DNA of 64,000 bases from Dactylorhiza incarnata (lineage: Eukaryota; Streptophyta; Magnoliopsida; Asparagales; Orchidaceae), in NCBI GenBank assembly GCA_033032865.1, contig JAWHQI010000276.1:1860001-1924000 (forward strand), read 5' to 3'. Numbering within the stretch: the stretch's first letter is position 1; every line of letters begins with the position of its first letter. Below, piece by piece: positions 1 through 64,000 of this stretch. The translations under genes and the position numbers were made by a program. A model generated the notes under the pieces. It saw only the letters and a list, made by a program, of their open reading frames with translations, was not told the DNA's origin and made no database searches.

Positions 1-739
1 CATCCTCTTCCTCATCGTCATCCTCTTTCCTTGGCTTTAATGCCAAGCCTTTCTTCTTTGGCTCTTTGTTGTATTCTTCATCTTGGATTTTGAGTTCTAC
101 CTCATGGGTTTTGAGATTCCCAATGAGGCTCTTAATATGGAGCCGTCTTAGATCATGCGATTTGGAAATAGCTGTCACCATTGGATTGTACTTTGGACGG
201 AGAGATCGAAGGATCTTCCTCACCAAGTCACCATTTGAGAAGGTTTTTCCAAGAATCTTCGAGGCGTTTATGATATTGGTAAAATGTGTATACATAGAGT
301 CAACGTCCTCGTCTGGAACCATTCAAAATCATTCAAACTCCGATTCCAGTTGGAATTGCTTTGAGTCTTTAACCTGCGAAGTACCCTCATGCGTTATTTC
401 TAGTAAATTCCAAATGTCATAAGTAATTTCACAAGCACAAACTCGATTATATTAAGTCCTATCAAATGAACAAAATAAGGCATTCATTGCTTTAGCATTA
501 TTTTTATATTTATTTGTATCCCCATCATCCCATCTATCTCTAGGATTTTCCATGGTTACTTCTCCAACAACATAAGTAGGAGTGGTATACGGTGTTTCAA
601 CACTAGTCCAGACGTCTAGATCTAAATTAATTAGAAAGTAACGCATTCACATTCTCCGGTAGTTATAGTCAGTTCTAGTGAAAAGTGGAGGTCTACTTTT
701 TCCTTGCCCCTCATGGAAAGAGAGATCATGGAGCGCCAT
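1..739 (-). pseudogene. gag of element A, broken and truncated by the window edge
   Basis: Gag would form the particle that packages retrotransposon RNA. Reading from the ATG at 739, the start resembles SIRE Gag (MALHDLSFHEGQG, then PPLF, TDYNY). It then meets a TGA at about 650, and further stops occur, for example after CSFDRT near 452 and within the LESEFE block. Recognisable blocks in order are AKAMNALFC, DIWNLLEITHEGTSQVKDS, FSNGDLVRKILRSL and NLKTHEVELK. The last residues at the window edge are the acidic stretch that precedes the zinc knuckle in relatives. Several stops make it non-coding as it stands. Confidence 0.8.
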
Positions 740-773
740 TATTCCCGATTGTTAGACAGTATTGGACTAACTT

Positions 774-786
774 GCCTTTGATACCA
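774..786 (-). other. Primer-binding site of A
   Basis: The minus strand reads TGGTATCAAAGGC just inside the LTR. This is the plant copia PBS type, complementary to the 3' end of initiator Met-tRNA, with small changes from TGGTATCAGAGC. Confidence 0.8.
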
Positions 787-788
787 CT

Positions 789-1957
789 TATTGGATCTTG
801 AGGCGCCCTTAGAGGGGAGGGAGTGAATAAGGGTTGTAGAAAACTTTAGGATTTTATGAAAAACTTTCGTGATTTTCTAATAAGTGAATTGAAACAAAAG
901 TAAGGAGCCAGAAATAAGAAATGAAATCAATTTTATTTAACATGAAAAGACATGATTATCATTTATAAAATTTGATTACAAAATATGATTTCTATGATGC
1001 TAGAAATCAATGCCAATATGAAATACTATTTTCATTTTCTATACATACTCTTCACACTAAGAACCGATTGGCTTTAGCCGATCTTTTGCCATATACGACC
1101 TCAAGCCGCTCTAGCCTTTCTATCCCTAGAAAGGCCTCTAGCTCCCCATAGATCTACTCCATAGACCTAGTCTCCACAACTGCGGCAAATTCCCCCTAAG
1201 CCACACAAGGTCCTCGTCGCCAACAACCGCGGTGAATTCACTAAATAATCACAATGGAAGAGTTACAACAAAATATAAGTAAAAACTCCCTATGAAGAAT
1301 TCTAGAGCCGGCGAAGGCCCACTGAATATCATCGAAGTAGAAGCGTGCATTCTTCGCGTTGGATGAGCATTGATTCGATCCAATTTCGAATTCTTCTCTA
1401 GAATTTGTGTGGGAGATGTGGTCTAAACATACGGACCGCATAGAGTTTCTGAAGTGCTGGAATAGGGCTCCTTGGAATCTCTTGTTGAAGAGAACAAATG
1501 CCACCTATTTATCGGACTGAAGCTAACGCTGGCGTTAAGGCAAAACTAGGCATTGACTCATTATAGAAATAACTTGATGGCTCGGATCTTCAAAATAGGA
1601 AGGAGATTCTACATCTTTGGAAACATTCATTTTAGGCAGCCTTAATGTTGGCTTTAAGGCTAACTCCTGGTGTTATGTCAAATTATTCCCAAACTGCTTA
1701 TGCTATCACGACAGCTACCTTCCATGCTATTTTTCTCTTGGTGGGAACGAAAGTCAACGACGACGTTAAGTCATAATGCCTGGCGTTAGACCGCATTCAT
1801 CATTTCAGCTTGTGAGCAAGTCTATACCAACTATGCAGCATCCTAGTGTCAATTTTGTTCAAACCTGCATGCTAAAAAGACAATGGCAAACAAGATCAAA
1901 TACAAGTAGGATTTGTTATTCTCAAATCAAAGGGATGCATAAAACTGTGTTCTAACA
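789..1957 (-). repeat. 5' LTR of element A
   Basis: About 1.17 kb, the same length as the LTRs of B. Its gag-side end (GGATCTTGAGGCGCCCTTAG on the plus strand) matches the B LTR end, and its far end is TTCTAACA. A TATA-like GATAAATA on the minus strand lies at 1506-1513. Upstream of it (plus 1520-1790) are copies of the inverted repeat TAACGC-TG-GCGTTA. The stretch 1060-1240 matches, reverse complemented, the repeated 'ggcgactaggtct' and 'gaggccatatcc' blocks of the E and F LTRs. Confidence 0.8.
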
Positions 1958-2724
1958 AGTATATCCCAAGTCACATAGTTGACTTATGCTAATGAGGTTA
2001 TGTTGTAACCCTTTAACATAAGCTACCCTTGTGAAAGTGATACTACCATTAGTAATCTTACCATAGCCTTTGACTACACCTCTATTAGATCCTCATAATT
2101 TTAATCTAGGTACATCTTCTACCAGTGTAAACTCCTTCAAGAGGCTTCTAGTTCTAGTCATGTGCATGGAACACCAGATGTCCAAATACCATAAAGGAGT
2201 CTTGGTAGATTTTGGACATACATGCAAGATAACTACACTTCCTTAGGAACAAATGCTTTCTTGGGTCATAGGTGCTTGTTAGGAAGGGAACTAAATGGAA
2301 TACTAACTACTTTCTTACTAATTCTCATGTTGGGAGAATTTTGGACAGTTGGAATACTAACTACTTTCTTACCAACAGACTAAGGCGAAATGCCTACTTT
2401 ACCACAACACCAATATTCAAATCTATTGTATCTAAATTTTCATATGGAACTTGGTCTGATTGGGTTAAGCTGTTGCTTGGCAGCTAATCCATCCTTTTTG
2501 GAGACTGAGGAACTTTCCCCAGCATGAGTGTTTCTGAGAGCCTTCATAGGAGTATTCTTTTGGGATGCAGATAGTGCACTCTTCCCAAAGAAAGTTTGTT
2601 TTTTGCTGAGCCAAGTGGAAGGAAGCTTAAGACCACTTCCTATCTCCTTGCTCTCTTTGCATCTGTAGATGTTATTGTGATCATATGAATTTGTGGGTAT
2701 GATCACTTTTCTAAAGACTGTCTT
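1958..2724 (-). pseudogene. Fragment of copia gag end and protease/pre-integrase region
   Basis: The minus strand encodes, with stops and frameshifts, the end of a Gag with a degenerate zinc knuckle (FEYWCCGKVG near 2430), then a protease-to-integrase stretch ending in a clear [14 protein letters not shown] motif near 1980-2020. That motif is typical of copia pol just after the protease. The Gag end resembles that of element C (FECWNCGKTDHFAIDC). A 22-24 bp direct duplication occurs at about 2286-2309 and 2350-2373. The fragment is cut by A on one side and by the D1 LTR at 2725 on the other. Confidence 0.7.
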
Positions 2725-3150
2725 TGTTAAAAAACTTTTGAGGTCCGGAGTGAAGTAAGAATGTGGAACACTTCACACAATCTACAAGCGTGCAATCAAT
2801 GACAATGGCAAAGTAGAATAGTGATCTTGTTACTTACTATCTCTTTACAACTCAAGACATACATGGCGAGACATGATTTATAAGAATCACGAAGGAGAGA
2901 AGAAAAAGACACAAAAAATAAGCCGCCAGCATAATGCTAAAGCACAGACCGCCAGACCACTCGAACAGGCAAGCCACACAGTTAACCCTGAGACCGCACA
3001 AACAGAGCACAAACCGCACCTATAAGACTGCAGCCACATACCACACACTTGCTGCATTATTCAACTGCTTAAAGCTGTCCACACTTCTTGATTGCCCAGA
3101 CCGCATGGTCTCAAGATCACAGAAGAACCCGCGAACACTTGACGAAGAAC
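2725..3150 (-). repeat. 3' LTR of D1, outer part
   Basis: Begins TGTTAAAAAACTTTTGAGGT and matches the D2 LTRs at 50708 and 56032. It stops at AGAAC, the target site used by element C, and resumes after C at 10029 with the same AGAAC. Confidence 0.85.
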
Positions 3151-4573
3151 TGTTGTTTATGGGGTGTCTACTTTATCACCTAGAGGGGGGTGAATAGGTT
3201 TTTCAAATTATATTGTCCCATTTTAGGTGTTATTGATTCTTGATTAATAGATATGTAAAGTAAAGAACAAACCACAGAAAACACACAACGATCAATAGAG
3301 GTTCCTCAAGACCGGGTGTCTTGAGTAGTCCTCTCTCCCTCTGTGCCTACCCAGCAGTGTGCTAGGCTCAGCAAATGCCGCCAAACACTTAAGGCCCTCA
3401 AACCTTACACCACGGACCCGCAAGTCCCAACAACCTAGGCCCGCAAGCCCCTACTGCCCCCGAGCCCGCAAGCTCGACACTTAGGCCCTCAAGCCCTACA
3501 ACATGGACCCGCAAGTCCCAACAGCCTAGGCCCACAAGCCCCTACTTCCCCCGAGCCCGCAAGCTCGACAGATCGCACCCGCAAGTGCACTGCCCTAGCC
3601 CTCAAGCCTCACAGCTCTCTAGCCCTCAAGCTAGACAAATTGGCCCGCAAGACTTACAAGAAAGTTACAGTAATACAACCGTTCTTCTGCCTAATGAAGA
3701 TCGGCAACTTCGCCTGATGACGATTGGCTTCTTATGATTGAAGAAGATTCTTCTGATTCAGATCTTTGACAGCGCAGTTCTTCTTCAATCTCTACTTATT
3801 GCCTGATGTTGAACGGTGACTTCTCAGTCAATGAAGATGACTGATTCTCTTGAGAACGCTTGAATCTCGTTCTCCTTCTTCTCCGCTAAATATACTGTTC
3901 TATTGAAGTGCGGCGGGATTCTTTTTCTCATATCGTTCTTTTTCTTGCACATCAAGCTTCTTTTTTATTTTCTAGGGCAACACTGTTCCCTTTTATAGGA
4001 TGGACAAGACGTGTAACGGTCACATACAATTTCCTTTACTGTCAGACGCCCATCTTTCAAAGCATGCACTGATTGGACAATCAGACGACTGCATTAAGTG
4101 CTGACAGTACGTCCGCAAGATTTGAATTCTGTCTTGAAGATACTTGCATCATTACAACGACAAGCTATCTCTGATTATGTCACCGCGATCTTCCTTCTTG
4201 CATCATGTCGTCGTGATCACATTGTTCTCTCGACGACATGCGTTCTTCATGACGATGTCCTGTGTCTTCTCTGCGTTCGACGAACAACATTCTGCGATCG
4301 ACTAACTTGCCATCCTTCGTTCGACGATCGACATTCTTTGTTCGACGATCTTGTTATGTCTCATCGATCGACGAACACGCTACTTCTCGGCGGTTGCTTT
4401 GCTCATCATTACAATGACAAGCATACTTTGTCGACGATGTCTCCTACTCGTATCGATGACATTTCTTTAATTTCCTGAGATAATAAGCTAGAGAAGCGGT
4501 CAAATACAAGGTGAAGTTTTCTTGACTTGGTGACTTCTTCAAATCAGGAATCATGGGGACAAGATTCCCAACA
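3151..4573 (-). repeat. 3' LTR of element C
   Basis: About 1.42 kb, TG to CA. In minus-strand order it starts TGTTGGGAAT, has a U3 rich in TTCGACGA words (plus 4160-4480), TATAAAA (3991-3997), a polypyrimidine-rich U5 built from repeated 'ccctcaagcc' and 'acccgcaag' units (3400-3660), and an end with the C-run CACCCCCCTCTAGG. Confidence 0.9.
3991..3997 (-). promoter_or_regulatory. TATA box of the C 3' LTR
   Basis: Minus strand reads CCTATAAAAGGGAACA. It lies just downstream, in transcription sense, of the CpG-rich cassette containing GTTCG-A-CGAAC (4275-4285). The same box is kept in the other C LTR at 9446-9452. The role is inferred from position. Confidence 0.6.
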
Positions 4574-4880
4574 ATCTCCCCCTATTTGAAGAAGTCAGAA
4601 TCTCAATTCAAGACTACCTTCACTGGACAACAGATATTATAATCTTAACTTTGAGCATGTGAGATTGTACTTATCTTTGCTGAACTTTCTGAGTACATCA
4701 TCAAGCTTGTAGCTCCCCCTAGATTTGATGTTTCTTCTTTTATGAATCCCCCTACTTCTTTGCTCCCCCTATCTTTGAGGTCGTCTTCTTGAACATTTGA
4801 TGCCCTTTCTCCCCCTTTCTGACTTCTTTTCTGGAGCACTTCTTTTAGGAGACAATAGTTCAAGGCTCCCCCTTTATCGG
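4574..4880 (-). promoter_or_regulatory. Polypurine tract and array of G-tract copies, element C
   Basis: Read on the minus strand, the tract beside the 3' LTR is AAATAGGGGGAGAT, the expected plus-strand primer for LTR synthesis. Five or more further AGGGGGAG-type tracts follow within 300 bp (near 4714, 4746, 4763, 4812 and 4868). Similar arrays occur upstream of the 3' LTR in B, E, F and G. Only the LTR-adjacent tract can be given a function from known biology. Confidence 0.7.
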
Positions 4881-4955
4881 TTATAGTTTATCCAAATCCT
4901 GAAAGGTTGTCCAACCAATCATCTAGAAAGGGATTAGTAAAAAATAAGTAGAGAA

Positions 4956-5391
4956 TTATTCTAAGTTCAACATTCCCAGTTGGAATTTGAAGAAGTTGAA
5001 CTTAGCTTCATCCAGGGGCTTTGTAAATATATCAGCCACTTGTTTATCTGTTGGGACAAACTCAAGGGTGATATCTGCATTTTCAACATGCCCCCTGATG
5101 AAGTGATACCTGATCTGAGAGACAGGGTTCTTAGCAATTGAGATTGCTCTTGAAGAGTCACAAAACACGGGTGTTTTGGTCATCTTTAGGTTGTAATCTT
5201 CAAGTTGATGAGTGATCCATAGTAGTTGGACACAGCAGCTTCCAGCCGAGATATATTCTGATTCTGCTGTAGATATTGCCACATTAGTCTGCTTCTTACT
5301 ACTCCAAGAGATCAGTCTTCCACCAAGGAATTGACATGTCCCTGATGTACTCTTCCTTTTTTCCTTGCATCCTGCATAATCTGCATCTGAT
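4956..5391 (-). pseudogene. RNase H end of pol, element C
   Basis: This encodes the C-terminal copia RNase H region, which degrades the RNA of the RNA/DNA hybrid in reverse transcription. Reading toward lower coordinates it has SDADYAGC, KSTSGTCQFLGGRLISWSSKKQ (split by the frame start I chose), STAESEY, then the end motif VADIFTKPLDEAKF. The frame is open from about 5391 to the stop at 4956, but nothing upstream encodes reverse transcriptase. The fragment starts in a tandemly duplicated stretch (5371-5450), so it is a remnant left by a deletion, not a gene. Confidence 0.85.
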
Positions 5392-5450
5392 GTCTAGCAT
5401 AACCTGCGCAACTTGCATAACCTGCATAACCTGCATCTGATTTCTAGCAT
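5365..5450. repeat. Short tandem duplication at the edge of the RNase H remnant
   Basis: A roughly 30-bp unit, ctgcataa(t/c)ctgcatctga followed by tgt/ttctagcat, is present at 5371-5400 and again at 5421-5450. Between them are partial copies of 'ttgcataacctgc'. The unit derives from the SDADYAGC codons of RNase H, so it expanded inside former coding sequence. 5451-5798 beyond it holds nothing I recognise. Confidence 0.7.
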
Positions 5451-5798
5451 AGACCCATGTATGTTATTTTTCTATCTAAGCACACAAGGTGTAGGGCATG
5501 TTGTCAGTTATCAGCAGGCAATAACTAGATATAGCCGTAATTGCGTTTTTATGAATACCATGCACATTAAGAATAGCATGCCACAATAATATCATAGGTA
5601 TATGCCTTATAAGCAGGCATATATAAATGCTTTTATACTAGAATTGTCCATATCTAAGACTGGCCGTTTAACTGGACCAAGTGTTCTTTATGTAATGTTA
5701 ACTTAAGAAAAGACTGTCGTTCAATCGTTTTTAAACGGAATGTCTTCTTATGCCTTGCTGGAGCTGGCTTCCTTGGCTTCCTTCTTCTTCTGTCTTCT

Positions 5799-6530
5799 TT
5801 AGAAGTGCATCGGCTTTGGAATCTTCTTTGGAGGAGGAGGGGGACCATGGGGGAATGCCGTCTTATGTCTTGTTCTTTCTTCCAGATATTTCATGTGACG
5901 GTTCCATTCGATGGAGGAGTACACTCTCTCATGGTCCTTCTGACCGTGTCCAAACTCTATCCAATATTCAGTGATAATCTCGTTCGAGCAAGGACTCCAT
6001 CGGCTAGAATCTGGGTCCAGTTGGACCTCATCTACTCTTTTCTTCCTGTACTTTTCGCAGGAGATTTTCCTATTCTTTCTGGTTGTTGCTGATTCACCTG
6101 ATTCAGTTTTAGAGTCGGAGCTGGTGGAGAGTTCAGTGGGTATGTATTCAGAGGGGGTAACTTGAAGCGCTTGCTTTACCTGATTACTTACCCATTTGGC
6201 TTGATGCGAGCAGACATCGATGCCTCCCTTGATTCCCTCCTGAATTTCTTCTCTAATCATCCTTTCCCCGTCTTGAATTTCTTGCATTACGGACTCCTTC
6301 AGTTCAAATATTTGTTCAAGAGTTTCTTGATCCCTGACATCAATAAAGTTTCTTAGTTCCAGAAGACGAGCGTCTAGGATTTGCTCGTGGTTGGTGAGTC
6401 TGTTCATGATGAGGATCGTGGACACCGCATGTTGAGTTTGCAGTTGAGTGATGTCCTCCTTTATTGATTTTACTTCCTCCTTCATCTCATCCCTGATTTT
6501 CTTTACTGCTTTTTCTATAAGAGCTTCCAT
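5799..6530 (-). CDS. Accessory coiled-coil protein of element C
   Basis: An open frame of 243 codons on the element's sense strand, between gag and the RNase H remnant, where integrase and reverse transcriptase should be. It is not gag or pol. Residues 1-90 are charged and heptad-like (EALIEKAVKKIRDEMKEEVK), suggesting coiled coil; a Ser-rich stretch follows; the C-terminal third has W, EW and proline-rich PPPPPKK. The C-terminal part (DPD, W, S, EII, EW, H, YLE, TR) is shared with the broken accessory gene of H, so it is a family and not chance. The frame is open upstream to a TAA at about 6628; a short separate frame begins at 6651. Function unknown. Confidence 0.6.
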   Translation of the reverse strand: MEALIEKAVKKIRDEMKEEVKSIKEDITQLQTQHAVSTILIMNRLTNHEQILDARLLELRNFIDVRDQETLEQIFELKESVMQEIQDGERMIREEIQEGIKGGIDVCSHQAKWVSNQVKQALQVTPSEYIPTELSTSSDSKTESGESATTRKNRKISCEKYRKKRVDEVQLDPDSSRWSPCSNEIITEYWIEFGHGQKDHERVYSSIEWNRHMKYLEERTRHKTAFPHGPPPPPKKIPKPMHF

Positions 6531-6661
6531 TCGCTCCCACAGAATCCCGCCTGTCTTTTTTCGGTTGACATTGTTCCTGGGAAGACGATAGATCGGAGAC
6601 GAAGAGGTGGTTTGTTGAGGAATGTATTAGGGCAAGTGAGTTCCGTCTTAGACATTCACTC

Positions 6662-6669
6662 TACTTATA
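6662..6669 (-). promoter_or_regulatory. Possible TATA box of the C accessory gene
   Basis: The minus strand reads CCCACTATAAGTAGAGTG about 130 bp upstream of the 6530 start. It suggests the accessory gene may have its own transcript. It is a single motif with no other support. 6670-7018 is otherwise degraded gag-pol junction sequence. Confidence 0.35.
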
Positions 6670-7018
6670 GTGGGAGTAGGTGAAGAGGCGTGCACTCATT
6701 TTTGAGTTTATCGAGGAGGAAACGTTGTATGCTGCATCGAGCGGCTCTTATTTATCTAATTTAATAATATTTACGTTAATCAGACGCTATTCCGTCGATA
6801 TAATTTTGTTGTTAAAACATGTCTAGGATACGCATTCTTCCTAACGCGTTTGCCTAATGCATTCTTCCGCCCTGCTTGGATGTTGTCTTTTGGTACCAAC
6901 CCTGCACTAAGATTGTTAGTGTGCTAATTTTGCTGTTCTGCCGATGGGTCAGAACAGCCACCCTGTCCAAGGCCTAGATTTGCTTCTGGTGGGCACTTGG
7001 ACTACCTGCAAGACAAGA

Positions 7019-8518
7019 TTACAATCCCTTAGGAACCCAAATGAATTTGGGTCCTTGGAATTTGTTAGCATTACTAGGCATAAGGGATTTAGTTACTCTA
7101 GGATATACATAGTTGTAATGAATAAGCGTTTTGCAGGCTTAGCATTCGTTACCTTTGGAGCAGTTGGACTGTACCAACAATCGATTGCAAAGTGGTCTGT
7201 CTTGCCACAGTTCCAGCATTCAAACCTGTTGAATTGCCTTTTTTGACTGACTTTGTGAGCTGGGGTTCTTTGTGTGTGAACAAATGAATGAAGCACAGAA
7301 GGTGAGCTGTGCTGATGGTAGATGTGATTGTCGCCATTCACAGTTTCCCTTATAGATTCATTCTTCATTATTGATCTCTTCTTTATTCTGAATTCAGCGG
7401 GTTCCTGCCACCTCACAACTTTCTGGGGTACCTTTGAGGTCTTGGGCATGTTCTTTGCTTCACTTGTGGAGCTCCCCTTTTTGAGATTCCCAAGATTGGG
7501 TTGCCTAGCCTTCATCCTGCATGGAATGTCTAATCTATCTTCCTTAAAGCATTCCAGCTCCCTTCTTTGAGTGGAGCGACAACCATTAACCAGTGGAGGG
7601 GAGGTCTCTGGTTTGAAGGAGCTTGCTACCTGGTTTCCTTTAATGGAAGATTTGTCCTCCATACTTCTGACTTTATTAGCCCTCGTCTTCAGGAAGCCCG
7701 CCTTATTTCTATCCTTCTTTAGAAGCATAATCTCCTTGGTGAAAGAGTAGCATGCTTCCCTGCTATCCACCAGCGCCTTCATAGTTTTTCCAAACTTGCA
7801 CATCAAGTCAAGGTTGGAGTTTGCATTGTAGTCTCTCTTGAGCTGGCAGAAATCTGCGTTCTCCAGAGTCAGTCTTTCAGCCTTCTCTGAGAGATCAAGA
7901 TTTCTTGCTTGAAGAGAGGAGATTTTTTTCATCCTGCTCCTTGCACAGCATTTTGAGCATCTTGACATCTTCTAAAAGGTCATCGTATGACTTGGGACAG
8001 TCTTCATTACCAGATGAGCTCGTCTCCAATTCTGAGTCTGAAGTAGATATAGGAGCTCTTATGCATACTTGTTCAGGTGAGACTTCACCCTTGACTTCTT
8101 CCTCTGACTCAGATAGGACAGTCAGTCCAAACTGATTTTTCTCTTCTGAGTCTAAACAACTTGATTCACTATCACTCAGAGTTTTATTCTTCCTCTCAGC
8201 TGCAGTACCTCCAACATCTAAGAATCCTTCCATGAGGACTGTCAGAGAGTCCCACATCTCTTTAGCTGTTGTGAAGTGGATCAATTTTTGGAGTATCAAA
8301 GTATCAACTGTAGCAGTTATGATGTCCCTGGCTCTTTTGTCCAAGTTAACTAGAATCATCTCATCCTCAATCAATGTCTTGGATGTGGTCTTGGGAGTAT
8401 ATGGCCCTTCTTTAGTGATTTGAAACATCCTGGGATCCAAGGCTTCCATGTATATTCTGGCTCAAACTTTCCACAGGGGAAAATTTTCTCTACAATACAT
8501 AGCTATTCTTGACTCCAT
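7019..8518 (-). pseudogene. gag of element C, internally deleted and frameshifted
   Basis: The start at 8518 is followed by FPLWK, then an in-frame TGA before ARIYMEALDPRMF. The main frame from 8449 contains KEMWDSL, a hallmark of the first half of copia Gag, then jumps straight to an acidic Ser/Glu region (SDSESS, SESEEE). The central Gag block and first zinc knuckle of B and F are absent. A one-base slip in an A-run near 7925 shifts the frame; the rest has a coiled coil and a CX2CX4HX4C knuckle (CWNCGKTDHFAIDC, near 7195-7220). The end motif GPKFIWVPK lies at about 7028-7054. It cannot make one protein as it stands. Confidence 0.8.
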
Positions 8519-8585
8519 TCTAACGATCCTTAGACACCCGTTGACAGATCTGTTCAAGCTATTAAGCTTTTCTTTGAACAACCTC

Positions 8586-8597
8586 GCTTTGATACCA
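8586..8597 (-). other. Primer-binding site of element C
   Basis: Minus strand TGGTATCAAAGC, 2 bp inside the 5' LTR. It is complementary to the initiator Met-tRNA end, as is usual for copia. Confidence 0.85.
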
Positions 8598-8599
8598 CT

Positions 8600-10028
8600 T
8601 GTTGTTTATGGTGTGTCTACTTTATCACCTAGAGGGGGGGGGGGGTGAATTGGTTTTTCAAATTATATTGTCCCCTTTTAGGTGTTCTTGATTCTTGATT
8701 AATAGATATGTAAAGTAAAGAAAAAACCACAGAAAACACACAACGATCTATAGAAGTTCCTCAAGACCGGGTGTCTTGAGTAGTCCTCTCTCCCTCTGCG
8801 CCTACCCAGCAGTGTGCTAGGCTCAGCAAACGCCGCCAAAAACTTTAGGCCCTCAAGCCTTACACCACGGACCCTCAAGTCCCAACAGCCTAGGTGCGCA
8901 AGCCCCTACTGCCCCCGAGCCCGCAAGCTCGACACTCAGGCCCTCAAGCCCTACAATACGGACCCGCAAGTCCCAACAGCCTAGGCCCACAAGCCCATAC
9001 TGCCCCCGAGCCCGCAATCTCGACAGATCGCACCCGCAAGTGCACTGCCATGGCCCTCAAGCCTCACAGCTCTCCAGCCCTTAAGCTAGAGAAATTGGCC
9101 CGCAAGCCTTACAAGAAAGTTATAGTAATACAACCGTTCTTCTGCCTGATGAAGATCGGCTACTTAGCCTGATGTCGATTGGCTTCTTATGATTGAAGAT
9201 GATTCTTCTGATTCAGATCTTTGACAGCGCAGTTCTTCTTCAATCTCTACTTATTGCCTGATGATGAACGGCGACTTCTCAGTCAATGAAGATGACTGAT
9301 TCTTTTGAGAATGCATGAATCTCATTCTCCTTCTTCTCCTCTGAATATACTGTTCTATTGAAGAGCGGCGGGATTCTATTTCTCATATCGTTCTTTATCT
9401 TGCACAACAAGCTTCTTTTTTATTTTCTAGGGCAACACTGTTCCCTTTTATAGGATGGACAAGCCGTATAACGGTCACATACAATTTCCTTTACTGTCAG
9501 ATGCCCATCTTTCAAACCATGCGCTGATTGGACAATCAGACGGCGGCATTAAGTGCTGACAGTACGTCCGCAAGATTTGAATTCTGTCTTGAAGATACTT
9601 GCATCATTACAACGACAAGCTATCGCTGACTATGTCGTCGCGATCTTCCTTCTTACATCATGTCATCGTGATAACATTGTTCTCTCGACGACATGCGTTC
9701 TTCATGACGATGTCCTGTGTCTTCTCTACGTTCGACGAATAGCATTCTGCGATCGATGAACTTTCCATCCTTCATTCGACAATCGGCATTCTTCGTTCGA
9801 CGATCTTGCTATGTCTCAGCGATCGACGAACACGCTACTTCTCAGCGGTTGCTTTGCTCATCATTACGATGACAAGCATACTTTGTCGATGATGACTCCT
9901 ACTCATCTCGACGACATTTCTTTAATTTCCTGAGATAATAAGCTAGAGAAGCGATCAAATACAAGGTGAAGTTTTCTTGACTTTGTGACTTTTTCAAATC
10001 TGGAATCATGGGGGCAATATTCCCAACA
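8600..10028 (-). repeat. 5' LTR of element C
   Basis: Similar to the 3' LTR through its whole length, with scattered substitutions. The G-run near the PBS end is longer here (about 12 G's at 8633-8645 against 6). TATA lies at 9446-9452 with the TTCGACGA cassette at 9620-9920. The repeated differences between the two LTRs show the insertion is not very recent. Confidence 0.9.
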
Positions 10029-10728
10029 AGAACTGCTTCCTACTGCAGACCGTCTGGTCACTTAAGACCGCCTGATCAACTGAGTCTGATGCACAGTCCA
10101 AGAACACCTAATCACAGTCCATCCAGACAGACCGCTGCCGGACTGGTATATTCAAAGCTGGAAGAAAGGAGAATGCTGACGGTGACTGCTAGCCGCTAAC
10201 CTGCGAATAAATAAACTGGTCAGACAAAACCTCAAGCCGCGCAACCTCAGAATGAGACCGGCACAATCAAGCCAACTTTGGATCTTATAGTTCTTGCGTA
10301 TGAATGGCTACCCCGACGTACCTATTTATTGGCAAACGAACTGATGTCATCACCACCCCAAGGGATACAATCATCTTCCTTATTGAGCACGCAGTCTCCA
10401 GAAACAGACCGCGCGATCTCTTCAAGACCTAATTATATCTAAGGCATAATTATCTCGGAAAGACAGCTCGCCAAGTCAACCCGGCAGTACGAGACTGCAG
10501 TAGCGACCTCAGTACAGACCGCCGGGTCTAAACTTGAACAAGGATACTTGGGCAAAACAGGCAAACCAAACATAGGCCGCCAATACAAGAGATGCACGAC
10601 CACACCAGCCAGGTCGCCACACCGAGCTCGCGGATTCCAGAGGTAAACCGCCATTCAGGCCACACGATCTCTACCGTCTCCAAAACAGACCGCTCGGACA
10701 GATCCACTTCCACTTCAAAAATTTAACA
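10029..10728 (-). repeat. 3' LTR of D1, inner part
   Basis: Continues the D LTR after element C: AGAACTGCTTCCTACTGCAG matches the uninterrupted D2 LTR at about 51134. It ends AAAAATTTAACA. GACCGC/GCGGTC words are frequent, as in D2. The TATA position reads CCAATAAATAGG here (about 10323). Confidence 0.85.
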
Positions 10729-10751
10729 CTCCCCCTTGAAGTGGGAAGTGG
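10729..10751 (-). promoter_or_regulatory. Polypurine tract of D1
   Basis: Minus strand ...CACTTCAAGGGGGAG directly before the LTR start TGTTAAAT. It is identical in form to the tract of D2 at 51867-51889. Confidence 0.8.
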
Positions 10752-10772
10752 AAGTCAGCCCAAGTAACCTCC

Positions 10773-12174
10773 TCAACCATGTGAACAGTTCTTCGACAAC
10801 GTCTTTGTAAATATTTCTGCGACATTTTCCTTACTCTGCACATGCTCAACAATATGAGACCCCTCCAACACCTTCTCCCAAATAAAATGGTATTGAAGCT
10901 CTATATGCTTGGTTCGCGCATGACAAACTGGATTGTTCACCAGTTTGAGGGCACTCTCATTGTCACCCCGAAGCATATTAGGACCATGCACCTCCCAATG
11001 AATGTCCACCACAAGCCTCCTAAGCCAGATGGCTTCCTGAGCTACCATAGCCGAAGCTTTGTATTCCACTTCCGTGGTAGAGACAGACACAGAATCCTGC
11101 TTCTTGCTGCACCATGATATAGCTGTAGAGCCTATCATAGAGACGTATCCAGAAGTTGATCTCCGATCATCTGAATCTCCTCCATAATCAACATCCATGT
11201 ATCCATTCAAGCAAAAGCCTGAGTCCTTCCCGTAGAAGAGACCCAAATCAGAGGTGGTCTTGACATACTTCAAATTGCTCCTCGCCGCCACTAGATGAGG
11301 CTTCCGTGGCTCTACCATATAATGACTCACCCGGCCAGCCGCACAAGCAATATCCAGCCTCGTAATTGTCAAATATATCAGACTTCCGACCAAAGCCCGG
11401 AAAACTACAGAATCCGAAATAACCTTCCCCTCATCACGTCGAAAATGAATACCATCCTCCAGTGGAGTAGAGCCGCTCTTCCCCCCTTCCATGCCAAATC
11501 GCTCCACAATTCGTTCTGCATACCCCTTTTTGGAAACAAGCATTCCACCCTCTTTCCTCTCCACTTCAACTCCAAGGAAATGGTGGAGCTCACTCAAATC
11601 CTTCATCTCAAATCTGATATCTAGCTCAGCACGAAGCCTGGCTACCTCCACTTCAAAATTCCTCGTGACGATCATATTGTCAACGTATAGCAGTACCAAG
11701 ACCTGAATCTCCCCTATCTTCTTTACGAATAAGTACGAGTCGGAATAAGAAGCAAAATATCCACAGAACTGGAGGTATTCTGCGATCTTCCCATACCACG
11801 CCCGAGGCGCCCACTTCAAGCCGTAAAGAGCCTTCTTAAGCTTGCACACATATCTTGGGTGTTCTTCGAAAACATAACCAGGTGGCTGATCCATGAAGAT
11901 ATCCTTGTCAATATCGTCATATAAGAAAGCATTATTCACGTCGAGTTGCCAAATCTTCCACCCTTGGCAAGATGCCAACGCAATCACCACCCGGAGCGAA
12001 GTCATCTTGGCAACGGGGCTGAACGCTTCATCATAATCCTCCCCATACTTTTGAGAGAAACCTAGAGCTACAAGGCGAGCCTTGTACCACTCAATACTTC
12101 CATCAGCTTTCTTCTTCAGTTTGAAAACCCACTTGCAAGTCACCAGAGTAACACCCTCAACCTTAGGCACCAAG
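10773..12174 (-). pseudogene. Reverse transcriptase/RNase H part of D1 pol, cut by E
   Basis: A 466-codon open frame covering copia reverse transcriptase and RNase H. In order: TCKWVFKLK, ARLVALGFSQ, EAFSPVAKMTS, WQLDVNNAFLY, PPGYV, KKALYGLKWAPRAWY, then the catalytic site, which reads YVDN instead of YVDD near 11680. RNase H follows (DVDYGGD, STSGYV, STTEVEY) and the end VAEIFTKTLSK. E inserted at 12175 removes the upstream start; integrase and gag are not found beyond E. The frame is strikingly intact, but the mutated catalytic Asp and missing 5' half make it dead. Confidence 0.85.
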
Positions 12175-13457
12175 TGTTGGACATGTATGTCACATCCCTT
12201 TGTTTGAGAATAACAAATCCTATATTGTATTTGATATTTCTTGTAGTGTGTTTATAGTGTGCAGGAACTATAGGTGCAATACTCCACAGGTAAAAGGCAG
12301 CATGGAATCAAACATTCTGAATGGAGCACTACCGCCAGCGCTAGAGGTTAACGTGGGAGCTAGCGCTACCGCCAGCGCTAGCGCTAACGCCAGGCGATAG
12401 CTCAAGATCATCTCAGCGGTTTTGTCTCTGCGGTTCCGTCTCAGCGGTTCCTTAACGCTACCGCCAGCGCTAGCGATACTGCAGGCGCTATCTCAAGTTC
12501 GTGCACAGAGCCACGCAGCCGACAGTTTCACAACCGCTCCACACGAACGATACCGCAGGCGCTAAGTACTACCGTAGGCGCTAGCTCTAAGGTCTATAAA
12601 TTGAAGCCAACTTCGATCATTTTGATCATCCATCCCAGAGAGGTTGCTTGTGCCACAATTCCAGTGTTGTTATGCTGCCGAAGATGGATCTCCCACAAAA
12701 AGCTTAAGGAGAATTCTGGAGGAGGACTACGTCACGCTACATCCGAAGGACGATCGCTTCTACCTTGCTTATGCTACAGCGATCCTTCATCCTCGACTCA
12801 AGAGATCTCATATAGGGAGTTTTATTATTGTTTTTCATTATTTCCATTCCATACTTTTTTTGTAACCGTTTAGAGAATTCGCCTTGTGTTGGCGACTAGG
12901 TCTGGATAGGACTTAGGGGGAAATTCGCCTTGTGTTGGCGACTAGGTCTAGGTGATTAGATCTAGGGGGTGCTCGAGGCCATATCCGGGGAAGGATTGGC
13001 TAGAGCGGCTTGAGGCCATATCCAGGGAAGGATTGGCTAAAGCCAATCGGTTTGTGGGGATACAAGTCGGTACAGAAAAGGAAAAGAAATTTACATCTGT
13101 ACGCCTCCGATTTCTAGCGATATAGAAATCAAATTTATGTAATCACTTTTTCATATAATATAATCACGTCTCTTTTATGTTTACTTGATTTCTATCACTT
13201 GGCGTAATCTCTATTATATTGTGTTCTAAGTTTTCAATTCTAAATCTAAATTATTTATTTCAATCTCTTTCATCATAAAACAGTTTAGTACTTATTTCTA
13301 AAAATTGCAAATCATAATTTTCTATTCATTTAGCTAAATTGTTATTTTACCTTCGCATATTATAAAACAATTTAGTAATTTTCTTAAAATTATAAAAAGA
13401 ATTTTTATTCCCTTATTCACCCCCCCCCCCCTCTTTAAGGCGCCGTAAGATCCAACA
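12175..13457 (+). repeat. 5' LTR of element E
   Basis: 1,283 bp, TGTTGGACATG to AGATCCAACA. U3 is dense in TAGCGC/GCGCTA words (12335-12590) and ends at TATAAATT (12595-12602). Downstream two repeats occur: 'attcgccttgtgttggcgac' at about 12878 and 12922, and 'gaggccatatcc' at about 12977 and 13012. A C-run (about 13421-13432) lies just before CTCTTTAAGGCGCCG near the 3' end. Confidence 0.9.
12595..12602 (+). promoter_or_regulatory. TATA box of the E 5' LTR
   Basis: GGTCTATAAATTGAAG directly follows the TAGCGC-rich cassette. The same sequence is kept in the 3' LTR at 20077-20084. Confidence 0.65.
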
Positions 13458-13459
13458 AG

Positions 13460-13471
13460 TGGTATCAGAGC
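13460..13471 (+). other. Primer-binding site of element E
   Basis: TGGTATCAGAGC, 2 bp after the 5' LTR end, complementary to initiator Met-tRNA. Confidence 0.9.
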
Positions 13472-13507
13472 GCAGGTTATTCCAAATCGGTTTAACAACC
13501 GGGAATA

Positions 13508-15043
13508 ATGGCGTCACATGATCTCGCTTCTACTAGTGGGGGAAACTTTCCTATAAATGAAAAATCTTTAGCACCACCTTTATTTGAAGGCAAAAATTAT
13601 AATGGGTGGAAATTTCTTATGGAAAAATTTCTTAAATCTTTGGATATTGAAGTATGGAATATTACTATTAAAATGCCCCCAAGTATTCTCAATAAAAATG
13701 AAATGTTTTTAAATGCCAAATCAATGAATAGTCTATATTGTGCATTAGATCAAAATATTTTCAAACTTATTTATACATTTCCTACTGCTTATGAACTTTG
13801 GAAATTTCTTTAGAATTCTTATAGTCTTCCTTCCACAGATGATGAACAAGAGGAATTCCTTATGGATCCAAGAGAAGAAATCGATGAGAACTTATTCTTG
13901 GAGGAAGAAGAATACAACATCACAATATTGGACTCATTTGTTGGCAACACATCAAGCAAAAGAAAAGACGGAAATACAACTATGGAAGAGGAATGCAAAA
14001 AAGATATCAAAGGAATCGTTGGTCCAAAATTTGCCTCATCCCATAGCAATGTAAGAAAATCTAATACTCCTCTTTTTGTAGCAAATTCTATTTCTACTTC
14101 TCGTATGCTTAAAATTGCTAAACGTAAAATTTTAAAGTTAAAAATTGCTAATTCCAAATTACGTTTAGAAAATAAATCTTTAAAAGCAAACGATAACGTA
14201 GAATCAAATATTGATGTGTTAAATTCTCTTTCATGCTCTTTAGTTAAAATTCATATTCCTTGTTTAGATTGCAATTTATTAAAAGAAAAATTCAAGGAAA
14301 TTGAAAAAGGGCTCTTAAATTCTAAAAGGCATAATGAAAAATTGATAATTGAAAATGATTCTTTATCTTGTAAGTTAATACAATTAAAATCTTTTGTTGA
14401 AAAATTTCAAATGTCATGTAATGAATTTCATCATAAGATTTTGAATAACAAGGATAAATTAGCTTACAAAATCATTTCTAAAAAGGACCATTTTCACACA
14501 TTAAATCAAAAGGACTTTAGTTTCAAAAAGAATTATGATCCTCATAAAATTCTTAAGAGTCACTATTATAAGTCTCAATATATTTTCAATCATGACTCAA
14601 ATTTAAAAACTCCTTTTCATGAACATCAAACTATAAATTATTATCCTTCATATTATAAGAGTATGTCTATAAGAAAGAGTGGAAATGAAAATCATCAAAA
14701 GAAGAATCAATCATTTAAAACATATTGTAACCCACTCTTTCAACAATCAGTTCTTAAGAAAGACAATCACTCTTATAAACTTTCAAAAAATCTCTATAAT
14801 AAAATTCATTATGATTATCAACATCAATCTATTTTGAAAAATAATTTGAATAAACATAAATCCCAAATGAATTATTTTTCAAATAAATATAATCATATAA
14901 AGATGTCACATAATCATAATATGAATTTAAATGATAAACAACCAATGTATGAATGGAGACCCATAAAGAAAAATGATGTATCATCTTTAATTGACAATGC
15001 CCATTCATCATTATCCTCCCAAAGGCCATCACGATGTATTTAG
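13508..15043 (+). pseudogene. gag-like gene of element E with one in-frame stop
   Basis: One frame of 511 codons broken only by TAG at 13811-13813. The N-terminal 100 residues are SIRE Gag (MASHDLASTSGGNF, PPLFEGKNYNGWKF, DIEVWN, AKSMNSLYCALD, ELWKFL). Immediately after ELWKFL comes the stop and then an acidic stretch (DDEQEEF, EEEEYN), so the central Gag block and first zinc knuckle seen in B are missing. The rest (from about 14060) is Lys/Asn/Ser/His-rich with coiled-coil-like segments and no CX2CX4HX4C knuckle. Just past the final TAG the frame reads VPKG, then GP and WIPK, matching the usual Gag C-terminal end. Confidence 0.75.
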
Positions 15044-16215
15044 GTACCCAAAGGAACCATCCCACATGGTCCCCTTTGGATTCCTAAAACTTTTATCATT
15101 TTGTATTTTCCAATTGCATGAAGTAGAAACAAATAAAAATGAAATATCACTACTCTACTTCATGATATGCTTATTGTCACTTTTCTTTTGTTTATTTATT
15201 TTTTTTTTTTTGAACAAACATGCTATGATCACTTTATATATCATGAAATATGACTTTCATATATTAAGGCTAATGTTTATCAAATCAAATTTGAATTAAA
15301 ATTGAACATTAAGTCATATATTTTTCAAAGTGATCTATCTCACATCTTTGATTGTACTTTATCCTTTTAAATCCTTTACCCTTAATTGTCTTGAATTATC
15401 ATTAGAAATTGAATTTTGAAATTTTTATCAAGACTATTGAAACTAATTTAAAGATTGGATTTAAATGGTTTATTAATGGGCTTAAACTAAAAATTAAAAT
15501 GCGCAACATTTTTTTTTATTCTATATTTGTTTGTTGCATATGAGAGACCTTATAATGAAGAACATTATCTAGAAAAATTGAAAACAAAAATTCATCTAAA
15601 CGCATGTTTAATCTTTCAAAAATGCGAGTTTACGATCAAAACTTCAAACATCCATATCTTTTGATCCGCTCGCCTGATTTTTGCGTTTAATATATTTTCG
15701 GAAAGAGCACAAAAGTCTCCATCCAACGGCAAACTAGGCTTGCTCCTCTGAGTTCTTTTGGTGTTGTCAACTTGCCTAATTTCAACTCTGTTTTAAAAGC
15801 TGTCTTAGTTTGCTTGATTTGGAAATTTCTGTGTTTATGGATTTTTCATCACATGTTATCCTTATTATAATTATTTCATATATTAATTTAGATATTATGT
15901 GTGTGATGTGTGTCACCAATGTTTGCATGTAATATAGACCTTAGAATCATCTTGTATCATTAAGATCAAATCAAAAGTTTAATCATTTTATTCTAGGTCT
16001 AAAGAAAATTAATTTGAAAACTTCTCATATTACATGCAACATAATCTCCATTAATCCTAAGTAATAACATTGCATTCAAACTCATCATCCTAGCATTGCC
16101 TCTTGGTCTATGCTTATATATTTATGCTAGGTATAACATTTACAATTTTATTAAAATATCATGATAACTATGTGATTTGAAATTATATAGAATATTAAAA
16201 TTCCTAAGAAATTTT

Positions 16216-16600
16216 TGCTAAGTCAATTCGTCGAGATGTCTCGTGAAGTTCCGATGAATCTCGACGAATCCAGACAGAAGCCAAATTTCTAGTTTAAAGA
16301 AGAAATTTCTGCGGCTAAGTCAATTCGTCGAGATGTCTCGTGAAGTTCTGACGAATATCGACGAACGCAGACAGAAGTCAAAAAGTCTGACTTGTGAAGG
16401 AAATTGTGCGGCTAAGTCAATTCGTCAAATGTTCTCGAGAACTCCCGACGAATTCCGAAGAATGAAAACAGAAGACAATTTTCAGGCTTTGGTCAGTATT
16501 TTTCAATGGCTAAGTCAATTCGTCGAATGTTCACGTGAAGTCTCGACGATGGCTAAGTCAATTCGTCGAATGTTCACGTGAAGTCTCGACGAATGACGGG
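16216..16600 (+). repeat. Tandem hairpin repeats in element E
   Basis: Five copies of a unit beginning 'gctaagtcaattcgtc' start at about 16217, 16313, 16411, 16509 and 16551. The first three spacings are about 97 bp and the fourth 42 bp. In copy 1, ATTCGTCGAG (16226-16235) is followed by its exact reverse complement CTCGACGAAT (16260-16269), so each unit can form a hairpin. Later copies diverge but keep the two arms. Confidence 0.85.
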
Positions 16601-18662
16601 CAGACGGATTTCAAATTTATGTTTCAACAAATTCATCATGCTTATCATATTTTAAAACACTATATATGTGATCTTTGTCTTTAATATGAATACATGATCA
16701 TCATTTTCTAGACTTAAAAATCAAACATGCTTATTCAAAAGAAATTCACCAGATCATATTGTCGTAAGTCTAGAAAGAATAGAAATCACATACATCATGA
16801 TGATATAACATATATTCTATGCAAAATTCTCTATAATCATAAATCATAATTCATGTTCTATCAAGAAATATCTCAAATCAATAATAAGAATTATGAATCT
16901 TATGATAAAAATATGAATATTGCTTTCTTTATATTAGTTGGTGCAAGGATATGCTTTGATATTGATTGCATGTATCTCACATATATATAGATTCTAGAAC
17001 CAACCTAGGAATAATAAAGATACATCAAACTTAATCATCATTCTATTATAGATCTATAATTTGAAATTCTATTTTGGAATACATGCAATTTCAATATTAA
17101 TCTTATGACATGACATTAAACCCAAAACTCATCATACTAGCATTGTCACTTATTGAATATTAGTAATTGTGCTAGTTATCTCATATCGTCATCTCATAAA
17201 AGTAGAAAAACTATGCGGCTTTATAACTCATCACAACAAACAAAACCCATAGTTTATATATCAACCCTTAGATTTAAAAGCATAGGTTGTCCAAAGATTA
17301 TTCACCTTTGACTTCATATCTCACAATAGCGGGGGCGTAGGGTTGTATGCATTAGATACCTAACCTCTAAGTCATGTCTTGTCCTTAACCGGGGAGGTTT
17401 CCAATGGGGCCTTGCGAGGCACTGGGGGGAAAGAGTGCTAGGTTGAACGTTCTCTTGTGTGTGCATATTGGATTAACACCCCAACCTACGGCATGCGTGC
17501 ATCTCCTCATGCCCATCCGTCACTTAGTACGGGGCTAGGGTGTAGACATTTAGTCGGGGTAGTCTTTAATCTTAGGACATACTTATATTACTCTTTGCAT
17601 GATCATTTTATTTACTTATCACTTAAATCATGCATATTTTGGGTTGTTTAATAAATAAATGTCCTCTTGTGTCTTCATAATTTAACTTTTCATGATTAAA
17701 TGTTTTTGAAAAACACAAGAATTTGAAAAAGCTAAAGTTTCATGCAAATTTGATCCACCTAGAGATCTCCAAAAATTCTGAAATTTCAGCATGGAACTAC
17801 TCTAAGGACACTTAATTAATATCAAAAATTAAAAATTTAAAATTCTCAAAAAATCACGTACTGTTTACCGCGCTATCACTAGCGCCGGCGCTAGCATGGG
17901 TTTGTGAATTTTCTGATTTTTAAAATTTCTAAATATCCTTAAAAATATGTTAGTCTATATGTAATAATTTGTTTTTGAATTTCTGACATTTATTATTTTC
18001 ATTTTATTTATATTATGAAAAATCAACTACAAAAGTTCAAAATTCAAAAATACAAAAATATTTTTTTTGTTATTTGTATTTTATTCATATTATGAAAAAT
18101 CTACTACAAAAATTCAAAATTCAAAAATTACAAAAATATATTTTTGTGATTTTCTATTTTTATTTGATTTAAAAAAATGATAAACAAAAAAAACTGTATG
18201 ATCTTTATTGCCAATATCAAGCATGTATGAATTCTATTATTTAGAATTATTTACAATGTTAAAACTTATTCCTTCAAATTACTATGAACATTGTTTTGCT
18301 TATCATGCTTTGATATATCTTTTTAAAGTGCATCAATTGTATTGCAAAATGTGTAGAATCAAGCTTAGCATGCCTCTAAGTATGAGTAAATGTTTTATGA
18401 TTGATAATGATGCATTTCACTCTCTTATTTTGGTAATCAACATGTGTGTCTAAATCTAAAAATGCTTGCTTGTGTATTGTATTTGTACAATGAATTAAAA
18501 CTTGCATAAGTTTATTGCCTACACTACAATTGAGTGCACTTATGAAATTTAGAAAAGTGGTTAAGTTAAAAATTTTTGGTTTGCAAAACAAGTGTATTCG
18601 GAGAATGTTGTCTCACAAATATGAACAAAAAAAATATATATATATAGACAAATATAACTCCA

Positions 18663-18723
18663 CCAAGCACTACTTGAACCTCCTGATAAGTCTTCATAAG
18701 CATTGTGAGGTTGAGCACCTTGG
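18663..18723 (+). other. Conserved hairpin in the 3' region of E
   Basis: CCAAG and AACCTC on the left pair with GAGGTT and CTTGG on the right around a loop containing CTGATAAGTCTTCATAAGC. Near-identical sequence occurs in F (46445-46505, and a diverged copy at 46621-46680) and in B (23930-23989, minus), in each case 0.7-1.1 kb before the 3' LTR. The role is unknown; an RNA element is the natural guess. Confidence 0.6.
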
Positions 18724-19414
18724 AAAGAATAGTAAAGTGTCTTGTGCAAACCTTAGTTATTACACAACTTTGTTAAAAAAAATTATTATGTGCATTAAAA
18801 GTGTGTGAAAGTAATTTACTTATGTTTTATTGTGCACTTTACTTTACATATGTCTTGTATTTTGTTGATTTAAATCAATTGTTAACATTGCCCAAAATAC
18901 ACTTACGTGCACATCATTATCTTTCATAACACTTTTTCTCATGAGTATTGGATTCTAATGCTTTATTTATACTACTCTTTATATAAAAATGCACTAGATA
19001 ACCTAGCATGATCTCTACAATGTTTTGGTATTTCTTGAACTTAGAATTAAGTAACATTGTAGTATAATCTCTCTTTGATATGTTCATTTCATGCTTGGTT
19101 TTTCTATGAAAAACTTTGAGATTTCAATCAGGTTAAAACATCTTTCAATTTTGAACTAAAACTCATATTTTTACTTATGCTTTTCATGCTTACAAAAAGA
19201 TGTTTATTATAATCTTCCGCTTGCTTACAACTCTTATATTTTTATTTGAAATCTCTTATATATGCTTACAACTCTTATCTTTATATTTGAAATCCCTTAT
19301 ATATGCTATGCTTAAACTCTTTATCATTTCATATATTACAAAAGCTCGATCATGATTTATAACTAGCCTAATGAATGTCTCCTTACTACCCTCACCCCAC
19401 CTTCTTTTGATAAT

Positions 19415-19675
19415 ACCAAAAGGGGGAGATTAATTGAAGAAATCTATATAGGAGAAATATAGATAAATAAGGGGAGACTAATTCATGAAATCTATCATTT
19501 GGGGGAGTAACACATAAATTGCATTTATGTAGGGGGAGAATTAAGATAGGGGGAGTATGCACATTATCATGCATATCATTTATAGTTGCACTTTTATCAT
19601 TCTTAATTATCTTATCAATAAACACTATTGTTGATTTCTTGCTTAGAGGATTTGTTATTATCAAAAGGGGGAGAT
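19415..19675 (+). promoter_or_regulatory. Polypurine tract and G-tract array of element E
   Basis: The tract beside the 3' LTR is TCAAAAGGGGGAGAT (about 19660-19675). Upstream lie at least five similar tracts: near 19419, 19470, 19501, 19532 and 19549. The first and last both follow CAAAA, so the array looks like copies of the functional tract. Confidence 0.75.
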
Positions 19676-20368
19676 TGTTGGACATGTGTGTCACATCCCT
19701 TTGTTTGAGAATAACAAATCCAATATTGTATTTGATATTGCTTGTAGTGTGTTTATAGTGTGCAGGAACTATAGGTGCAATACTCCACAGGTAGAAGGCA
19801 ACATGGAATCAAACATTCTGAATGGAGCACTACCGCCAGCGCTAGAGGTTAACGCGGGCGCTAGCGCTACTGCCAGCGCTAGCGCTAACACCAGGCGATA
19901 GCTCAAGATCATCTCAGCGGTTTTGTCTCAGCGGTTCCGTCTCAGCGGTTCCTTAACGTTACCGCCAGCGCTAGCGATATCGCAGGCGCTATCTCAAGTT
20001 CGTGCACAGAGCCACGCAGCCGACGGTTTCGCAACCGCTCCATATGAACGATACCGCAGGCGCTAGCTCCAAGGTCTATAAATTGAAGCCAACTTCGATC
20101 ATTTTGATCATCCATCCCAGAGAGGTTGCTTGTGCCACAATTCCAGTGCTGTTATGCTGCCGAAGATGGATCTCCCACAAAAAGCTTAAGGAGAATATTG
20201 GAGGAGGACTACGTCATGCTACATCCGAAGGATGATCGCTTCTACCTCACTTATGCTACAGCGATCCTTCATCCTCGACTCCAGAGATCTAATATAGGGA
20301 GTTTTATTATTGTTTTTCATTATTTCCATTCCATACTTTTTTTTAACCGTTTAGAGAATTCGCCTTGT
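19676..20368 (+). repeat. 3' LTR of element E, truncated
   Basis: Matches the first 690 or so bases of the 5' LTR closely, including the TATA box, up to 'gagaattcgccttgt', then changes abruptly to unrelated sequence at 20369. The right-hand part of U5 and the other half of D1 are missing, consistent with one deletion. Confidence 0.9.
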
Positions 20369-22018
20369 TACGTTAAAAACCTTCAACCTTAATTGAATGG
20401 AATATTATGAAGTGATGATAGATATATCGAGTTATTTTGGAGGGAAGGACAAATTATCATCACCTCGGGGAGTTCATGTTTCGCAAAGGGAACCCTGTAT
20501 TTTTCTGATAATTTATATAGTCTCTTCATTATATTTTAAACAGTTTCCATCTTTGGGGTCCAAGGCCTCATATTGCACCATTTAATTTCTGGAATTATTT
20601 TAAGAAGAAATGATAATTAATTTGAACTAAATTTAACTATTTTGGCTTTTATAGATGGTAAATCATTTTATAAAAAATTATAAAAAAATTATGTTTAAAA
20701 CCATTGTAAAATTCTACATTATTTTCAAATAATTAGGTAAAGAATATTGTTCAATTAATCTTTTAGCACACATCTTGAAGCAATCTACTGGCTGAGATGG
20801 AGCCAAAAAAAAATAGATTTGTGTCTCCACAATAGATCTGGGGTCGATCCTCTGTGGGGCTAATTATAATATCAGGGAAATTGGATCTCTAGAAAGAGAT
20901 CCAATGCCATATATACGCTGGCGGTGGCTAAAAATTTACGGGTTTCCTCCACTGCTAGTCGGCCACTTGATGTCTATTCTCACACATTTAGTGGGTTCAC
21001 TGGAGGCAGGCACTTCCCATGGAGGTGCTCTGACGACCTAGTGTCGTCAGTGATCTTCGGTAAAACTTAGCAGAGCCTATGGATAAATAGGCATTGCCAG
21101 AGCTCTACTCTCTAACAGTCACGACCTCTAGGCTCCCCAGCCTCCAGGCTCCTTCAAGAGGGTCGTTGAGCCCTCTATAAGCATGAGGATCTCCCTAGAA
21201 AGCCTGGAGACTCCAAGGGAGCCACTGTGTGTCGGTCACTGGAGACTCCAAGTTCAGGTGGGATTGCGACGGTCGGAGGCCACATGCAGATCATCAGAAA
21301 AACTAGGGGAGAGGGGAGGAGCAAGAAAACCACCTTAGGTGGGGCCCTCCTCAGAGGTCTGGGTTGGGGTGGCATCACCTGAATATGGTGGTGCTCGGGT
21401 CCTTCTCTCCAGTGCTTGCAAAGCTTCACTTGGATGGCGTGAGTTTCAAAAGTGGCGGGGGTAAGGAGTGGGGCTGAAGCATGGGGGGGGGGGGGGGGGG
21501 GTTAAAAAGGGGTAGACATTGCCTCCCTCTCACTTTCTCTATCTTGGTTATGTTAACCGCCAGTGACCATGGTTTGGTGGAGGAGGAAGGTGGCAGTTCT
21601 TGAGTGGAGGCCTGTATTTGTTGGTTAGGGAGGCAAGAGTTATGTTAGGGATTTGGTTGCGATTTAGGCTAACCTTGGTTTAGGTTGGGTTAGGATAATG
21701 GTTTAAGTAAGGGGTTAATGGACCTTATTGGTTCCAATTGAATCCATTAACCCATACCAGCATCCTAGTGATGCGTAATCCCGATACACTATTACAAGTG
21801 AGAGTGAGACTACGGTCTGAAAGACAGTGAACCGGCCATTGTCAAGTAATAATAAAATTGGAATGAATCCATGACTATCGATTGTCACGTGGAACACGGC
21901 GAGTTGGATTGATCGCTTAAGGAGAGAATTGAGATTTACATCTCATAAGTCAGGGTGTAATGGGGTTTTTTGGTTTTGGATTAACACTAAATCGAGAAAA
22001 GGAAACTGCAACTATGCA
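20369..22018. other. Unassigned non-coding region
   Basis: I see no gene here. It contains a perfect short inverted repeat (20881-20904), CCTCCAG/CTGGAG repeats around 21130-21250, and a run of 19 G's at 21483-21501 that resembles the G-run in LTR ends of this window. Short open frames have no recognisable protein motif. It is the target DNA into which B inserted and may belong to the same old element as 32905-36070. Confidence 0.5.
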
Positions 22019-22023
22019 GGTCG

Positions 22024-23194
22024 TGTTGGATCTTGTGGCGCCCTTAGAGGGGTGGGGGGTGAATAAGGGCCTATTTAAAATATGATTTATACTTAAGAAT
22101 TTTTAAAACAAATTTTGCTTTTCTAAAAATCACTTATAAAAGTTTTCAAAACTATGAAAATTTTAAATTAATTCAAACACAAATTTCTAAGTTAACGATT
22201 AAGCAACCAAATTTGCAAATAAAGAAAAGGTCATAATTTTTTAATCCTGAAATTCACATACAATAAAAATGATCTTAACAATGCTTAAGATCAAGGCACA
22301 AATATGAAAATAAACTTTTAACAATTTTTGTTTACCAATCCTTCTCCCAAGGATCGGAAGGCTATCACTTGTCACTCCCTAGACCAAGCCCAAGCCTATC
22401 CTCTAGATCTTCCCAAGATCTAGATGTAGCACACAAGGCCACGATTTCCTACCAAGCCACGCAAGGACTTGGACGCTCCGCACAAGGAAGCGATTTTACC
22501 CTAAGCCACGCAAGGACTTAGACGTCACGCACAAGGAGACGATTTCCCTACCAATACAAAGTGAAATGTATATAAATGAAAATACAAAATGAAATGAAGA
22601 ACTCCCTAGAAATTCAGATATCTGAAAGGAAGGTTGAATCCTCGAGATGATCATTGATGTAGAAGCGCGTCCGTTCTCGTCTTCAATCTCAAACCTTCTA
22701 AGCATAAATGGGAGTTGATGAGGTTCTGGAGCTCTCTGGTTCTTATGCACTCAGTAAAGGACTTGGAATTCTCAATGCTTGGAATGCATGAACAAAACGA
22801 ACCACTTTATAGATTTTCACAGTCGCCTGGCCGACATCGCTGTCGGAAGTCCGACAGCGCCAAACTGCCGTTCGTCATGCTGTCGTGCGAGCTGTTGCTG
22901 TAACTTCTGGCATGTCGCCTGGGCGACATCGCTGTCGAAATTCTGACAGCGCCAAACTGCTGCTCATTGTGCTATCATGCGGGCTGCTGCTATAACTTCT
23001 ATGTTGTCGCCTGGGCGAGAGTAGATGTCAGAAAATTCCGACATCAAAATTCTCCATAAAGTCAAATTGAGCTCCAATCAGAATTGTGAACATCTCTTAC
23101 CTGTTACCTGCACACCATCAATAAAAGTAGAATCAAATACAAACAGGATTTTGTTATTATCAAACCGGAAGAGTGCGAAACGCATGCTCCAACA
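22024..23194 (-). repeat. 3' LTR of element B
   Basis: 1,171 bp. In minus-strand order: TGTTGGAGCATGCG, three diverged copies of a roughly 105-bp unit holding a GTCGGAA/TTCCGAC palindrome and a GTCGCC/GGCGAC palindrome (plus 22815-23040), then TGAAAATCTATAAAG (22805-22811 for the TATA part), then U5 ending in a C-run and GGCGCCACAAGATCCAACA. Confidence 0.92.
22805..22811 (-). promoter_or_regulatory. TATA box of the B 3' LTR
   Basis: Minus strand GTGAAAATCTATAAAGTGG, directly downstream of the palindrome pair. The same position in the 5' LTR (32510-32516) reads TCTACAAAG, so the copy that would drive B itself has lost the consensus. Confidence 0.65.
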
Positions 23195-23470
23195 ATCTCC
23201 CCCTTTTGATAATAACAAATCTGTATAAAAAGAAATCATGTGTATTTAGGTTGTTGTTTTTAACATATGGTGTGTGCACAAAAATAACATGATATATTCC
23301 TCTTAAATGTAAGCTCCCCCTAGATGAATGCTCCCCTAAATGAATGCTCCCCCTAAATGTTATATTAAATTGAAATGATGTATTGTTTAGGTGGAAGATT
23401 TAGGTGGAATTGTTCTTTGATTTCTTGAATATACTTATAATTCTCCCCCTTTTGGTATTAGCAAAAGTTA
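23195..23470 (-). promoter_or_regulatory. Polypurine tract and G-tract array of element B
   Basis: Minus strand ATCAAAAGGGGGAGAT beside the 3' LTR (23195-23210) is the expected tract. Further AGGGGGAGC or AGGGGAGC copies lie near 23313, 23331, 23348 and 23445; the last again has AAAAGGGGGAG. Confidence 0.75.
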
Positions 23471-23929
23471 ATTTGAAATGAATGAGTAGTTCTTAAGGGA
23501 AGAGATAAGACGTGGAAAATAAGAGTAAGCGGAAGCACTTGTGTTGAAAATTATTGAAGGTCTTGAAATAATAGTAATATGTCATAGTATTGAATAAACT
23601 CAAGAAGAGATGGTATAGCCATATGAAGTAGTAGAATAAAAAAATAACTTAAACATGATTAATGTCATTTTAAAGTATCATAGAAAGATACAATTGTGTA
23701 TAGAAATTTGGAATTTTTTCGGTCCAATTCTCATGAGATGAAGGTTTATATAACATAATGATGTGTACAAGTGTTGCTTTGATCAAACATATGAACTTAT
23801 TTAATTTACATGATCATTGGAATAGAAAACATAATATAAGCATATAAAAACAGCTTTGACCTTGAAGATATAGCACAATAAGAATTGAATACCATTTTTT
23901 CTTTTGCACAAGACACTTTACAATTCTTT

Positions 23930-23989
23930 CCAAGGTGCTGAGCCTCACAATGCTTATTAAGACTTATCAGGAGGGTAAGTAGTGCTTGG
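23930..23989 (-). other. Conserved hairpin in the 3' region of B
   Basis: The minus strand reads CCAAG, then CTGATAAGTCTTAATAAGC in the loop, then CACCTTGG, as in E and F. The inner stem is CCTC with GAGG. The surrounding 90 bp are also shared. Confidence 0.6.
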
Positions 23990-24528
23990 TGGAGTATCCT
24001 TGTCCTCAATTTAACTTTTTGTTGATCACATATTTTGTGATATCTTAACTTTGTAGTTTTTATAGATATTTATATTGTTTATTTTTAATTGACAAAGGAT
24101 CTCCGAATTCACTTGAATCACAAAAGATGGTGTATATTTGGTTGTGCTAACAAATCAAGCTTGAAAGTAGTATTTATGAAATGTTATTGTATTATGTTAA
24201 AGCAAACATGATTCATGTATATATTAAATAGAAAGACATATGTGTGGATCAAAAGAAGTGAACGTGATAGCTCATTATTATATATAAACAATTTCTCATA
24301 CTTAGAGGCATGCGAAAACAATTTCCAATAGTCTAAACCACTTAGCAGGAGTGTTAATACTATGATAGAGCAGAAATGATATCATATAATCATGTAAATA
24401 GCCATTTTTTAAAAAATATAAAGCACATGGTTTGGCATCAATTCATGAGTTGTGGCATTAATAATGACATATGACTAGTGTAGATTATCAGAGAGACCAA
24501 AATAGAAGATTAATCAAATTTGGGAGCT

Positions 24529-24582
24529 GTCGGAATTTTCTGACACTCACTGTCGCCTAGGCGATAGTGAAAAGTATAAAAA
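24529..24582 (+). promoter_or_regulatory. Promoter of the B antisense gene
   Basis: Palindrome 1 (TGTCGGAAttTTCTGACA, 24529-24546, one mismatch), palindrome 2 (CTGTCGCC-TA-GGCGATAG, 24550-24567, one mismatch), then TGAAAAGTATAAAAA with TATA at 24575-24582. In the B LTR, read in its own direction, the same two palindromes are followed by TGAAAATCTATAAAG. Order, spacing and the TGAAAA spacer agree, so this is most simply a copy of the LTR core promoter facing the other way. Confidence 0.65.
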
Positions 24583-24677
24583 CGGCTAAAAACCGAGTCA
24601 AACCTGATTGTACATCATTTTCTGGATAGGAAGGCGAGCAGAAAGTGTCGGAGTGCGGCGAAAACCCTAGATCTAAG

Positions 24678-25174
24678 GTAAGGAACTTGGATTTTTCAAG
24701 TTTTGTTTAAAAGTTTTCAAATTTCTTGTGATTGTGATATTTCTCTTGGTTTTCATTGAGTTTTTGTGAAGAAAGGAAAAAAATGTAGAAGTTTTAGGAG
24801 ATCTAGACATTTTAGATCTTGGTGTTCAAAAGAGGGTTTAGATCTTGTGATGTTGAGATAAAGAAATAAAAATTAGAAGTTTGAATTTTTTTTGTATAGG
24901 AAGAAGATGATGAATAGTGTTTTTTTGTTGAACTTTGAAATTTGAATCTTGTGGTGTTTTTTTTGTTTATAGGAAGAAGATGATGAATATTGTTTTTGAA
25001 TAAAAATTTCAACAGAAATATAGCTTGATTTTGAGTAGATCTGGAAGTCTAGTTGAAAAATCATATAAAAAGTTCACTGGATTACTGTCGGAATTTTCCG
25101 ACAGTCAATGTCTCCTGGGCGACATCGTCTCAGTGCACAGAACAGTGATTAACTTAAATTTGTTATGTTTGCAG
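24678..25174 (+). other. 5'-UTR intron of the B antisense gene
   Basis: The leader reads AAAACCCTAGATCTAAG then GTAAGG at 24678; the 3' end is TTATGTTTGCAG at 25174, one base before AATGGCTTCC. These are canonical plant splice ends with an AACCCTAG-type leader. The 497-bp intron is T-rich and contains a second palindrome pair (25085-25104 and 25109-25124). An intron can persist here because the element's own transcript is the other strand. Splicing is inferred. Confidence 0.65.
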
Positions 25175-25175
25175 A

Positions 25176-26291
25176 ATGGCTTCCAGTTCTAAGGCTCGGA
25201 AAAGTATATTTGAAGATGCGCATAGTTCATATCAAGTATATCCGGGGATTGAGAAGGCAATAATTGGAGTTTCAAAATATGTTAAATTTGACTCTCCTAA
25301 GCACGATCATATCTACACTCGTCTTGCTAATGCAACTATATTATCAGTATTTTCAGTAAATATGTTCTCATCTGTCTTGATTCGAGAGTTTTACAATCAT
25401 TTGGAAGACCCTAAATACACTGAATTAGATGGGGGAGTGCGATCGAGAATCCAAGGTCAACAACTGGAAATAACACATGTTGATCTTAGAGATGAATTTG
25501 GTCTTCTTATGAGTGATCATTTGCCAGACATAGTAGAAAGCTATAGAAAGGATAGAGATTGGACTCTTGTAAATATGAGTTTACATGGAAGTCAAAAGAG
25601 GACCCTAATCATGGAAGTTTCTTCACTCACTCCTGATGCCTATTTAGTCCAATACATATTGAGAAACACAGTCATGCTAAAAAGTGGTGATACAAGGAGT
25701 ATCACAGCACAGTTGACATTGTTTACATATTTTATTATAGAGGAGGAACCCTTTGATGTAGCGGACCTCATCCTTGCCCAGATCCGTTATGCTTTTAGAT
25801 TAAAACAACCAAAATGGGTGAAGATTCATACTTTGCCAATGGGGGCTATAATTCAACGTATTCTATATAAGAAGTATGAATGGATAAGTCAAGATTCGTA
25901 CTTAGATGATTGTGTTCCTGAAATATACTATACGGGTACCATGAAAGTTAAGAAGTCTCATAAAAAGCCTCATCCTGGAATAGAGATTAGAGAGCCTACA
26001 AATCCTAGAGGAGGATCACTACGAGAGTCTATAGATGATCTTCGTGATTCATTTGAAGAACACAAGAAAGAAGTGAAGAAAGATCGCAGTAGACTGCAGA
26101 AATTTACGAAATTTCTGGTGAAGGGATTGAAGTTAAAGCCTACTCCTGAAGAAGCGGCCGAATGGGAAATCCCAGATGAAGAACCGCCATGCCAATCAGT
26201 TAGGCGGACTCGACGTGGAAAGGCTGTAATATGTGGATCTTCAGAAGACTGTCCAGAAAGTAGCGGGGCTGGCTATGATGATTCTGAGTAG
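25176..26291 (+). CDS. Antisense accessory protein of element B
   Basis: An intact 371-codon gene opposite to gag-pol, between the RNase H end and the 3' LTR. The start AATGGC directly follows the inferred intron. No protease, integrase or transcriptase motif is present. Residues 1-260 look like a folded domain, with RIQGQQLEIT at 91-100 and FGLLMSD at 108-114, reminiscent of the 'putative plant transposon protein' domain often found beside plant retroelements; that link is from memory and unverified. Residues 281-312 form a likely coiled coil (SLRESIDDLRDSFEEHKKEV), then a Pro/Glu segment, a basic patch RRTRRGK (343-349) that could be a nuclear signal, and an acidic tail. It has no lesion while gag and pol have many. 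Function unknown. Confidence 0.75.
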   Translation: MASSSKARKSIFEDAHSSYQVYPGIEKAIIGVSKYVKFDSPKHDHIYTRLANATILSVFSVNMFSSVLIREFYNHLEDPKYTELDGGVRSRIQGQQLEITHVDLRDEFGLLMSDHLPDIVESYRKDRDWTLVNMSLHGSQKRTLIMEVSSLTPDAYLVQYILRNTVMLKSGDTRSITAQLTLFTYFIIEEEPFDVADLILAQIRYAFRLKQPKWVKIHTLPMGAIIQRILYKKYEWISQDSYLDDCVPEIYYTGTMKVKKSHKKPHPGIEIREPTNPRGGSLRESIDDLRDSFEEHKKEVKKDRSRLQKFTKFLVKGLKLKPTPEEAAEWEIPDEEPPCQSVRRTRRGKAVICGSSEDCPESSGAGYDDSE

Positions 26292-26319
26292 TTTCCAGCA
26301 GTTTGCTGCTACTGACTGA

Positions 26320-26359
26320 TGTCGGAATTTTCCGACACTCACTGTCTCCTGGGCGACAG
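26320..26359 (+). repeat. Palindrome pair downstream of the B antisense gene
   Basis: TGTCGGAAttTTCCGACA (26320-26337) is followed by CTGTCTCC-TG-GGCGACAG (26342-26359), about 30 bp past the stop codon. It is the third copy of the pair in this region and has no TATA after it. It could act in termination or as a boundary. Confidence 0.7.
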
Positions 26360-26558
26360 TGAACTTACCCAGATTTCATTTTCTTTTTACTGAACTTATT
26401 CTTATGTTTATTTCTACTATTTTTCTGGAACAATTTGTATGAATTATTAATGATGTGAGAATTTTTGTTAAGTCATTCAAATTCTATGTGTTGATTTAAG
26501 ATGATGTTTTTCCATTGTTCTTTATCTTGTTAAACTTGATTTGTCATATTGGATATGC

Positions 26559-28280
26559 TTAGTATGAAATATCTAGGATTCCTAATTCAAGCCTTAGCAT
26601 TGAAAACCGGGAATCCGACAATGGTTTTGTGAATATATCGGCTAGTTGATTATCCGTTCCTATGATGGAAATTTTAATCTGATTATTTTTAATGTGGTCT
26701 CTTATAAAATGATGCCGAACGTCAATATGTTTAGACCTAGAGTGATGAACAGGGTTGTAAGTTAAATCAATTGCACATTTGTTATCGCACCATAGCTCTA
26801 TAGTTTGTTGTTTAATGTTAAAGTCTTCCAAAGTTTGTTTCATCCAAAGAGCTTGTGCACAACAACTACCAAGTGCGATGTATTCGGCCTCGGTGGTTGA
26901 GAGGGCAATAGAATTTTGTTTCCTACTCGACCATGAAATGAGTGAAGGGCCTAAAAAGTGACAAGTGCCACTAGTGCTTTTCCTATCTAGTGAACAACCG
27001 ACATAATCAGAATCAGAATAGCCAAAAAGAGTAAAATCATCGCTATTAGGATACCACAAACCAAGTTTAGATGTGCCAATTAAATATCTAAAAATTCTTT
27101 TTACCACTTTTTAATGTGATTCTTTGGGATCGGCTTGAAATCTAGCACATAAACAAACTGAAAACATAATATCCGGTCTAGAAGCAGTCAAATATAAAAG
27201 TGAACCTATCATTCCTCTATATAAAGTTTGATCTATAGATATTCCATTTTCATCTTTTCCTAATTTTAAAGATACACACATAGGAGTATTTGCTTGTTTG
27301 AGATTTTCAAATCCAAATCGTTTTAAAACAAAACATCATGAATATATTTTGATTGGTTAATAAAAACTCCATCATGTTTTTGAACAATTTGAAATCCTAA
27401 GAAATATTTTAATTCTCCTACCATACTCATCTCAAATTTACTTTCCATCATTTTTACAACATAATTACACAACTCTTCATTAGTGGCTCCAAAAATAATA
27501 TCATCAACATAAATTTGTAAAACAATTAAATCATCATCTACTTGCTTAATGGAGAGTGTACAATCAACACCACCCATTTTAAAACCATTTTGTAATATAT
27601 ATAGTCAATCTATCAAACCATGCTCGTGGTGCTTGTTTTAAACCATACAAAACTTTTAGCAATCTATATACGCGATTAGGAAATTTTTCATTTATAAATC
27701 CTGGGGGTTGTTCAACATAAACTTCTTCTTTAATCAACCCGTTTAAAAATGCAGTTTTAATATCCATTTGCAATAATTTAAATCTTTTATGACTAGCAAA
27801 TGCAACAAAAATTCTAACTGCTTCCAATCGTGCTACGGGTGCAAATGTTTCATCAAAATCTACCCCTTCAATTTGATAAAATCCTTTCGCTACAAGCCTA
27901 GCTTTGTTTCTAGTGACCCTAGAGTCACTATCTAATTTATTTTTGAAAACCCATTTGACTCCTACCACAGGATGATCACTAGGTCTATCTACAAGAATCC
28001 AAACTTTATTTCTTTCAAATTGGTTAAGTTCTTCATTCATAGCTAGAAACCAAGATTCATCATTTAAAGCGGCGACAACATCTTTTGGTTCTATATTTGA
28101 GACAAAACATAAATTTGAAAAACTTTCATGTAAACTAGAACGTGTTCGTACCCCACTTTTTGGTTCTCCAATAAAAAATTCTTGTGGATGATCTTTTGAG
28201 AACCTTAGCTCGGTTGGAGGTACATATCCTTGTTCTTCTTCTTCTTCACCACCTTTTTCGTCTTCTTTCTCTACTTTTTC

Positions 28281-28342
<62 letters not shown>

Positions 28343-29678
28343 TTTTCCTTAGATTTTGTTCCACATCTTCTCCATTTTTCTCATTACCTGCAACTTTAGT
28401 ATTTTCTACACAAGAAATGTTTTCATCAAATTTTACATGAATAGATTCTTCAACTACTTTAGTACGTTTATTATAAACTCTATAGGCCTTGCTAGTTGAA
28501 GAATAACCAATGAAAATTCCTTCATCACATTTTTCATCAAATTTGCCTAAGTTATCTTTTGTATTCAAAATAAAGCATTTACAACCAAAAACTTTAAAGT
28601 AAGATACATTTGGTTTTCTTTGAAAATAAATTTCATAAGGAGTTAATTGTAATGTAGGACGAATCATGACACGATTAATAATATAGCATGCAGTACTAAC
28701 CGCTTCGGCCCAAAAATATTTTGGCAATTTAAATTCACAAAGCATAGTACGTCCTAATTCTTGAAGTGTTCTGTTTTTCCTCTCCACTACACCATTTTGC
28801 TGTGGTGTGCGAGGAGCGGAAAATTCGTGTTTTATCCCAAATTCATTACAATATGAAATAAATTTTTCATTACCAAACTCTCCTCCATGATCTGATCTAA
28901 TGCATTTTACTTTTAAATCAAGTTCATTTTGAATACGTGAAATTAGTTTTACAAAGTCATCAAAAGCATCAGATTTTGAATTTAAAAGCAGTGTCAAACA
29001 AAATCTAGAATAATCATCAATAATAACAAACGTATATTTTCTACCTCCTAGACTTTGTGTAGTAATTGGTCCAAACAAGTCCATATGTAATAATTGTAAA
29101 GGTCTAGTAGTAGAAATAACATTTTTGCTTTTAAAAGATGATTTTGTAAACTTTCCTTTTTGGCATGGTGAACACAATGATGAAAGCTTTCCATTTAAAT
29201 TTGGTAAACCTTTTATTATTTTATTTTTAGAAAGCTTTACTATGCGTTTAGCACTAGAATGACCTAGTCTCCTATGCCATAATTCAAGTTCATCATTTTT
29301 TGAAATAAAACATTTAAGTGTAGAATGAGATAAATCATGAAAAGTGATTGTATAGACATTGTTTATTCTTGGTGCAGTAAGTACGATTTTGTTTGTTTTA
29401 GAATCAATAATTTTGCAAAGGTTTGAGCTAGAGTCAAATAAAACATTTAGATTTTTATCACATAGTTGACTAATAGAAATTAAATTATGTTTCAAACCTT
29501 TAACATATAAAACATTTGAAATTTTAAATTCTTCGTTACCTACTACTCCAATGCCTTTGATTTTACCCTTGCCATTATCTCCAAAGGTCACTGTTCCACC
29601 TTTCTTCATCTCCAGGCTAAGGAACTTTGATTTATCGCCCGTCATGTGTTTTGAACATCCAGAGTCCAAATACCACAC
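26559..29678 (-). pseudogene. pol of element B, near complete with frame breaks
   Basis: Minus-strand order: protease end and tether ([14 protein letters not shown]), pre-integrase ([21 protein letters not shown]), integrase core ([32 protein letters not shown]), a linker with about 20 Asp, reverse transcriptase ([37 protein letters not shown]) and RNase H (SDSDYVGC, STTEAEY, LADIFTKPL). Frame breaks occur at about 27585 (extra base in a TA repeat) and about 27330 (short insertion), and a TAA at about 27113. Catalytic residues that I can see are intact. Two in-frame TAGs separate it from gag (about 29709 and 29697). Confidence 0.9.
28282..28342. repeat. (TCA)n microsatellite coding for poly-Asp in B pol
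   Basis: About 20 uninterrupted TCA units; on the minus strand they are GAT codons. They lie in the integrase-transcriptase linker, which is acidic and variable in these elements. Confidence 0.95.
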
Positions 29679-29708
29679 GTCTTCCTTGTTCCTAGCCTAC
29701 ACGCACAC

Positions 29709-31678
29709 CTAAAAAGATGATGAGAGTAAAGATCTGGTTACCCAAGTGGTCCCTCCCATGGTATAGGTGGATGCTTTAGGTACCCAGATTTGGTTAACAT
29801 TAACTTTTCCTTTCTTCCAGCATGAGTCCGAGATGTGACCAAATCGATGACATTTGGCACATGCAATGAATAGTGAGGAACCATTCTGTAATGGTTTCTC
29901 TGGACTCTTGCTGGAGGAAACATCTTTATGTATGGACTTAGAAAAATTTTCATTTTGAAAAACAGGTTTTCTGAACCTGGAGCTGTCGCTGGTTCCGACA
30001 TCAACTGTCGGAAATTTCTGACAGCTTCCAGAGCTTCCAGAAACGTATCCTAGCCCAAATTTTTCTATCCCATGGCATTGGTTGGCTAAAATCATATCCA
30101 GAGATTTTTTTCCAACACCAAATTTTCCAATTGCCATGTTCAACTCATTTACTTTGGACTTTAAAATTGAATTTTCTTTTACTATCATGCCACATCAATT
30201 TGCCACATTTTTCTTATAATTCTCTAATTGAGAATGAGAGGTTTTAACAACTTTTTCTAAGTCCTTTTACTCTTTTAGACGTTGATCAATTTTTTGATCG
30301 GACTTAGAAATAGTGTTTTCAAGTTCTTTTATCCTTGTCGAAGAGTGATCACACTCTTGACAAATTTCCTTCTCGTTCCCAATAGATTTCAACTCATTTG
30401 ATAACTTTTTATTTACTTTCAAAAGAACTTTATTTTCACATTTTAAGAAATCGATTTCCTTTAGGCTTTTGTCCAAAAATTTGCAAGTTTTCATAAATTC
30501 AGAATATAAATCATCATAAGATGGAGGAGTTACCTCAGTGTCGCTTTGGACACTGCTATCGTCGTCAGATGACGCATTTTCTTTCCCCATCAAGCATACA
30601 TTAGCCTCCTCTTCCTCCTGTGTTGAGGAATCACTTTCTTCACCAGACGAAGAATCATCCCAAGTCTCTGCCTTTAACACTTTCTTCTTGTAACTTTTAT
30701 CGTGCCTCTTTGCTTTTTGCTTTTTCAGATACTTTGGGCACTTGCTTCTGATATGACCAACCTTCTTGCAACTGTAGCACTCCGGTAGCAGACGCTCCTC
30801 TTCATTCTCCATTTTTCCTTTGCCTTTTTGGTAGGCAAAATCGTTCTTTTTGAAAAATCTTTTAAATGAATTTCTCCTCTCCGGATTTATCATAAACTTC
30901 TTAAAGTTCCTCACAAACAGTCCTTCTTCATCTTCCTCGCTTTCTTCAGTCTCACTTTCAATTTCCTTTTTAGATTTCAACGCAAAGCTCTTCTTTTTAG
31001 GCTACAAATTGTACTCTTGGCTTTGAATCTTCAACTCCACTTCACGGGTTCTTAGATTCCCAATGAGACTCTCCAATTGTAAGGTCTTAAATCATGCGAC
31101 TCAGAAATTGCAGTCACTTTAGGATTGAACTTCGGGGGAAGTGATCTTAAGATTTTCCTTACTAAATCTCCATTGGAGAAAACCTTACCCAGCACCTTTG
31201 AATCGTTCACGATTTTAGTGAATCGTGTGTACATTGTATCAATTTCTTCATCCACCTCCATTTTGAATATTTCGAATTCTGACTCCAGTTGAAATAGCAT
31301 TGAATCCTTTACCCGCGAAGTACCATCATGAGTGATTTCTAAAAGATTCCAAATTTCAAATGCAGTATTACAAGCACAAACTCTATTAAATTCAGTGTGA
31401 TCTAGTGCGCAAAATAAAGCATTCATGGCTTTTGCATTGTTCTTACATTTTAATTTATCATTGCCATCCCACTTGTCTTTTGGTTTGTCCATAGTTACAT
31501 CTCCTACAACAAATGTTGGGGAAGTATAACTTGTCTCGACCATATTCCAAACTTTTATGTCGAGAGATATTAGAAAACACAGCATTCGTGTTTTCCAATA
31601 GTTATAGTCTGTGCCCGTAAAAAGTGGTGGCCTACTAATTCCTTGCCCCTCAACGAACGCGTGATCGTTGTGCGCCAT
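29709..31678 (-). pseudogene. gag of element B, with one frameshift and stops
   Basis: The likely start is the ATG at 31678 (MAHNDHAF). Order: PPLFTGTDYNYWKTRM, DIKVWNMVE, AKAMNALFCALD, EIWNLLEITHDGTS, LVRKILRSLPPKFNP, acidic region, first zinc knuckle CYSCKKVGHIRSKC (about 30745-30785), coiled coil, second knuckle CAKCHRFGHISDSC (about 29820-29865). A frameshift near 31070 follows ISESHDL, and there are stops at about 30264 and 30192. A copy of the LTR palindrome (30005-30024) lies within the coding sequence. This is the reference for what C, E and I have lost. Confidence 0.88.
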
Positions 31679-31712
31679 TACTCCTGGTGGTAAAACCGTT
31701 TTGGAGTAACCT

Positions 31713-31725
31713 CCCTCTGATACCA
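31713..31725 (-). other. Primer-binding site of element B
   Basis: Minus strand TGGTATCAGAGGG, 2 bp inside the 5' LTR; initiator Met-tRNA type. Confidence 0.88.
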
Positions 31726-31727
31726 CG

Positions 31728-32899
31728 TGTTGGATCTTGTGGCGCCCTTAGAGGGGGGGGGGGGTGAATAAGGGCCTTTTTAAAATATGATTTTTACTTA
31801 AGAATTTTTGAAACAAATTTTGCTTTTCTAAAAATCACTTATAAAAGTTTTCAAAACTATGAAATTTTTAAGTTAATTCAAACACAAATTTCTAAGTTAA
31901 AGATTAAGCAACCAAATTTGCAAATAAAGAAAAGGTCATAATTTTTTAATCATGAAATTCACAAACAATAAAAATGATCTTAACAATGCTTAAGATCAAG
32001 GCACAAATATGAAAATAAACTTTTAACAATTTTTATTTACCAATCCTTCTCCCAAGGATCGGAAGGCTATCACTTGTCTCTCCCTAGACCAAGCCCAAGC
32101 CTATCCTATAGATCTTCCCAAGATCTAGACGTAGCAAACAAGGCCACGATTTCCTACCAAGCCACGCAAGGACTTGGACGCTCCGCACAAGGAAGCGATT
32201 TTCCCCTAAGCCACGCAAGGACTTAGACGTCATGCAAAAGGAGACGATTTCCCTACCAATACAAAGTGAAATGTATATAAATGAAAATACAAAATGAAAT
32301 GAAGAACTCCCTAGAAATTCAGATCTCTGAAAGGAAGGTTGAAGCCTCGAGATGATCGTTGATGTAGAAGCGCGTCCGATCTCGTCTTCAATCTCAAACC
32401 TTCTAAGCACAAATGGGAGTTGATGAGGTCTTGGAGCTCTCTGGTTCGTATGCACTCAGGAAAGGACTTGGAATTCTCAATGCTTGGAATGCACGAACAA
32501 AACGAACCACTTTGTAGATTTTCACTGTCGCCTGGGCAACATCGCTGTCAGAATTCCGACAGTGCCAAACTGCCGTTCGTCGTGCTGCCGTGCGAGCTAT
32601 TGCTGTAACTTCTGGCCTGTCGCCTGGGCTACATCGCTGTCGGAATTCCGACAGCGCCAAACTACTGCTCGTCGTGCTATCGTGCGGGCTGCTGCTGTAA
32701 CTTATATGTTGTCGCCTGGGCGACAGTAGATGTCAAAAAATTCCGACATTGAAATTCTCCATACAGTCAAATTGAGCTCCAATCAGAATTGTGAACATCT
32801 CATACCTGTTACCTGCACACCATCAATAAAAGTAGAATCAAATACAAACGGGAGTTTGTTATTATCAAACCGGAAGAGTGCAAAACGCATGCTCCAACA
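31728..32899 (-). repeat. 5' LTR of element B
   Basis: Collinear with the 3' LTR with few differences. The palindrome pair is better preserved: CGCTGTCGGAA followed at once by TTCCGACAGCG at 32635-32656 is perfect. The TATA position is TACAAAG (32510-32516 on the plus strand, ctttgta). Confidence 0.92.
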
Positions 32900-32904
32900 G
32901 GTCG

Positions 32905-35900
32905 CCTTCACCGCTTCACACCTCTGCGGGTCGCAAATCTCCGTTTCCCTCATTGCGCATAGCTATTGCTTAGGTCAACCACACTCTCAACACAGAACCA
33001 CAATCTCTCAAGCGGAAAGAAAAGAACAAAAGAGGTTAGGCCTCCTAAGCATCTCAAATGAACATGGATAACACAAAATCACAAAGTTGAACACTTAAGA
33101 GAAACTATGTTCACAACCATCATCAAAAATAGAAGAGACAATCGTTCAACTACCTGATATGCGGAAATATAAGAGGAAATACAAACGGTGCTCGAGCCTA
33201 CTCCGTGAATGCGGAGGAATACTCCTTTGTAGCTCTGATCGTCGGCTATCGTCTGGGGTCCTCGAAGTTGTCACTCCCTCTATCCAGTCTTATCAATGGA
33301 ATGCACCGTCCACGTCTCTACCTAAATATCCTAGCATGCATAGAGGAAATGGAAGCTTTTTCATCACTTGGATGCTAATGGATGATGGAGAGAGCTTAAG
33401 AGATGATACCTAACCCTTGGAGGATGAAAAATCGCCCTTAAAGCGTTGACTACGGAACTGTTTTGGAGGGAAAATTGCAGATTCTGTCATTCCCGTCAAA
33501 TCCTGTATTTATAGGCAGCAAAAATATAGAACGCGCACGAGTAGACGCACAACCCCTGGTCGTGCGAGGTGGAAATTCCTCTACTCGTGCGCCAAGGAAC
33601 CTGTAACAAAATTGTCAGAAAGATAAGAGCGCACGAGTAGGTTCCCGACCACTAGTCGTGCGAGGATAAAAGTCCTCTACTCATGCGCGAAGAATCTGAC
33701 ATCATCAAGAACTAGTGGAAGGCAAAATTATCGAGAAGATTTTTAAGACACAACCATTGGTCGTGCGCGAAGAAATCTTATACTCGTTGTCAAAGAAGGG
33801 CTAGTACTCGTGCGATCGCCGATAGAATTGCGACCAAATAGCGTGCACAACCACTAGTCATGCACGAAGGGTCCACTGATAGTGCGTGAAGAAAAATGCA
33901 TGATTAGTGGCCAACAATGCGAAATGGGGCCAAAAACAACCCGGAAATTCAACGCAAGTCTTTACCTGCATGAAAAGCAGCCATACCCACTAGAATGCAC
34001 AAAGATAGCCACATTTCATGCAATAAAAATATTTATTGACACAAATCCAGGAAGGGAATTCTTGAAATAAACACAAACATGGTCAAATTTGCCGAAACTC
34101 GCTCAAATGGTCGAAAGTAAGAATAAGAAATATTTGTGTAATTGAACTACATAAAATAAAAGTGAAATCTCGTGAAAACCAACATAAAATAGAGCATAAA
34201 AAACTATGTAAAGTACGCTCATCAAATACACCCAAACTTGAATTATTGCTCGTCTCGAACAATTTAACCACCTAAGGAGAGTACGTTAAACTAATTACAA
34301 ATTGAAAATCAAAACTGGAATGCGAACCAAGAAGTCTCGTGCCCATGGAAGATAAAAGTATACTAGTAAAATTCTCTAAACCTAAAACCAAACACAATGC
34401 AACAAAACAAACTATTCTGCTGATATATCCACTCTTATTCAAAAGAACTAAGTGATCTGTCATATGCATCGTGTAGGAGAAAGTAATGACGATGTGCGTT
34501 GTGTTATAGACTCAAAATTACTAGGGTGGCCTCCAATGACATCCATCAATAATGGTGGCCATAGGCTCACCTAGTCACACCTTCTCCATTGTATTCAACA
34601 CTAACTAACTCTAAGGATCTTTAGGACATAAGTAGGAGAATTATTTGGCTTAGGCTTAAGGTATGGTTTTCAAATAGGGAGAGATTGCCTAAATCACACT
34701 TAAGCGAAAAGATGTGAGCTCGCAAATCGGAGATAAACTGTGGCATACAAAGTTGGGTGAGTGACACCCCAATACGTTGCTTTTAATGTAAGGGCTACTC
34801 ACCACTTGTCAATCACCTAAATAAAGAATATTTTTCTTGTTCTTTTCTTTTTATTCACTTTTTTTTACAAAACATTTTAGCAGCACAATGTTTTCAACTT
34901 TTTCTTTTCTCATAATCGATTGTTAAAAACACACCCAAATGATATAATCAATTTTCACCGACTAACGGAATTAGAATCGCCACCGAAATTAGCAAAAGCT
35001 CATGCTAAGCATGATGGGGATTTTGGCAATTTGGCCTTGATGTTAGTGAGGTGAAGGTGATCAAAAGAGAGGTGTAGACTCAATTTTCGCTTTCAACGGT
35101 AGTGAAAATTAGGTTGGATATGAAGGATCAAATTATACAAGTAAAGGCCTAAGTAATATACTTAAAGTTAATTAGTGCTAAGTGCACATGCTTCAAAGGT
35201 TGCTAGGGGCGAGTTCTAGACACTGAGAAAGGACACCCTCTCTTCGTGAGTCTATAATACGACACTAACGGCACTACACACAACTCTACACTAGTGTCGG
35301 ACTCGATCATGTTCTAATGAAGAGTGGATATAAAAGCCAACAATAGTAAGTAAAATTACATTGTATTTAACCTAAGCAAGTGATTAACTCTAAATCAATT
35401 TCTATCCGAGAGTATGGGCACTGAACTAGGAGCATTACATTAGTCTACGGTTCACTACCCGATTTTGATTTTTGCAATTATAAATTAGTATAACCTACAC
35501 TCCTAAGAAATTTGAGGTAAACGAGACTAACAAAAATTTAAGCTGAACCTAAGTGGGTGCGGTGAATATGATACTTAGAGCAATAAGAAATGGGATTTTT
35601 TGAAAATTTTTGGAGGAAAATAGTTTTTAAAGGAAAAGTGATGTTAACCGAAAGCGTGAAGCGAGTGCTTAGACTTGTGGGAACGAAACTACCCCCCCCC
35701 CCCCCCCCAGACTTAAACGGAGCATTGCCCTCAATGCGAGAAAATCAGGTAATTGAAAGAGAGGCAAGCTAGAAAATGAAAAAAAGGAGGAAGGGATTCG
35801 TTACCCATGCCCGAGAATGTGGCATTCCGGAAGACGCCAAGTCTAAATTTTGCTCAAATTGTTGCTCCCAGTTTCGGTTTGGTGAAGTGTACGGCCTATA

Positions 35901-36070
35901 ATCTGGATCCTGCAGAGATTATAAGAAATGCCATGAAACAATAATACAAATCTAAATAAATAAGCACAGTACTAATGGCATATCTAAAACAAACCCAAAT
36001 AACACAGTAATGCAATTTTCCAACACAAAAGACAATTTACACAAAGCTAACACAATACGGCCAAAAAAAG
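32905..36070 (-). other. Region J: non-coding, probably part of an old LTR element
   Basis: No gene recognised. A TATA-like TATAAATA on the minus strand (33506-33513) is preceded, in that direction, by CpG-rich inverted repeats (33533-33870, core GCGCACGAGTAG and its complement). This is the same layout as the LTR promoters here. Two stretches, 'acccaaacttgaattattgctcgtc' (split in my reading near 34232) and 'cagacttaaacggagcattg' (35708-35727) after a run of 17 C's, recall the non-coding part of plant Ty3/gypsy Tat/Athila elements; that is from memory. No second LTR or TSD was found. Confidence 0.4.
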
Positions 36071-37679
36071 TGTTGGGAAAAATACCCTTTGATTTATTAC
36101 ACTAATTATATTCAAGTGATTTCATTATCTAGGATGTATTACCCATGCTGTATAGAATGGGTAATTTGGTAATTAGATGTCTTAGGATGTCACACTCTAA
36201 TTAGGGTGTCAAAGACCAGTTGAAATAGAGTCTAAAATTTAGTTCAGTTAAACCTGCGTCAAATAGGAGTTGACGCAGCTTCGTCTGCAAGTCAAAGTAA
36301 CTTAGAGTAGAAGTAACATTAACTCAGACTGAAGTTCATCTATAAGTTGAAGTAGACGCATTGTCGAGATGTACTCAATGCAGAAAACAGAGTCAGTTGA
36401 TGCAGTATTTGACATCAATGCAACTTGCACTTATAATCAACGCAGAAGGAAGAAGCTCTGAGTTCAGGATTCCATCTCGATGAATACGTCGATATTTATT
36501 CAACGCAATGTCGACTGCAGAGATCATTTCTAATCTAAGTAGGATTTCAACGCAGCTTCCAATTGTAATCAGAGGTGCGTCGATATGAAGGGAAATGTAT
36601 TCGACGCTACGTCGAATACAGATAGAATTTGAAATTCTCCTTTATTATTTTCTAATGATGTTTTAGAGGATATTCATGGAATAGTTTGGATCTCTAATGG
36701 GTCGATTATATCCAAGATTGTAAAGGACTACAGAGAGACAATAATGATATTTCTGGAAGGTATTCAAAATGGGTTTAACGAGTCATCAAAATAGAAAGAA
36801 GATATTATTATTTCCTGGACATTCCAACTAAGGATAAAATAGAATTGGAAAGTGATTCAAGCATTATTTGACAGCAGAATAATTTTACTGAAGAAGATTA
36901 AGAACAATTGATAAATCTTCTATTCTTCTTCTTCTTCCTCCTCAATCCTTCTCTGAGACTATACACAGCAAAATACATCTCTGATTAGCAGCAAGGCTTC
37001 TTCTCTCTGTTGCAACAAAGTGAATGACTAGACTAAGCATAAAAATCATTTTCTTCTTCTTCTTCTTAAAAAGGATTAATCATCTACAAGATCCAGTCCA
37101 CTAACAGTGCCAAGAATCTTCTGAGAAATCTGCTGAAAGAGGATTCAAATCAGAAGACTTACTTATTCTTCTAATCCTTTCTTACTATTTATTTCTTATT
37201 TTAAATTGAGTAAAGAGTTTTTAGAATCCTTCTCCAAATGATTCAGTGGTTCAAGATATCCTTATCAAAAGATCTAGATTGGTTCTAAGATTTCCCTACC
37301 AAAAGACTCAACGGTTCTAAGAGTCTCCTAATCAAAAGACTTAGTTGTTGGTTCTAAGAGTCTCCTTATCAAAGACTCAGTGGTTCTAAGAGTCTCCTTA
37401 TCAAAAGACTCATGCACTATATAATGTATTCCTACCAGGGTGGTATAAGAATGGGTATACCAATATTTTGGGGAACCATTATAGCTCTTATCTCTTTGTG
37501 CTATGAATTTTTGTACTGTCCACTTGTTTTATTTCTTAAACTTATGTTTATTTTATTTTGGACCCGTAATCTGAATGCATAATTTTTATATTAATTTATT
37601 GTTGTGCAATATTTGAAGAAAATTTTTTAAAACCCTATTCACCTCAACTCTAGAGAATACTCAGATGACTCACTGTGCA
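36071..37679 (+). repeat. 5' LTR of element G
   Basis: About 1.6 kb, TGTTGGGAAAAATACCC to CACTGTGCA. U3 carries 'gacgca' and 'cgtcga' words (36250-36620). Further on, four repeats of a 'ggttctaagag-tctcc-ttatcaaaagactca' unit occur at 37230-37410. The first 430 bp match 49983-50410. The 3' boundary is inferred from the 8-bp distance to the PBS. Confidence 0.75.
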
Positions 37680-37687
37680 CTTTTAAT

Positions 37688-37699
37688 TGGTATCAGAGG
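37688..37699 (+). other. Primer-binding site of element G
   Basis: TGGTATCAGAGG after the LTR end and TTTTAAT spacer; initiator Met-tRNA type. Confidence 0.8.
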
Positions 37700-37782
37700 A
37701 AGATTGATCATATAAAGGCTAACACCTTGATTTAAAGATTCTCTCATTGTTAAATTTTATATTTTAAAATCTCTTTCACAAA

Positions 37783-39603
37783 ATGAGTTCTAAGGACTAT
37801 ACATCCCTAAGATCACCAGTGTGTAACCGGAATAAGTTTACACTTTGGAAGGCCAGAATAAATTTATATATGAACTGTATTGATGAATACATTTTTGATG
37901 TCATTATCTCAGGTCCTCCTACACCAGTCAGAAAAGATGCCAGTGGATCTGTGACACAACAAATTATGCCTAGATTTGAACGAACGGACGCTAAAAAGAA
38001 GTATATGGCATGTGATGCCAAGGCTATGAACATTCTGGTCTCCACCATGTCAGATGAGATCTTCCAAAAAATGGCTGACTGCACCTCAGCTAAAGAGATC
38101 TGGGAATCTCTTTCCAGATTAGTAGAAGGTAGCTCTGATGAAAGAAAGGATAGGAAGTCCCTTCTCATATCCTAATATGAGAACTTTCAAAATAATGCTG
38201 AAGAAAATGTGGCTGAAATGTATGATAGGTTCAGTATGATCATAAATGAGCTCAATGGATTAGACAAAGAGATATGATTGATAGAGATCAATGACAAACT
38301 CCTTATGTTCTTCCCATGTACTTGGGTTCAAGGATCTGGGCCATTAGAGAGTCCAGATGCCACAGAGATCTCAACAATTGCTCTACTTGGCAAGCTCAAA
38401 TCCTACGAGCTACTTCTAAAAAGTAGAGCTGAGACTGAAGCCAAAGAAAAGGTCTCAACTCCTAAAGAGAGGACAATAACATTGAAGGCAGCTGGAGGAG
38501 AGCCTTCCACCTCTGAAAAAATAGATATTCAGTCTCTTAGCCAGAAGGTTTAAAAAAGAAATCCAGGTTTGATAAGACTCCAAAATAGGAGATTATCTTC
38601 TTTGTATGCTGAAAGCCAAGGCACATTGCCCCTGAATGTCCTGAAGAATAAAAGGACGAAAGCAGCAATAAGAAGGAGCACAAGAAGAAGTCCTTCAGAA
38701 AGAAGAATAAGAAGAAGGGAAGAGGTTTCATAGCTGAGACCTAGGGTGACAGTGATGAGGAAAGTGTTGCTAAAGAAGCATGTCTGATGACTTTAGAAGT
38801 CTCAACTGAAGAAGATCAGATATCATTATATGAAGAATTTGATTTCTCTTCAGATGATTTTAAAATGTGCTTCAAAGAATTCTGTCAAGACTATATTAAT
38901 CTTCAAAAAGAAATTAAAAATGTTAAGGAAGAACTAGAAGAACTAAAGAAGGAAAACCTATACTCTGTTAATTAAGACTTGAGAAATCAAATATATAAAA
39001 AGGTAATAGAAATAAGTGATTTAACAACTGAAAATACAACTATAAAAGAAGATATTACAAAGGCAAAAGCCTTTGAAGACTTACTCAATGGAAGGAGTCA
39101 AAAGCTCAAGGATATTGCATAAAATCTCTCTAAGAGACCAAAATATTTTGGTCTAGGAGCAGAATCATCCACTAGAATTATAAGTTCCAGCAAACCAGCC
39201 AAGAAATATCCTATAATCTTGGTTAGACCTAGTGATTATCAAGTAAATGAAATCAGCCAAATGTGTGAAGAACTAGAAAACTATCTTGATAAAATTACTG
39301 TTATAAATATAATGAATTCTAATAATGAGAAGAAAACTCAAGGCAAGAATAGTTCAGAGAAACTAACAAACTACAATCAAAAGGCTAGAATCAAAAGAAA
39401 AATTATTAGGCATTCTACAGATCTATTGTAGAAGGAAAAATTCTATGCAAACATCAAATATCCAGATAATAAGTATTGGTCCAGTAGATCTATTTTCTAC
39501 CATCCAAAAGGATATTATGAAACAACTAACTTATTTCTTCATGTCATCTTATAATGTTAAATGCAAAGGGCCTAAGGTAACTTGGGTACCCTCTAATGTT
39601 TGA
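37783..39603 (+). pseudogene. gag of element G, decayed
   Basis: Starts MSSKDYTSLRSPVCNRNKF with TLWKARINLYM, AKAMNILVSTM, EIWESLSRLVEG, then TAA at about 38173, then ENVAEMYDRFSMIINELNG in frame, further stops, an acidic and Lys-rich region, a coiled-coil segment and the end GPKVTWVP before TGA at 39601. Unlike C, E and I, the central Gag block is present. The knuckle is not clearly recognisable (a trace near 38600). The N-terminus is close to that of I, so G and I are related. Confidence 0.8.
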
Positions 39604-40300
39604 ACTACAAGTGCAGGAAAGCTTAGAGTCCCATCCTCAGAAAGAATGCAGGGAAAGGGAAAACTAACCCCTGGACATGCAACTTAAAATAATCAAAGGG
39701 AGTGACTCTTTCTCTAAAAAGACTTGGTGTAACATTCTAATTCACACATATAATCTAATAAATGCTAAACTCAATAAACACTATTGTTAGGATAAACAAC
39801 ATAAATTTATTGAAGAAATGCAACTGTAGATTCATAATTGCGTTGAATAAAATTCGACGCACCATTGAGTTCTACTCAACACCAATTTCGAGAGCCACCT
39901 GGAATAGATAATTCGAATAGCATTCGACGTAGCACCGATTACATATCAAGGTATGCGCCGATTTAATAATTTATGCACAAATTCGAAGTCACGTCAATTA
40001 CAAAATGACGCAACGTCGACAAGTCAAGCACGCACAATTTTTCTTCAAGAAGCTACTTCGACATGTTTTGGCGCACAGAATTTACTTCTTTTCGACGTTG
40101 CTTCGAATACAAGCCTAAGTTGTGACTAATCATCTTCTTTTAAGCAACTTAAATGTTAGATTATACTATGCTTTTGAATTATCTCTCTCTTGCTCTCATG
40201 CTTTTTAGTTCTCTAGCTCTCTTGTGTTCTTGCTCTCGCTTCTCTCTCTCTCTCTCTCTCAATCTTGTCTTCTCTTTGCAGGTACTAAAGTAAGGATTCG
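39604..40300 (+). promoter_or_regulatory. CpG-rich cassette and leader before the G accessory gene
   Basis: 39830-40115 is rich in TTCGACG, GACGCA and CGTCGAC words also found in the G LTR U3. It is followed by a (TC)n tract (40234-40261) and TTCTCTTTGCAG|GTACTAAAG just before the ATG at 40301, a good 3' splice site. I infer an internal promoter or a retroviral-style spliced transcript; the donor site is not identified. Confidence 0.45.
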
Positions 40301-40851
40301 ATGGCACCTACAAAAGATAATTCTGGCTTTGATGTTGATAACACATCATTCAATGCTGCATCAGACAATTTCAAGGCCATTCTCGGGTTGTTTCAAACTG
40401 CAGGGTTGACAAAGTTAAATTCGATAAGGTGCAAGATATATGATTTCAAACTAACCGAACTTAAAGATATTATCCATATTGGAGATGATGGATACATATC
40501 CATGAATGAATCTTGGGAAATGATATCGACATCACAATGGAGTTGGCGAGTCACACCTTTGATTTACCAGAAGGTGGTGAGTCGGATGAATTAACAGCAA
40601 CAGAGACCAGCAGTGCCCTACAAATAATGATGTTCCATAAAGAGAAGGCAATCAATTTAAAGAAGAATGATGAGTCAGAGGAACACTAATTCTTGGCTGA
40701 TATCATAGGAAAAGTCTTGCTATGCAAGATCTCTGCACATTATTCTATTCTTAAACAACAATTACAAATCATGCAAGTTTTGGTTTTGAACAAGAGAATA
40801 AATTGGGGAAGGTGCCTCCTAAAGATGATTGGGCACAAATATGCTCATAAG
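40301..40851 (+). pseudogene. Accessory gene of element G, first part
   Basis: An open frame of 97 codons from MAPTKDNSGFDVDNTS, ending at TAA (40592); beyond it LADIIGKVLLCKISAHYSILKQQ and INWGRCL continue the protein with breaks up to the F insertion. It is neither gag nor pol. The general design (folded N-terminal domain, then Pro-rich and coiled-coil C-terminus across the F insertion) resembles the antisense protein of B and occupies the env-like position, but I cannot show homology. Function unknown. Confidence 0.5.
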
Positions 40852-42005
40852 TGTTGGAACATGGTCTTCCGCATCTCCTAGGTTTGAGAATAACAAATCC
40901 TATGTGTATTTGATCTTGTGTGTTTAAGTGTGCAGGATAACAAAGTCCACATGACTCAAGGATTACATAAGAAGGTTGCCCCCAAAGTTGAGCCATCAAA
41001 TCAAAGACTCGTACTAGCGCCGGCGGTAGCACCTAGCGCCTGGCGCTAGCTTTCGCTCGACGAACTGTAAGCGACGCTCGATGAAATGCTCATCACTGCA
41101 TTCGACAAAAATTCGCTCGACGAAATGCTCATCACTGCGTTCGACGAAAATTCGATCGACGAAAAGATTGCTTAAGCGCAAATTCTGGGAGTACTTATAG
41201 AAGGAGATAGCGCCTGGCGGTATCCGATAGCGCAGGCGATAGCGCAGAGCACAGTAGGCAAGAGAGAAATGTTTCCTCGGATTAAAGATTCTGCCGCGCA
41301 GAATATGTCCTAAAATGGGATAGCGCCGGCGGTACCACTAGCGCAGGCGCTAGCGATGTGCTAGAATTCCAGAGGCTACCTTGGCCGAAAGTTGATGTCC
41401 TACCAAAGTTCTGCAAACTTCTGAAGGAGAATCTCATCACACCGGATCCAAACGAAGTCCGCTTTTACAACGCTTATTCAACAGCGGATCTTCGTCTCCA
41501 ACTTCAGAAGTTCATCAAGAGGGAGTTTTTAATTATTTTCATTTCTTATTTCTTGTAAACGGTTAGTGAAATCGCCTCGTGTTTGCGACTAGGTATGGGT
41601 AGGACTTAGGGCGGAAACTTGCCTCGTGTTGGCGACTAGATCTAGGCTAGGTCTAGGGGGTGCTCGAGGCCATATCCGGGGAAGGGTTGGCTAGAGCGGC
41701 TTGAGGACGAATCCAGGGAGGATAGGCTAGGGCCACCGGTTTGTGGGGATGCGAGTCGGGATAGAAAACAAAATGAGTCTACTATTCATCGCTACCGATT
41801 TCTAGCGTTATAGAAATCAACTTTTGTAAAACCTTATTTGATATTATTAAATCATGTCTCTACTTTATTTCAATTGTTTTACTTGACTTCTTATTGTCTT
41901 AATCTCGCATTATTTCAAAGCTTTTCAAAATATAATATAAGTTTTTGAAAACCCTTATTCACCCCCCCCCCCCACCCCCCTCTAAGGGCACCTACTGATC
42001 CAACA
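40852..42005 (+). repeat. 5' LTR of element F
   Basis: 1,154 bp. Compared with the 3' LTR it has one extra copy of a roughly 40-bp 'ctcgacgaaatgctcatcac' unit (41060-41150). It lacks about 60 bp holding the TATA box, going from GCGCTAGCGATGTG straight to CTAGAATTCCAG (41349-41367). TAGCGC inverted repeats flank the gap. An interrupted C-run lies at about 41961-41980. Confidence 0.92.
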
Positions 42006-42007
42006 AG

Positions 42008-42019
42008 TGGTATCAGAGC
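42008..42019 (+). other. Primer-binding site of element F
   Basis: TGGTATCAGAGC, 2 bp after the 5' LTR; initiator Met-tRNA type. Confidence 0.9.
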
Positions 42020-42053
42020 GATTTTATTCCAATCAGCTTAACAACCGGGAATA

Positions 42054-43066
42054 ATGGCGTCTCATGATCTCGCTTTTCCGGAGGGTCAAGGGGTTAGTCG
42101 ACCACCTCTCTTTACTGGGTCAGATTGATGTGTTTTCTTATGACCATGGATGTAGAAGTATAGAACATGATAGAAGTTCGGTACTCTCCTCCTACAACTG
42201 TAGTGGGAGAGGCGACATTACTAAAACCTAAAGATAAATGGGATGATAACGATAAACTAAGGTGTAAAAATAATGCTAAAGCAATGAACGCTTTATATTG
42301 CGCTTTAAATAGGACTGAGTTTAATAGAATTTCTGCATGCATAACTGCTTTTGATATTTGGAATCAATTGGAAGTTACTCATGAAGGTACATCGCAGGTG
42401 AAAGATGCAAAGCTATTCCAACTTGAATCTGAATATGAAAAATTCAGGATGGATACCGAAGAGGACATCAACTCGATGAACACTCGCTTCACCAAGATCG
42501 TCAACGCTTCAAAGGCACTTGGAAAGACCTACTCAGACGGGGACTTGGTGAGGAAAATTCTTCGCTCCTTACCTCCAAGGTTCAATCCAAAGGTGACAGC
42601 CATCTCGGAGTCGCACAACTTAAGAACGCTCCAGATCGAGAACCTTATTGGGAATCTCAAAACCCATGAGGTAGAACTCCAGATTCAACATGATGAATAC
42701 AACAAAAAGCCAAAGAAAAAGGCGCTAGCACTAAAATCAAAGAAGGAGAGCATCGAAGATGATGATGAAGATGAAGAAGGTCTCCTTATGAAGAACTTCA
42801 GGAAGTTCATCAGGAATCCGGAAAGAAGGAACACATTCCGAAAATACTTCCAAAAGGATACTCGACGAAAGGGATGTTCCTCTTCATCAAGGAAAGAAAA
42901 GGGAAGCGAAGATAAAGAAGAAAGACCACCACCGGAGTGCTACCACTGCAGAAAGATCGGGCACATTCGGAGCCAGCGCCCGAAGTATCAAAAGGAGCAA
43001 AAAGAACAATACAAAGCAAAAATCAAAAAGAACAATACAAACTTATGCTTAATGGCAACAATCTGA
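42054..43066 (+). pseudogene. gag of element F
   Basis: ATG at 42054 gives MASHDLAFPEGQG and PPLFTGSD. A small deletion and frameshift near 42125 and a TAG at about 42160 follow, then a long open stretch from 42167: AKAMNALYCALN, DIWNQLEVTHEGTSQ, LVRKILRSLPPRFNP, NLKTHEVELQ, acidic region, KNFRKFIRNPERRN, knuckle CYHCRKIGHIRSQR, where the last Cys is Arg. It ends NLCLMATI at the deletion junction with pol. The central block missing in C, E and I is present here. Confidence 0.88.
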
Positions 43067-45395
43067 TGCGTTTTGCGAATTCTCAAAATTATGTACTCGT
43101 ATTCAAAATGAACTAGATTTAAAAATAAAATGCATTCGCTCAGATCATGGAGGTGAATTTGAAAATGAAAATTTTAAATCTTTTTATGAAATGTTAGGTA
43201 TTAAGCATGAGTTCTCCGCTCCACGCACACCTCAACAAAATGGTGTTGTTGAACGGAAAAATAGGACAATCCAAGAACTAGCACGCACCATGTTATCTGA
43301 ATATAAATTACCTAAGTCTTTTTGGGCCAAAGCCGTAAGCACATCATGCTATGTAATGAATAGAGTCATGCTTCGCACATCACTAAATCTCACACCGTAT
43401 GAACTATATTATCAAAAGAAACCTAACGTATCATATTTTAAAGTATTTGGATGTAAATGTTTTATTCTTAATACAAAAGATTCTTTAGGAAAATTTGATG
43501 AGAAATGTGATGAAGGAATATTTCTTGGATATTCTTCAACCAGTAAAGCCTATAGAATATTTAACAAAAGATCGAGTAAGGTTGAAGAGTCTATTAATGT
43601 TAAATTTGATGAGTTTATTCCATGTGCAGATAAGCTTCCTACAGGTACAAATGATGAACCTTTTCCATCTTTGGAGCACGACGAAGAGGAACCTTCCAAA
43701 GAAGAGGAGGAGAAGTCCAAGGAAGATGAATATGTACCTCCAAGCATTTTGAACTTCTCAAAAAATCATCCAAAAGAGCTAGTCATTGGGGAACCTTCTA
43801 CTGGGGTAAGAACTCGATCCTCTCTTCATGAAACGTTTTCAAATATTTGCTTTGTTTCCGAAATCGAACCTAAAAACGTTTCCACCGCTTTAAATGACGA
43901 ATTTTGGTTTTTGGCTATGAATGAAGAGTTAGGACAATTTGAAAGAAATAAAGTTTGGAATCTAGTAGATAGACCATCTAATCATCCAATTATCGGCGTA
44001 AAATGGATCTTTAAAAATAAATTAGATGGTGAATCTAGGATTATAAGAAATAAAGCACGCTTAGTTGCTCGAGGCTATTCTCAAATCGAGGGGGTAGATT
44101 TTGAAGAAACTTTTGCACCCGTTGCTCGCTTAGAATTTATACGAATATTTTTGGCATTTGCGAGTCTTAAAAGAATAAAATTATTTCCAATGGATGTCAA
44201 AAGTGCCTTTTTAAATGGGTATATAAAAGAAGAAGTTTATGTAGAACAACCCCCCGGTTTCATAAATGAAAAATTTCCTAATCATGTTTACAAATTAGAA
44301 AAAGCGCTTTATGGTTTAAAACAAGCGCCCCGTGCATGGTATGATCGACTTACATCATTTTTGTTAAAGCACGGTTACGTTATGGGAAGTGCCGACAACA
44401 CACTCTTCATTAAGCATAATAATAACGATCTAATTATTTTACAAATATATGTTGATGATATCATTTTTGGAGCCACTAATGAAGAGTTGTGTAATGAAGT
44501 AGTCTTAGTAATGAAAAATGAATTTGAAATGAGTCTTGTAGGAGAACTATCATATTTTCTTGGTTTTCAAATCTCACAACGAACAGATGGTATCTTTATT
44601 TTCCAAACAAAATATGTTCACGATATGCTTAAACGATTTGGATTTGAAAATCTTAAACAAGCTTCTACTCCTATGAGTGCTTCTTTAAAACTAGGAAAAG
44701 ATGAATCCGGAATTTCCATTGATCAAACGTTATATAGAGGAATGATAGGATCTCTTCTTTACTTAAGTGCATCTAGACCAGATATAATGTTTGTCATATG
44801 TTTATGTTCTCGCTTTCAAGCCAATCCAAAAGAATCTCATTTAAAAGCGGTAAAACGTATTTTTCGTTATCTATTAGGGTCATCTAAATTAGGATTATGG
44901 TACCCACACAATGATTCATTCACACTCCACGACTATTCTGATTCAGACTACGCCGGTTGTTCACTAGATCGAAAAAGCACTAGCAGTACTTGTCACTTTT
45001 TAGGACCCACTTTAGTAGCTTGGTCTAGTAGGAAACAATCTTCGGTTGTACTCTCCACCACGGAGGCCGAATATATCGCACTTGGTAGTTGTTGTGCACA
45101 AGCGTTATGGATGAGCCAAACACTAGAGGATTTTGGATTTCATCTCAAAAACATTGATCTTAAATATGATAACAAAAGTACAATAGACCTCATATATAAT
45201 CCCGTACACCACTCTAGATCCAAACACATCGATGTTCGTTATCATTTCATTAGGGATCACATTAAGAAAGAGCATGTAAAAGTAAGTTTCATTGGCACAG
45301 ACTCTCAACTCGCTGACATACTTACTAAACCTCTTCCTGATGCAAGATTTCGATTATTACGACTTGAGTTAGGTGTCCTAGATCTTTCGAGTTAA
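43053..45395 (+). pseudogene. pol of element F, from mid-integrase to RNase H
   Basis: An uninterrupted frame of about 780 codons; the ATG at 43191 is only its first Met. It begins in integrase at SDAF and IRSDHGGEF, then [11 protein letters not shown], acidic linker, reverse transcriptase ([52 protein letters not shown]) and RNase H ([41 protein letters not shown]), ending at 45395. Protease, zinc-binding and first catalytic part of integrase are deleted. Transcriptase and RNase H motifs look intact, unlike in B and D1. Confidence 0.9.
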
Positions 45396-47280
45396 AACAC
45401 ATTCACAAACGCAATTTTGTAATTTTTAACCATCGAAAACATCTCCTAAAATTCTGAAATTTCAGCATGAAACTACTATTGGGACACTTAATCAAGATCA
45501 ACAATTAAAAATTTCAAAATCACAAAAAATCGTGTACTATTTCCCGCACTAGCGCTAACGTCGGCGCAAGCGTACTTATTCATTTTTCTGTATTTTTAAA
45601 ATTTTGAAAAAATCTTAAAAATATATTAATCTATATGTACTATTTATTTTTGCACTTCTGATTATATTTCATTTTTGAAAAATTAAATACAAAAATACAA
45701 AAGCCAAATAACAAAAAAAAATATGTTTTGCCTTTTTGTTTAAAGTCTATTTTTATGCAAAAATCAAATACAAAAATACAAAAGCCAAATTACAAAAAAT
45801 ATGTTTTGCCTTTTTTGTTTAAAGTCTGTTTTTTATGCAAAAATCAAATACAAAAATACAAAAGCCAAATTACAAAAAAATTTATGTTTTTGCCTTTTTG
45901 TTTTTGCCATTTGTTTAAAGTTTATTTTTTGCAAAAATCAAATACAAAAATATAAAACATTAAAACTATCAAAAAAAACTGTATGGATTTTCCTATGAAA
46001 ATCAAGCATGATTTAATCTATTATTTAGAACTTCTATAATGTTGCAATTTATCTTTTCAAACCACTTTGAACATTGTTTTCATCATGCCTTGATATATAT
46101 ATTAATATGTGCATCAAGTATCTTTTAAAAGTTGTGTAGAACTAAGCTTAGCATGCCTCTAAGTATGAGTAAATGTTTTATGTTTGATAATGATCTTTAT
46201 TCACTCACTTATTTTGGCACTGTCTACATATGTGTTTAATCTAAGAATGCTTGTGTATGTTGTGTATTAGTACAATGAATTAAAATTGCACAAGTGTCTT
46301 ACCTACACTCTTTTATTTGCACTTTGAAAAGTTAAGAAAAGTGGTTATGTTTTTTCATAAATTATATTGGTTTGCAAAACAAGTGTATTCAGAGAACTTT
46401 GAACAAAACAAAAATCATAAATTAATATGACAAAGATAACTCCACCAAGCACTACTTGAACCTCCTGATAAGTCTTAATAAGCGTTGTGAGGTTGAGCAC
46501 CTTGGAAAGAATAGTAAAGTATCTTGTGCAAATAAAATCTTTCTTTCAAAATAAAAACCACTTACTCTTAAGTACACCGGATCACTAGTCTCAACATTAA
46601 AAATAAAATATGTGATCCCCCAAACACTACTTTGCACCCTGATAAGTCTTAATGAGCATTGTGTGTGAAAAGCACCTTGGTAGTTGTACATTTTTGTTTG
46701 TGCATTGAGGTGTGTGGAAGTGAAATTATGTGTTTTATTGTGCTCTTACTTTACATATTTCTTGTATTTTTGATTAAAACATTTGTTTACTCAACTCAAA
46801 AATACACTTATGTGCACATCATTATCTTCCATAACACTTCTTCTCATGAGTATTGGATCCTAATGCAAATTCTATACTACTCTTTATTTATGAAATGCAC
46901 TAGATAACCTGGCTTGCTCTCTACAATGTTTAGTATATTTTGAAATTGTGAATTAACATAACATTGTAGTACTCTCTTTTTGGTAACATTATTTCATGCT
47001 TGGTTACTTTATTATTGAATTTTAAGATTTTACTTGAACAATGATTTACAAAACATCTTCTTTATGAAATTGAACTCATATATCTGTTATGAATCATCAT
47101 GTCTTACAAAAGATGTTTGATTGTATTTATTAAAATATTGTGATACTCAAACTCTGTTCTATTTCCATGAAAAGTATTCTAAAACTCCTTATCATTTCCT
47201 TCTCTACAAGCTCGATCATGCCTTTATCTTATTGTCAACTTTTAAGTGGTGTCTCCTTATCCGCTTTTGCTAATAACAAA
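45396..47280 (+). other. Non-coding 3' region of element F
   Basis: AT-rich. It opens with a stretch matching E 17740-17900 ('ctgaaatttcagcatgaaac'). Three tandem copies of a 60-75 bp 'caaaaatcaaatacaaaaat' unit lie at 45670-45960. The block 46140-46920 is collinear with E 18360-19000 and holds two hairpin copies (46445-46505 and 46621-46680). Short open frames in it are products of the repeats. Confidence 0.7.
46445..46680 (+). other. Two copies of the conserved hairpin in F
   Basis: Copy 1 (46445-46505) is nearly the E sequence, inner stem AACCTC with GAGGTT. Copy 2 (46621-46680) keeps the loop CTGATAAGTCTTAATGAGC and the CACCTTGG end, but its inner arms are changed to TTTGCAC and GTGTGAA, which still pair with two G-U wobbles. 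Confidence 0.6.
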
Positions 47281-47536
47281 AGGGGGAGAACTAACATGAT
47301 AAATATAATCTGTATCTAAATATAAAACTAACATGCTTAATTAAGATGATACCTTACATATTAGGGGAGCATTCACTTAGGGGGAGCATGTATTTAGGGG
47401 GAGCAATTATAAATGCTAAAATCGATAATTATCCTAAGTCATCACTCACACACACACACAAGTAAGTTTCATCATGCTTATAAATTATTGCTCTGATTTA
47501 TCATTAATGGATTTGTAATTATCAAAAGGGGGAGTT
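47281..47536 (+). promoter_or_regulatory. Polypurine tract and G-tract array of element F
   Basis: TCAAAAGGGGGAGTT beside the 3' LTR (47522-47536) is the expected tract. Others lie near 47279 (AAAAGGGGGAG), 47364, 47380 and 47396. A (CA)n run is at 47447-47460. Confidence 0.75.
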
Positions 47537-48704
47537 TGTTGGAACATGGTCTTCCGCATCTCCTAGGTTTGAGAATAACAAATCCTATGTGTATTTGATC
47601 TTGTGTGTTTAAGTGTGCAGGATAACAAAGTCCACATGACTCAAGGATTACATAAGAAGGTTGCCCCCAAAGTTGAGCCATCAAATCCAACACTCCTACT
47701 AGCGCCGGCGGTAGCACCTAGCGCTTGGCGCTAGCTTTCGCTCGACAAACTGTAAGCGGCGCTCGACGAAATGCTCATCACTGCGTTCGACGAAAATTCG
47801 ATCGATGAAAAGATTGCTTAAGCGCAAATTCCGGAAGTACTTATAGAAGGAGATAGCGCTTGGCGGCATCCGATAGCGCAGGCAATAGCGCGGAGCACAG
47901 TAGGCAAGAGAGAAATGTTTCCTCGGATTGAAGATTCTGCCGCGCAGAATATGTCCTAAAATGGGATAGCGCCGGCGGTACAACTAGCGCAGGCGCTAGC
48001 GCTGTGGATATAAAAGGGACCCCTCTTCTCTCATTTCATAGTGAGATCAGAGAGAGAGATTGAGTGCTAGAATTCTAGAGGCTACCTTGGCCGAAAGTTG
48101 ATGTCCTACCAAAGTTCTGCAAACTTCTGAAGGAGAATCCCATCACGCTGGATCCAAACGAAGTCCTCTTCTGCAACGCTTATTCTACAGCGGATCTTCG
48201 TCTCCAACTTCAGAAGTTCATCAAGAGGGAGTTTTTAAGTATTTTCATTTCTTATTTCTTGTAAACGGTTAGTGAAATCGCCTCGTGTTGGCGACTAGGT
48301 CTGGGCAGGATTTAAGGAGGAAACTCGCCTCGTGTTGGCGACTAGATCTAGGCTAGGTCTAGGGGGTGCTCGAGGCCATATCCGGGGAAGGGTTGGCATG
48401 AGCGGCTTGAGGCCGAATCCGGGGAGGATAGGCTAGGGCCACTGGTTTGTGGGGATGCGAGTCGGGATAGAAAACAAAAAGAGTCTACTATTCATCGCCA
48501 CCGATTTCTAGCGTTATAGAAATCAACTTTTGTAAAACCTCATTTGATATTAATAAAGCATGTATCTACTTTATTTCAATTGTTTTACTTGACTTCTTAT
48601 TGTCTTAATCTCGCATTATTTCAAACCTTTTCAAAATATAATATAAGTTTTTGAAAACTCTTATTCACCCCCCCCCCCCTTTAAGGGCGCCTACCGATCC
48701 AACA
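47537..48704 (+). repeat. 3' LTR of element F
   Basis: 1,168 bp and the better preserved copy: TAGCGC cassette, then GTGGATATAAAAGGGACC (TATA at 48009-48016), a GAGAGAGAGATTGAG leader, R/U5 with the doubled 'cctcgtgttggcgactag' block, C-run (48668-48679) and GATCCAACA. Confidence 0.92.
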
Positions 48705-49289
48705 ATAAGGAGAATGTCTACATGAGAATTATGAGCCTATTCATGTTTCAACACTACCCAATGGTTTGTAAATCAAAAGGGGTGCCAATTCCTTGAGAAA
48801 AAAGGATCAACATTGGGATATTCTCCAAGTGGACCAGGTAAATTCTAAAGTCAGGTCAATCTGCACCCTCTCCTCCAGCATCTCTAGCTCCTCGAGATAA
48901 TGAAGCAATCATAGAAGATACCATAGCTGAATCACCAGCTCAAGATCAAGCAATTGTTCCACAAGACACCATAACAGAACCTCCAGCAAGGACCTCTCCT
49001 CAACAGCAACCAACACCAACCATAATCCCAAAAGACATTCAAATACAATCCCCTATCAATCACAATCTCACAGACCTCGGTGTTTTTCTCCAGAAAACTC
49101 TCCAATTAACCTACCTACACCACCTGCTGATACACCCTCTACCTCCCATCCTATATACTCTCCTAACATTGAACAAGCAATCTCTAAAGCAGTGGTGCTA
49201 GCCACTGGAACCTTTGCTGACCTGCTTCTAACACAAGCAAGAAAGTTCAACAGGAAATACTCCAAGATGGAGAATGAGCTAAAGGAGTC
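48705..49289 (+). pseudogene. Accessory gene of element G, second part
   Basis: Continues after F. Frames with breaks encode a Pro/Ser/Gln-rich stretch (APSPPAS, EPPARTSPQQQPTP) then INLPTPPADTPSTSHP, a segment EQAISKAVVLATGTFADLLL and a charged possible coiled coil (KFNRKYSKMENELKES) to TAG at about 49290. The pattern of a Pro-rich linker then coiled coil matches the C-terminal halves of the accessory proteins of B, C and H. Function unknown. Confidence 0.45.
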
Positions 49290-49982
49290 ATAGGAATCTC
49301 TCCAATCAGTATGGGCAGTGATATCTTCCTTAAGAGTTACTAGATCTTTCTTAACCTCACTGCAAGTAAGGTTCAGAAGGGGGAGAATATTCAAGAATAG
49401 AAAGTCCCTGCACCAGAAGTCAATATTAACTAAAAATCTGGAGACCCTAACAAGATCACAATATTCAATATGGCACTTCTAGATGTTGCAGTTTATATTT
49501 TAGAAGAGCATGCACAAATCCAGGGGGAACAACTCTTAGAATATGTTGCAAATATTGCTAAAAAGTATGCACGGATAGCTCAAGATGTTGTAGCTCAAGA
49601 TACTGCACTAATTTAGGGGGAGCCTCATAAAGAAGATGACAAAGAGGATGATAAGTATGTTGAAGAGGAGGATGAGCCCTTGGTGCTTCTACCCAAAAAA
49701 GTGACACCTCTGGTTATCTCAAGGAATAGGAAGACCCCTCCAAAAGATTAGGATAATATAGGTACCTAGTCAAGGAACAAGGAACAATTTCTATTATTCT
49801 ATCGGGTGGATACATTTATGGGAAATAATCTGATTAATTGGAAGATTATGCTATGGTCTATGTTTCTATGCACTAATGTCATTTTTTTTTTCATTTTATA
49901 TTTGTTTGTATTCAATTCAGTCTCAGTATGATTGAAATCACTTAATTTATTTGTAAAATTTGTTAAGATAAATATGGGAGAT
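49290..49982 (+). promoter_or_regulatory. 3' region and polypurine tract of element G
   Basis: Contains G-tracts GAAGGGGGAGAA (about 49376), CAGGGGGAAC (about 49522) and TTAGGGGGAGCC (about 49614). The LTR-adjacent tract is AAATATGGGAGAT (49970-49982), weaker than those of the other elements. Short charged peptides in several frames suggest more decayed accessory sequence. Confidence 0.6.
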
Positions 49983-50410
49983 TGTTGGGAAAAATACCCT
50001 TTGATTTATCTCGCAAATTATATATAAGTGATTTCATTATCTAGGTTATATTACCCATGTTGTATAAAAAGGGTAATTTGGTCATTGTATGTCTTAGGAT
50101 GTCACACTCTAATTAGGGTGTCACAGACCAGTTGAAATAGAGTCTAAAAATTCAGTTAAGTTAAACCTGTGTTGAATAGAAGTCGACGCAGCTTCGAATA
50201 GAAGTTGCATTAACTAATACTGAAGTCGATGTATAATTTGAAATTGACGCAACGTCGAGATGTACTCGACGCAGAAGACAGAGTCAGTCAAAGCAGTATT
50301 TGAAGTCGACGCAACTTGGACTTATAATCGACGCAAAATGAAGAAGCTCTGAGTTTAGGATTCCATCTCGACGGGCACGTCAATATCTATTCAACGCAAC
50401 GTCGACTGCA
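49983..50410 (+). repeat. 3' LTR of element G, first part
   Basis: Matches the beginning of the 5' LTR (36071 onward), but richer in intact CGACGCA words, to CGTCGACTGCA, where H begins. The 5' LTR continues there with GAGATCATTTC, so this is a clean interruption. Confidence 0.85.
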
Positions 50411-50707
50411 TGTGATAGTTTATAAGGATGTAGTCTTAATCACATAGAGGGGGGTGAATTTGTCGCTTTTAGTTTATTCTTTAGCCTATCTGTTTTCTGA
50501 TTTAGTATTAGTAATAAATTAAGCACACAGAAAACACACAAGCATTTAAAGAGGTTCCTCAAGACAGGGTGTCTTGGGTAGTCCTCTTTCCCCTTCACCT
50601 TTCTAACAATGAGTTAGACAAGGCCATCACCTCCAATCTCAACTCCAAGAGTTTACAACACAGATCCCTCAGGATCTCTCAGGTTTTCCCTAACCGTACC
50701 TTAGGGA
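50411..50707 (-). repeat. LTR of element H, R/U5 side
   Basis: Starts TGTGATAGTTTATAAGG on the plus strand and aligns with the start of the C LTR at 3151, including CACACAAGCATTTAAAGAGG-type sequence. It is cut at AGGGA by D2 and resumes at 58306 (AGGCT). Confidence 0.75.
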
Positions 50708-51866
50708 TGTTAAAAGTTTTGAGGTCCGGAGTGAAGTAATAAATGCGCAACACTTCAACAACAATCCACAAGAATATCAACCAGTGACAATGGGAAGATA
50801 GAATAGTGCTCTTGTTGTTCACTATCTCTGTACAACTCGAGACATACATGGCGAGACATGATTCATAAGAATCACGAAGAAGAGAAGCAGAAGACATAAA
50901 TAACAAGCCGCCAGCGAACTGCCAAAGCAAGACCGCCAGATCGCTCGAACAGGCAAGCCGCATGGCTATCCCTGAGACCACGCGAATAGAGCACAAGCCG
51001 CTGCTGTAAGACCACAACCACAGACCGCACAACTAGCTGCTTTATTTAACTGCTGAAAACAACTATCCGCACTTCTCGATCGCCCAGACAGCACAGTCTC
51101 AAGATCATAGAAGAACCCGCGAACACATGACGAAGAACTGCTTCCTGCTGCAAGACCGCAACTCAAGACCGCCCAACCACTTAAGGCTGCCGGATCAACT
51201 GAGTCCGCTGCACAGTCCAAGAACTCCTAAACACAGTCCGCACAGATAGATTGCTGCCGAACTGGTTTATTCAAAGCTATAAAGAAAGGCGAATGCTGAC
51301 GGTGACTGCTAGTCGCTAACCTGCGAACAGAACAACCCGGCCAGATAACTCAAACCACGCGACCTTAGAAAGAGACCAGCACAATCAAGCCAACTTTGGT
51401 TCTTACTATTCTTGCGTATGAATGGCTACCTCGACGTCCCTATTTGTAGGCAAATGAACGGATGTCGTTACCGCCCCAAGGGATACAGTCACCATCCTTA
51501 TTGAAGCACGCGGTCTCCAGAACAAGACCGCGTGGTCTCTTCCAGACCTTATTACACTTAAGCTAAACTGTCCAAGACAGCTTGCCAAGAACAAACCGGT
51601 AGACCGCTCGGTTTCTTATAAGAACGCATGAGCAACTAACCGATCAGGAGCAGACCGCCAGAAACGAGCTCAAGCAGACCGCAGAAGCGGCCTTAAGAAC
51701 AAGACCGCCCTGGCTAAACCAAAACAGATTTACTTGGGCAAAACAATCAACCAAACACAAGTCGCCAACACCAGAAACTCGCGACCATAATGCTAAGTCG
51801 CGCAGTCTCTGCGGTCTCCAAAAACAGACCGCCCAGCCAGACACTTCCACTTCAAAAAATTTAACA
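50708..51866 (-). repeat. 3' LTR of D2
   Basis: 1,159 bp, TGTTAAAAG to TTTAACA. Rich in GACCGC and GCGGTC words on the U3 side. The TATA position reads CTACAAATAGG (about 51440), against CTATAAATAGG in the 5' LTR. Confidence 0.9.
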
Positions 51867-52546
51867 CTCCCCCTTGAAGTGGGAAGTGGATGTTAGCCCA
51901 AATGACCTCCTCAACCGTGTGAATGGTTGCTTCGACAATGGCTTTGTAAATATGTATGCGATATTTTCCTTGCTCTGCACATGCTCAACCATATGAGATC
52001 CCTCCAACACCTTCTCCAGAACGAAATGATGTTGAATCTCTATGTGCTTGGTTCGCGCATGACAAACTGGTTTGTTCACTAGTTTGAGGGCACTCTCATT
52101 GTCACCCCGATGCAGAGTAGGACCATGCACCTCCCTATGAATGTCCTCCACAAGCCGCCTAAGCTAGATGGATTCCTAAGCTGCCAAAGCCGAAGCTTTG
52201 TACTCTGCTTCCATGGTAGAGACAGACACAAAATCTTGCTTCTTGCTGCACCATGATATAGTTGTAGAGCTTTCAAAAAGACGTATCCAGAAGTTGATCT
52301 CCGATCATCTGAATCTCCTCCATAATCAGCATCCATGTATCCATGCAAGCAAAATCTCGAGTCCTTCCCATAGAAGAGACCCAAATCATAGGTGGTCTTG
52401 ACATATTTCAAAATGCTCCTTGTCGCCATCAGATGAGGCTTCTGTGGCTCTGCCATATACCGACTCACCTGGCCAACCGCATATGCAATATCCGGCATCG
52501 TGATCGTCAAATTTATCAGACTCCCGACCAAATCCTGGAACACCAA
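51861..52546 (-). pseudogene. RNase H region of D2 pol
   Basis: Motifs: GSLINLTITMPDIAYAVG, DADYGGDSDDRRSTSGYV, then a frameshift near 52200 around the catalytic STTE stretch, then LHRGDNESALKL, HARTKHIEIQHHF and IFTKPLSKQP, ending beside the PPT. The PPT AAGGGGGAG overlaps the last codons (51867-51889). Two overlapping frames are needed, so it is broken. Confidence 0.85.
51867..51889 (-). promoter_or_regulatory. Polypurine tract of D2
   Basis: Minus strand CCCACTTCAAGGGGGAG abutting TGTTAAAT; same as in D1. Confidence 0.8.
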
Positions 52547-52648
52547 AGGATCAGAAAGAACCTTCCCCTCATCTCGTCAAAGATGAATACCAACCTCCAG
52601 TGGAGTAGGGCTGGTCTTCCCGCCTTCCATGCCAAATCGCTTCACAAT

Positions 52649-53664
52649 TCATTCTGCATACCCCTTTTGGGAAACAAGCCTTCTGCTCTCTTTCCTCATC
52701 ACTTCGAGCCTAAGGAAATGTTGGAGCTCACCCAATTCCTTCATCTCAAATCTGATAGCTAGCTCAGCTCGAAGCCTAGCTACCTGCAACTCAGAATTTC
52801 CCGTGATGATCATATCATCAACATACAACAACACCAAGACCTAAAGCTCTCTTGTCTTCTTTACGAATAAGCTTGAATCTGAGTCAGAAGTAGGGTATCC
52901 GCAGAACTGGAGGTATTTTGCTATCTTGCCATACCACGCCCGAGGCGCCTGCTTCAAGCCATAAAGAGCCTTCTTGAGCTTGCACACATATCTTGGGTGC
53001 TCTTCGGAAACATAACCAGGTGGCTGATCCATGAAGATATCTATGTCAATCTCGCCATATAAGAAAGCATTATTTACGTCGAGTTGCCAAACCTTCCATC
53101 CTTGCCAAGCTGCCAATACGATCACCACCCGAACCGAAGTCATTTTGGCAATGGGGCTAAACGTTTCTTCATAATCCTCCCCATACTTCTGAGAGAAACA
53201 TCGAGCTACACGTCGAGCCTTGTACCGCTCAATGCTACCATCAGCCTTCTTCTGCATCTTGAAAACCCACTTGCAAGTCACCGGAGTAACACCCTCAACC
53301 TTAACACCAAGTCCCAAGTCTCATTCTTCCTGAGGGCAGCCATCTCTTCATCTATGGCCACTTCCAACTCCTTGACTCCAACGGCATTTTCAAAATAAGA
53401 TGGCTCTCTCTCATACAAGGTACCTGCGAAGAAACATGAGACGAAGCTCATCAAGTTTCCCCCCGTATACGGATCTGGTGGAATAATAGTCCTTTTGGAC
53501 CTCCTCGGAACTTGACTCTGAACCACCTCTTCAGCTACTTGTTCTGAACTAGCTCTCCTCTCAGGTAGACTTGGAGCATTGCTCTCCCTGCTTCCAGAAC
53601 CTGAAGCACCTGACCCAGTGCTAGAAGCACTTGGAGCACCTGGAGAAACAAGCAACTCCACCAA
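52649..53664 (-). pseudogene. Reverse transcriptase region of D2 pol
   Basis: From the Ser/Pro-rich linker (GAPSASSTGSGASGSGSRES) through [56 protein letters not shown] to the catalytic VLLYVDDMIITGN. YVDD is intact here, unlike YVDN in D1. Frame changes occur near 53300 and 52840, and further breaks lead into RNase H. Confidence 0.85.
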
Positions 53665-53850
53665 AACCTCCTTTGTAGCTTCTCATGGTCCACCATCTAT
53701 CCCGCTTCCTAATAGCTCAACAGAACAGCTACCCTGGTATGATGTCAGCTCGTCGAATACCACATCCCTTAATACCACATCTCTCTGTGTCTCTGGATCC
53801 ATGCAACTCCAACCCTTCTTCTGGTCATCATAACCGACAAAAACTAGCTT

Positions 53851-54863
53851 CTATGCTTTCGCATCTAGCTTCGTTCTGAGGGCATCAGGAACATGCACGT
53901 AGCAGGTAGATCCGAACACTCGAAGGTGTTCCACTGTATGCATAATCTTGAACATCAACTCATGAGGGGTCTTCATGTTGATGGGACTGAGAGGCATCTG
54001 ATTAATGGCATAGGTTGCACAAGACATTCCCTCTGCCCAGAAAGACTTTGGGATACTCTTGGCATGAAGCCAAAATTTGTAGGTCTCCGTCAGATGACGG
54101 ATCTTCCACTCTGCAACACCATTTTGTTGTGCAGTGTGAGCACAAGAGAGCTCTCTCTGGATGCCATGCTTCCTGCATAAGTTAAAGAGCACTTTGGAGG
54201 TAAACTACCTCCATTGTCAGTTCTGAACTTCTTGACCTGCAAGTTGAGCCGACCCTCCACTAGCTCCTTGAACTCAACAAACCTCGTGAGAGCTTCCAAC
54301 TTCTCCTTCAGAAAATATACCCAAGTATATTCAGTGAAGTCTTCAATCAGAACTAATTTATACCTGCTGCCTCCAAGACTGACAGTTACGGTAGGTCCAC
54401 ATAGATCACCATGAATACACTCCAAGGGTGCTTTACATCTGCTTTGTGATTTGTAAAATGGAAGACGTTGAGCCTTACCATATTGACAACTTGCACAAAC
54501 ATGACCTTCTCTGAAGGATGACAAACTGGGCAAACCTCTCACAAGGCCTCTCCCTGTCATAGCTTTCAACTTGTCCATCCCAACATGTCTGAGTCTTTCA
54601 TGCCAGATAGTAGCGCTATCATTAGTCCTCATCTTATCAACATAAGAACTTGTAGACATCACAAACAAGTCCATCACCATTCTGCGAACATGAGTGACTT
54701 CAGCCTCCACTGCTGACACATTTCTAAGAAACTTCACTTCTGTTGGACCAAACAGAACGTGATAGCCAGTATCCACCACATTGGTCACCGAGAAGATGTT
54801 TTTCTTCATTCTCGGAACATGGTAGACACTCTTCAATGTAAGAGTACCTCTATCATCATTCAA
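53851..54863 (-). pseudogene. Integrase region of D2 pol
   Basis: Pre-integrase (WHERLRHVGMDKLKAM, CASCQYGKAQR) then the integrase core: HGDLCGP, EDFTEYTWVYFL, RTDNGG, then a frameshift near 54195, and AQQNGVAEW with the third acidic residue. The core Asp, Asp, Glu are all visible. The C-terminal KLDAKA is followed by an in-frame stop at 53851. Confidence 0.85.
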
Positions 54864-54938
54864 AAAAACCTCACCCTCCTTCTCTACTGCATGTATAGTA
54901 TCATCAGCTATAATGATAACATCATTACCTGTATATGC

Positions 54939-55944
54939 CTACAAAGAAGAGAACTTTGACTCATCTCCGGTTAGGTTATTACCACAACCCGAGTCAACTA
55001 TCCAATCATCCTGATAGTTGATGGAAGCCATAGCCCGGACATATGTTCCCGTCATGAAAGCTCCATCACCCCATCTATCATCTACATTGGAATCAGACTC
55101 CTCCTTTCCTGCAGCATGACCTGGCTGAAGATTGACTTTGTTGTCTCTTTTGAAGTGACCAAGCTTGTTGCACCTGTAACATCTCAGTCCTTCCTTCCTT
55201 CTTCCCTTCAGACTTAGGAGCATAACTCCTCTCATGCTGATATGAAGTAGATGGACCCTCCTTACCAGATGGCTTCATCTTATTGTCCCATCTCTTCTTC
55301 TTGCATGAATAAAGCACCTCGCTCTCTTCTCCATAGACATACATCCCAGCCATTTGCTTTGCTAAGCTCTCTTGCGATGCCAGCAAGTTCTCTAGCTCTA
55401 GCAACGATGGCTGATTGGCCCAGCCTTGAACAGAAGTGATAAAGGCCACATACTCCCTCTGCAAGCCACGGATTTTGTGCCTCTTCAACTTAGCTTCTGA
55501 AATAGGCTCATCCTGGTCCAAAGCTTATATCTCCGCGCAAAGGTTCTTCATTTTCAAGAAGAACGTTGAGATTGACAAATCTCCCTGAGTTGATTTCGCC
55601 AACTCATTTTCCAAGAACTATAGCCGAGCTACATTCTTCTTTTTAAACAAGCCATCCAAGGCTGTCCAAATATCAGCAGTTGACCTACACCCTATAATGT
55701 GGTCAAACAACTCCATAATGATAGCTCGCTTGAGAGTGAACTCAGCATTCACATTTGTTCTCTTCCAAGACTTCACGAGCTCAGCCTTCCCCTCAGTAGG
55801 AACAACAACTTGTCTTGCTTCTCCTCCAACTACCTCCCATAAATCCTCGCCAAGCAGATAGCTCTCCATGCACAACTTCCACTTTTTAAAGTTAGCCTGT
55901 GTAAGAAGCTCAACACCAAGACCTCTAGTATATCGTCCTTCCAT
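54939..55944 (-). pseudogene. gag and protease of D2
   Basis: Likely start ATG at 55944 (MEGRYTRGLGVE). Motifs: NFKKWKLCMESYL, DIWTALDGLFKKKNVARL, then two stops up to 55521, ISEAKLKRHKIRGLQREY, LLASQESLAKQM, a knuckle CYRCNKLGHFKRDN with the last Cys replaced, and the protease active-site region DDWIVDSGCGNNLTGDESKF. Frame changes near 55200 and a TAG at about 54939. It is unlike the SIRE-type Gag of A, B, E and F. Confidence 0.82.
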
Positions 55945-56019
55945 TGTTATCCCACTGATTGGCAACCAACTTGCAGAAATCCAAGCAGAAGACAAGACTG
56001 ATTACTTCTTAGAAACCTA

Positions 56020-56031
56020 CATCTGATAACA
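56020..56031 (-). other. Primer-binding site of D2
   Basis: Minus strand TGTTATCAGATG directly abutting the LTR end; a variant of the Met-tRNA PBS. Confidence 0.7.
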
Positions 56032-58305
56032 TGTTAAAATTTTAGAGGTCCGGAGTGAAGTAATAAATATGGAACACTTCAACAACAATCAATAAGAATA
56101 TCAATCAGTGACAATGGGAAGACAAAATAGTGCTCTTGTTATTCACTATCTCTTTAAAGCTTGTGACATACATGGCGAGACATGATTCATAAGAATCGCG
56201 AAGAAGAGAAGCACAAGACACAAAAAACAAGCCGCCAGCAAACTGCAAAAGCAAGACTGCCCGATCGCTCGAACAGGAAAGCCGCACGACTATCCCTAAG
56301 ACTGCGCGAATAGAGCACAAGCCAGTGTTGTAAGACCGCAACCACAGACCGCACAACTCGCTGATTTATTCAACTGCTGAAAACAACTACCCGCACTTCT
56401 TGATCGCCCTGACCGCACGGTCTCAAGATCACAGAAGAACCCGCAAACACTTGACGAAGAACTGCTTCCTGCTGCAAGACCGCAACTCAAGACCGCCCGA
56501 CCACTTAAGGCCGCCAGATCAACTGAGCCCACTGAACAGTCCAAGAACTCCTAAACACAGTCTGCACTGACAGATCGCTGTAGAACTAGTTTATTCAAAG
56601 CAGGAAAAAAAGGAGAATGCTGACGGTTGTTGGAACATGGTCTTCCGCATCTCCTAGGTTTGGCAATAACAAATCCTATGTGTTATTGATCTTGTGTGTT
56701 TAAGTGTGCAGGAAACAAAGTCCATATGACTCAAGGATCACTTAAGAAGGTTGCCCCCAAACTTGAGCCATCAAATCCAACATGTCCACTAGCGTCGGCG
56801 GTAGCACCTAGCGCCCGGCGGTAGCACTTAGCGCCCGACGATAGCGATGATCAGCGCAATTTCGGAGCACATATGGAAGGAGCTAGCACCTGGCGATAGC
56901 GGATAGCGCAGGCGGTTGTGTGGAGCACAGAAGGCAAGAGAGAAATGTTTCCTCGGATTGAAGATTCCCCCGCGCAGAATAATGGCTAATCCGGGATAGC
57001 GTCGGCGCTAGCGCTAGCGCAAGCGCTAGCGCTGAGGCTATAAATATGACCCCTCTTCTCTCGTTTCATCAAGACATCAGAGAGAGAGAGATTGAGTGCT
57101 AGAATTCCAGAGGCTGATTTGGCCGAAAGTTGATGACCTACCAAAGCTCTGTGGATTTTTGAAGGAGAATCTCTTCACACCGGATCTAAATGACGTCCGC
57201 TTCAACAACACTTATTCTACAGCGGATCTTCGTCTCCAACTTCAGAAGTTCTTCATGAGGGAGTTTTTATTATTATCATTTCATATTTCTTGTAAACCGT
57301 TAGAGAATTTGCCTCGTGTTGGCGAATAGGTCTAGGTAGGACATAGGGCAGAATTTCTCCTCGTGTTGGTGACTAGATCTAGGTTAGGTCTAGGTGGTAC
57401 TCAAGGCCAAATCCGGGGTTGGATTGGCTAGAGCGGCTTGAGGCCGAATCTGGGGAAGGATAGGCTAGGGCCACCAGTTCGTGAGGATGCGAGTCGGGAT
57501 AGAAAACAAAAAGAGCTTACTACTATTCTCCCCCGGTTTCTAGCGTTATAGAAATCAACTTTGGTAAAACCTTATTTCATATTAATAAAACATGTCTCCA
57601 CTTTATTTTAATTGCTTTGTTTGATTTCTCACTTTCTTATTCACGCACTATTTCAAAGAAAATCAAAATATAACTTAAGTTTTAAAAACCCTTTTTCACC
57701 CCCCCCCCCCCCCTCTAAGGTCGCCTACTGATCCAACACTGGTGGCTGCTAGCCGCTAACCAGCGAACAGAACAACCCAGTCAGGCAAATCAAACTGTGC
57801 AACCTCGTAAAGAGACCGGCACAATCAAGCCAACTTTGGTTCTTACAGTTCTTGCATATGAATGGATACCCTGGCGTCCCTATTTATAGGCAAACGAATG
57901 GATGTCGTCACCGCCCCAAGGGATAAAGTCACCTTCCAGATTGAAGCACGCGGTCTCAAGAACCAGACCGCGCGGTCTCTTCAAGACCTTATTACACTTA
58001 AGCAAAACTGTCCAAGACAGCTTGCCAAGAACAAACCGGCAGGCCGCTCAGTTTCTTATAAGAACGCATGAGCAACTGACCGATTAGGAGCAGACTGCCA
58101 GAAACGAGCTCAAGCCGACCGCAGAAGCGGCTCAAGAACAAGACTGTCCGGTCTAAACCAGAACAGATTTACTTGGGCAAAATAGGCAACCAAACACAGG
58201 TCGCCAACACCAGAAACTCGCGACCATAACGCTAAGTCTCGCGGTCTCTGTGGTCTCCAAAAATAGACCGCCCGGACAGACACTTCCACTTCAAAAAATT
58301 TAACA
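56032..58305 (-). repeat. 5' LTR of D2, split by a solo LTR
   Basis: 56032-56627 and 57739-58305 together match the 1,159-bp 3' LTR. TATA is TATAAATA on the minus strand (57881-57888). The perfect palindrome AGACCGC-GCGGTCT is at 57965-57978, upstream of TATA. Confidence 0.88.
56628..57738 (+). repeat. Solo LTR of the F family
   Basis: TGTTGGAACATGG to GATCCAACA with no internal sequence, flanked by ACGGT (56623-56627) and CTGGT (57739-57743), an imperfect duplication. It keeps the best promoter of the family: AGCGCTAGCGC and GCGCTAGCGCT (57010-57033), then CTATAAATATG with TATA at 57039-57046. C-run at about 57699-57713. Solo LTRs arise by recombination between the two LTRs of one element. 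Confidence 0.9.
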
Positions 58306-59288
58306 AGGCTCAACATCCCTACCTCAGGCGCAGCTACCCTACAAGCTCAGACCTATCAAGATGTCCTACCTCAGATCTCCACAGAGATCCTACCCTCAAG
58401 TTGAACTCTCGGCTCTACACTCAGGCCCAACAGCCCTACTCCCTCAGGCAAAATGCCTTACAAACTCTGAACAAGTAATGTTCCTGTAGAAGGTAATGAA
58501 AGTGATGCTTACAATAGAAGACAAAATAGTTAATCTTTTAAGCCTTGATCTTCTGTTGCTGACTTGAAGCTGGGAAGAGAACATTGGCTTCAATCCTTCC
58601 TTTCTCTGATCCTTCTCTTCAGTAGATGAATAAGGATCAACTTTCTCTTCTTCAATCACACAGGAAGAGCAATCTTTCTCTCCTTTGTAGCTTCGGGAAG
58701 CAGAAGGAGAGAACTTCTTAGCAGCCGTCAATGTAACAGTAGAGTTGTCTTCATTTTTTGCAAGAGCATTTTTCTTAAAGAGCCCTAAGTTATTCTTTTA
58801 TACTTCTCTTATCTTTAACGGCTAACAGATGGCCCCTGACACAGCATGGAGGAGATTGGAGTACCATATTTTGCTTTTCTGTAGCTTGGGCCAAAAGTAA
58901 AACCTGCCAACACATTTGAATCTGTCTCAGCGGTTGGGCTGAGACAACTTCCTGTCTCAACGACTACTTCTGTCCCATCCCAGCGGATCTGCTAAGACAG
59001 ACAGTTGTCTCAGCTCTTCCTCAATCTGCAACTCAGCTGGCCCAGACACCTTCTCAGCGGCTCCTGGCCTTGTCTCAGCAGTTCAGCTGAGACTGAGTAC
59101 TTGTCTTAGCAGTTTTGGCAGTAAACCACTGAACTTACTTCCCACCTTAGAATAACCTAACCCTGCATAGTCATGAGATGAAATAGGGTTTATCAAATAC
59201 AACTTGTACTTAGCATTGAGTGTGATGCCTCTTCAAATTAAGGGAACATTGAGAGTAATATTCAAAACATTCAGTAATATTCCCAACA
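58306..59288 (-). repeat. LTR of element H, U3 side
   Basis: Continues after D2 and ends TATTCCCAACA. TATA on the minus strand is TATAAAA (58796-58802); upstream of it GTCTCAGC (58924-58931) and GCTGAGAC (58938-58945) form a perfect inverted repeat, and similar words recur to 59110. A 20-bp 'acattgagagtaatattcaa'-like unit is repeated at the boundary (about 59249 and 59287). Confidence 0.7.
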
Positions 59289-60917
59289 TTGAGAGTAATG
59301 TTCATGACAGGCATAGTACCAACAGAGTTTATAAGCCCAATAATATGATTAGATAATCATGTCAATGCATCACAGATTAACTTAAACAATGACACAGAGT
59401 AAAATTAAGCTATGGCTCAGATTAGATTACAACATAAAGTAATCAATTAAACAATTCATTCATTTTCATTTCAAATGAAGTAATGAGACATTGTTCAATT
59501 TATATCTAGAAATCCATAACACTTAATTACATTCATTTAAATTTTTCTCTTCTTAGAAGAAGTTAAACATTTAGCATTGTCTTCAACCACTTCTTTGCCT
59601 TTTTCTGAAGTGCCCTTGTCTTCAGCAACATCATCTTTGTTTCCTGCAGCAGTGGTGGTAGTGTCCTTCTCTGCATTTGCTGCTTCAATTTCAGCTATTT
59701 TTCTTTTGTTTTCTTGCCTTTTGAAGTACAGGTATGGCTTTGGGATGTATCTTGAAGGCATTCTCCTTGGATTGTCCTTCCTTACCAGATTAGCTTTGAA
59801 TACTCTATCCTTTTTGTATTTCTTTCCAAGTGTTTTATCCATTCTTCAGAGGGATAGATTTTGTCAATTTCTTTGTAGACATGGTCATGGTTTAGCCAGG
59901 CATTCAATATTATTTCCTTGGAGTCATCACTCCAATATTCATAATCTGGATCTCTGCTCTGCTCATCCCTATGCTTGGCCATGTATTCTTCAGCCAGCAT
60001 CATCTTTTCTCTTTCTCTTCTCTTTTTGAATCGTTCATTTTGAGCAATTGCCTCTTGATTGGGGAAGTCACAATCTTCTGCTCTATTTATGTCCAGGAGA
60101 GGAAGGTTTAAGGCAAGCCTTGTACCTTGCAGAACCTTGAGTGTTAGGTCAGAGTTTATGATAGCATTGGTATCCTCCCCCTTTCTGGCTTCTTCAAATA
60201 TCTTCTGAGATATGTCCTGATGAGCAGCAATTATGGAGCCAGAGATTGTTTGGATGACATTTTCTATATCATCCTTTAGCTCTTTCTTGTTCCTGTCAGC
60301 CTCACCATTCAGTTGCATGGCAGTGGAGTACACATATTCTTGTATCTGGTTTGAGGATTTTTCTATTACCTCATCTGTCTTGCTGACATAGTTCTTGATA
60401 TATGTCATATCCTATTCAGAGAGTGGGAGGTGGTTGTCCATTGATCTGAGAATTGTAATATGAGACACCACTATTTTCTCTGCCAGATCAAACCACTCGG
60501 TCATTTGCCTATTAAGGATGATAGTGTCTTCCTTGATTTCTTTCACCTCAGCCATCACTGCAGATTTCACATTGAAGATGGACTGATCTATGTATGCTTT
60601 TACTGTAGAAGATGACTTGTCTACATAGTCCTTCATAGATGTTAGATGAGTGTCTAACATGTTTTTAATAGCATTTAGGATGCTCTCATTTGACTGTGAG
60701 GAAATGGAGGTTTGATGATAAACAATCATTTGTGCTTGGAGACTTTGTGGAGGACTAAGAGGAGGCACTGATTCCTTAGGAGGTATAATCTGATATAGTG
60801 TTGCAGGTGTCATCTGAAATGGATTTATGACTGGAGCATTATCCCTTTGGTCAGGGTCATCTTCTTCATCATTATCAGCAGCAGCATTATCCGGTTCCTC
60901 CCCCTCAGATATAGCAT

Positions 60918-61007
60918 CTTGATCAGATGAGTCCAAGAAATATGGGACAATTAGTTGAAGTTATATTTACTGACTTAGCAATACTAAAGATGGTTAGTTA
61001 GTCTTAC
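60918..61007 (-). other. Inferred intron 2 of the H accessory gene
   Basis: Minus strand GTACTTG|GTAAGACTAAC ... CTGATCAAG|ATGCTA. 90 bp, canonical ends, phase 1, and removal joins two exons in frame. The pyrimidine tract is weak. Confidence 0.5.
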
Positions 61008-61307
61008 CAAGTACATCATTTTGACCAAATGATGGCTCTTTTGGCTTCTCCCCCTCAGATGGGGCATCAAAGTGTCCTTGTGGGTGTAAATCCCAGAGAT
61101 TTGGGGAGTCATAAATGTTAAGTGAAATTCTTCTTTCAAGATCTAAGATGAATGTATCAATCTTACTTTGTATGTCCTTAGGAGAAGGTACTTTGTCCTT
61201 ATCAGTCTTGACTCTTTCTCTCTCATTTTTACCACTGTTAACATCCATGGAAGATGGTTCTTGATGTTGCTCCCCCTCAGATAGAGCATGCATCTGGCCT
61301 TCAGGAG

Positions 61308-61405
61308 CTGTAGTCCACATTATTTAAGAGTCATTAGTGATTAATTAGTACATTTGTTATGAGTAGACAACATTATTAATAATGTGTAGTTTATGGATTA
61401 ATTAC
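61308..61405 (-). other. Inferred intron 1 of the H accessory gene
   Basis: Minus strand ACACAAG|GTAATT ... GTGGACTACAG|CTCCTG. 98 bp, AT-rich, canonical ends, and removal keeps the reading frame (phase 1). Confidence 0.6.
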
Positions 61406-61654
61406 CTTGTGTTCTAGCTAATTCTAAATCCTATGGATGGATAGTGTCAGCAGGCATGTCATCCAGTTGAGCTTCCTTGTTCAGAATACTGTGTGATCCA
61501 AGATCAGCATCTGCACCTTCATTCTTATCTGAGTGGGGTCTGAATCAGAGCTTTACATGATCATTCTTGGCTTCTTTACTGATTTAGATTTCTTTTTCCC
61601 TTTCTCCTTTGCCTCAGTGGGCTGGCTCATGGATAGCACCCTGGTGAACCTATC

Positions 61655-63064
61655 TGTTGGAACCTTAGTTTTGATTTGAGTTAGGATCCATCTTTATGGT
61701 CTAAGTTTCTATCACAACACATATTGTATAAACTAGATCAAATCTCATTAAGACACAAGACTCAGAAAAGAATATAACATAATCTGCGTTCGACGAAAGG
61801 CAAGCAGCGCTCGACGAAATATAAAGGAAGCTGCGATCGACGAAAAGCCAGCAGCGCTCGATGAAATGACTCCAAAGCTGCGCTCGATGAAATGACTCCA
61901 AAGCTGCGTTTGATGAAAACCAAGCAGCGCTCGACGAAAAGCTGCGTTTGACGAAATCCAATCAGCGCTCGACAAAAGTTCTCTCAGCGTCTCAGCGGCT
62001 CAGCGGTCGACAAAATATTCAGCCCGACGAACTTCAAGCTGAGATCGACGAAATATTGTTATCTCGACTATTATTCTATATGTTGTCAGCAATATTTTGA
62101 ATAAGTTCTATTTATATATTGCTGCCCTTCTTTTGTTTAAATTATCACGGCCTTGCATTAATGATATAGCCGTTGCAGAACCACAATTAATATAGCCATT
62201 GCAGAATGTTAATAATATAGCTGTTGCAGAACAACTTAAATTAAAGATGGCAGTTTATCTTCTCGAGGAGTCTAGTTGATAAAAAGAGACTTTAACTCTT
62301 CCCTTTTAAGATAGACAAAAGACAGACGAGAGAGAAAAGAATAGGAATTGAACATAAGAGAGAGAAGCTCTCCAGATTACACACAGACAGAGAAAGCACA
62401 AAGAACAACATATTATTATTATCATCTATCTATCTTGTTTGCTAACTCTTCTCTGCAGATCATCTTCCTCCTGAGACACCTAATCCAGATCATTTGCTCA
62501 GGATCCCAACTGCAGAAGAAGAAAGAAAGGAGTACTACATTCTAGAGAAGAAGCTTCCTCACCTGATCATCAAACACTAATCAAATCAGGGGGGCTCTTC
62601 AACATCATCAAGGATTCACTAGAGTCTTCTTAGAAAGAGAAGAACAATATATTTTCTGTTATCCTTTAACTGTATATAGGGTTATAACTCCCTTCAAAAG
62701 TTACAGCCATTGGTGGCAGGGAGCCTGGTCAAAAACTGATCAAAAGCTCACTTGGTGTGTGGACACCTGATCAAAACTCCCTTGGTGGCAGGGCACCTGA
62801 TCAACAACCTGTAGTGGAATCCTACCAAGTGTGGTAGAAGAGTAGACGTACCCAGGTTTAGTGGGGAACTACTATAAAATTCTTGTGTCGTCTGTGTTAT
62901 GTTTATTTTGCTATGTTGTGTGATGTGCTTCCTTATTTCATTTTATAACTCACTCTTCAATACACATATAAGTAACACTATATTAATTCCGCTATAAAAT
63001 TAAGTGAAAAACCTTTTAAAACTCTATTCACCCCCCTCTACCGTAAATCTAAGATCTAACCTCA
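61655..63064 (+). repeat. 5' LTR of element I
   Basis: About 1.41 kb, TGTTGGAACCTTAG to CTAACCTCA. U3 holds about ten 'gcgctcgacgaaa' units (61790-62050), then CTATTTATATATTG (about 62110). R/U5 has repeated 'gcacctgatcaa' blocks (62720-62810) and CACCCCCCTCTACC (63030-63043). The 3' boundary is inferred from spacing to the PBS. Confidence 0.7.
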
Positions 63065-63072
63065 TCTTAAAT

Positions 63073-63117
63073 TGGTATCAAAGCTGATATCAATTGACCT
63101 TCAATTGGTATCAGAGG
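63073..63117 (+). other. Doubled primer-binding site of element I
   Basis: TGGTATCAAAGC at 63073-63084 and TGGTATCAGAGG at 63106-63117, each preceded by AAT. The first has the normal distance from the LTR (8 bp); the second matches the G site better. Confidence 0.65.
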
Positions 63118-63198
63118 TTAGTTGATTGTATACAGTCTAACACATGAATCAAAAGATCAATTAGATCTTAAATTTATTTTAGAGTTTTTATCTTTTTC

Positions 63199-64000
63199 AT
63201 GGCACAAGAAGATTTTTCAAGTATCAGAACACCTACTTGTAATTTGAATAACTTCTCTTTATGGCAAGCTAGAATTAGATTATATATGAATGCAATAGAT
63301 GAAGAAATTTATAATTCTGTCCTGACAGGACCTCCAACTTCATCAACATCAACAGATGCTCAAAAAAAGCTGAAAAGTGATGATGCCAAGGCTATGGATA
63401 TATTAGCTCAATCAATGTCAAATGACATTTTTCAAATTGTTGTTGATTGCACTTCATCAAGAGACATCTGGAACTCCCTCACAAGAAAGGTAACTGAATC
63501 TTCTTCCACCTCAAGTGATTCAGAAATAGAATCATCATTGAGTTCAAGTGAAGAAGAAGAAGAACAAAAAGTTATAGCATTCTGCATAATGGCCATAAAT
63601 GGCTCAAACCACAACCCAGATGCAGAATCTGAATCTGATGAAGATGAGGTAATTTCAAGTTTTGATTTTACTCCTAAACAATGCAAATCAGATTTTAAAA
63701 TGCTATGTACAGATTTTATAAAATCTGAGAAAGAAATCAAATCTCTCAGAAAAGAGTTAACAGAAATAAACACTTTAACCTCTGAAAATACTAAAGAAGA
63801 TTTGAAAATATCAGAAGAACAAATTATTTCTTTGAAAAATAATTCAATTAAGGCTGAAATTTTTGAACAAACTCTTAATGGAGGAAATATCAAGATAATG
63901 AATATCACAAGCACTAAAAATGCCAGATTAAATGGCAGGAAACTTGGCTTAAGATTTTCGTCTAATCTATCTAATATTCAAAAGAAAAATATTCTAACTA
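63199..64000 (+). CDS. gag of element I, open to the window edge
   Basis: From ATG at 63199 the frame has no stop in 267 codons and runs off the right edge. The N-terminus is copia Gag (MAQEDFSSIRTPTCNLNNF, LWQARIRLYMNAIDEEIYN, DAKAMDILAQSMS, DIWNSLTRKV). After TRKV it passes directly to an acidic Ser/Glu region (SSTSSDSEIES, SSEEEEEQ), then CIMAING and a long coiled coil (KSEKEIKSLRKELTE). The central Gag block and first zinc knuckle are missing without breaking the frame. It is the only undamaged gag frame in the window, suggesting recent activity with proteins supplied elsewhere. Confidence 0.75.
   Translation, partial: MAQEDFSSIRTPTCNLNNFSLWQARIRLYMNAIDEEIYNSVLTGPPTSSTSTDAQKKLKSDDAKAMDILAQSMSNDIFQIVVDCTSSRDIWNSLTRKVTESSSTSSDSEIESSLSSSEEEEEQKVIAFCIMAINGSNHNPDAESESDEDEVISSFDFTPKQCKSDFKMLCTDFIKSEKEIKSLRKELTEINTLTSENTKEDLKISEEQIISLKNNSIKAEIFEQTLNGGNIKIMNITSTKNARLNGRKLGLRFSSNLSNIQKKNILT

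Follow-up and report, generated by a model that had tools for sequence, protein, structure and literature searches.

Within the 64-kb window, by which we mean the whole stretch of DNA analysed, a full-length Sirevirus-type copia retrotransposon, element B, is best explained as one member of a multicopy family that carries an accessory gene in reverse orientation between pol and the 3' LTR. Sequence comparisons indicate that this gene is a real, selected component of the family, with a promoter region that appears to reuse the Sirevirus box-plus-TATA design of the element's own LTR. We propose, with a probability of about 0.5, that the protein encoded behind this LTR-like promoter module regulates its own gene as well as the LTR through the palindromes that the two have in common. 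Two puzzles meet in this single element, namely what antisense accessory genes do in plant retrotransposons (PMC7264820) and which factor recognises the palindromic boxes in Sirevirus LTRs (PMC2829016), and a gene that has LTR-type boxes on either side and is apparently driven from them suggests one answer to both.

Element B and its parts, all on the minus strand except for the duplicated target site, are as follows:
22024..32899, minus strand, element B, a full-length Sirevirus-type copia element with LTR pair, ends, PBS and PPT
22019-22023 and 32900-32904, target site duplication CGACC (5 bp)
31728..32899, minus strand, 5' LTR, 1172 bp, three P1-P2 modules, TATA box TACAAA
22024..23194, minus strand, 3' LTR, 1171 bp, three P1-P2 modules, TATAAA
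23197..23450, minus strand, four polypurine octamers AGGGGGAG 5' of the 3' LTR
26559..31747, minus strand, disrupted gag-pol with three frame changes and six in-frame stops

The LTRs are 95.1% identical (57 substitutions over 1173 aligned sites and one indel; Kimura distance 0.050). Sireviruses, which account for some 21% of the maize genome (PMC3599292), are marked among other things by octamers preceding the 3' LTR and by a run of C close to the LTR 3' end (PMC2829016), and B carries both: its last AGGGGGAG octamer starts 10 bp before the 3' LTR, as is typical of Sireviruses, and each LTR has, by eye, a C-run some 25 bp short of its 3' end. The primer-binding site reads CA/CGTGG TATCAGAGG and is one letter off in each part from the Sirevirus rule, which calls for TATCAGAGC after CA/ATTGG or CA/AGTGG (PMC2829016). 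Pfam places rve before RVT_2 in one frame, the copia domain order, and identifies the gag domain as Retrotran_gag_2. A preliminary description of this DNA had put the gag-pol lesions at a minimum of seven, and our count of nine agrees with it, assuming a pol frame between the gag and integrase domains, a region for which family A, another element of the window described below, offers no comparison. A natural gag/pol border could account for two of the stops, which are separated by 12 bp.

On the opposite strand, direct reading of the antisense promoter gives the order P1, P2, GTGAAAA, TATAAA and then an AACCCTAG leader, and the antisense layout given earlier, from palindromes and TATA through leader and 497-bp intron to 371 codons, is borne out:
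24528-24545, plus strand, P1 palindrome of the antisense promoter, read directly
24551-24566, plus strand, P2 core of the antisense promoter, read directly
24575-24580, plus strand, TATA box TATAAA, 8 bp 3' of the P2 core
24605..24677, plus strand, predicted exon 1, a 73-bp 5' leader with a putative start site
24678..25174, plus strand, predicted leader intron, 497 bp
25176..26291, plus strand, antisense CDS of 371 codons with a distant PF20167 match, ATG at 25176 and TAG at 26289-26291

The predicted splice donor reads AAG/GTAAGG, with the exon ending at 24677, and the predicted acceptor TTTGCAG/A, with the next exon starting at 25175; the spliced leader is free of ATGs upstream of the start codon, and eight lie within the intron. 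At local composition, a stop-free run as long as the antisense frame has a chance probability of about 7e-13. We rejected the argument that the intact frame of the window copy by itself proves selection: a lone intact 1.1-kb frame beside seven to nine lesions per 5.2 kb is weak evidence because it would arise by chance with a probability of about 0.15-0.22 (0.22 with seven lesions and 0.15 with nine, the latter calculated by hand from the same formula).

The palindromes that open this promoter recur across the element. P1 reads TGTCGG-N6-CCGACA in the antisense gene and in the outer LTR module, with an N4 spacer in the remaining LTR modules, P2 reads TGTCGC-N4-GCGACA, and the two in tandem form a module of 38-43 bp. 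The palindromes had previously been named for the promoter and the LTR, where both are indeed found, but that list was incomplete, as B holds ten P1-P2 modules in total, several with one mismatch: three in each LTR and one each in the promoter, in the intron, past the stop codon and in the gag region:
24528..24566, plus strand, antisense-promoter module
25086..25124, plus strand, intronic module
26320..26358, plus strand, module 28 bp past the antisense stop, near the pol end
29984..30023, minus strand, module in the gag/nucleocapsid region, assigned by position

With at most one mismatch, the core TGTCG-N6-CGACA occurs 14 times in the 64 kb, 13 of them in B (mean 0.48 and maximum 3 in 60 dinucleotide shuffles), and all seven occurrences of TGTCG-N8-CGACA in the window fall within B (shuffles 0.57, maximum 2); at the same stringency the rest of the 64 kb holds one N6 palindrome, at 40006, and no N8 palindrome. 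One of the N8 palindromes is a degenerate match in exon 1, apart from any module.

Local alignment of the antisense promoter with the 3' LTR scores 52, against 30 for the best of 500 shuffles, and 34 of 38 alignment columns are identical between the promoter module and the outermost LTR module. This homology stops at the edges of the roughly 40-bp module, beyond which only the TATA spacing is common: GTGAAAA and then TATAAA follow in the promoter as they do at the 3' LTR's innermost module, with P1-to-TATA distances of 47 and 45 bp, respectively, measured by hand. The order P1, P2, GTGAAAA, TATAAA that had been ascribed to the LTR is accordingly present in the 3' LTR but broken in the 5' LTR by its TACAAA, and a spacing that had been called the same is near-equal. 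Likewise, describing the promoter as an inverted copy of the LTR promoter overstates the likeness, and what stands is the broader claim of a real antisense gene whose promoter-like region has a palindromic module and the TATA spacing in common with the LTR. Folded as single DNA strands, five modules form stable structures (z -2.7 to -5.4), as is usual for palindromes; we set a hairpin reading aside and prefer a role at the DNA level because the LTR and antisense-promoter modules sit upstream of TATA.

Boxes of this kind are known from Sireviruses, in which palindromic RM boxes clustered 5' of the LTR TATA were described in 2010 (PMC2829016), a precedent that the preliminary description had passed over. 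The RM-box core CGG-CCG is exact in P1, P2 has CGCC-GGCG, the position upstream of the LTR TATA fits, and the RM box of Usier, GTCGGACGTCCGAC, resembles P1 of B (PMC2829016). Env-containing Sireviruses carry extra RM boxes in the linker before the env-like gene, where the data were read as favouring an internal env promoter, though none was conclusively identified (PMC2829016). Whereas those boxes precede an env-like gene, the gene of B is antisense with its TATA 8 bp past the boxes, and B, unlike the elements for which RM boxes were described, has further boxes in the intron and after the stop (PMC2829016).

Antisense accessory genes, in turn, are known from other plant elements. That some plant LTR elements have open frames in antisense is true and yet understates the case, since for Grande gene23 of maize an own promoter and a nuclear protein have been reported (PMC7264820). 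The gene of B resembles Grande gene23, RIRE2 and Retand TRP28 in its antisense orientation, its position between pol and the 3' LTR and its conservation among copies (PMC7264820, PMC11963269), and fits the aORF-3R type, being an antisense frame between pol and the 3' LTR that recurs in numerous copies and is as well conserved as other proteins of the element. Grande, RIRE2 and Retand are, however, Ty3/gypsy elements whereas B is copia, the Retand protein domain is TRP28 (PF04195) and the B protein is different, and the accessible text of the two sources makes no mention of an LTR-palindrome promoter or a leader-intron module for any of the three (PMC7264820, PMC11963269). Antisense accessory genes and Sirevirus palindromic boxes are thus known singly; our full-text literature searches, conducted mostly outside subscription papers and judged by the papers that they listed, returned no combination of the two and no antisense gene of the B kind in a Sirevirus, and the word 'antisense' is absent from the texts of PMC2829016, PMC3599292 and PMC6317226.

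How could gene and boxes work together? In the model that we consider, host polymerase II would read the antisense gene from its own promoter, the leader would be spliced and the antisense protein would enter the nucleus. With less certainty, a dimeric DNA-binding factor would recognise the palindromes, the likeliest such factor being the antisense protein, and one regulator might then set the activity of its own gene and of the LTR alike, so that copies of the family would be opened or activated in a sequence-specific manner. We favour self-regulation because the modules are placed in the promoter, the intron, the gene end and the LTR, and propose that palindromes read by the antisense protein would be the most economical account of this placement.

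An analogy is provided by the VANC proteins of Arabidopsis VANDAL elements, which bind short motifs that their own elements carry in introns and upstream, with protein and motif diverging together (PMC5735166). Like VANC, the gene of B is an element-encoded accessory gene with family-specific motifs in an intron and upstream (PMC5735166). VANDAL elements are, however, DNA transposons with a motif, YAGTATTAY, that is non-palindromic by eye, whereas B is a retrotransposon with palindromes (PMC5735166), and binding and anti-silencing have been demonstrated for VANC whereas binding by the B protein is our proposal (PMC5735166, PMC10398659). If the proposal is true, an LTR retrotransposon would join the elements known to control their silencing or transcription through sequence-specific regulators that they themselves encode.

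Four further Sirevirus-like families in the window carry palindromes of their own:
40.8-48.7 kb, family A, Sirevirus-like, half-site TAGCGC
12.2-20.4 kb, family C, Sirevirus-like, imperfect TAGCGC type recognised by eye, none listed by script next to the C TATA
56.6-57.7 kb, family D, Sirevirus-like, half-site TAGCGC
about 0.9-1.95 kb, family E, Sirevirus-like, half-site TAACGC, TATA-like box GATAAATA

Measured by hand, the LTR palindromes of A, C, D and E lie 5-11 bp 5' of a TATA or TATA-like box; the TATA stretch is missing from the 5' LTR of family A. Families A and C have in common a stretch of about 240 bp that holds their own palindrome type and in A directly follows pol, near the position of the 3' module of B. 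Half-sites are family-specific: LTR and internal boxes match within a family, and between families the two arms change together, which is the pattern expected if the sites co-evolve with a dimeric protein; shared descent or within-family copying of LTR sequence could also make the boxes match. A more general system reminiscent of Tat or VANC, in which a dimeric antisense protein and a family-specific palindrome (TGTCG, TAGCGC or TAACGC) diverge together, is a tentative extension that we hold to be rather doubtful. A tblastn search of the 64-kb window with the B protein found no second copy, and by this measure we see no antisense gene of an A or C type.

The presence in family A of palindromes and, by the same search, of no copy of the antisense protein in the window tells against self-binding and brings forward the strongest alternative, that the modules are sites of host transcription factors, for example auxin response factors (ARFs) recognising TGTCGG, and that the antisense gene simply uses the host input of the LTR while its protein acts elsewhere, for instance in nuclear import, in silencing suppression or in an env-like capacity. 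A host factor could read the palindromes, since such boxes occur in OPIE-2 and PREM-2, which lack an env-like gene (PMC2829016), and in the A copy of the window, although tblastn found no second copy of the antisense protein there. TGTCGG is, moreover, the ARF site of highest affinity and TGTCGC reporters are expressed (PMC10690724), and earlier comparison of Sirevirus palindromes with host factor sites returned chiefly stress-related matches (PMC2829016). The spacing in B is, on the other hand, IR6 or IR4 and so falls outside the IR7/8 preferred by ARFs, with IR6 bound by ARF5 at lower affinity (PMC10690724), and the palindromes of A, C, D and E occupy the same place without a TGTC core, so that ARFs would not explain those boxes and were discarded as a general box reader. 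On balance, we regard host-factor reading of the modules as a serious contender, though one that we would not expect to prevail over regulation by the antisense protein.

Whether the protein matters at all can be judged from other copies of the family. With the antisense protein as query, the 3.27-Gb assembly returned 8790 first-look candidates; the 110 that were scored each matched over nearly the full length at 90-100% identity, and the best 30 loci, including the window copy, were compared; ranking by protein score favours intact frames. Among these 30, TATAA is present in every copy and lies 8 bp past P2 in 29, the donor AAG/GT is kept in 29, the acceptor TTGCAG and the ATG in 28 each and the TAG in 27. 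Compared with the window copy, the CDS averages 95.2% identity, the intron body 80.5% and two pol pieces 94.5-95.6%, and the modules are found in all 29 other copies for promoter (mean identity 88.3%) and intron (94.7%) and in 28 of the 29 past the stop (92.1%). Most 3' LTR stretches recovered from other copies (17/20) hold at least five palindrome sites, two hold four and three, and one holds none; in these three poor stretches the match to the LTR is incomplete or lacking. The antisense frame is interrupted by one or more in-frame stops in 16 of the 30 copies, and stops occur in 18/30 for a pol piece of half the antisense-frame length and in 5/30 for a shorter one. Frame-changing indels relative to the window copy number 1/29 in the antisense frame and 10/29 in each pol piece, the former count being low because ranking by protein score disfavours frame-shifted copies.

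The arms of the promoter module itself are as variable per site (0.081 and 0.095) as their surroundings (0.063-0.094), and the module is less variable than these only once C>T and G>A changes are set aside. Such changes account for 29 of the 43 promoter-module variants, as decay of methylated cytosines would give, and for 91/123 variants in module arms, 278/1530 in the AT-rich intron body and 319/775 in the CDS.

To characterise selection, we counted nonsynonymous and synonymous variants per site (N/S) in 27 copies, after removal of three near-identical ones from the 30. In the antisense frame N/S falls from 0.632 among singletons to 0.33 for variants in two copies and 0.137 for those in at least three (Fisher p 4e-7 against singletons), the last class comprising 40 synonymous and 20 nonsynonymous variants. 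The corresponding values are 0.731, 0.366 and 0.086 for pol 26562-27110 and 1.69, 0.63 and 0.15 for a second, short pol piece with few synonymous changes. For old variants, the synonymous bias of the antisense frame is indistinguishable from that of pol (p 0.40), and pairwise N/S pooled over all 30 copies puts the antisense frame (0.256) between the two pol pieces (0.157 and 0.316). Read in its two wrong frames, the antisense gene instead gives old-variant N/S values of 1.15 and 2.05, and the contrast between old variants and singletons is insignificant. Ranking by protein score lowers nonsynonymous change, to which the old-versus-new contrast and the wrong-frame control are less exposed. Because old variants are strongly synonymous whereas singletons and wrong frames are not, the antisense protein was kept by purifying selection during the spread of the family, as seen in copies ranked by protein score. 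Both checks proposed at the outset, a dN/dS-type comparison of B-family copies and the search for disruption of frame and splice ends at the neutral rate, thus come out in favour of the gene, the latter again among copies ranked by protein score.

These data also bear on the possibility that the antisense transcript, and not the protein, is the functional product, its overlap with the pol end yielding double-stranded RNA that tunes silencing. The convergent layout beside pol is compatible with such a role, which has been discussed for other antisense ORFs (PMC7264820), but the codons of the antisense frame, unlike those of either wrong frame, show purifying selection, and this, together with start, stop and splice sites that are mostly kept, argues that the protein matters and makes an RNA-only role improbable.

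A profile-HMM search with the 371 residues of the protein, as had been suggested, gave a single Pfam family at a limit of E 10, PF20167 (Transposase_32), with an E of 1.2e-7 at residues 65-213, and the match is thus significant but, at 32.3 bits, below the curated cut-off of 45 bits; another copy reaches 33.0 bits. No recognised DNA-binding domain was returned by Pfam at the same limit. In control searches the reversed protein matched Nup54 at 1.8e-5 through a reversed coiled coil, so that E values near 1e-5 call for caution, and the shuffled protein gave nothing below 0.16; the PF20167 match falls outside the coiled-coil stretch behind the Nup54 match. A search of a 5.8-billion-protein set found no relatives at E 0.01 (1098 candidates), and neither viral contigs nor prokaryote genome contigs held relatives of the protein, nor viral contigs an exact match to the P1-P2 pattern.

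Strong PF20167 members are nevertheless present in the genome, 150 having been scored among 8771 first-look candidates, all above the cut-off, and of the nine loci whose frames were inspected by eye, eight have the PF20167 frame in sense orientation behind an integrase-like frame. Pfam gave weak support to one of the two integrase-like frames tested, and the 1.5-kb flanks of 30 PF20167 loci contain two integrase matches and no RT/RNase H match to family A pol. These strong loci are probably Athila elements, a label suggested by a parallel in sunflower. The sunflower element concerned is an Athila with a PF20167 3' ORF (PMC11728184), and the antisense protein of B resembles Athila-type PF20167 proteins in its weak but significant Pfam match and in its position downstream of integrase towards the 3' LTR, whereas those are sense ORFs in gypsy elements and the gene of B is antisense, in a copia element and below the curated cut-off (PMC11728184). 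Against clear PF20167 members, the best blastp match has an E of 6e-4 at 27% identity over about 100 aa, and hhalign against PF20167 gypsy proteins gives a probability of 6% (E 0.006); as kinship is this distant, a gypsy-to-copia transfer of the antisense gene is no more than a possibility. The least probable account, that B captured an env-like gypsy gene which merely hitch-hikes, its promoter likeness reflecting copied short modules and no circuit, draws on the eight sense loci and the sunflower 3' ORF (PMC11728184) but predicts neutral N/S where 0.137 is observed among copies ranked by protein score, and sits poorly with 27% identity over about 100 aa and a profile-comparison probability of 6%.

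A single-sequence AlphaFold2 model of the antisense protein was unusable, with a pLDDT of 34. By eye, basic clusters at residues 257-264 and 343-349 are candidate signals that may serve nuclear import.

Besides element B, the full-length Sirevirus-type copia element that carries the antisense gene, four Sirevirus-like LTR families in the window have family-specific palindromes of the TAGCGC or TAACGC type, each followed at a short distance by a TATA box or a TATA-like one.

Sirevirus-like LTR families with palindromes of their own
40850-48700, family A
12175-20400, family C
56617-57720, family D
900-1950, family E

Families A and C also have in common a conserved stretch (45441-45680 in A, where it directly follows pol, and 17765-18000 in C), which holds palindromes of those families' own type. 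Separately, comparison of element B with two other families reveals a 3' linker stretch of ~130 bp that is 84-87% conserved and that may represent the remnant 3' part of a former sense ORF or else an RNA signal.

Linker stretch of ~130 bp
23903-24040, element B
18613-18750, element C
46407-46532, element A

The stretch with the TATA box and start region is present in the element A 3' LTR (at 47985-48070) but missing from its 5' LTR (at 41339-41420), and a short repeated sequence borders the gap, so that promoter loss in this copy is probable. In element B the TATA box reads TACAAA in the 5' LTR (32505-32520, minus strand) versus TATAAA in the 3' LTR, a difference that may make this copy's sense promoter weaker. 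Element C has a gag-like frame of 409 codons (13814-15043, no Pfam match) and no pol frame of at least 150 codons, and may therefore be a non-autonomous Sirevirus.

Three minus-strand frames of 182-275 codons (5799-6626, 59782-60411 and 60412-60960) gave no convincing match in a Pfam search and appear by eye coiled-coil-like and acidic. Finally, among B-family copies in the assembly, the 4.1-kb surroundings are identical or nearly so between L004 and L005 and likewise among L006, L007 and L008; as the copies lie on different contigs, some very short, both sets are probably haplotype duplicates.
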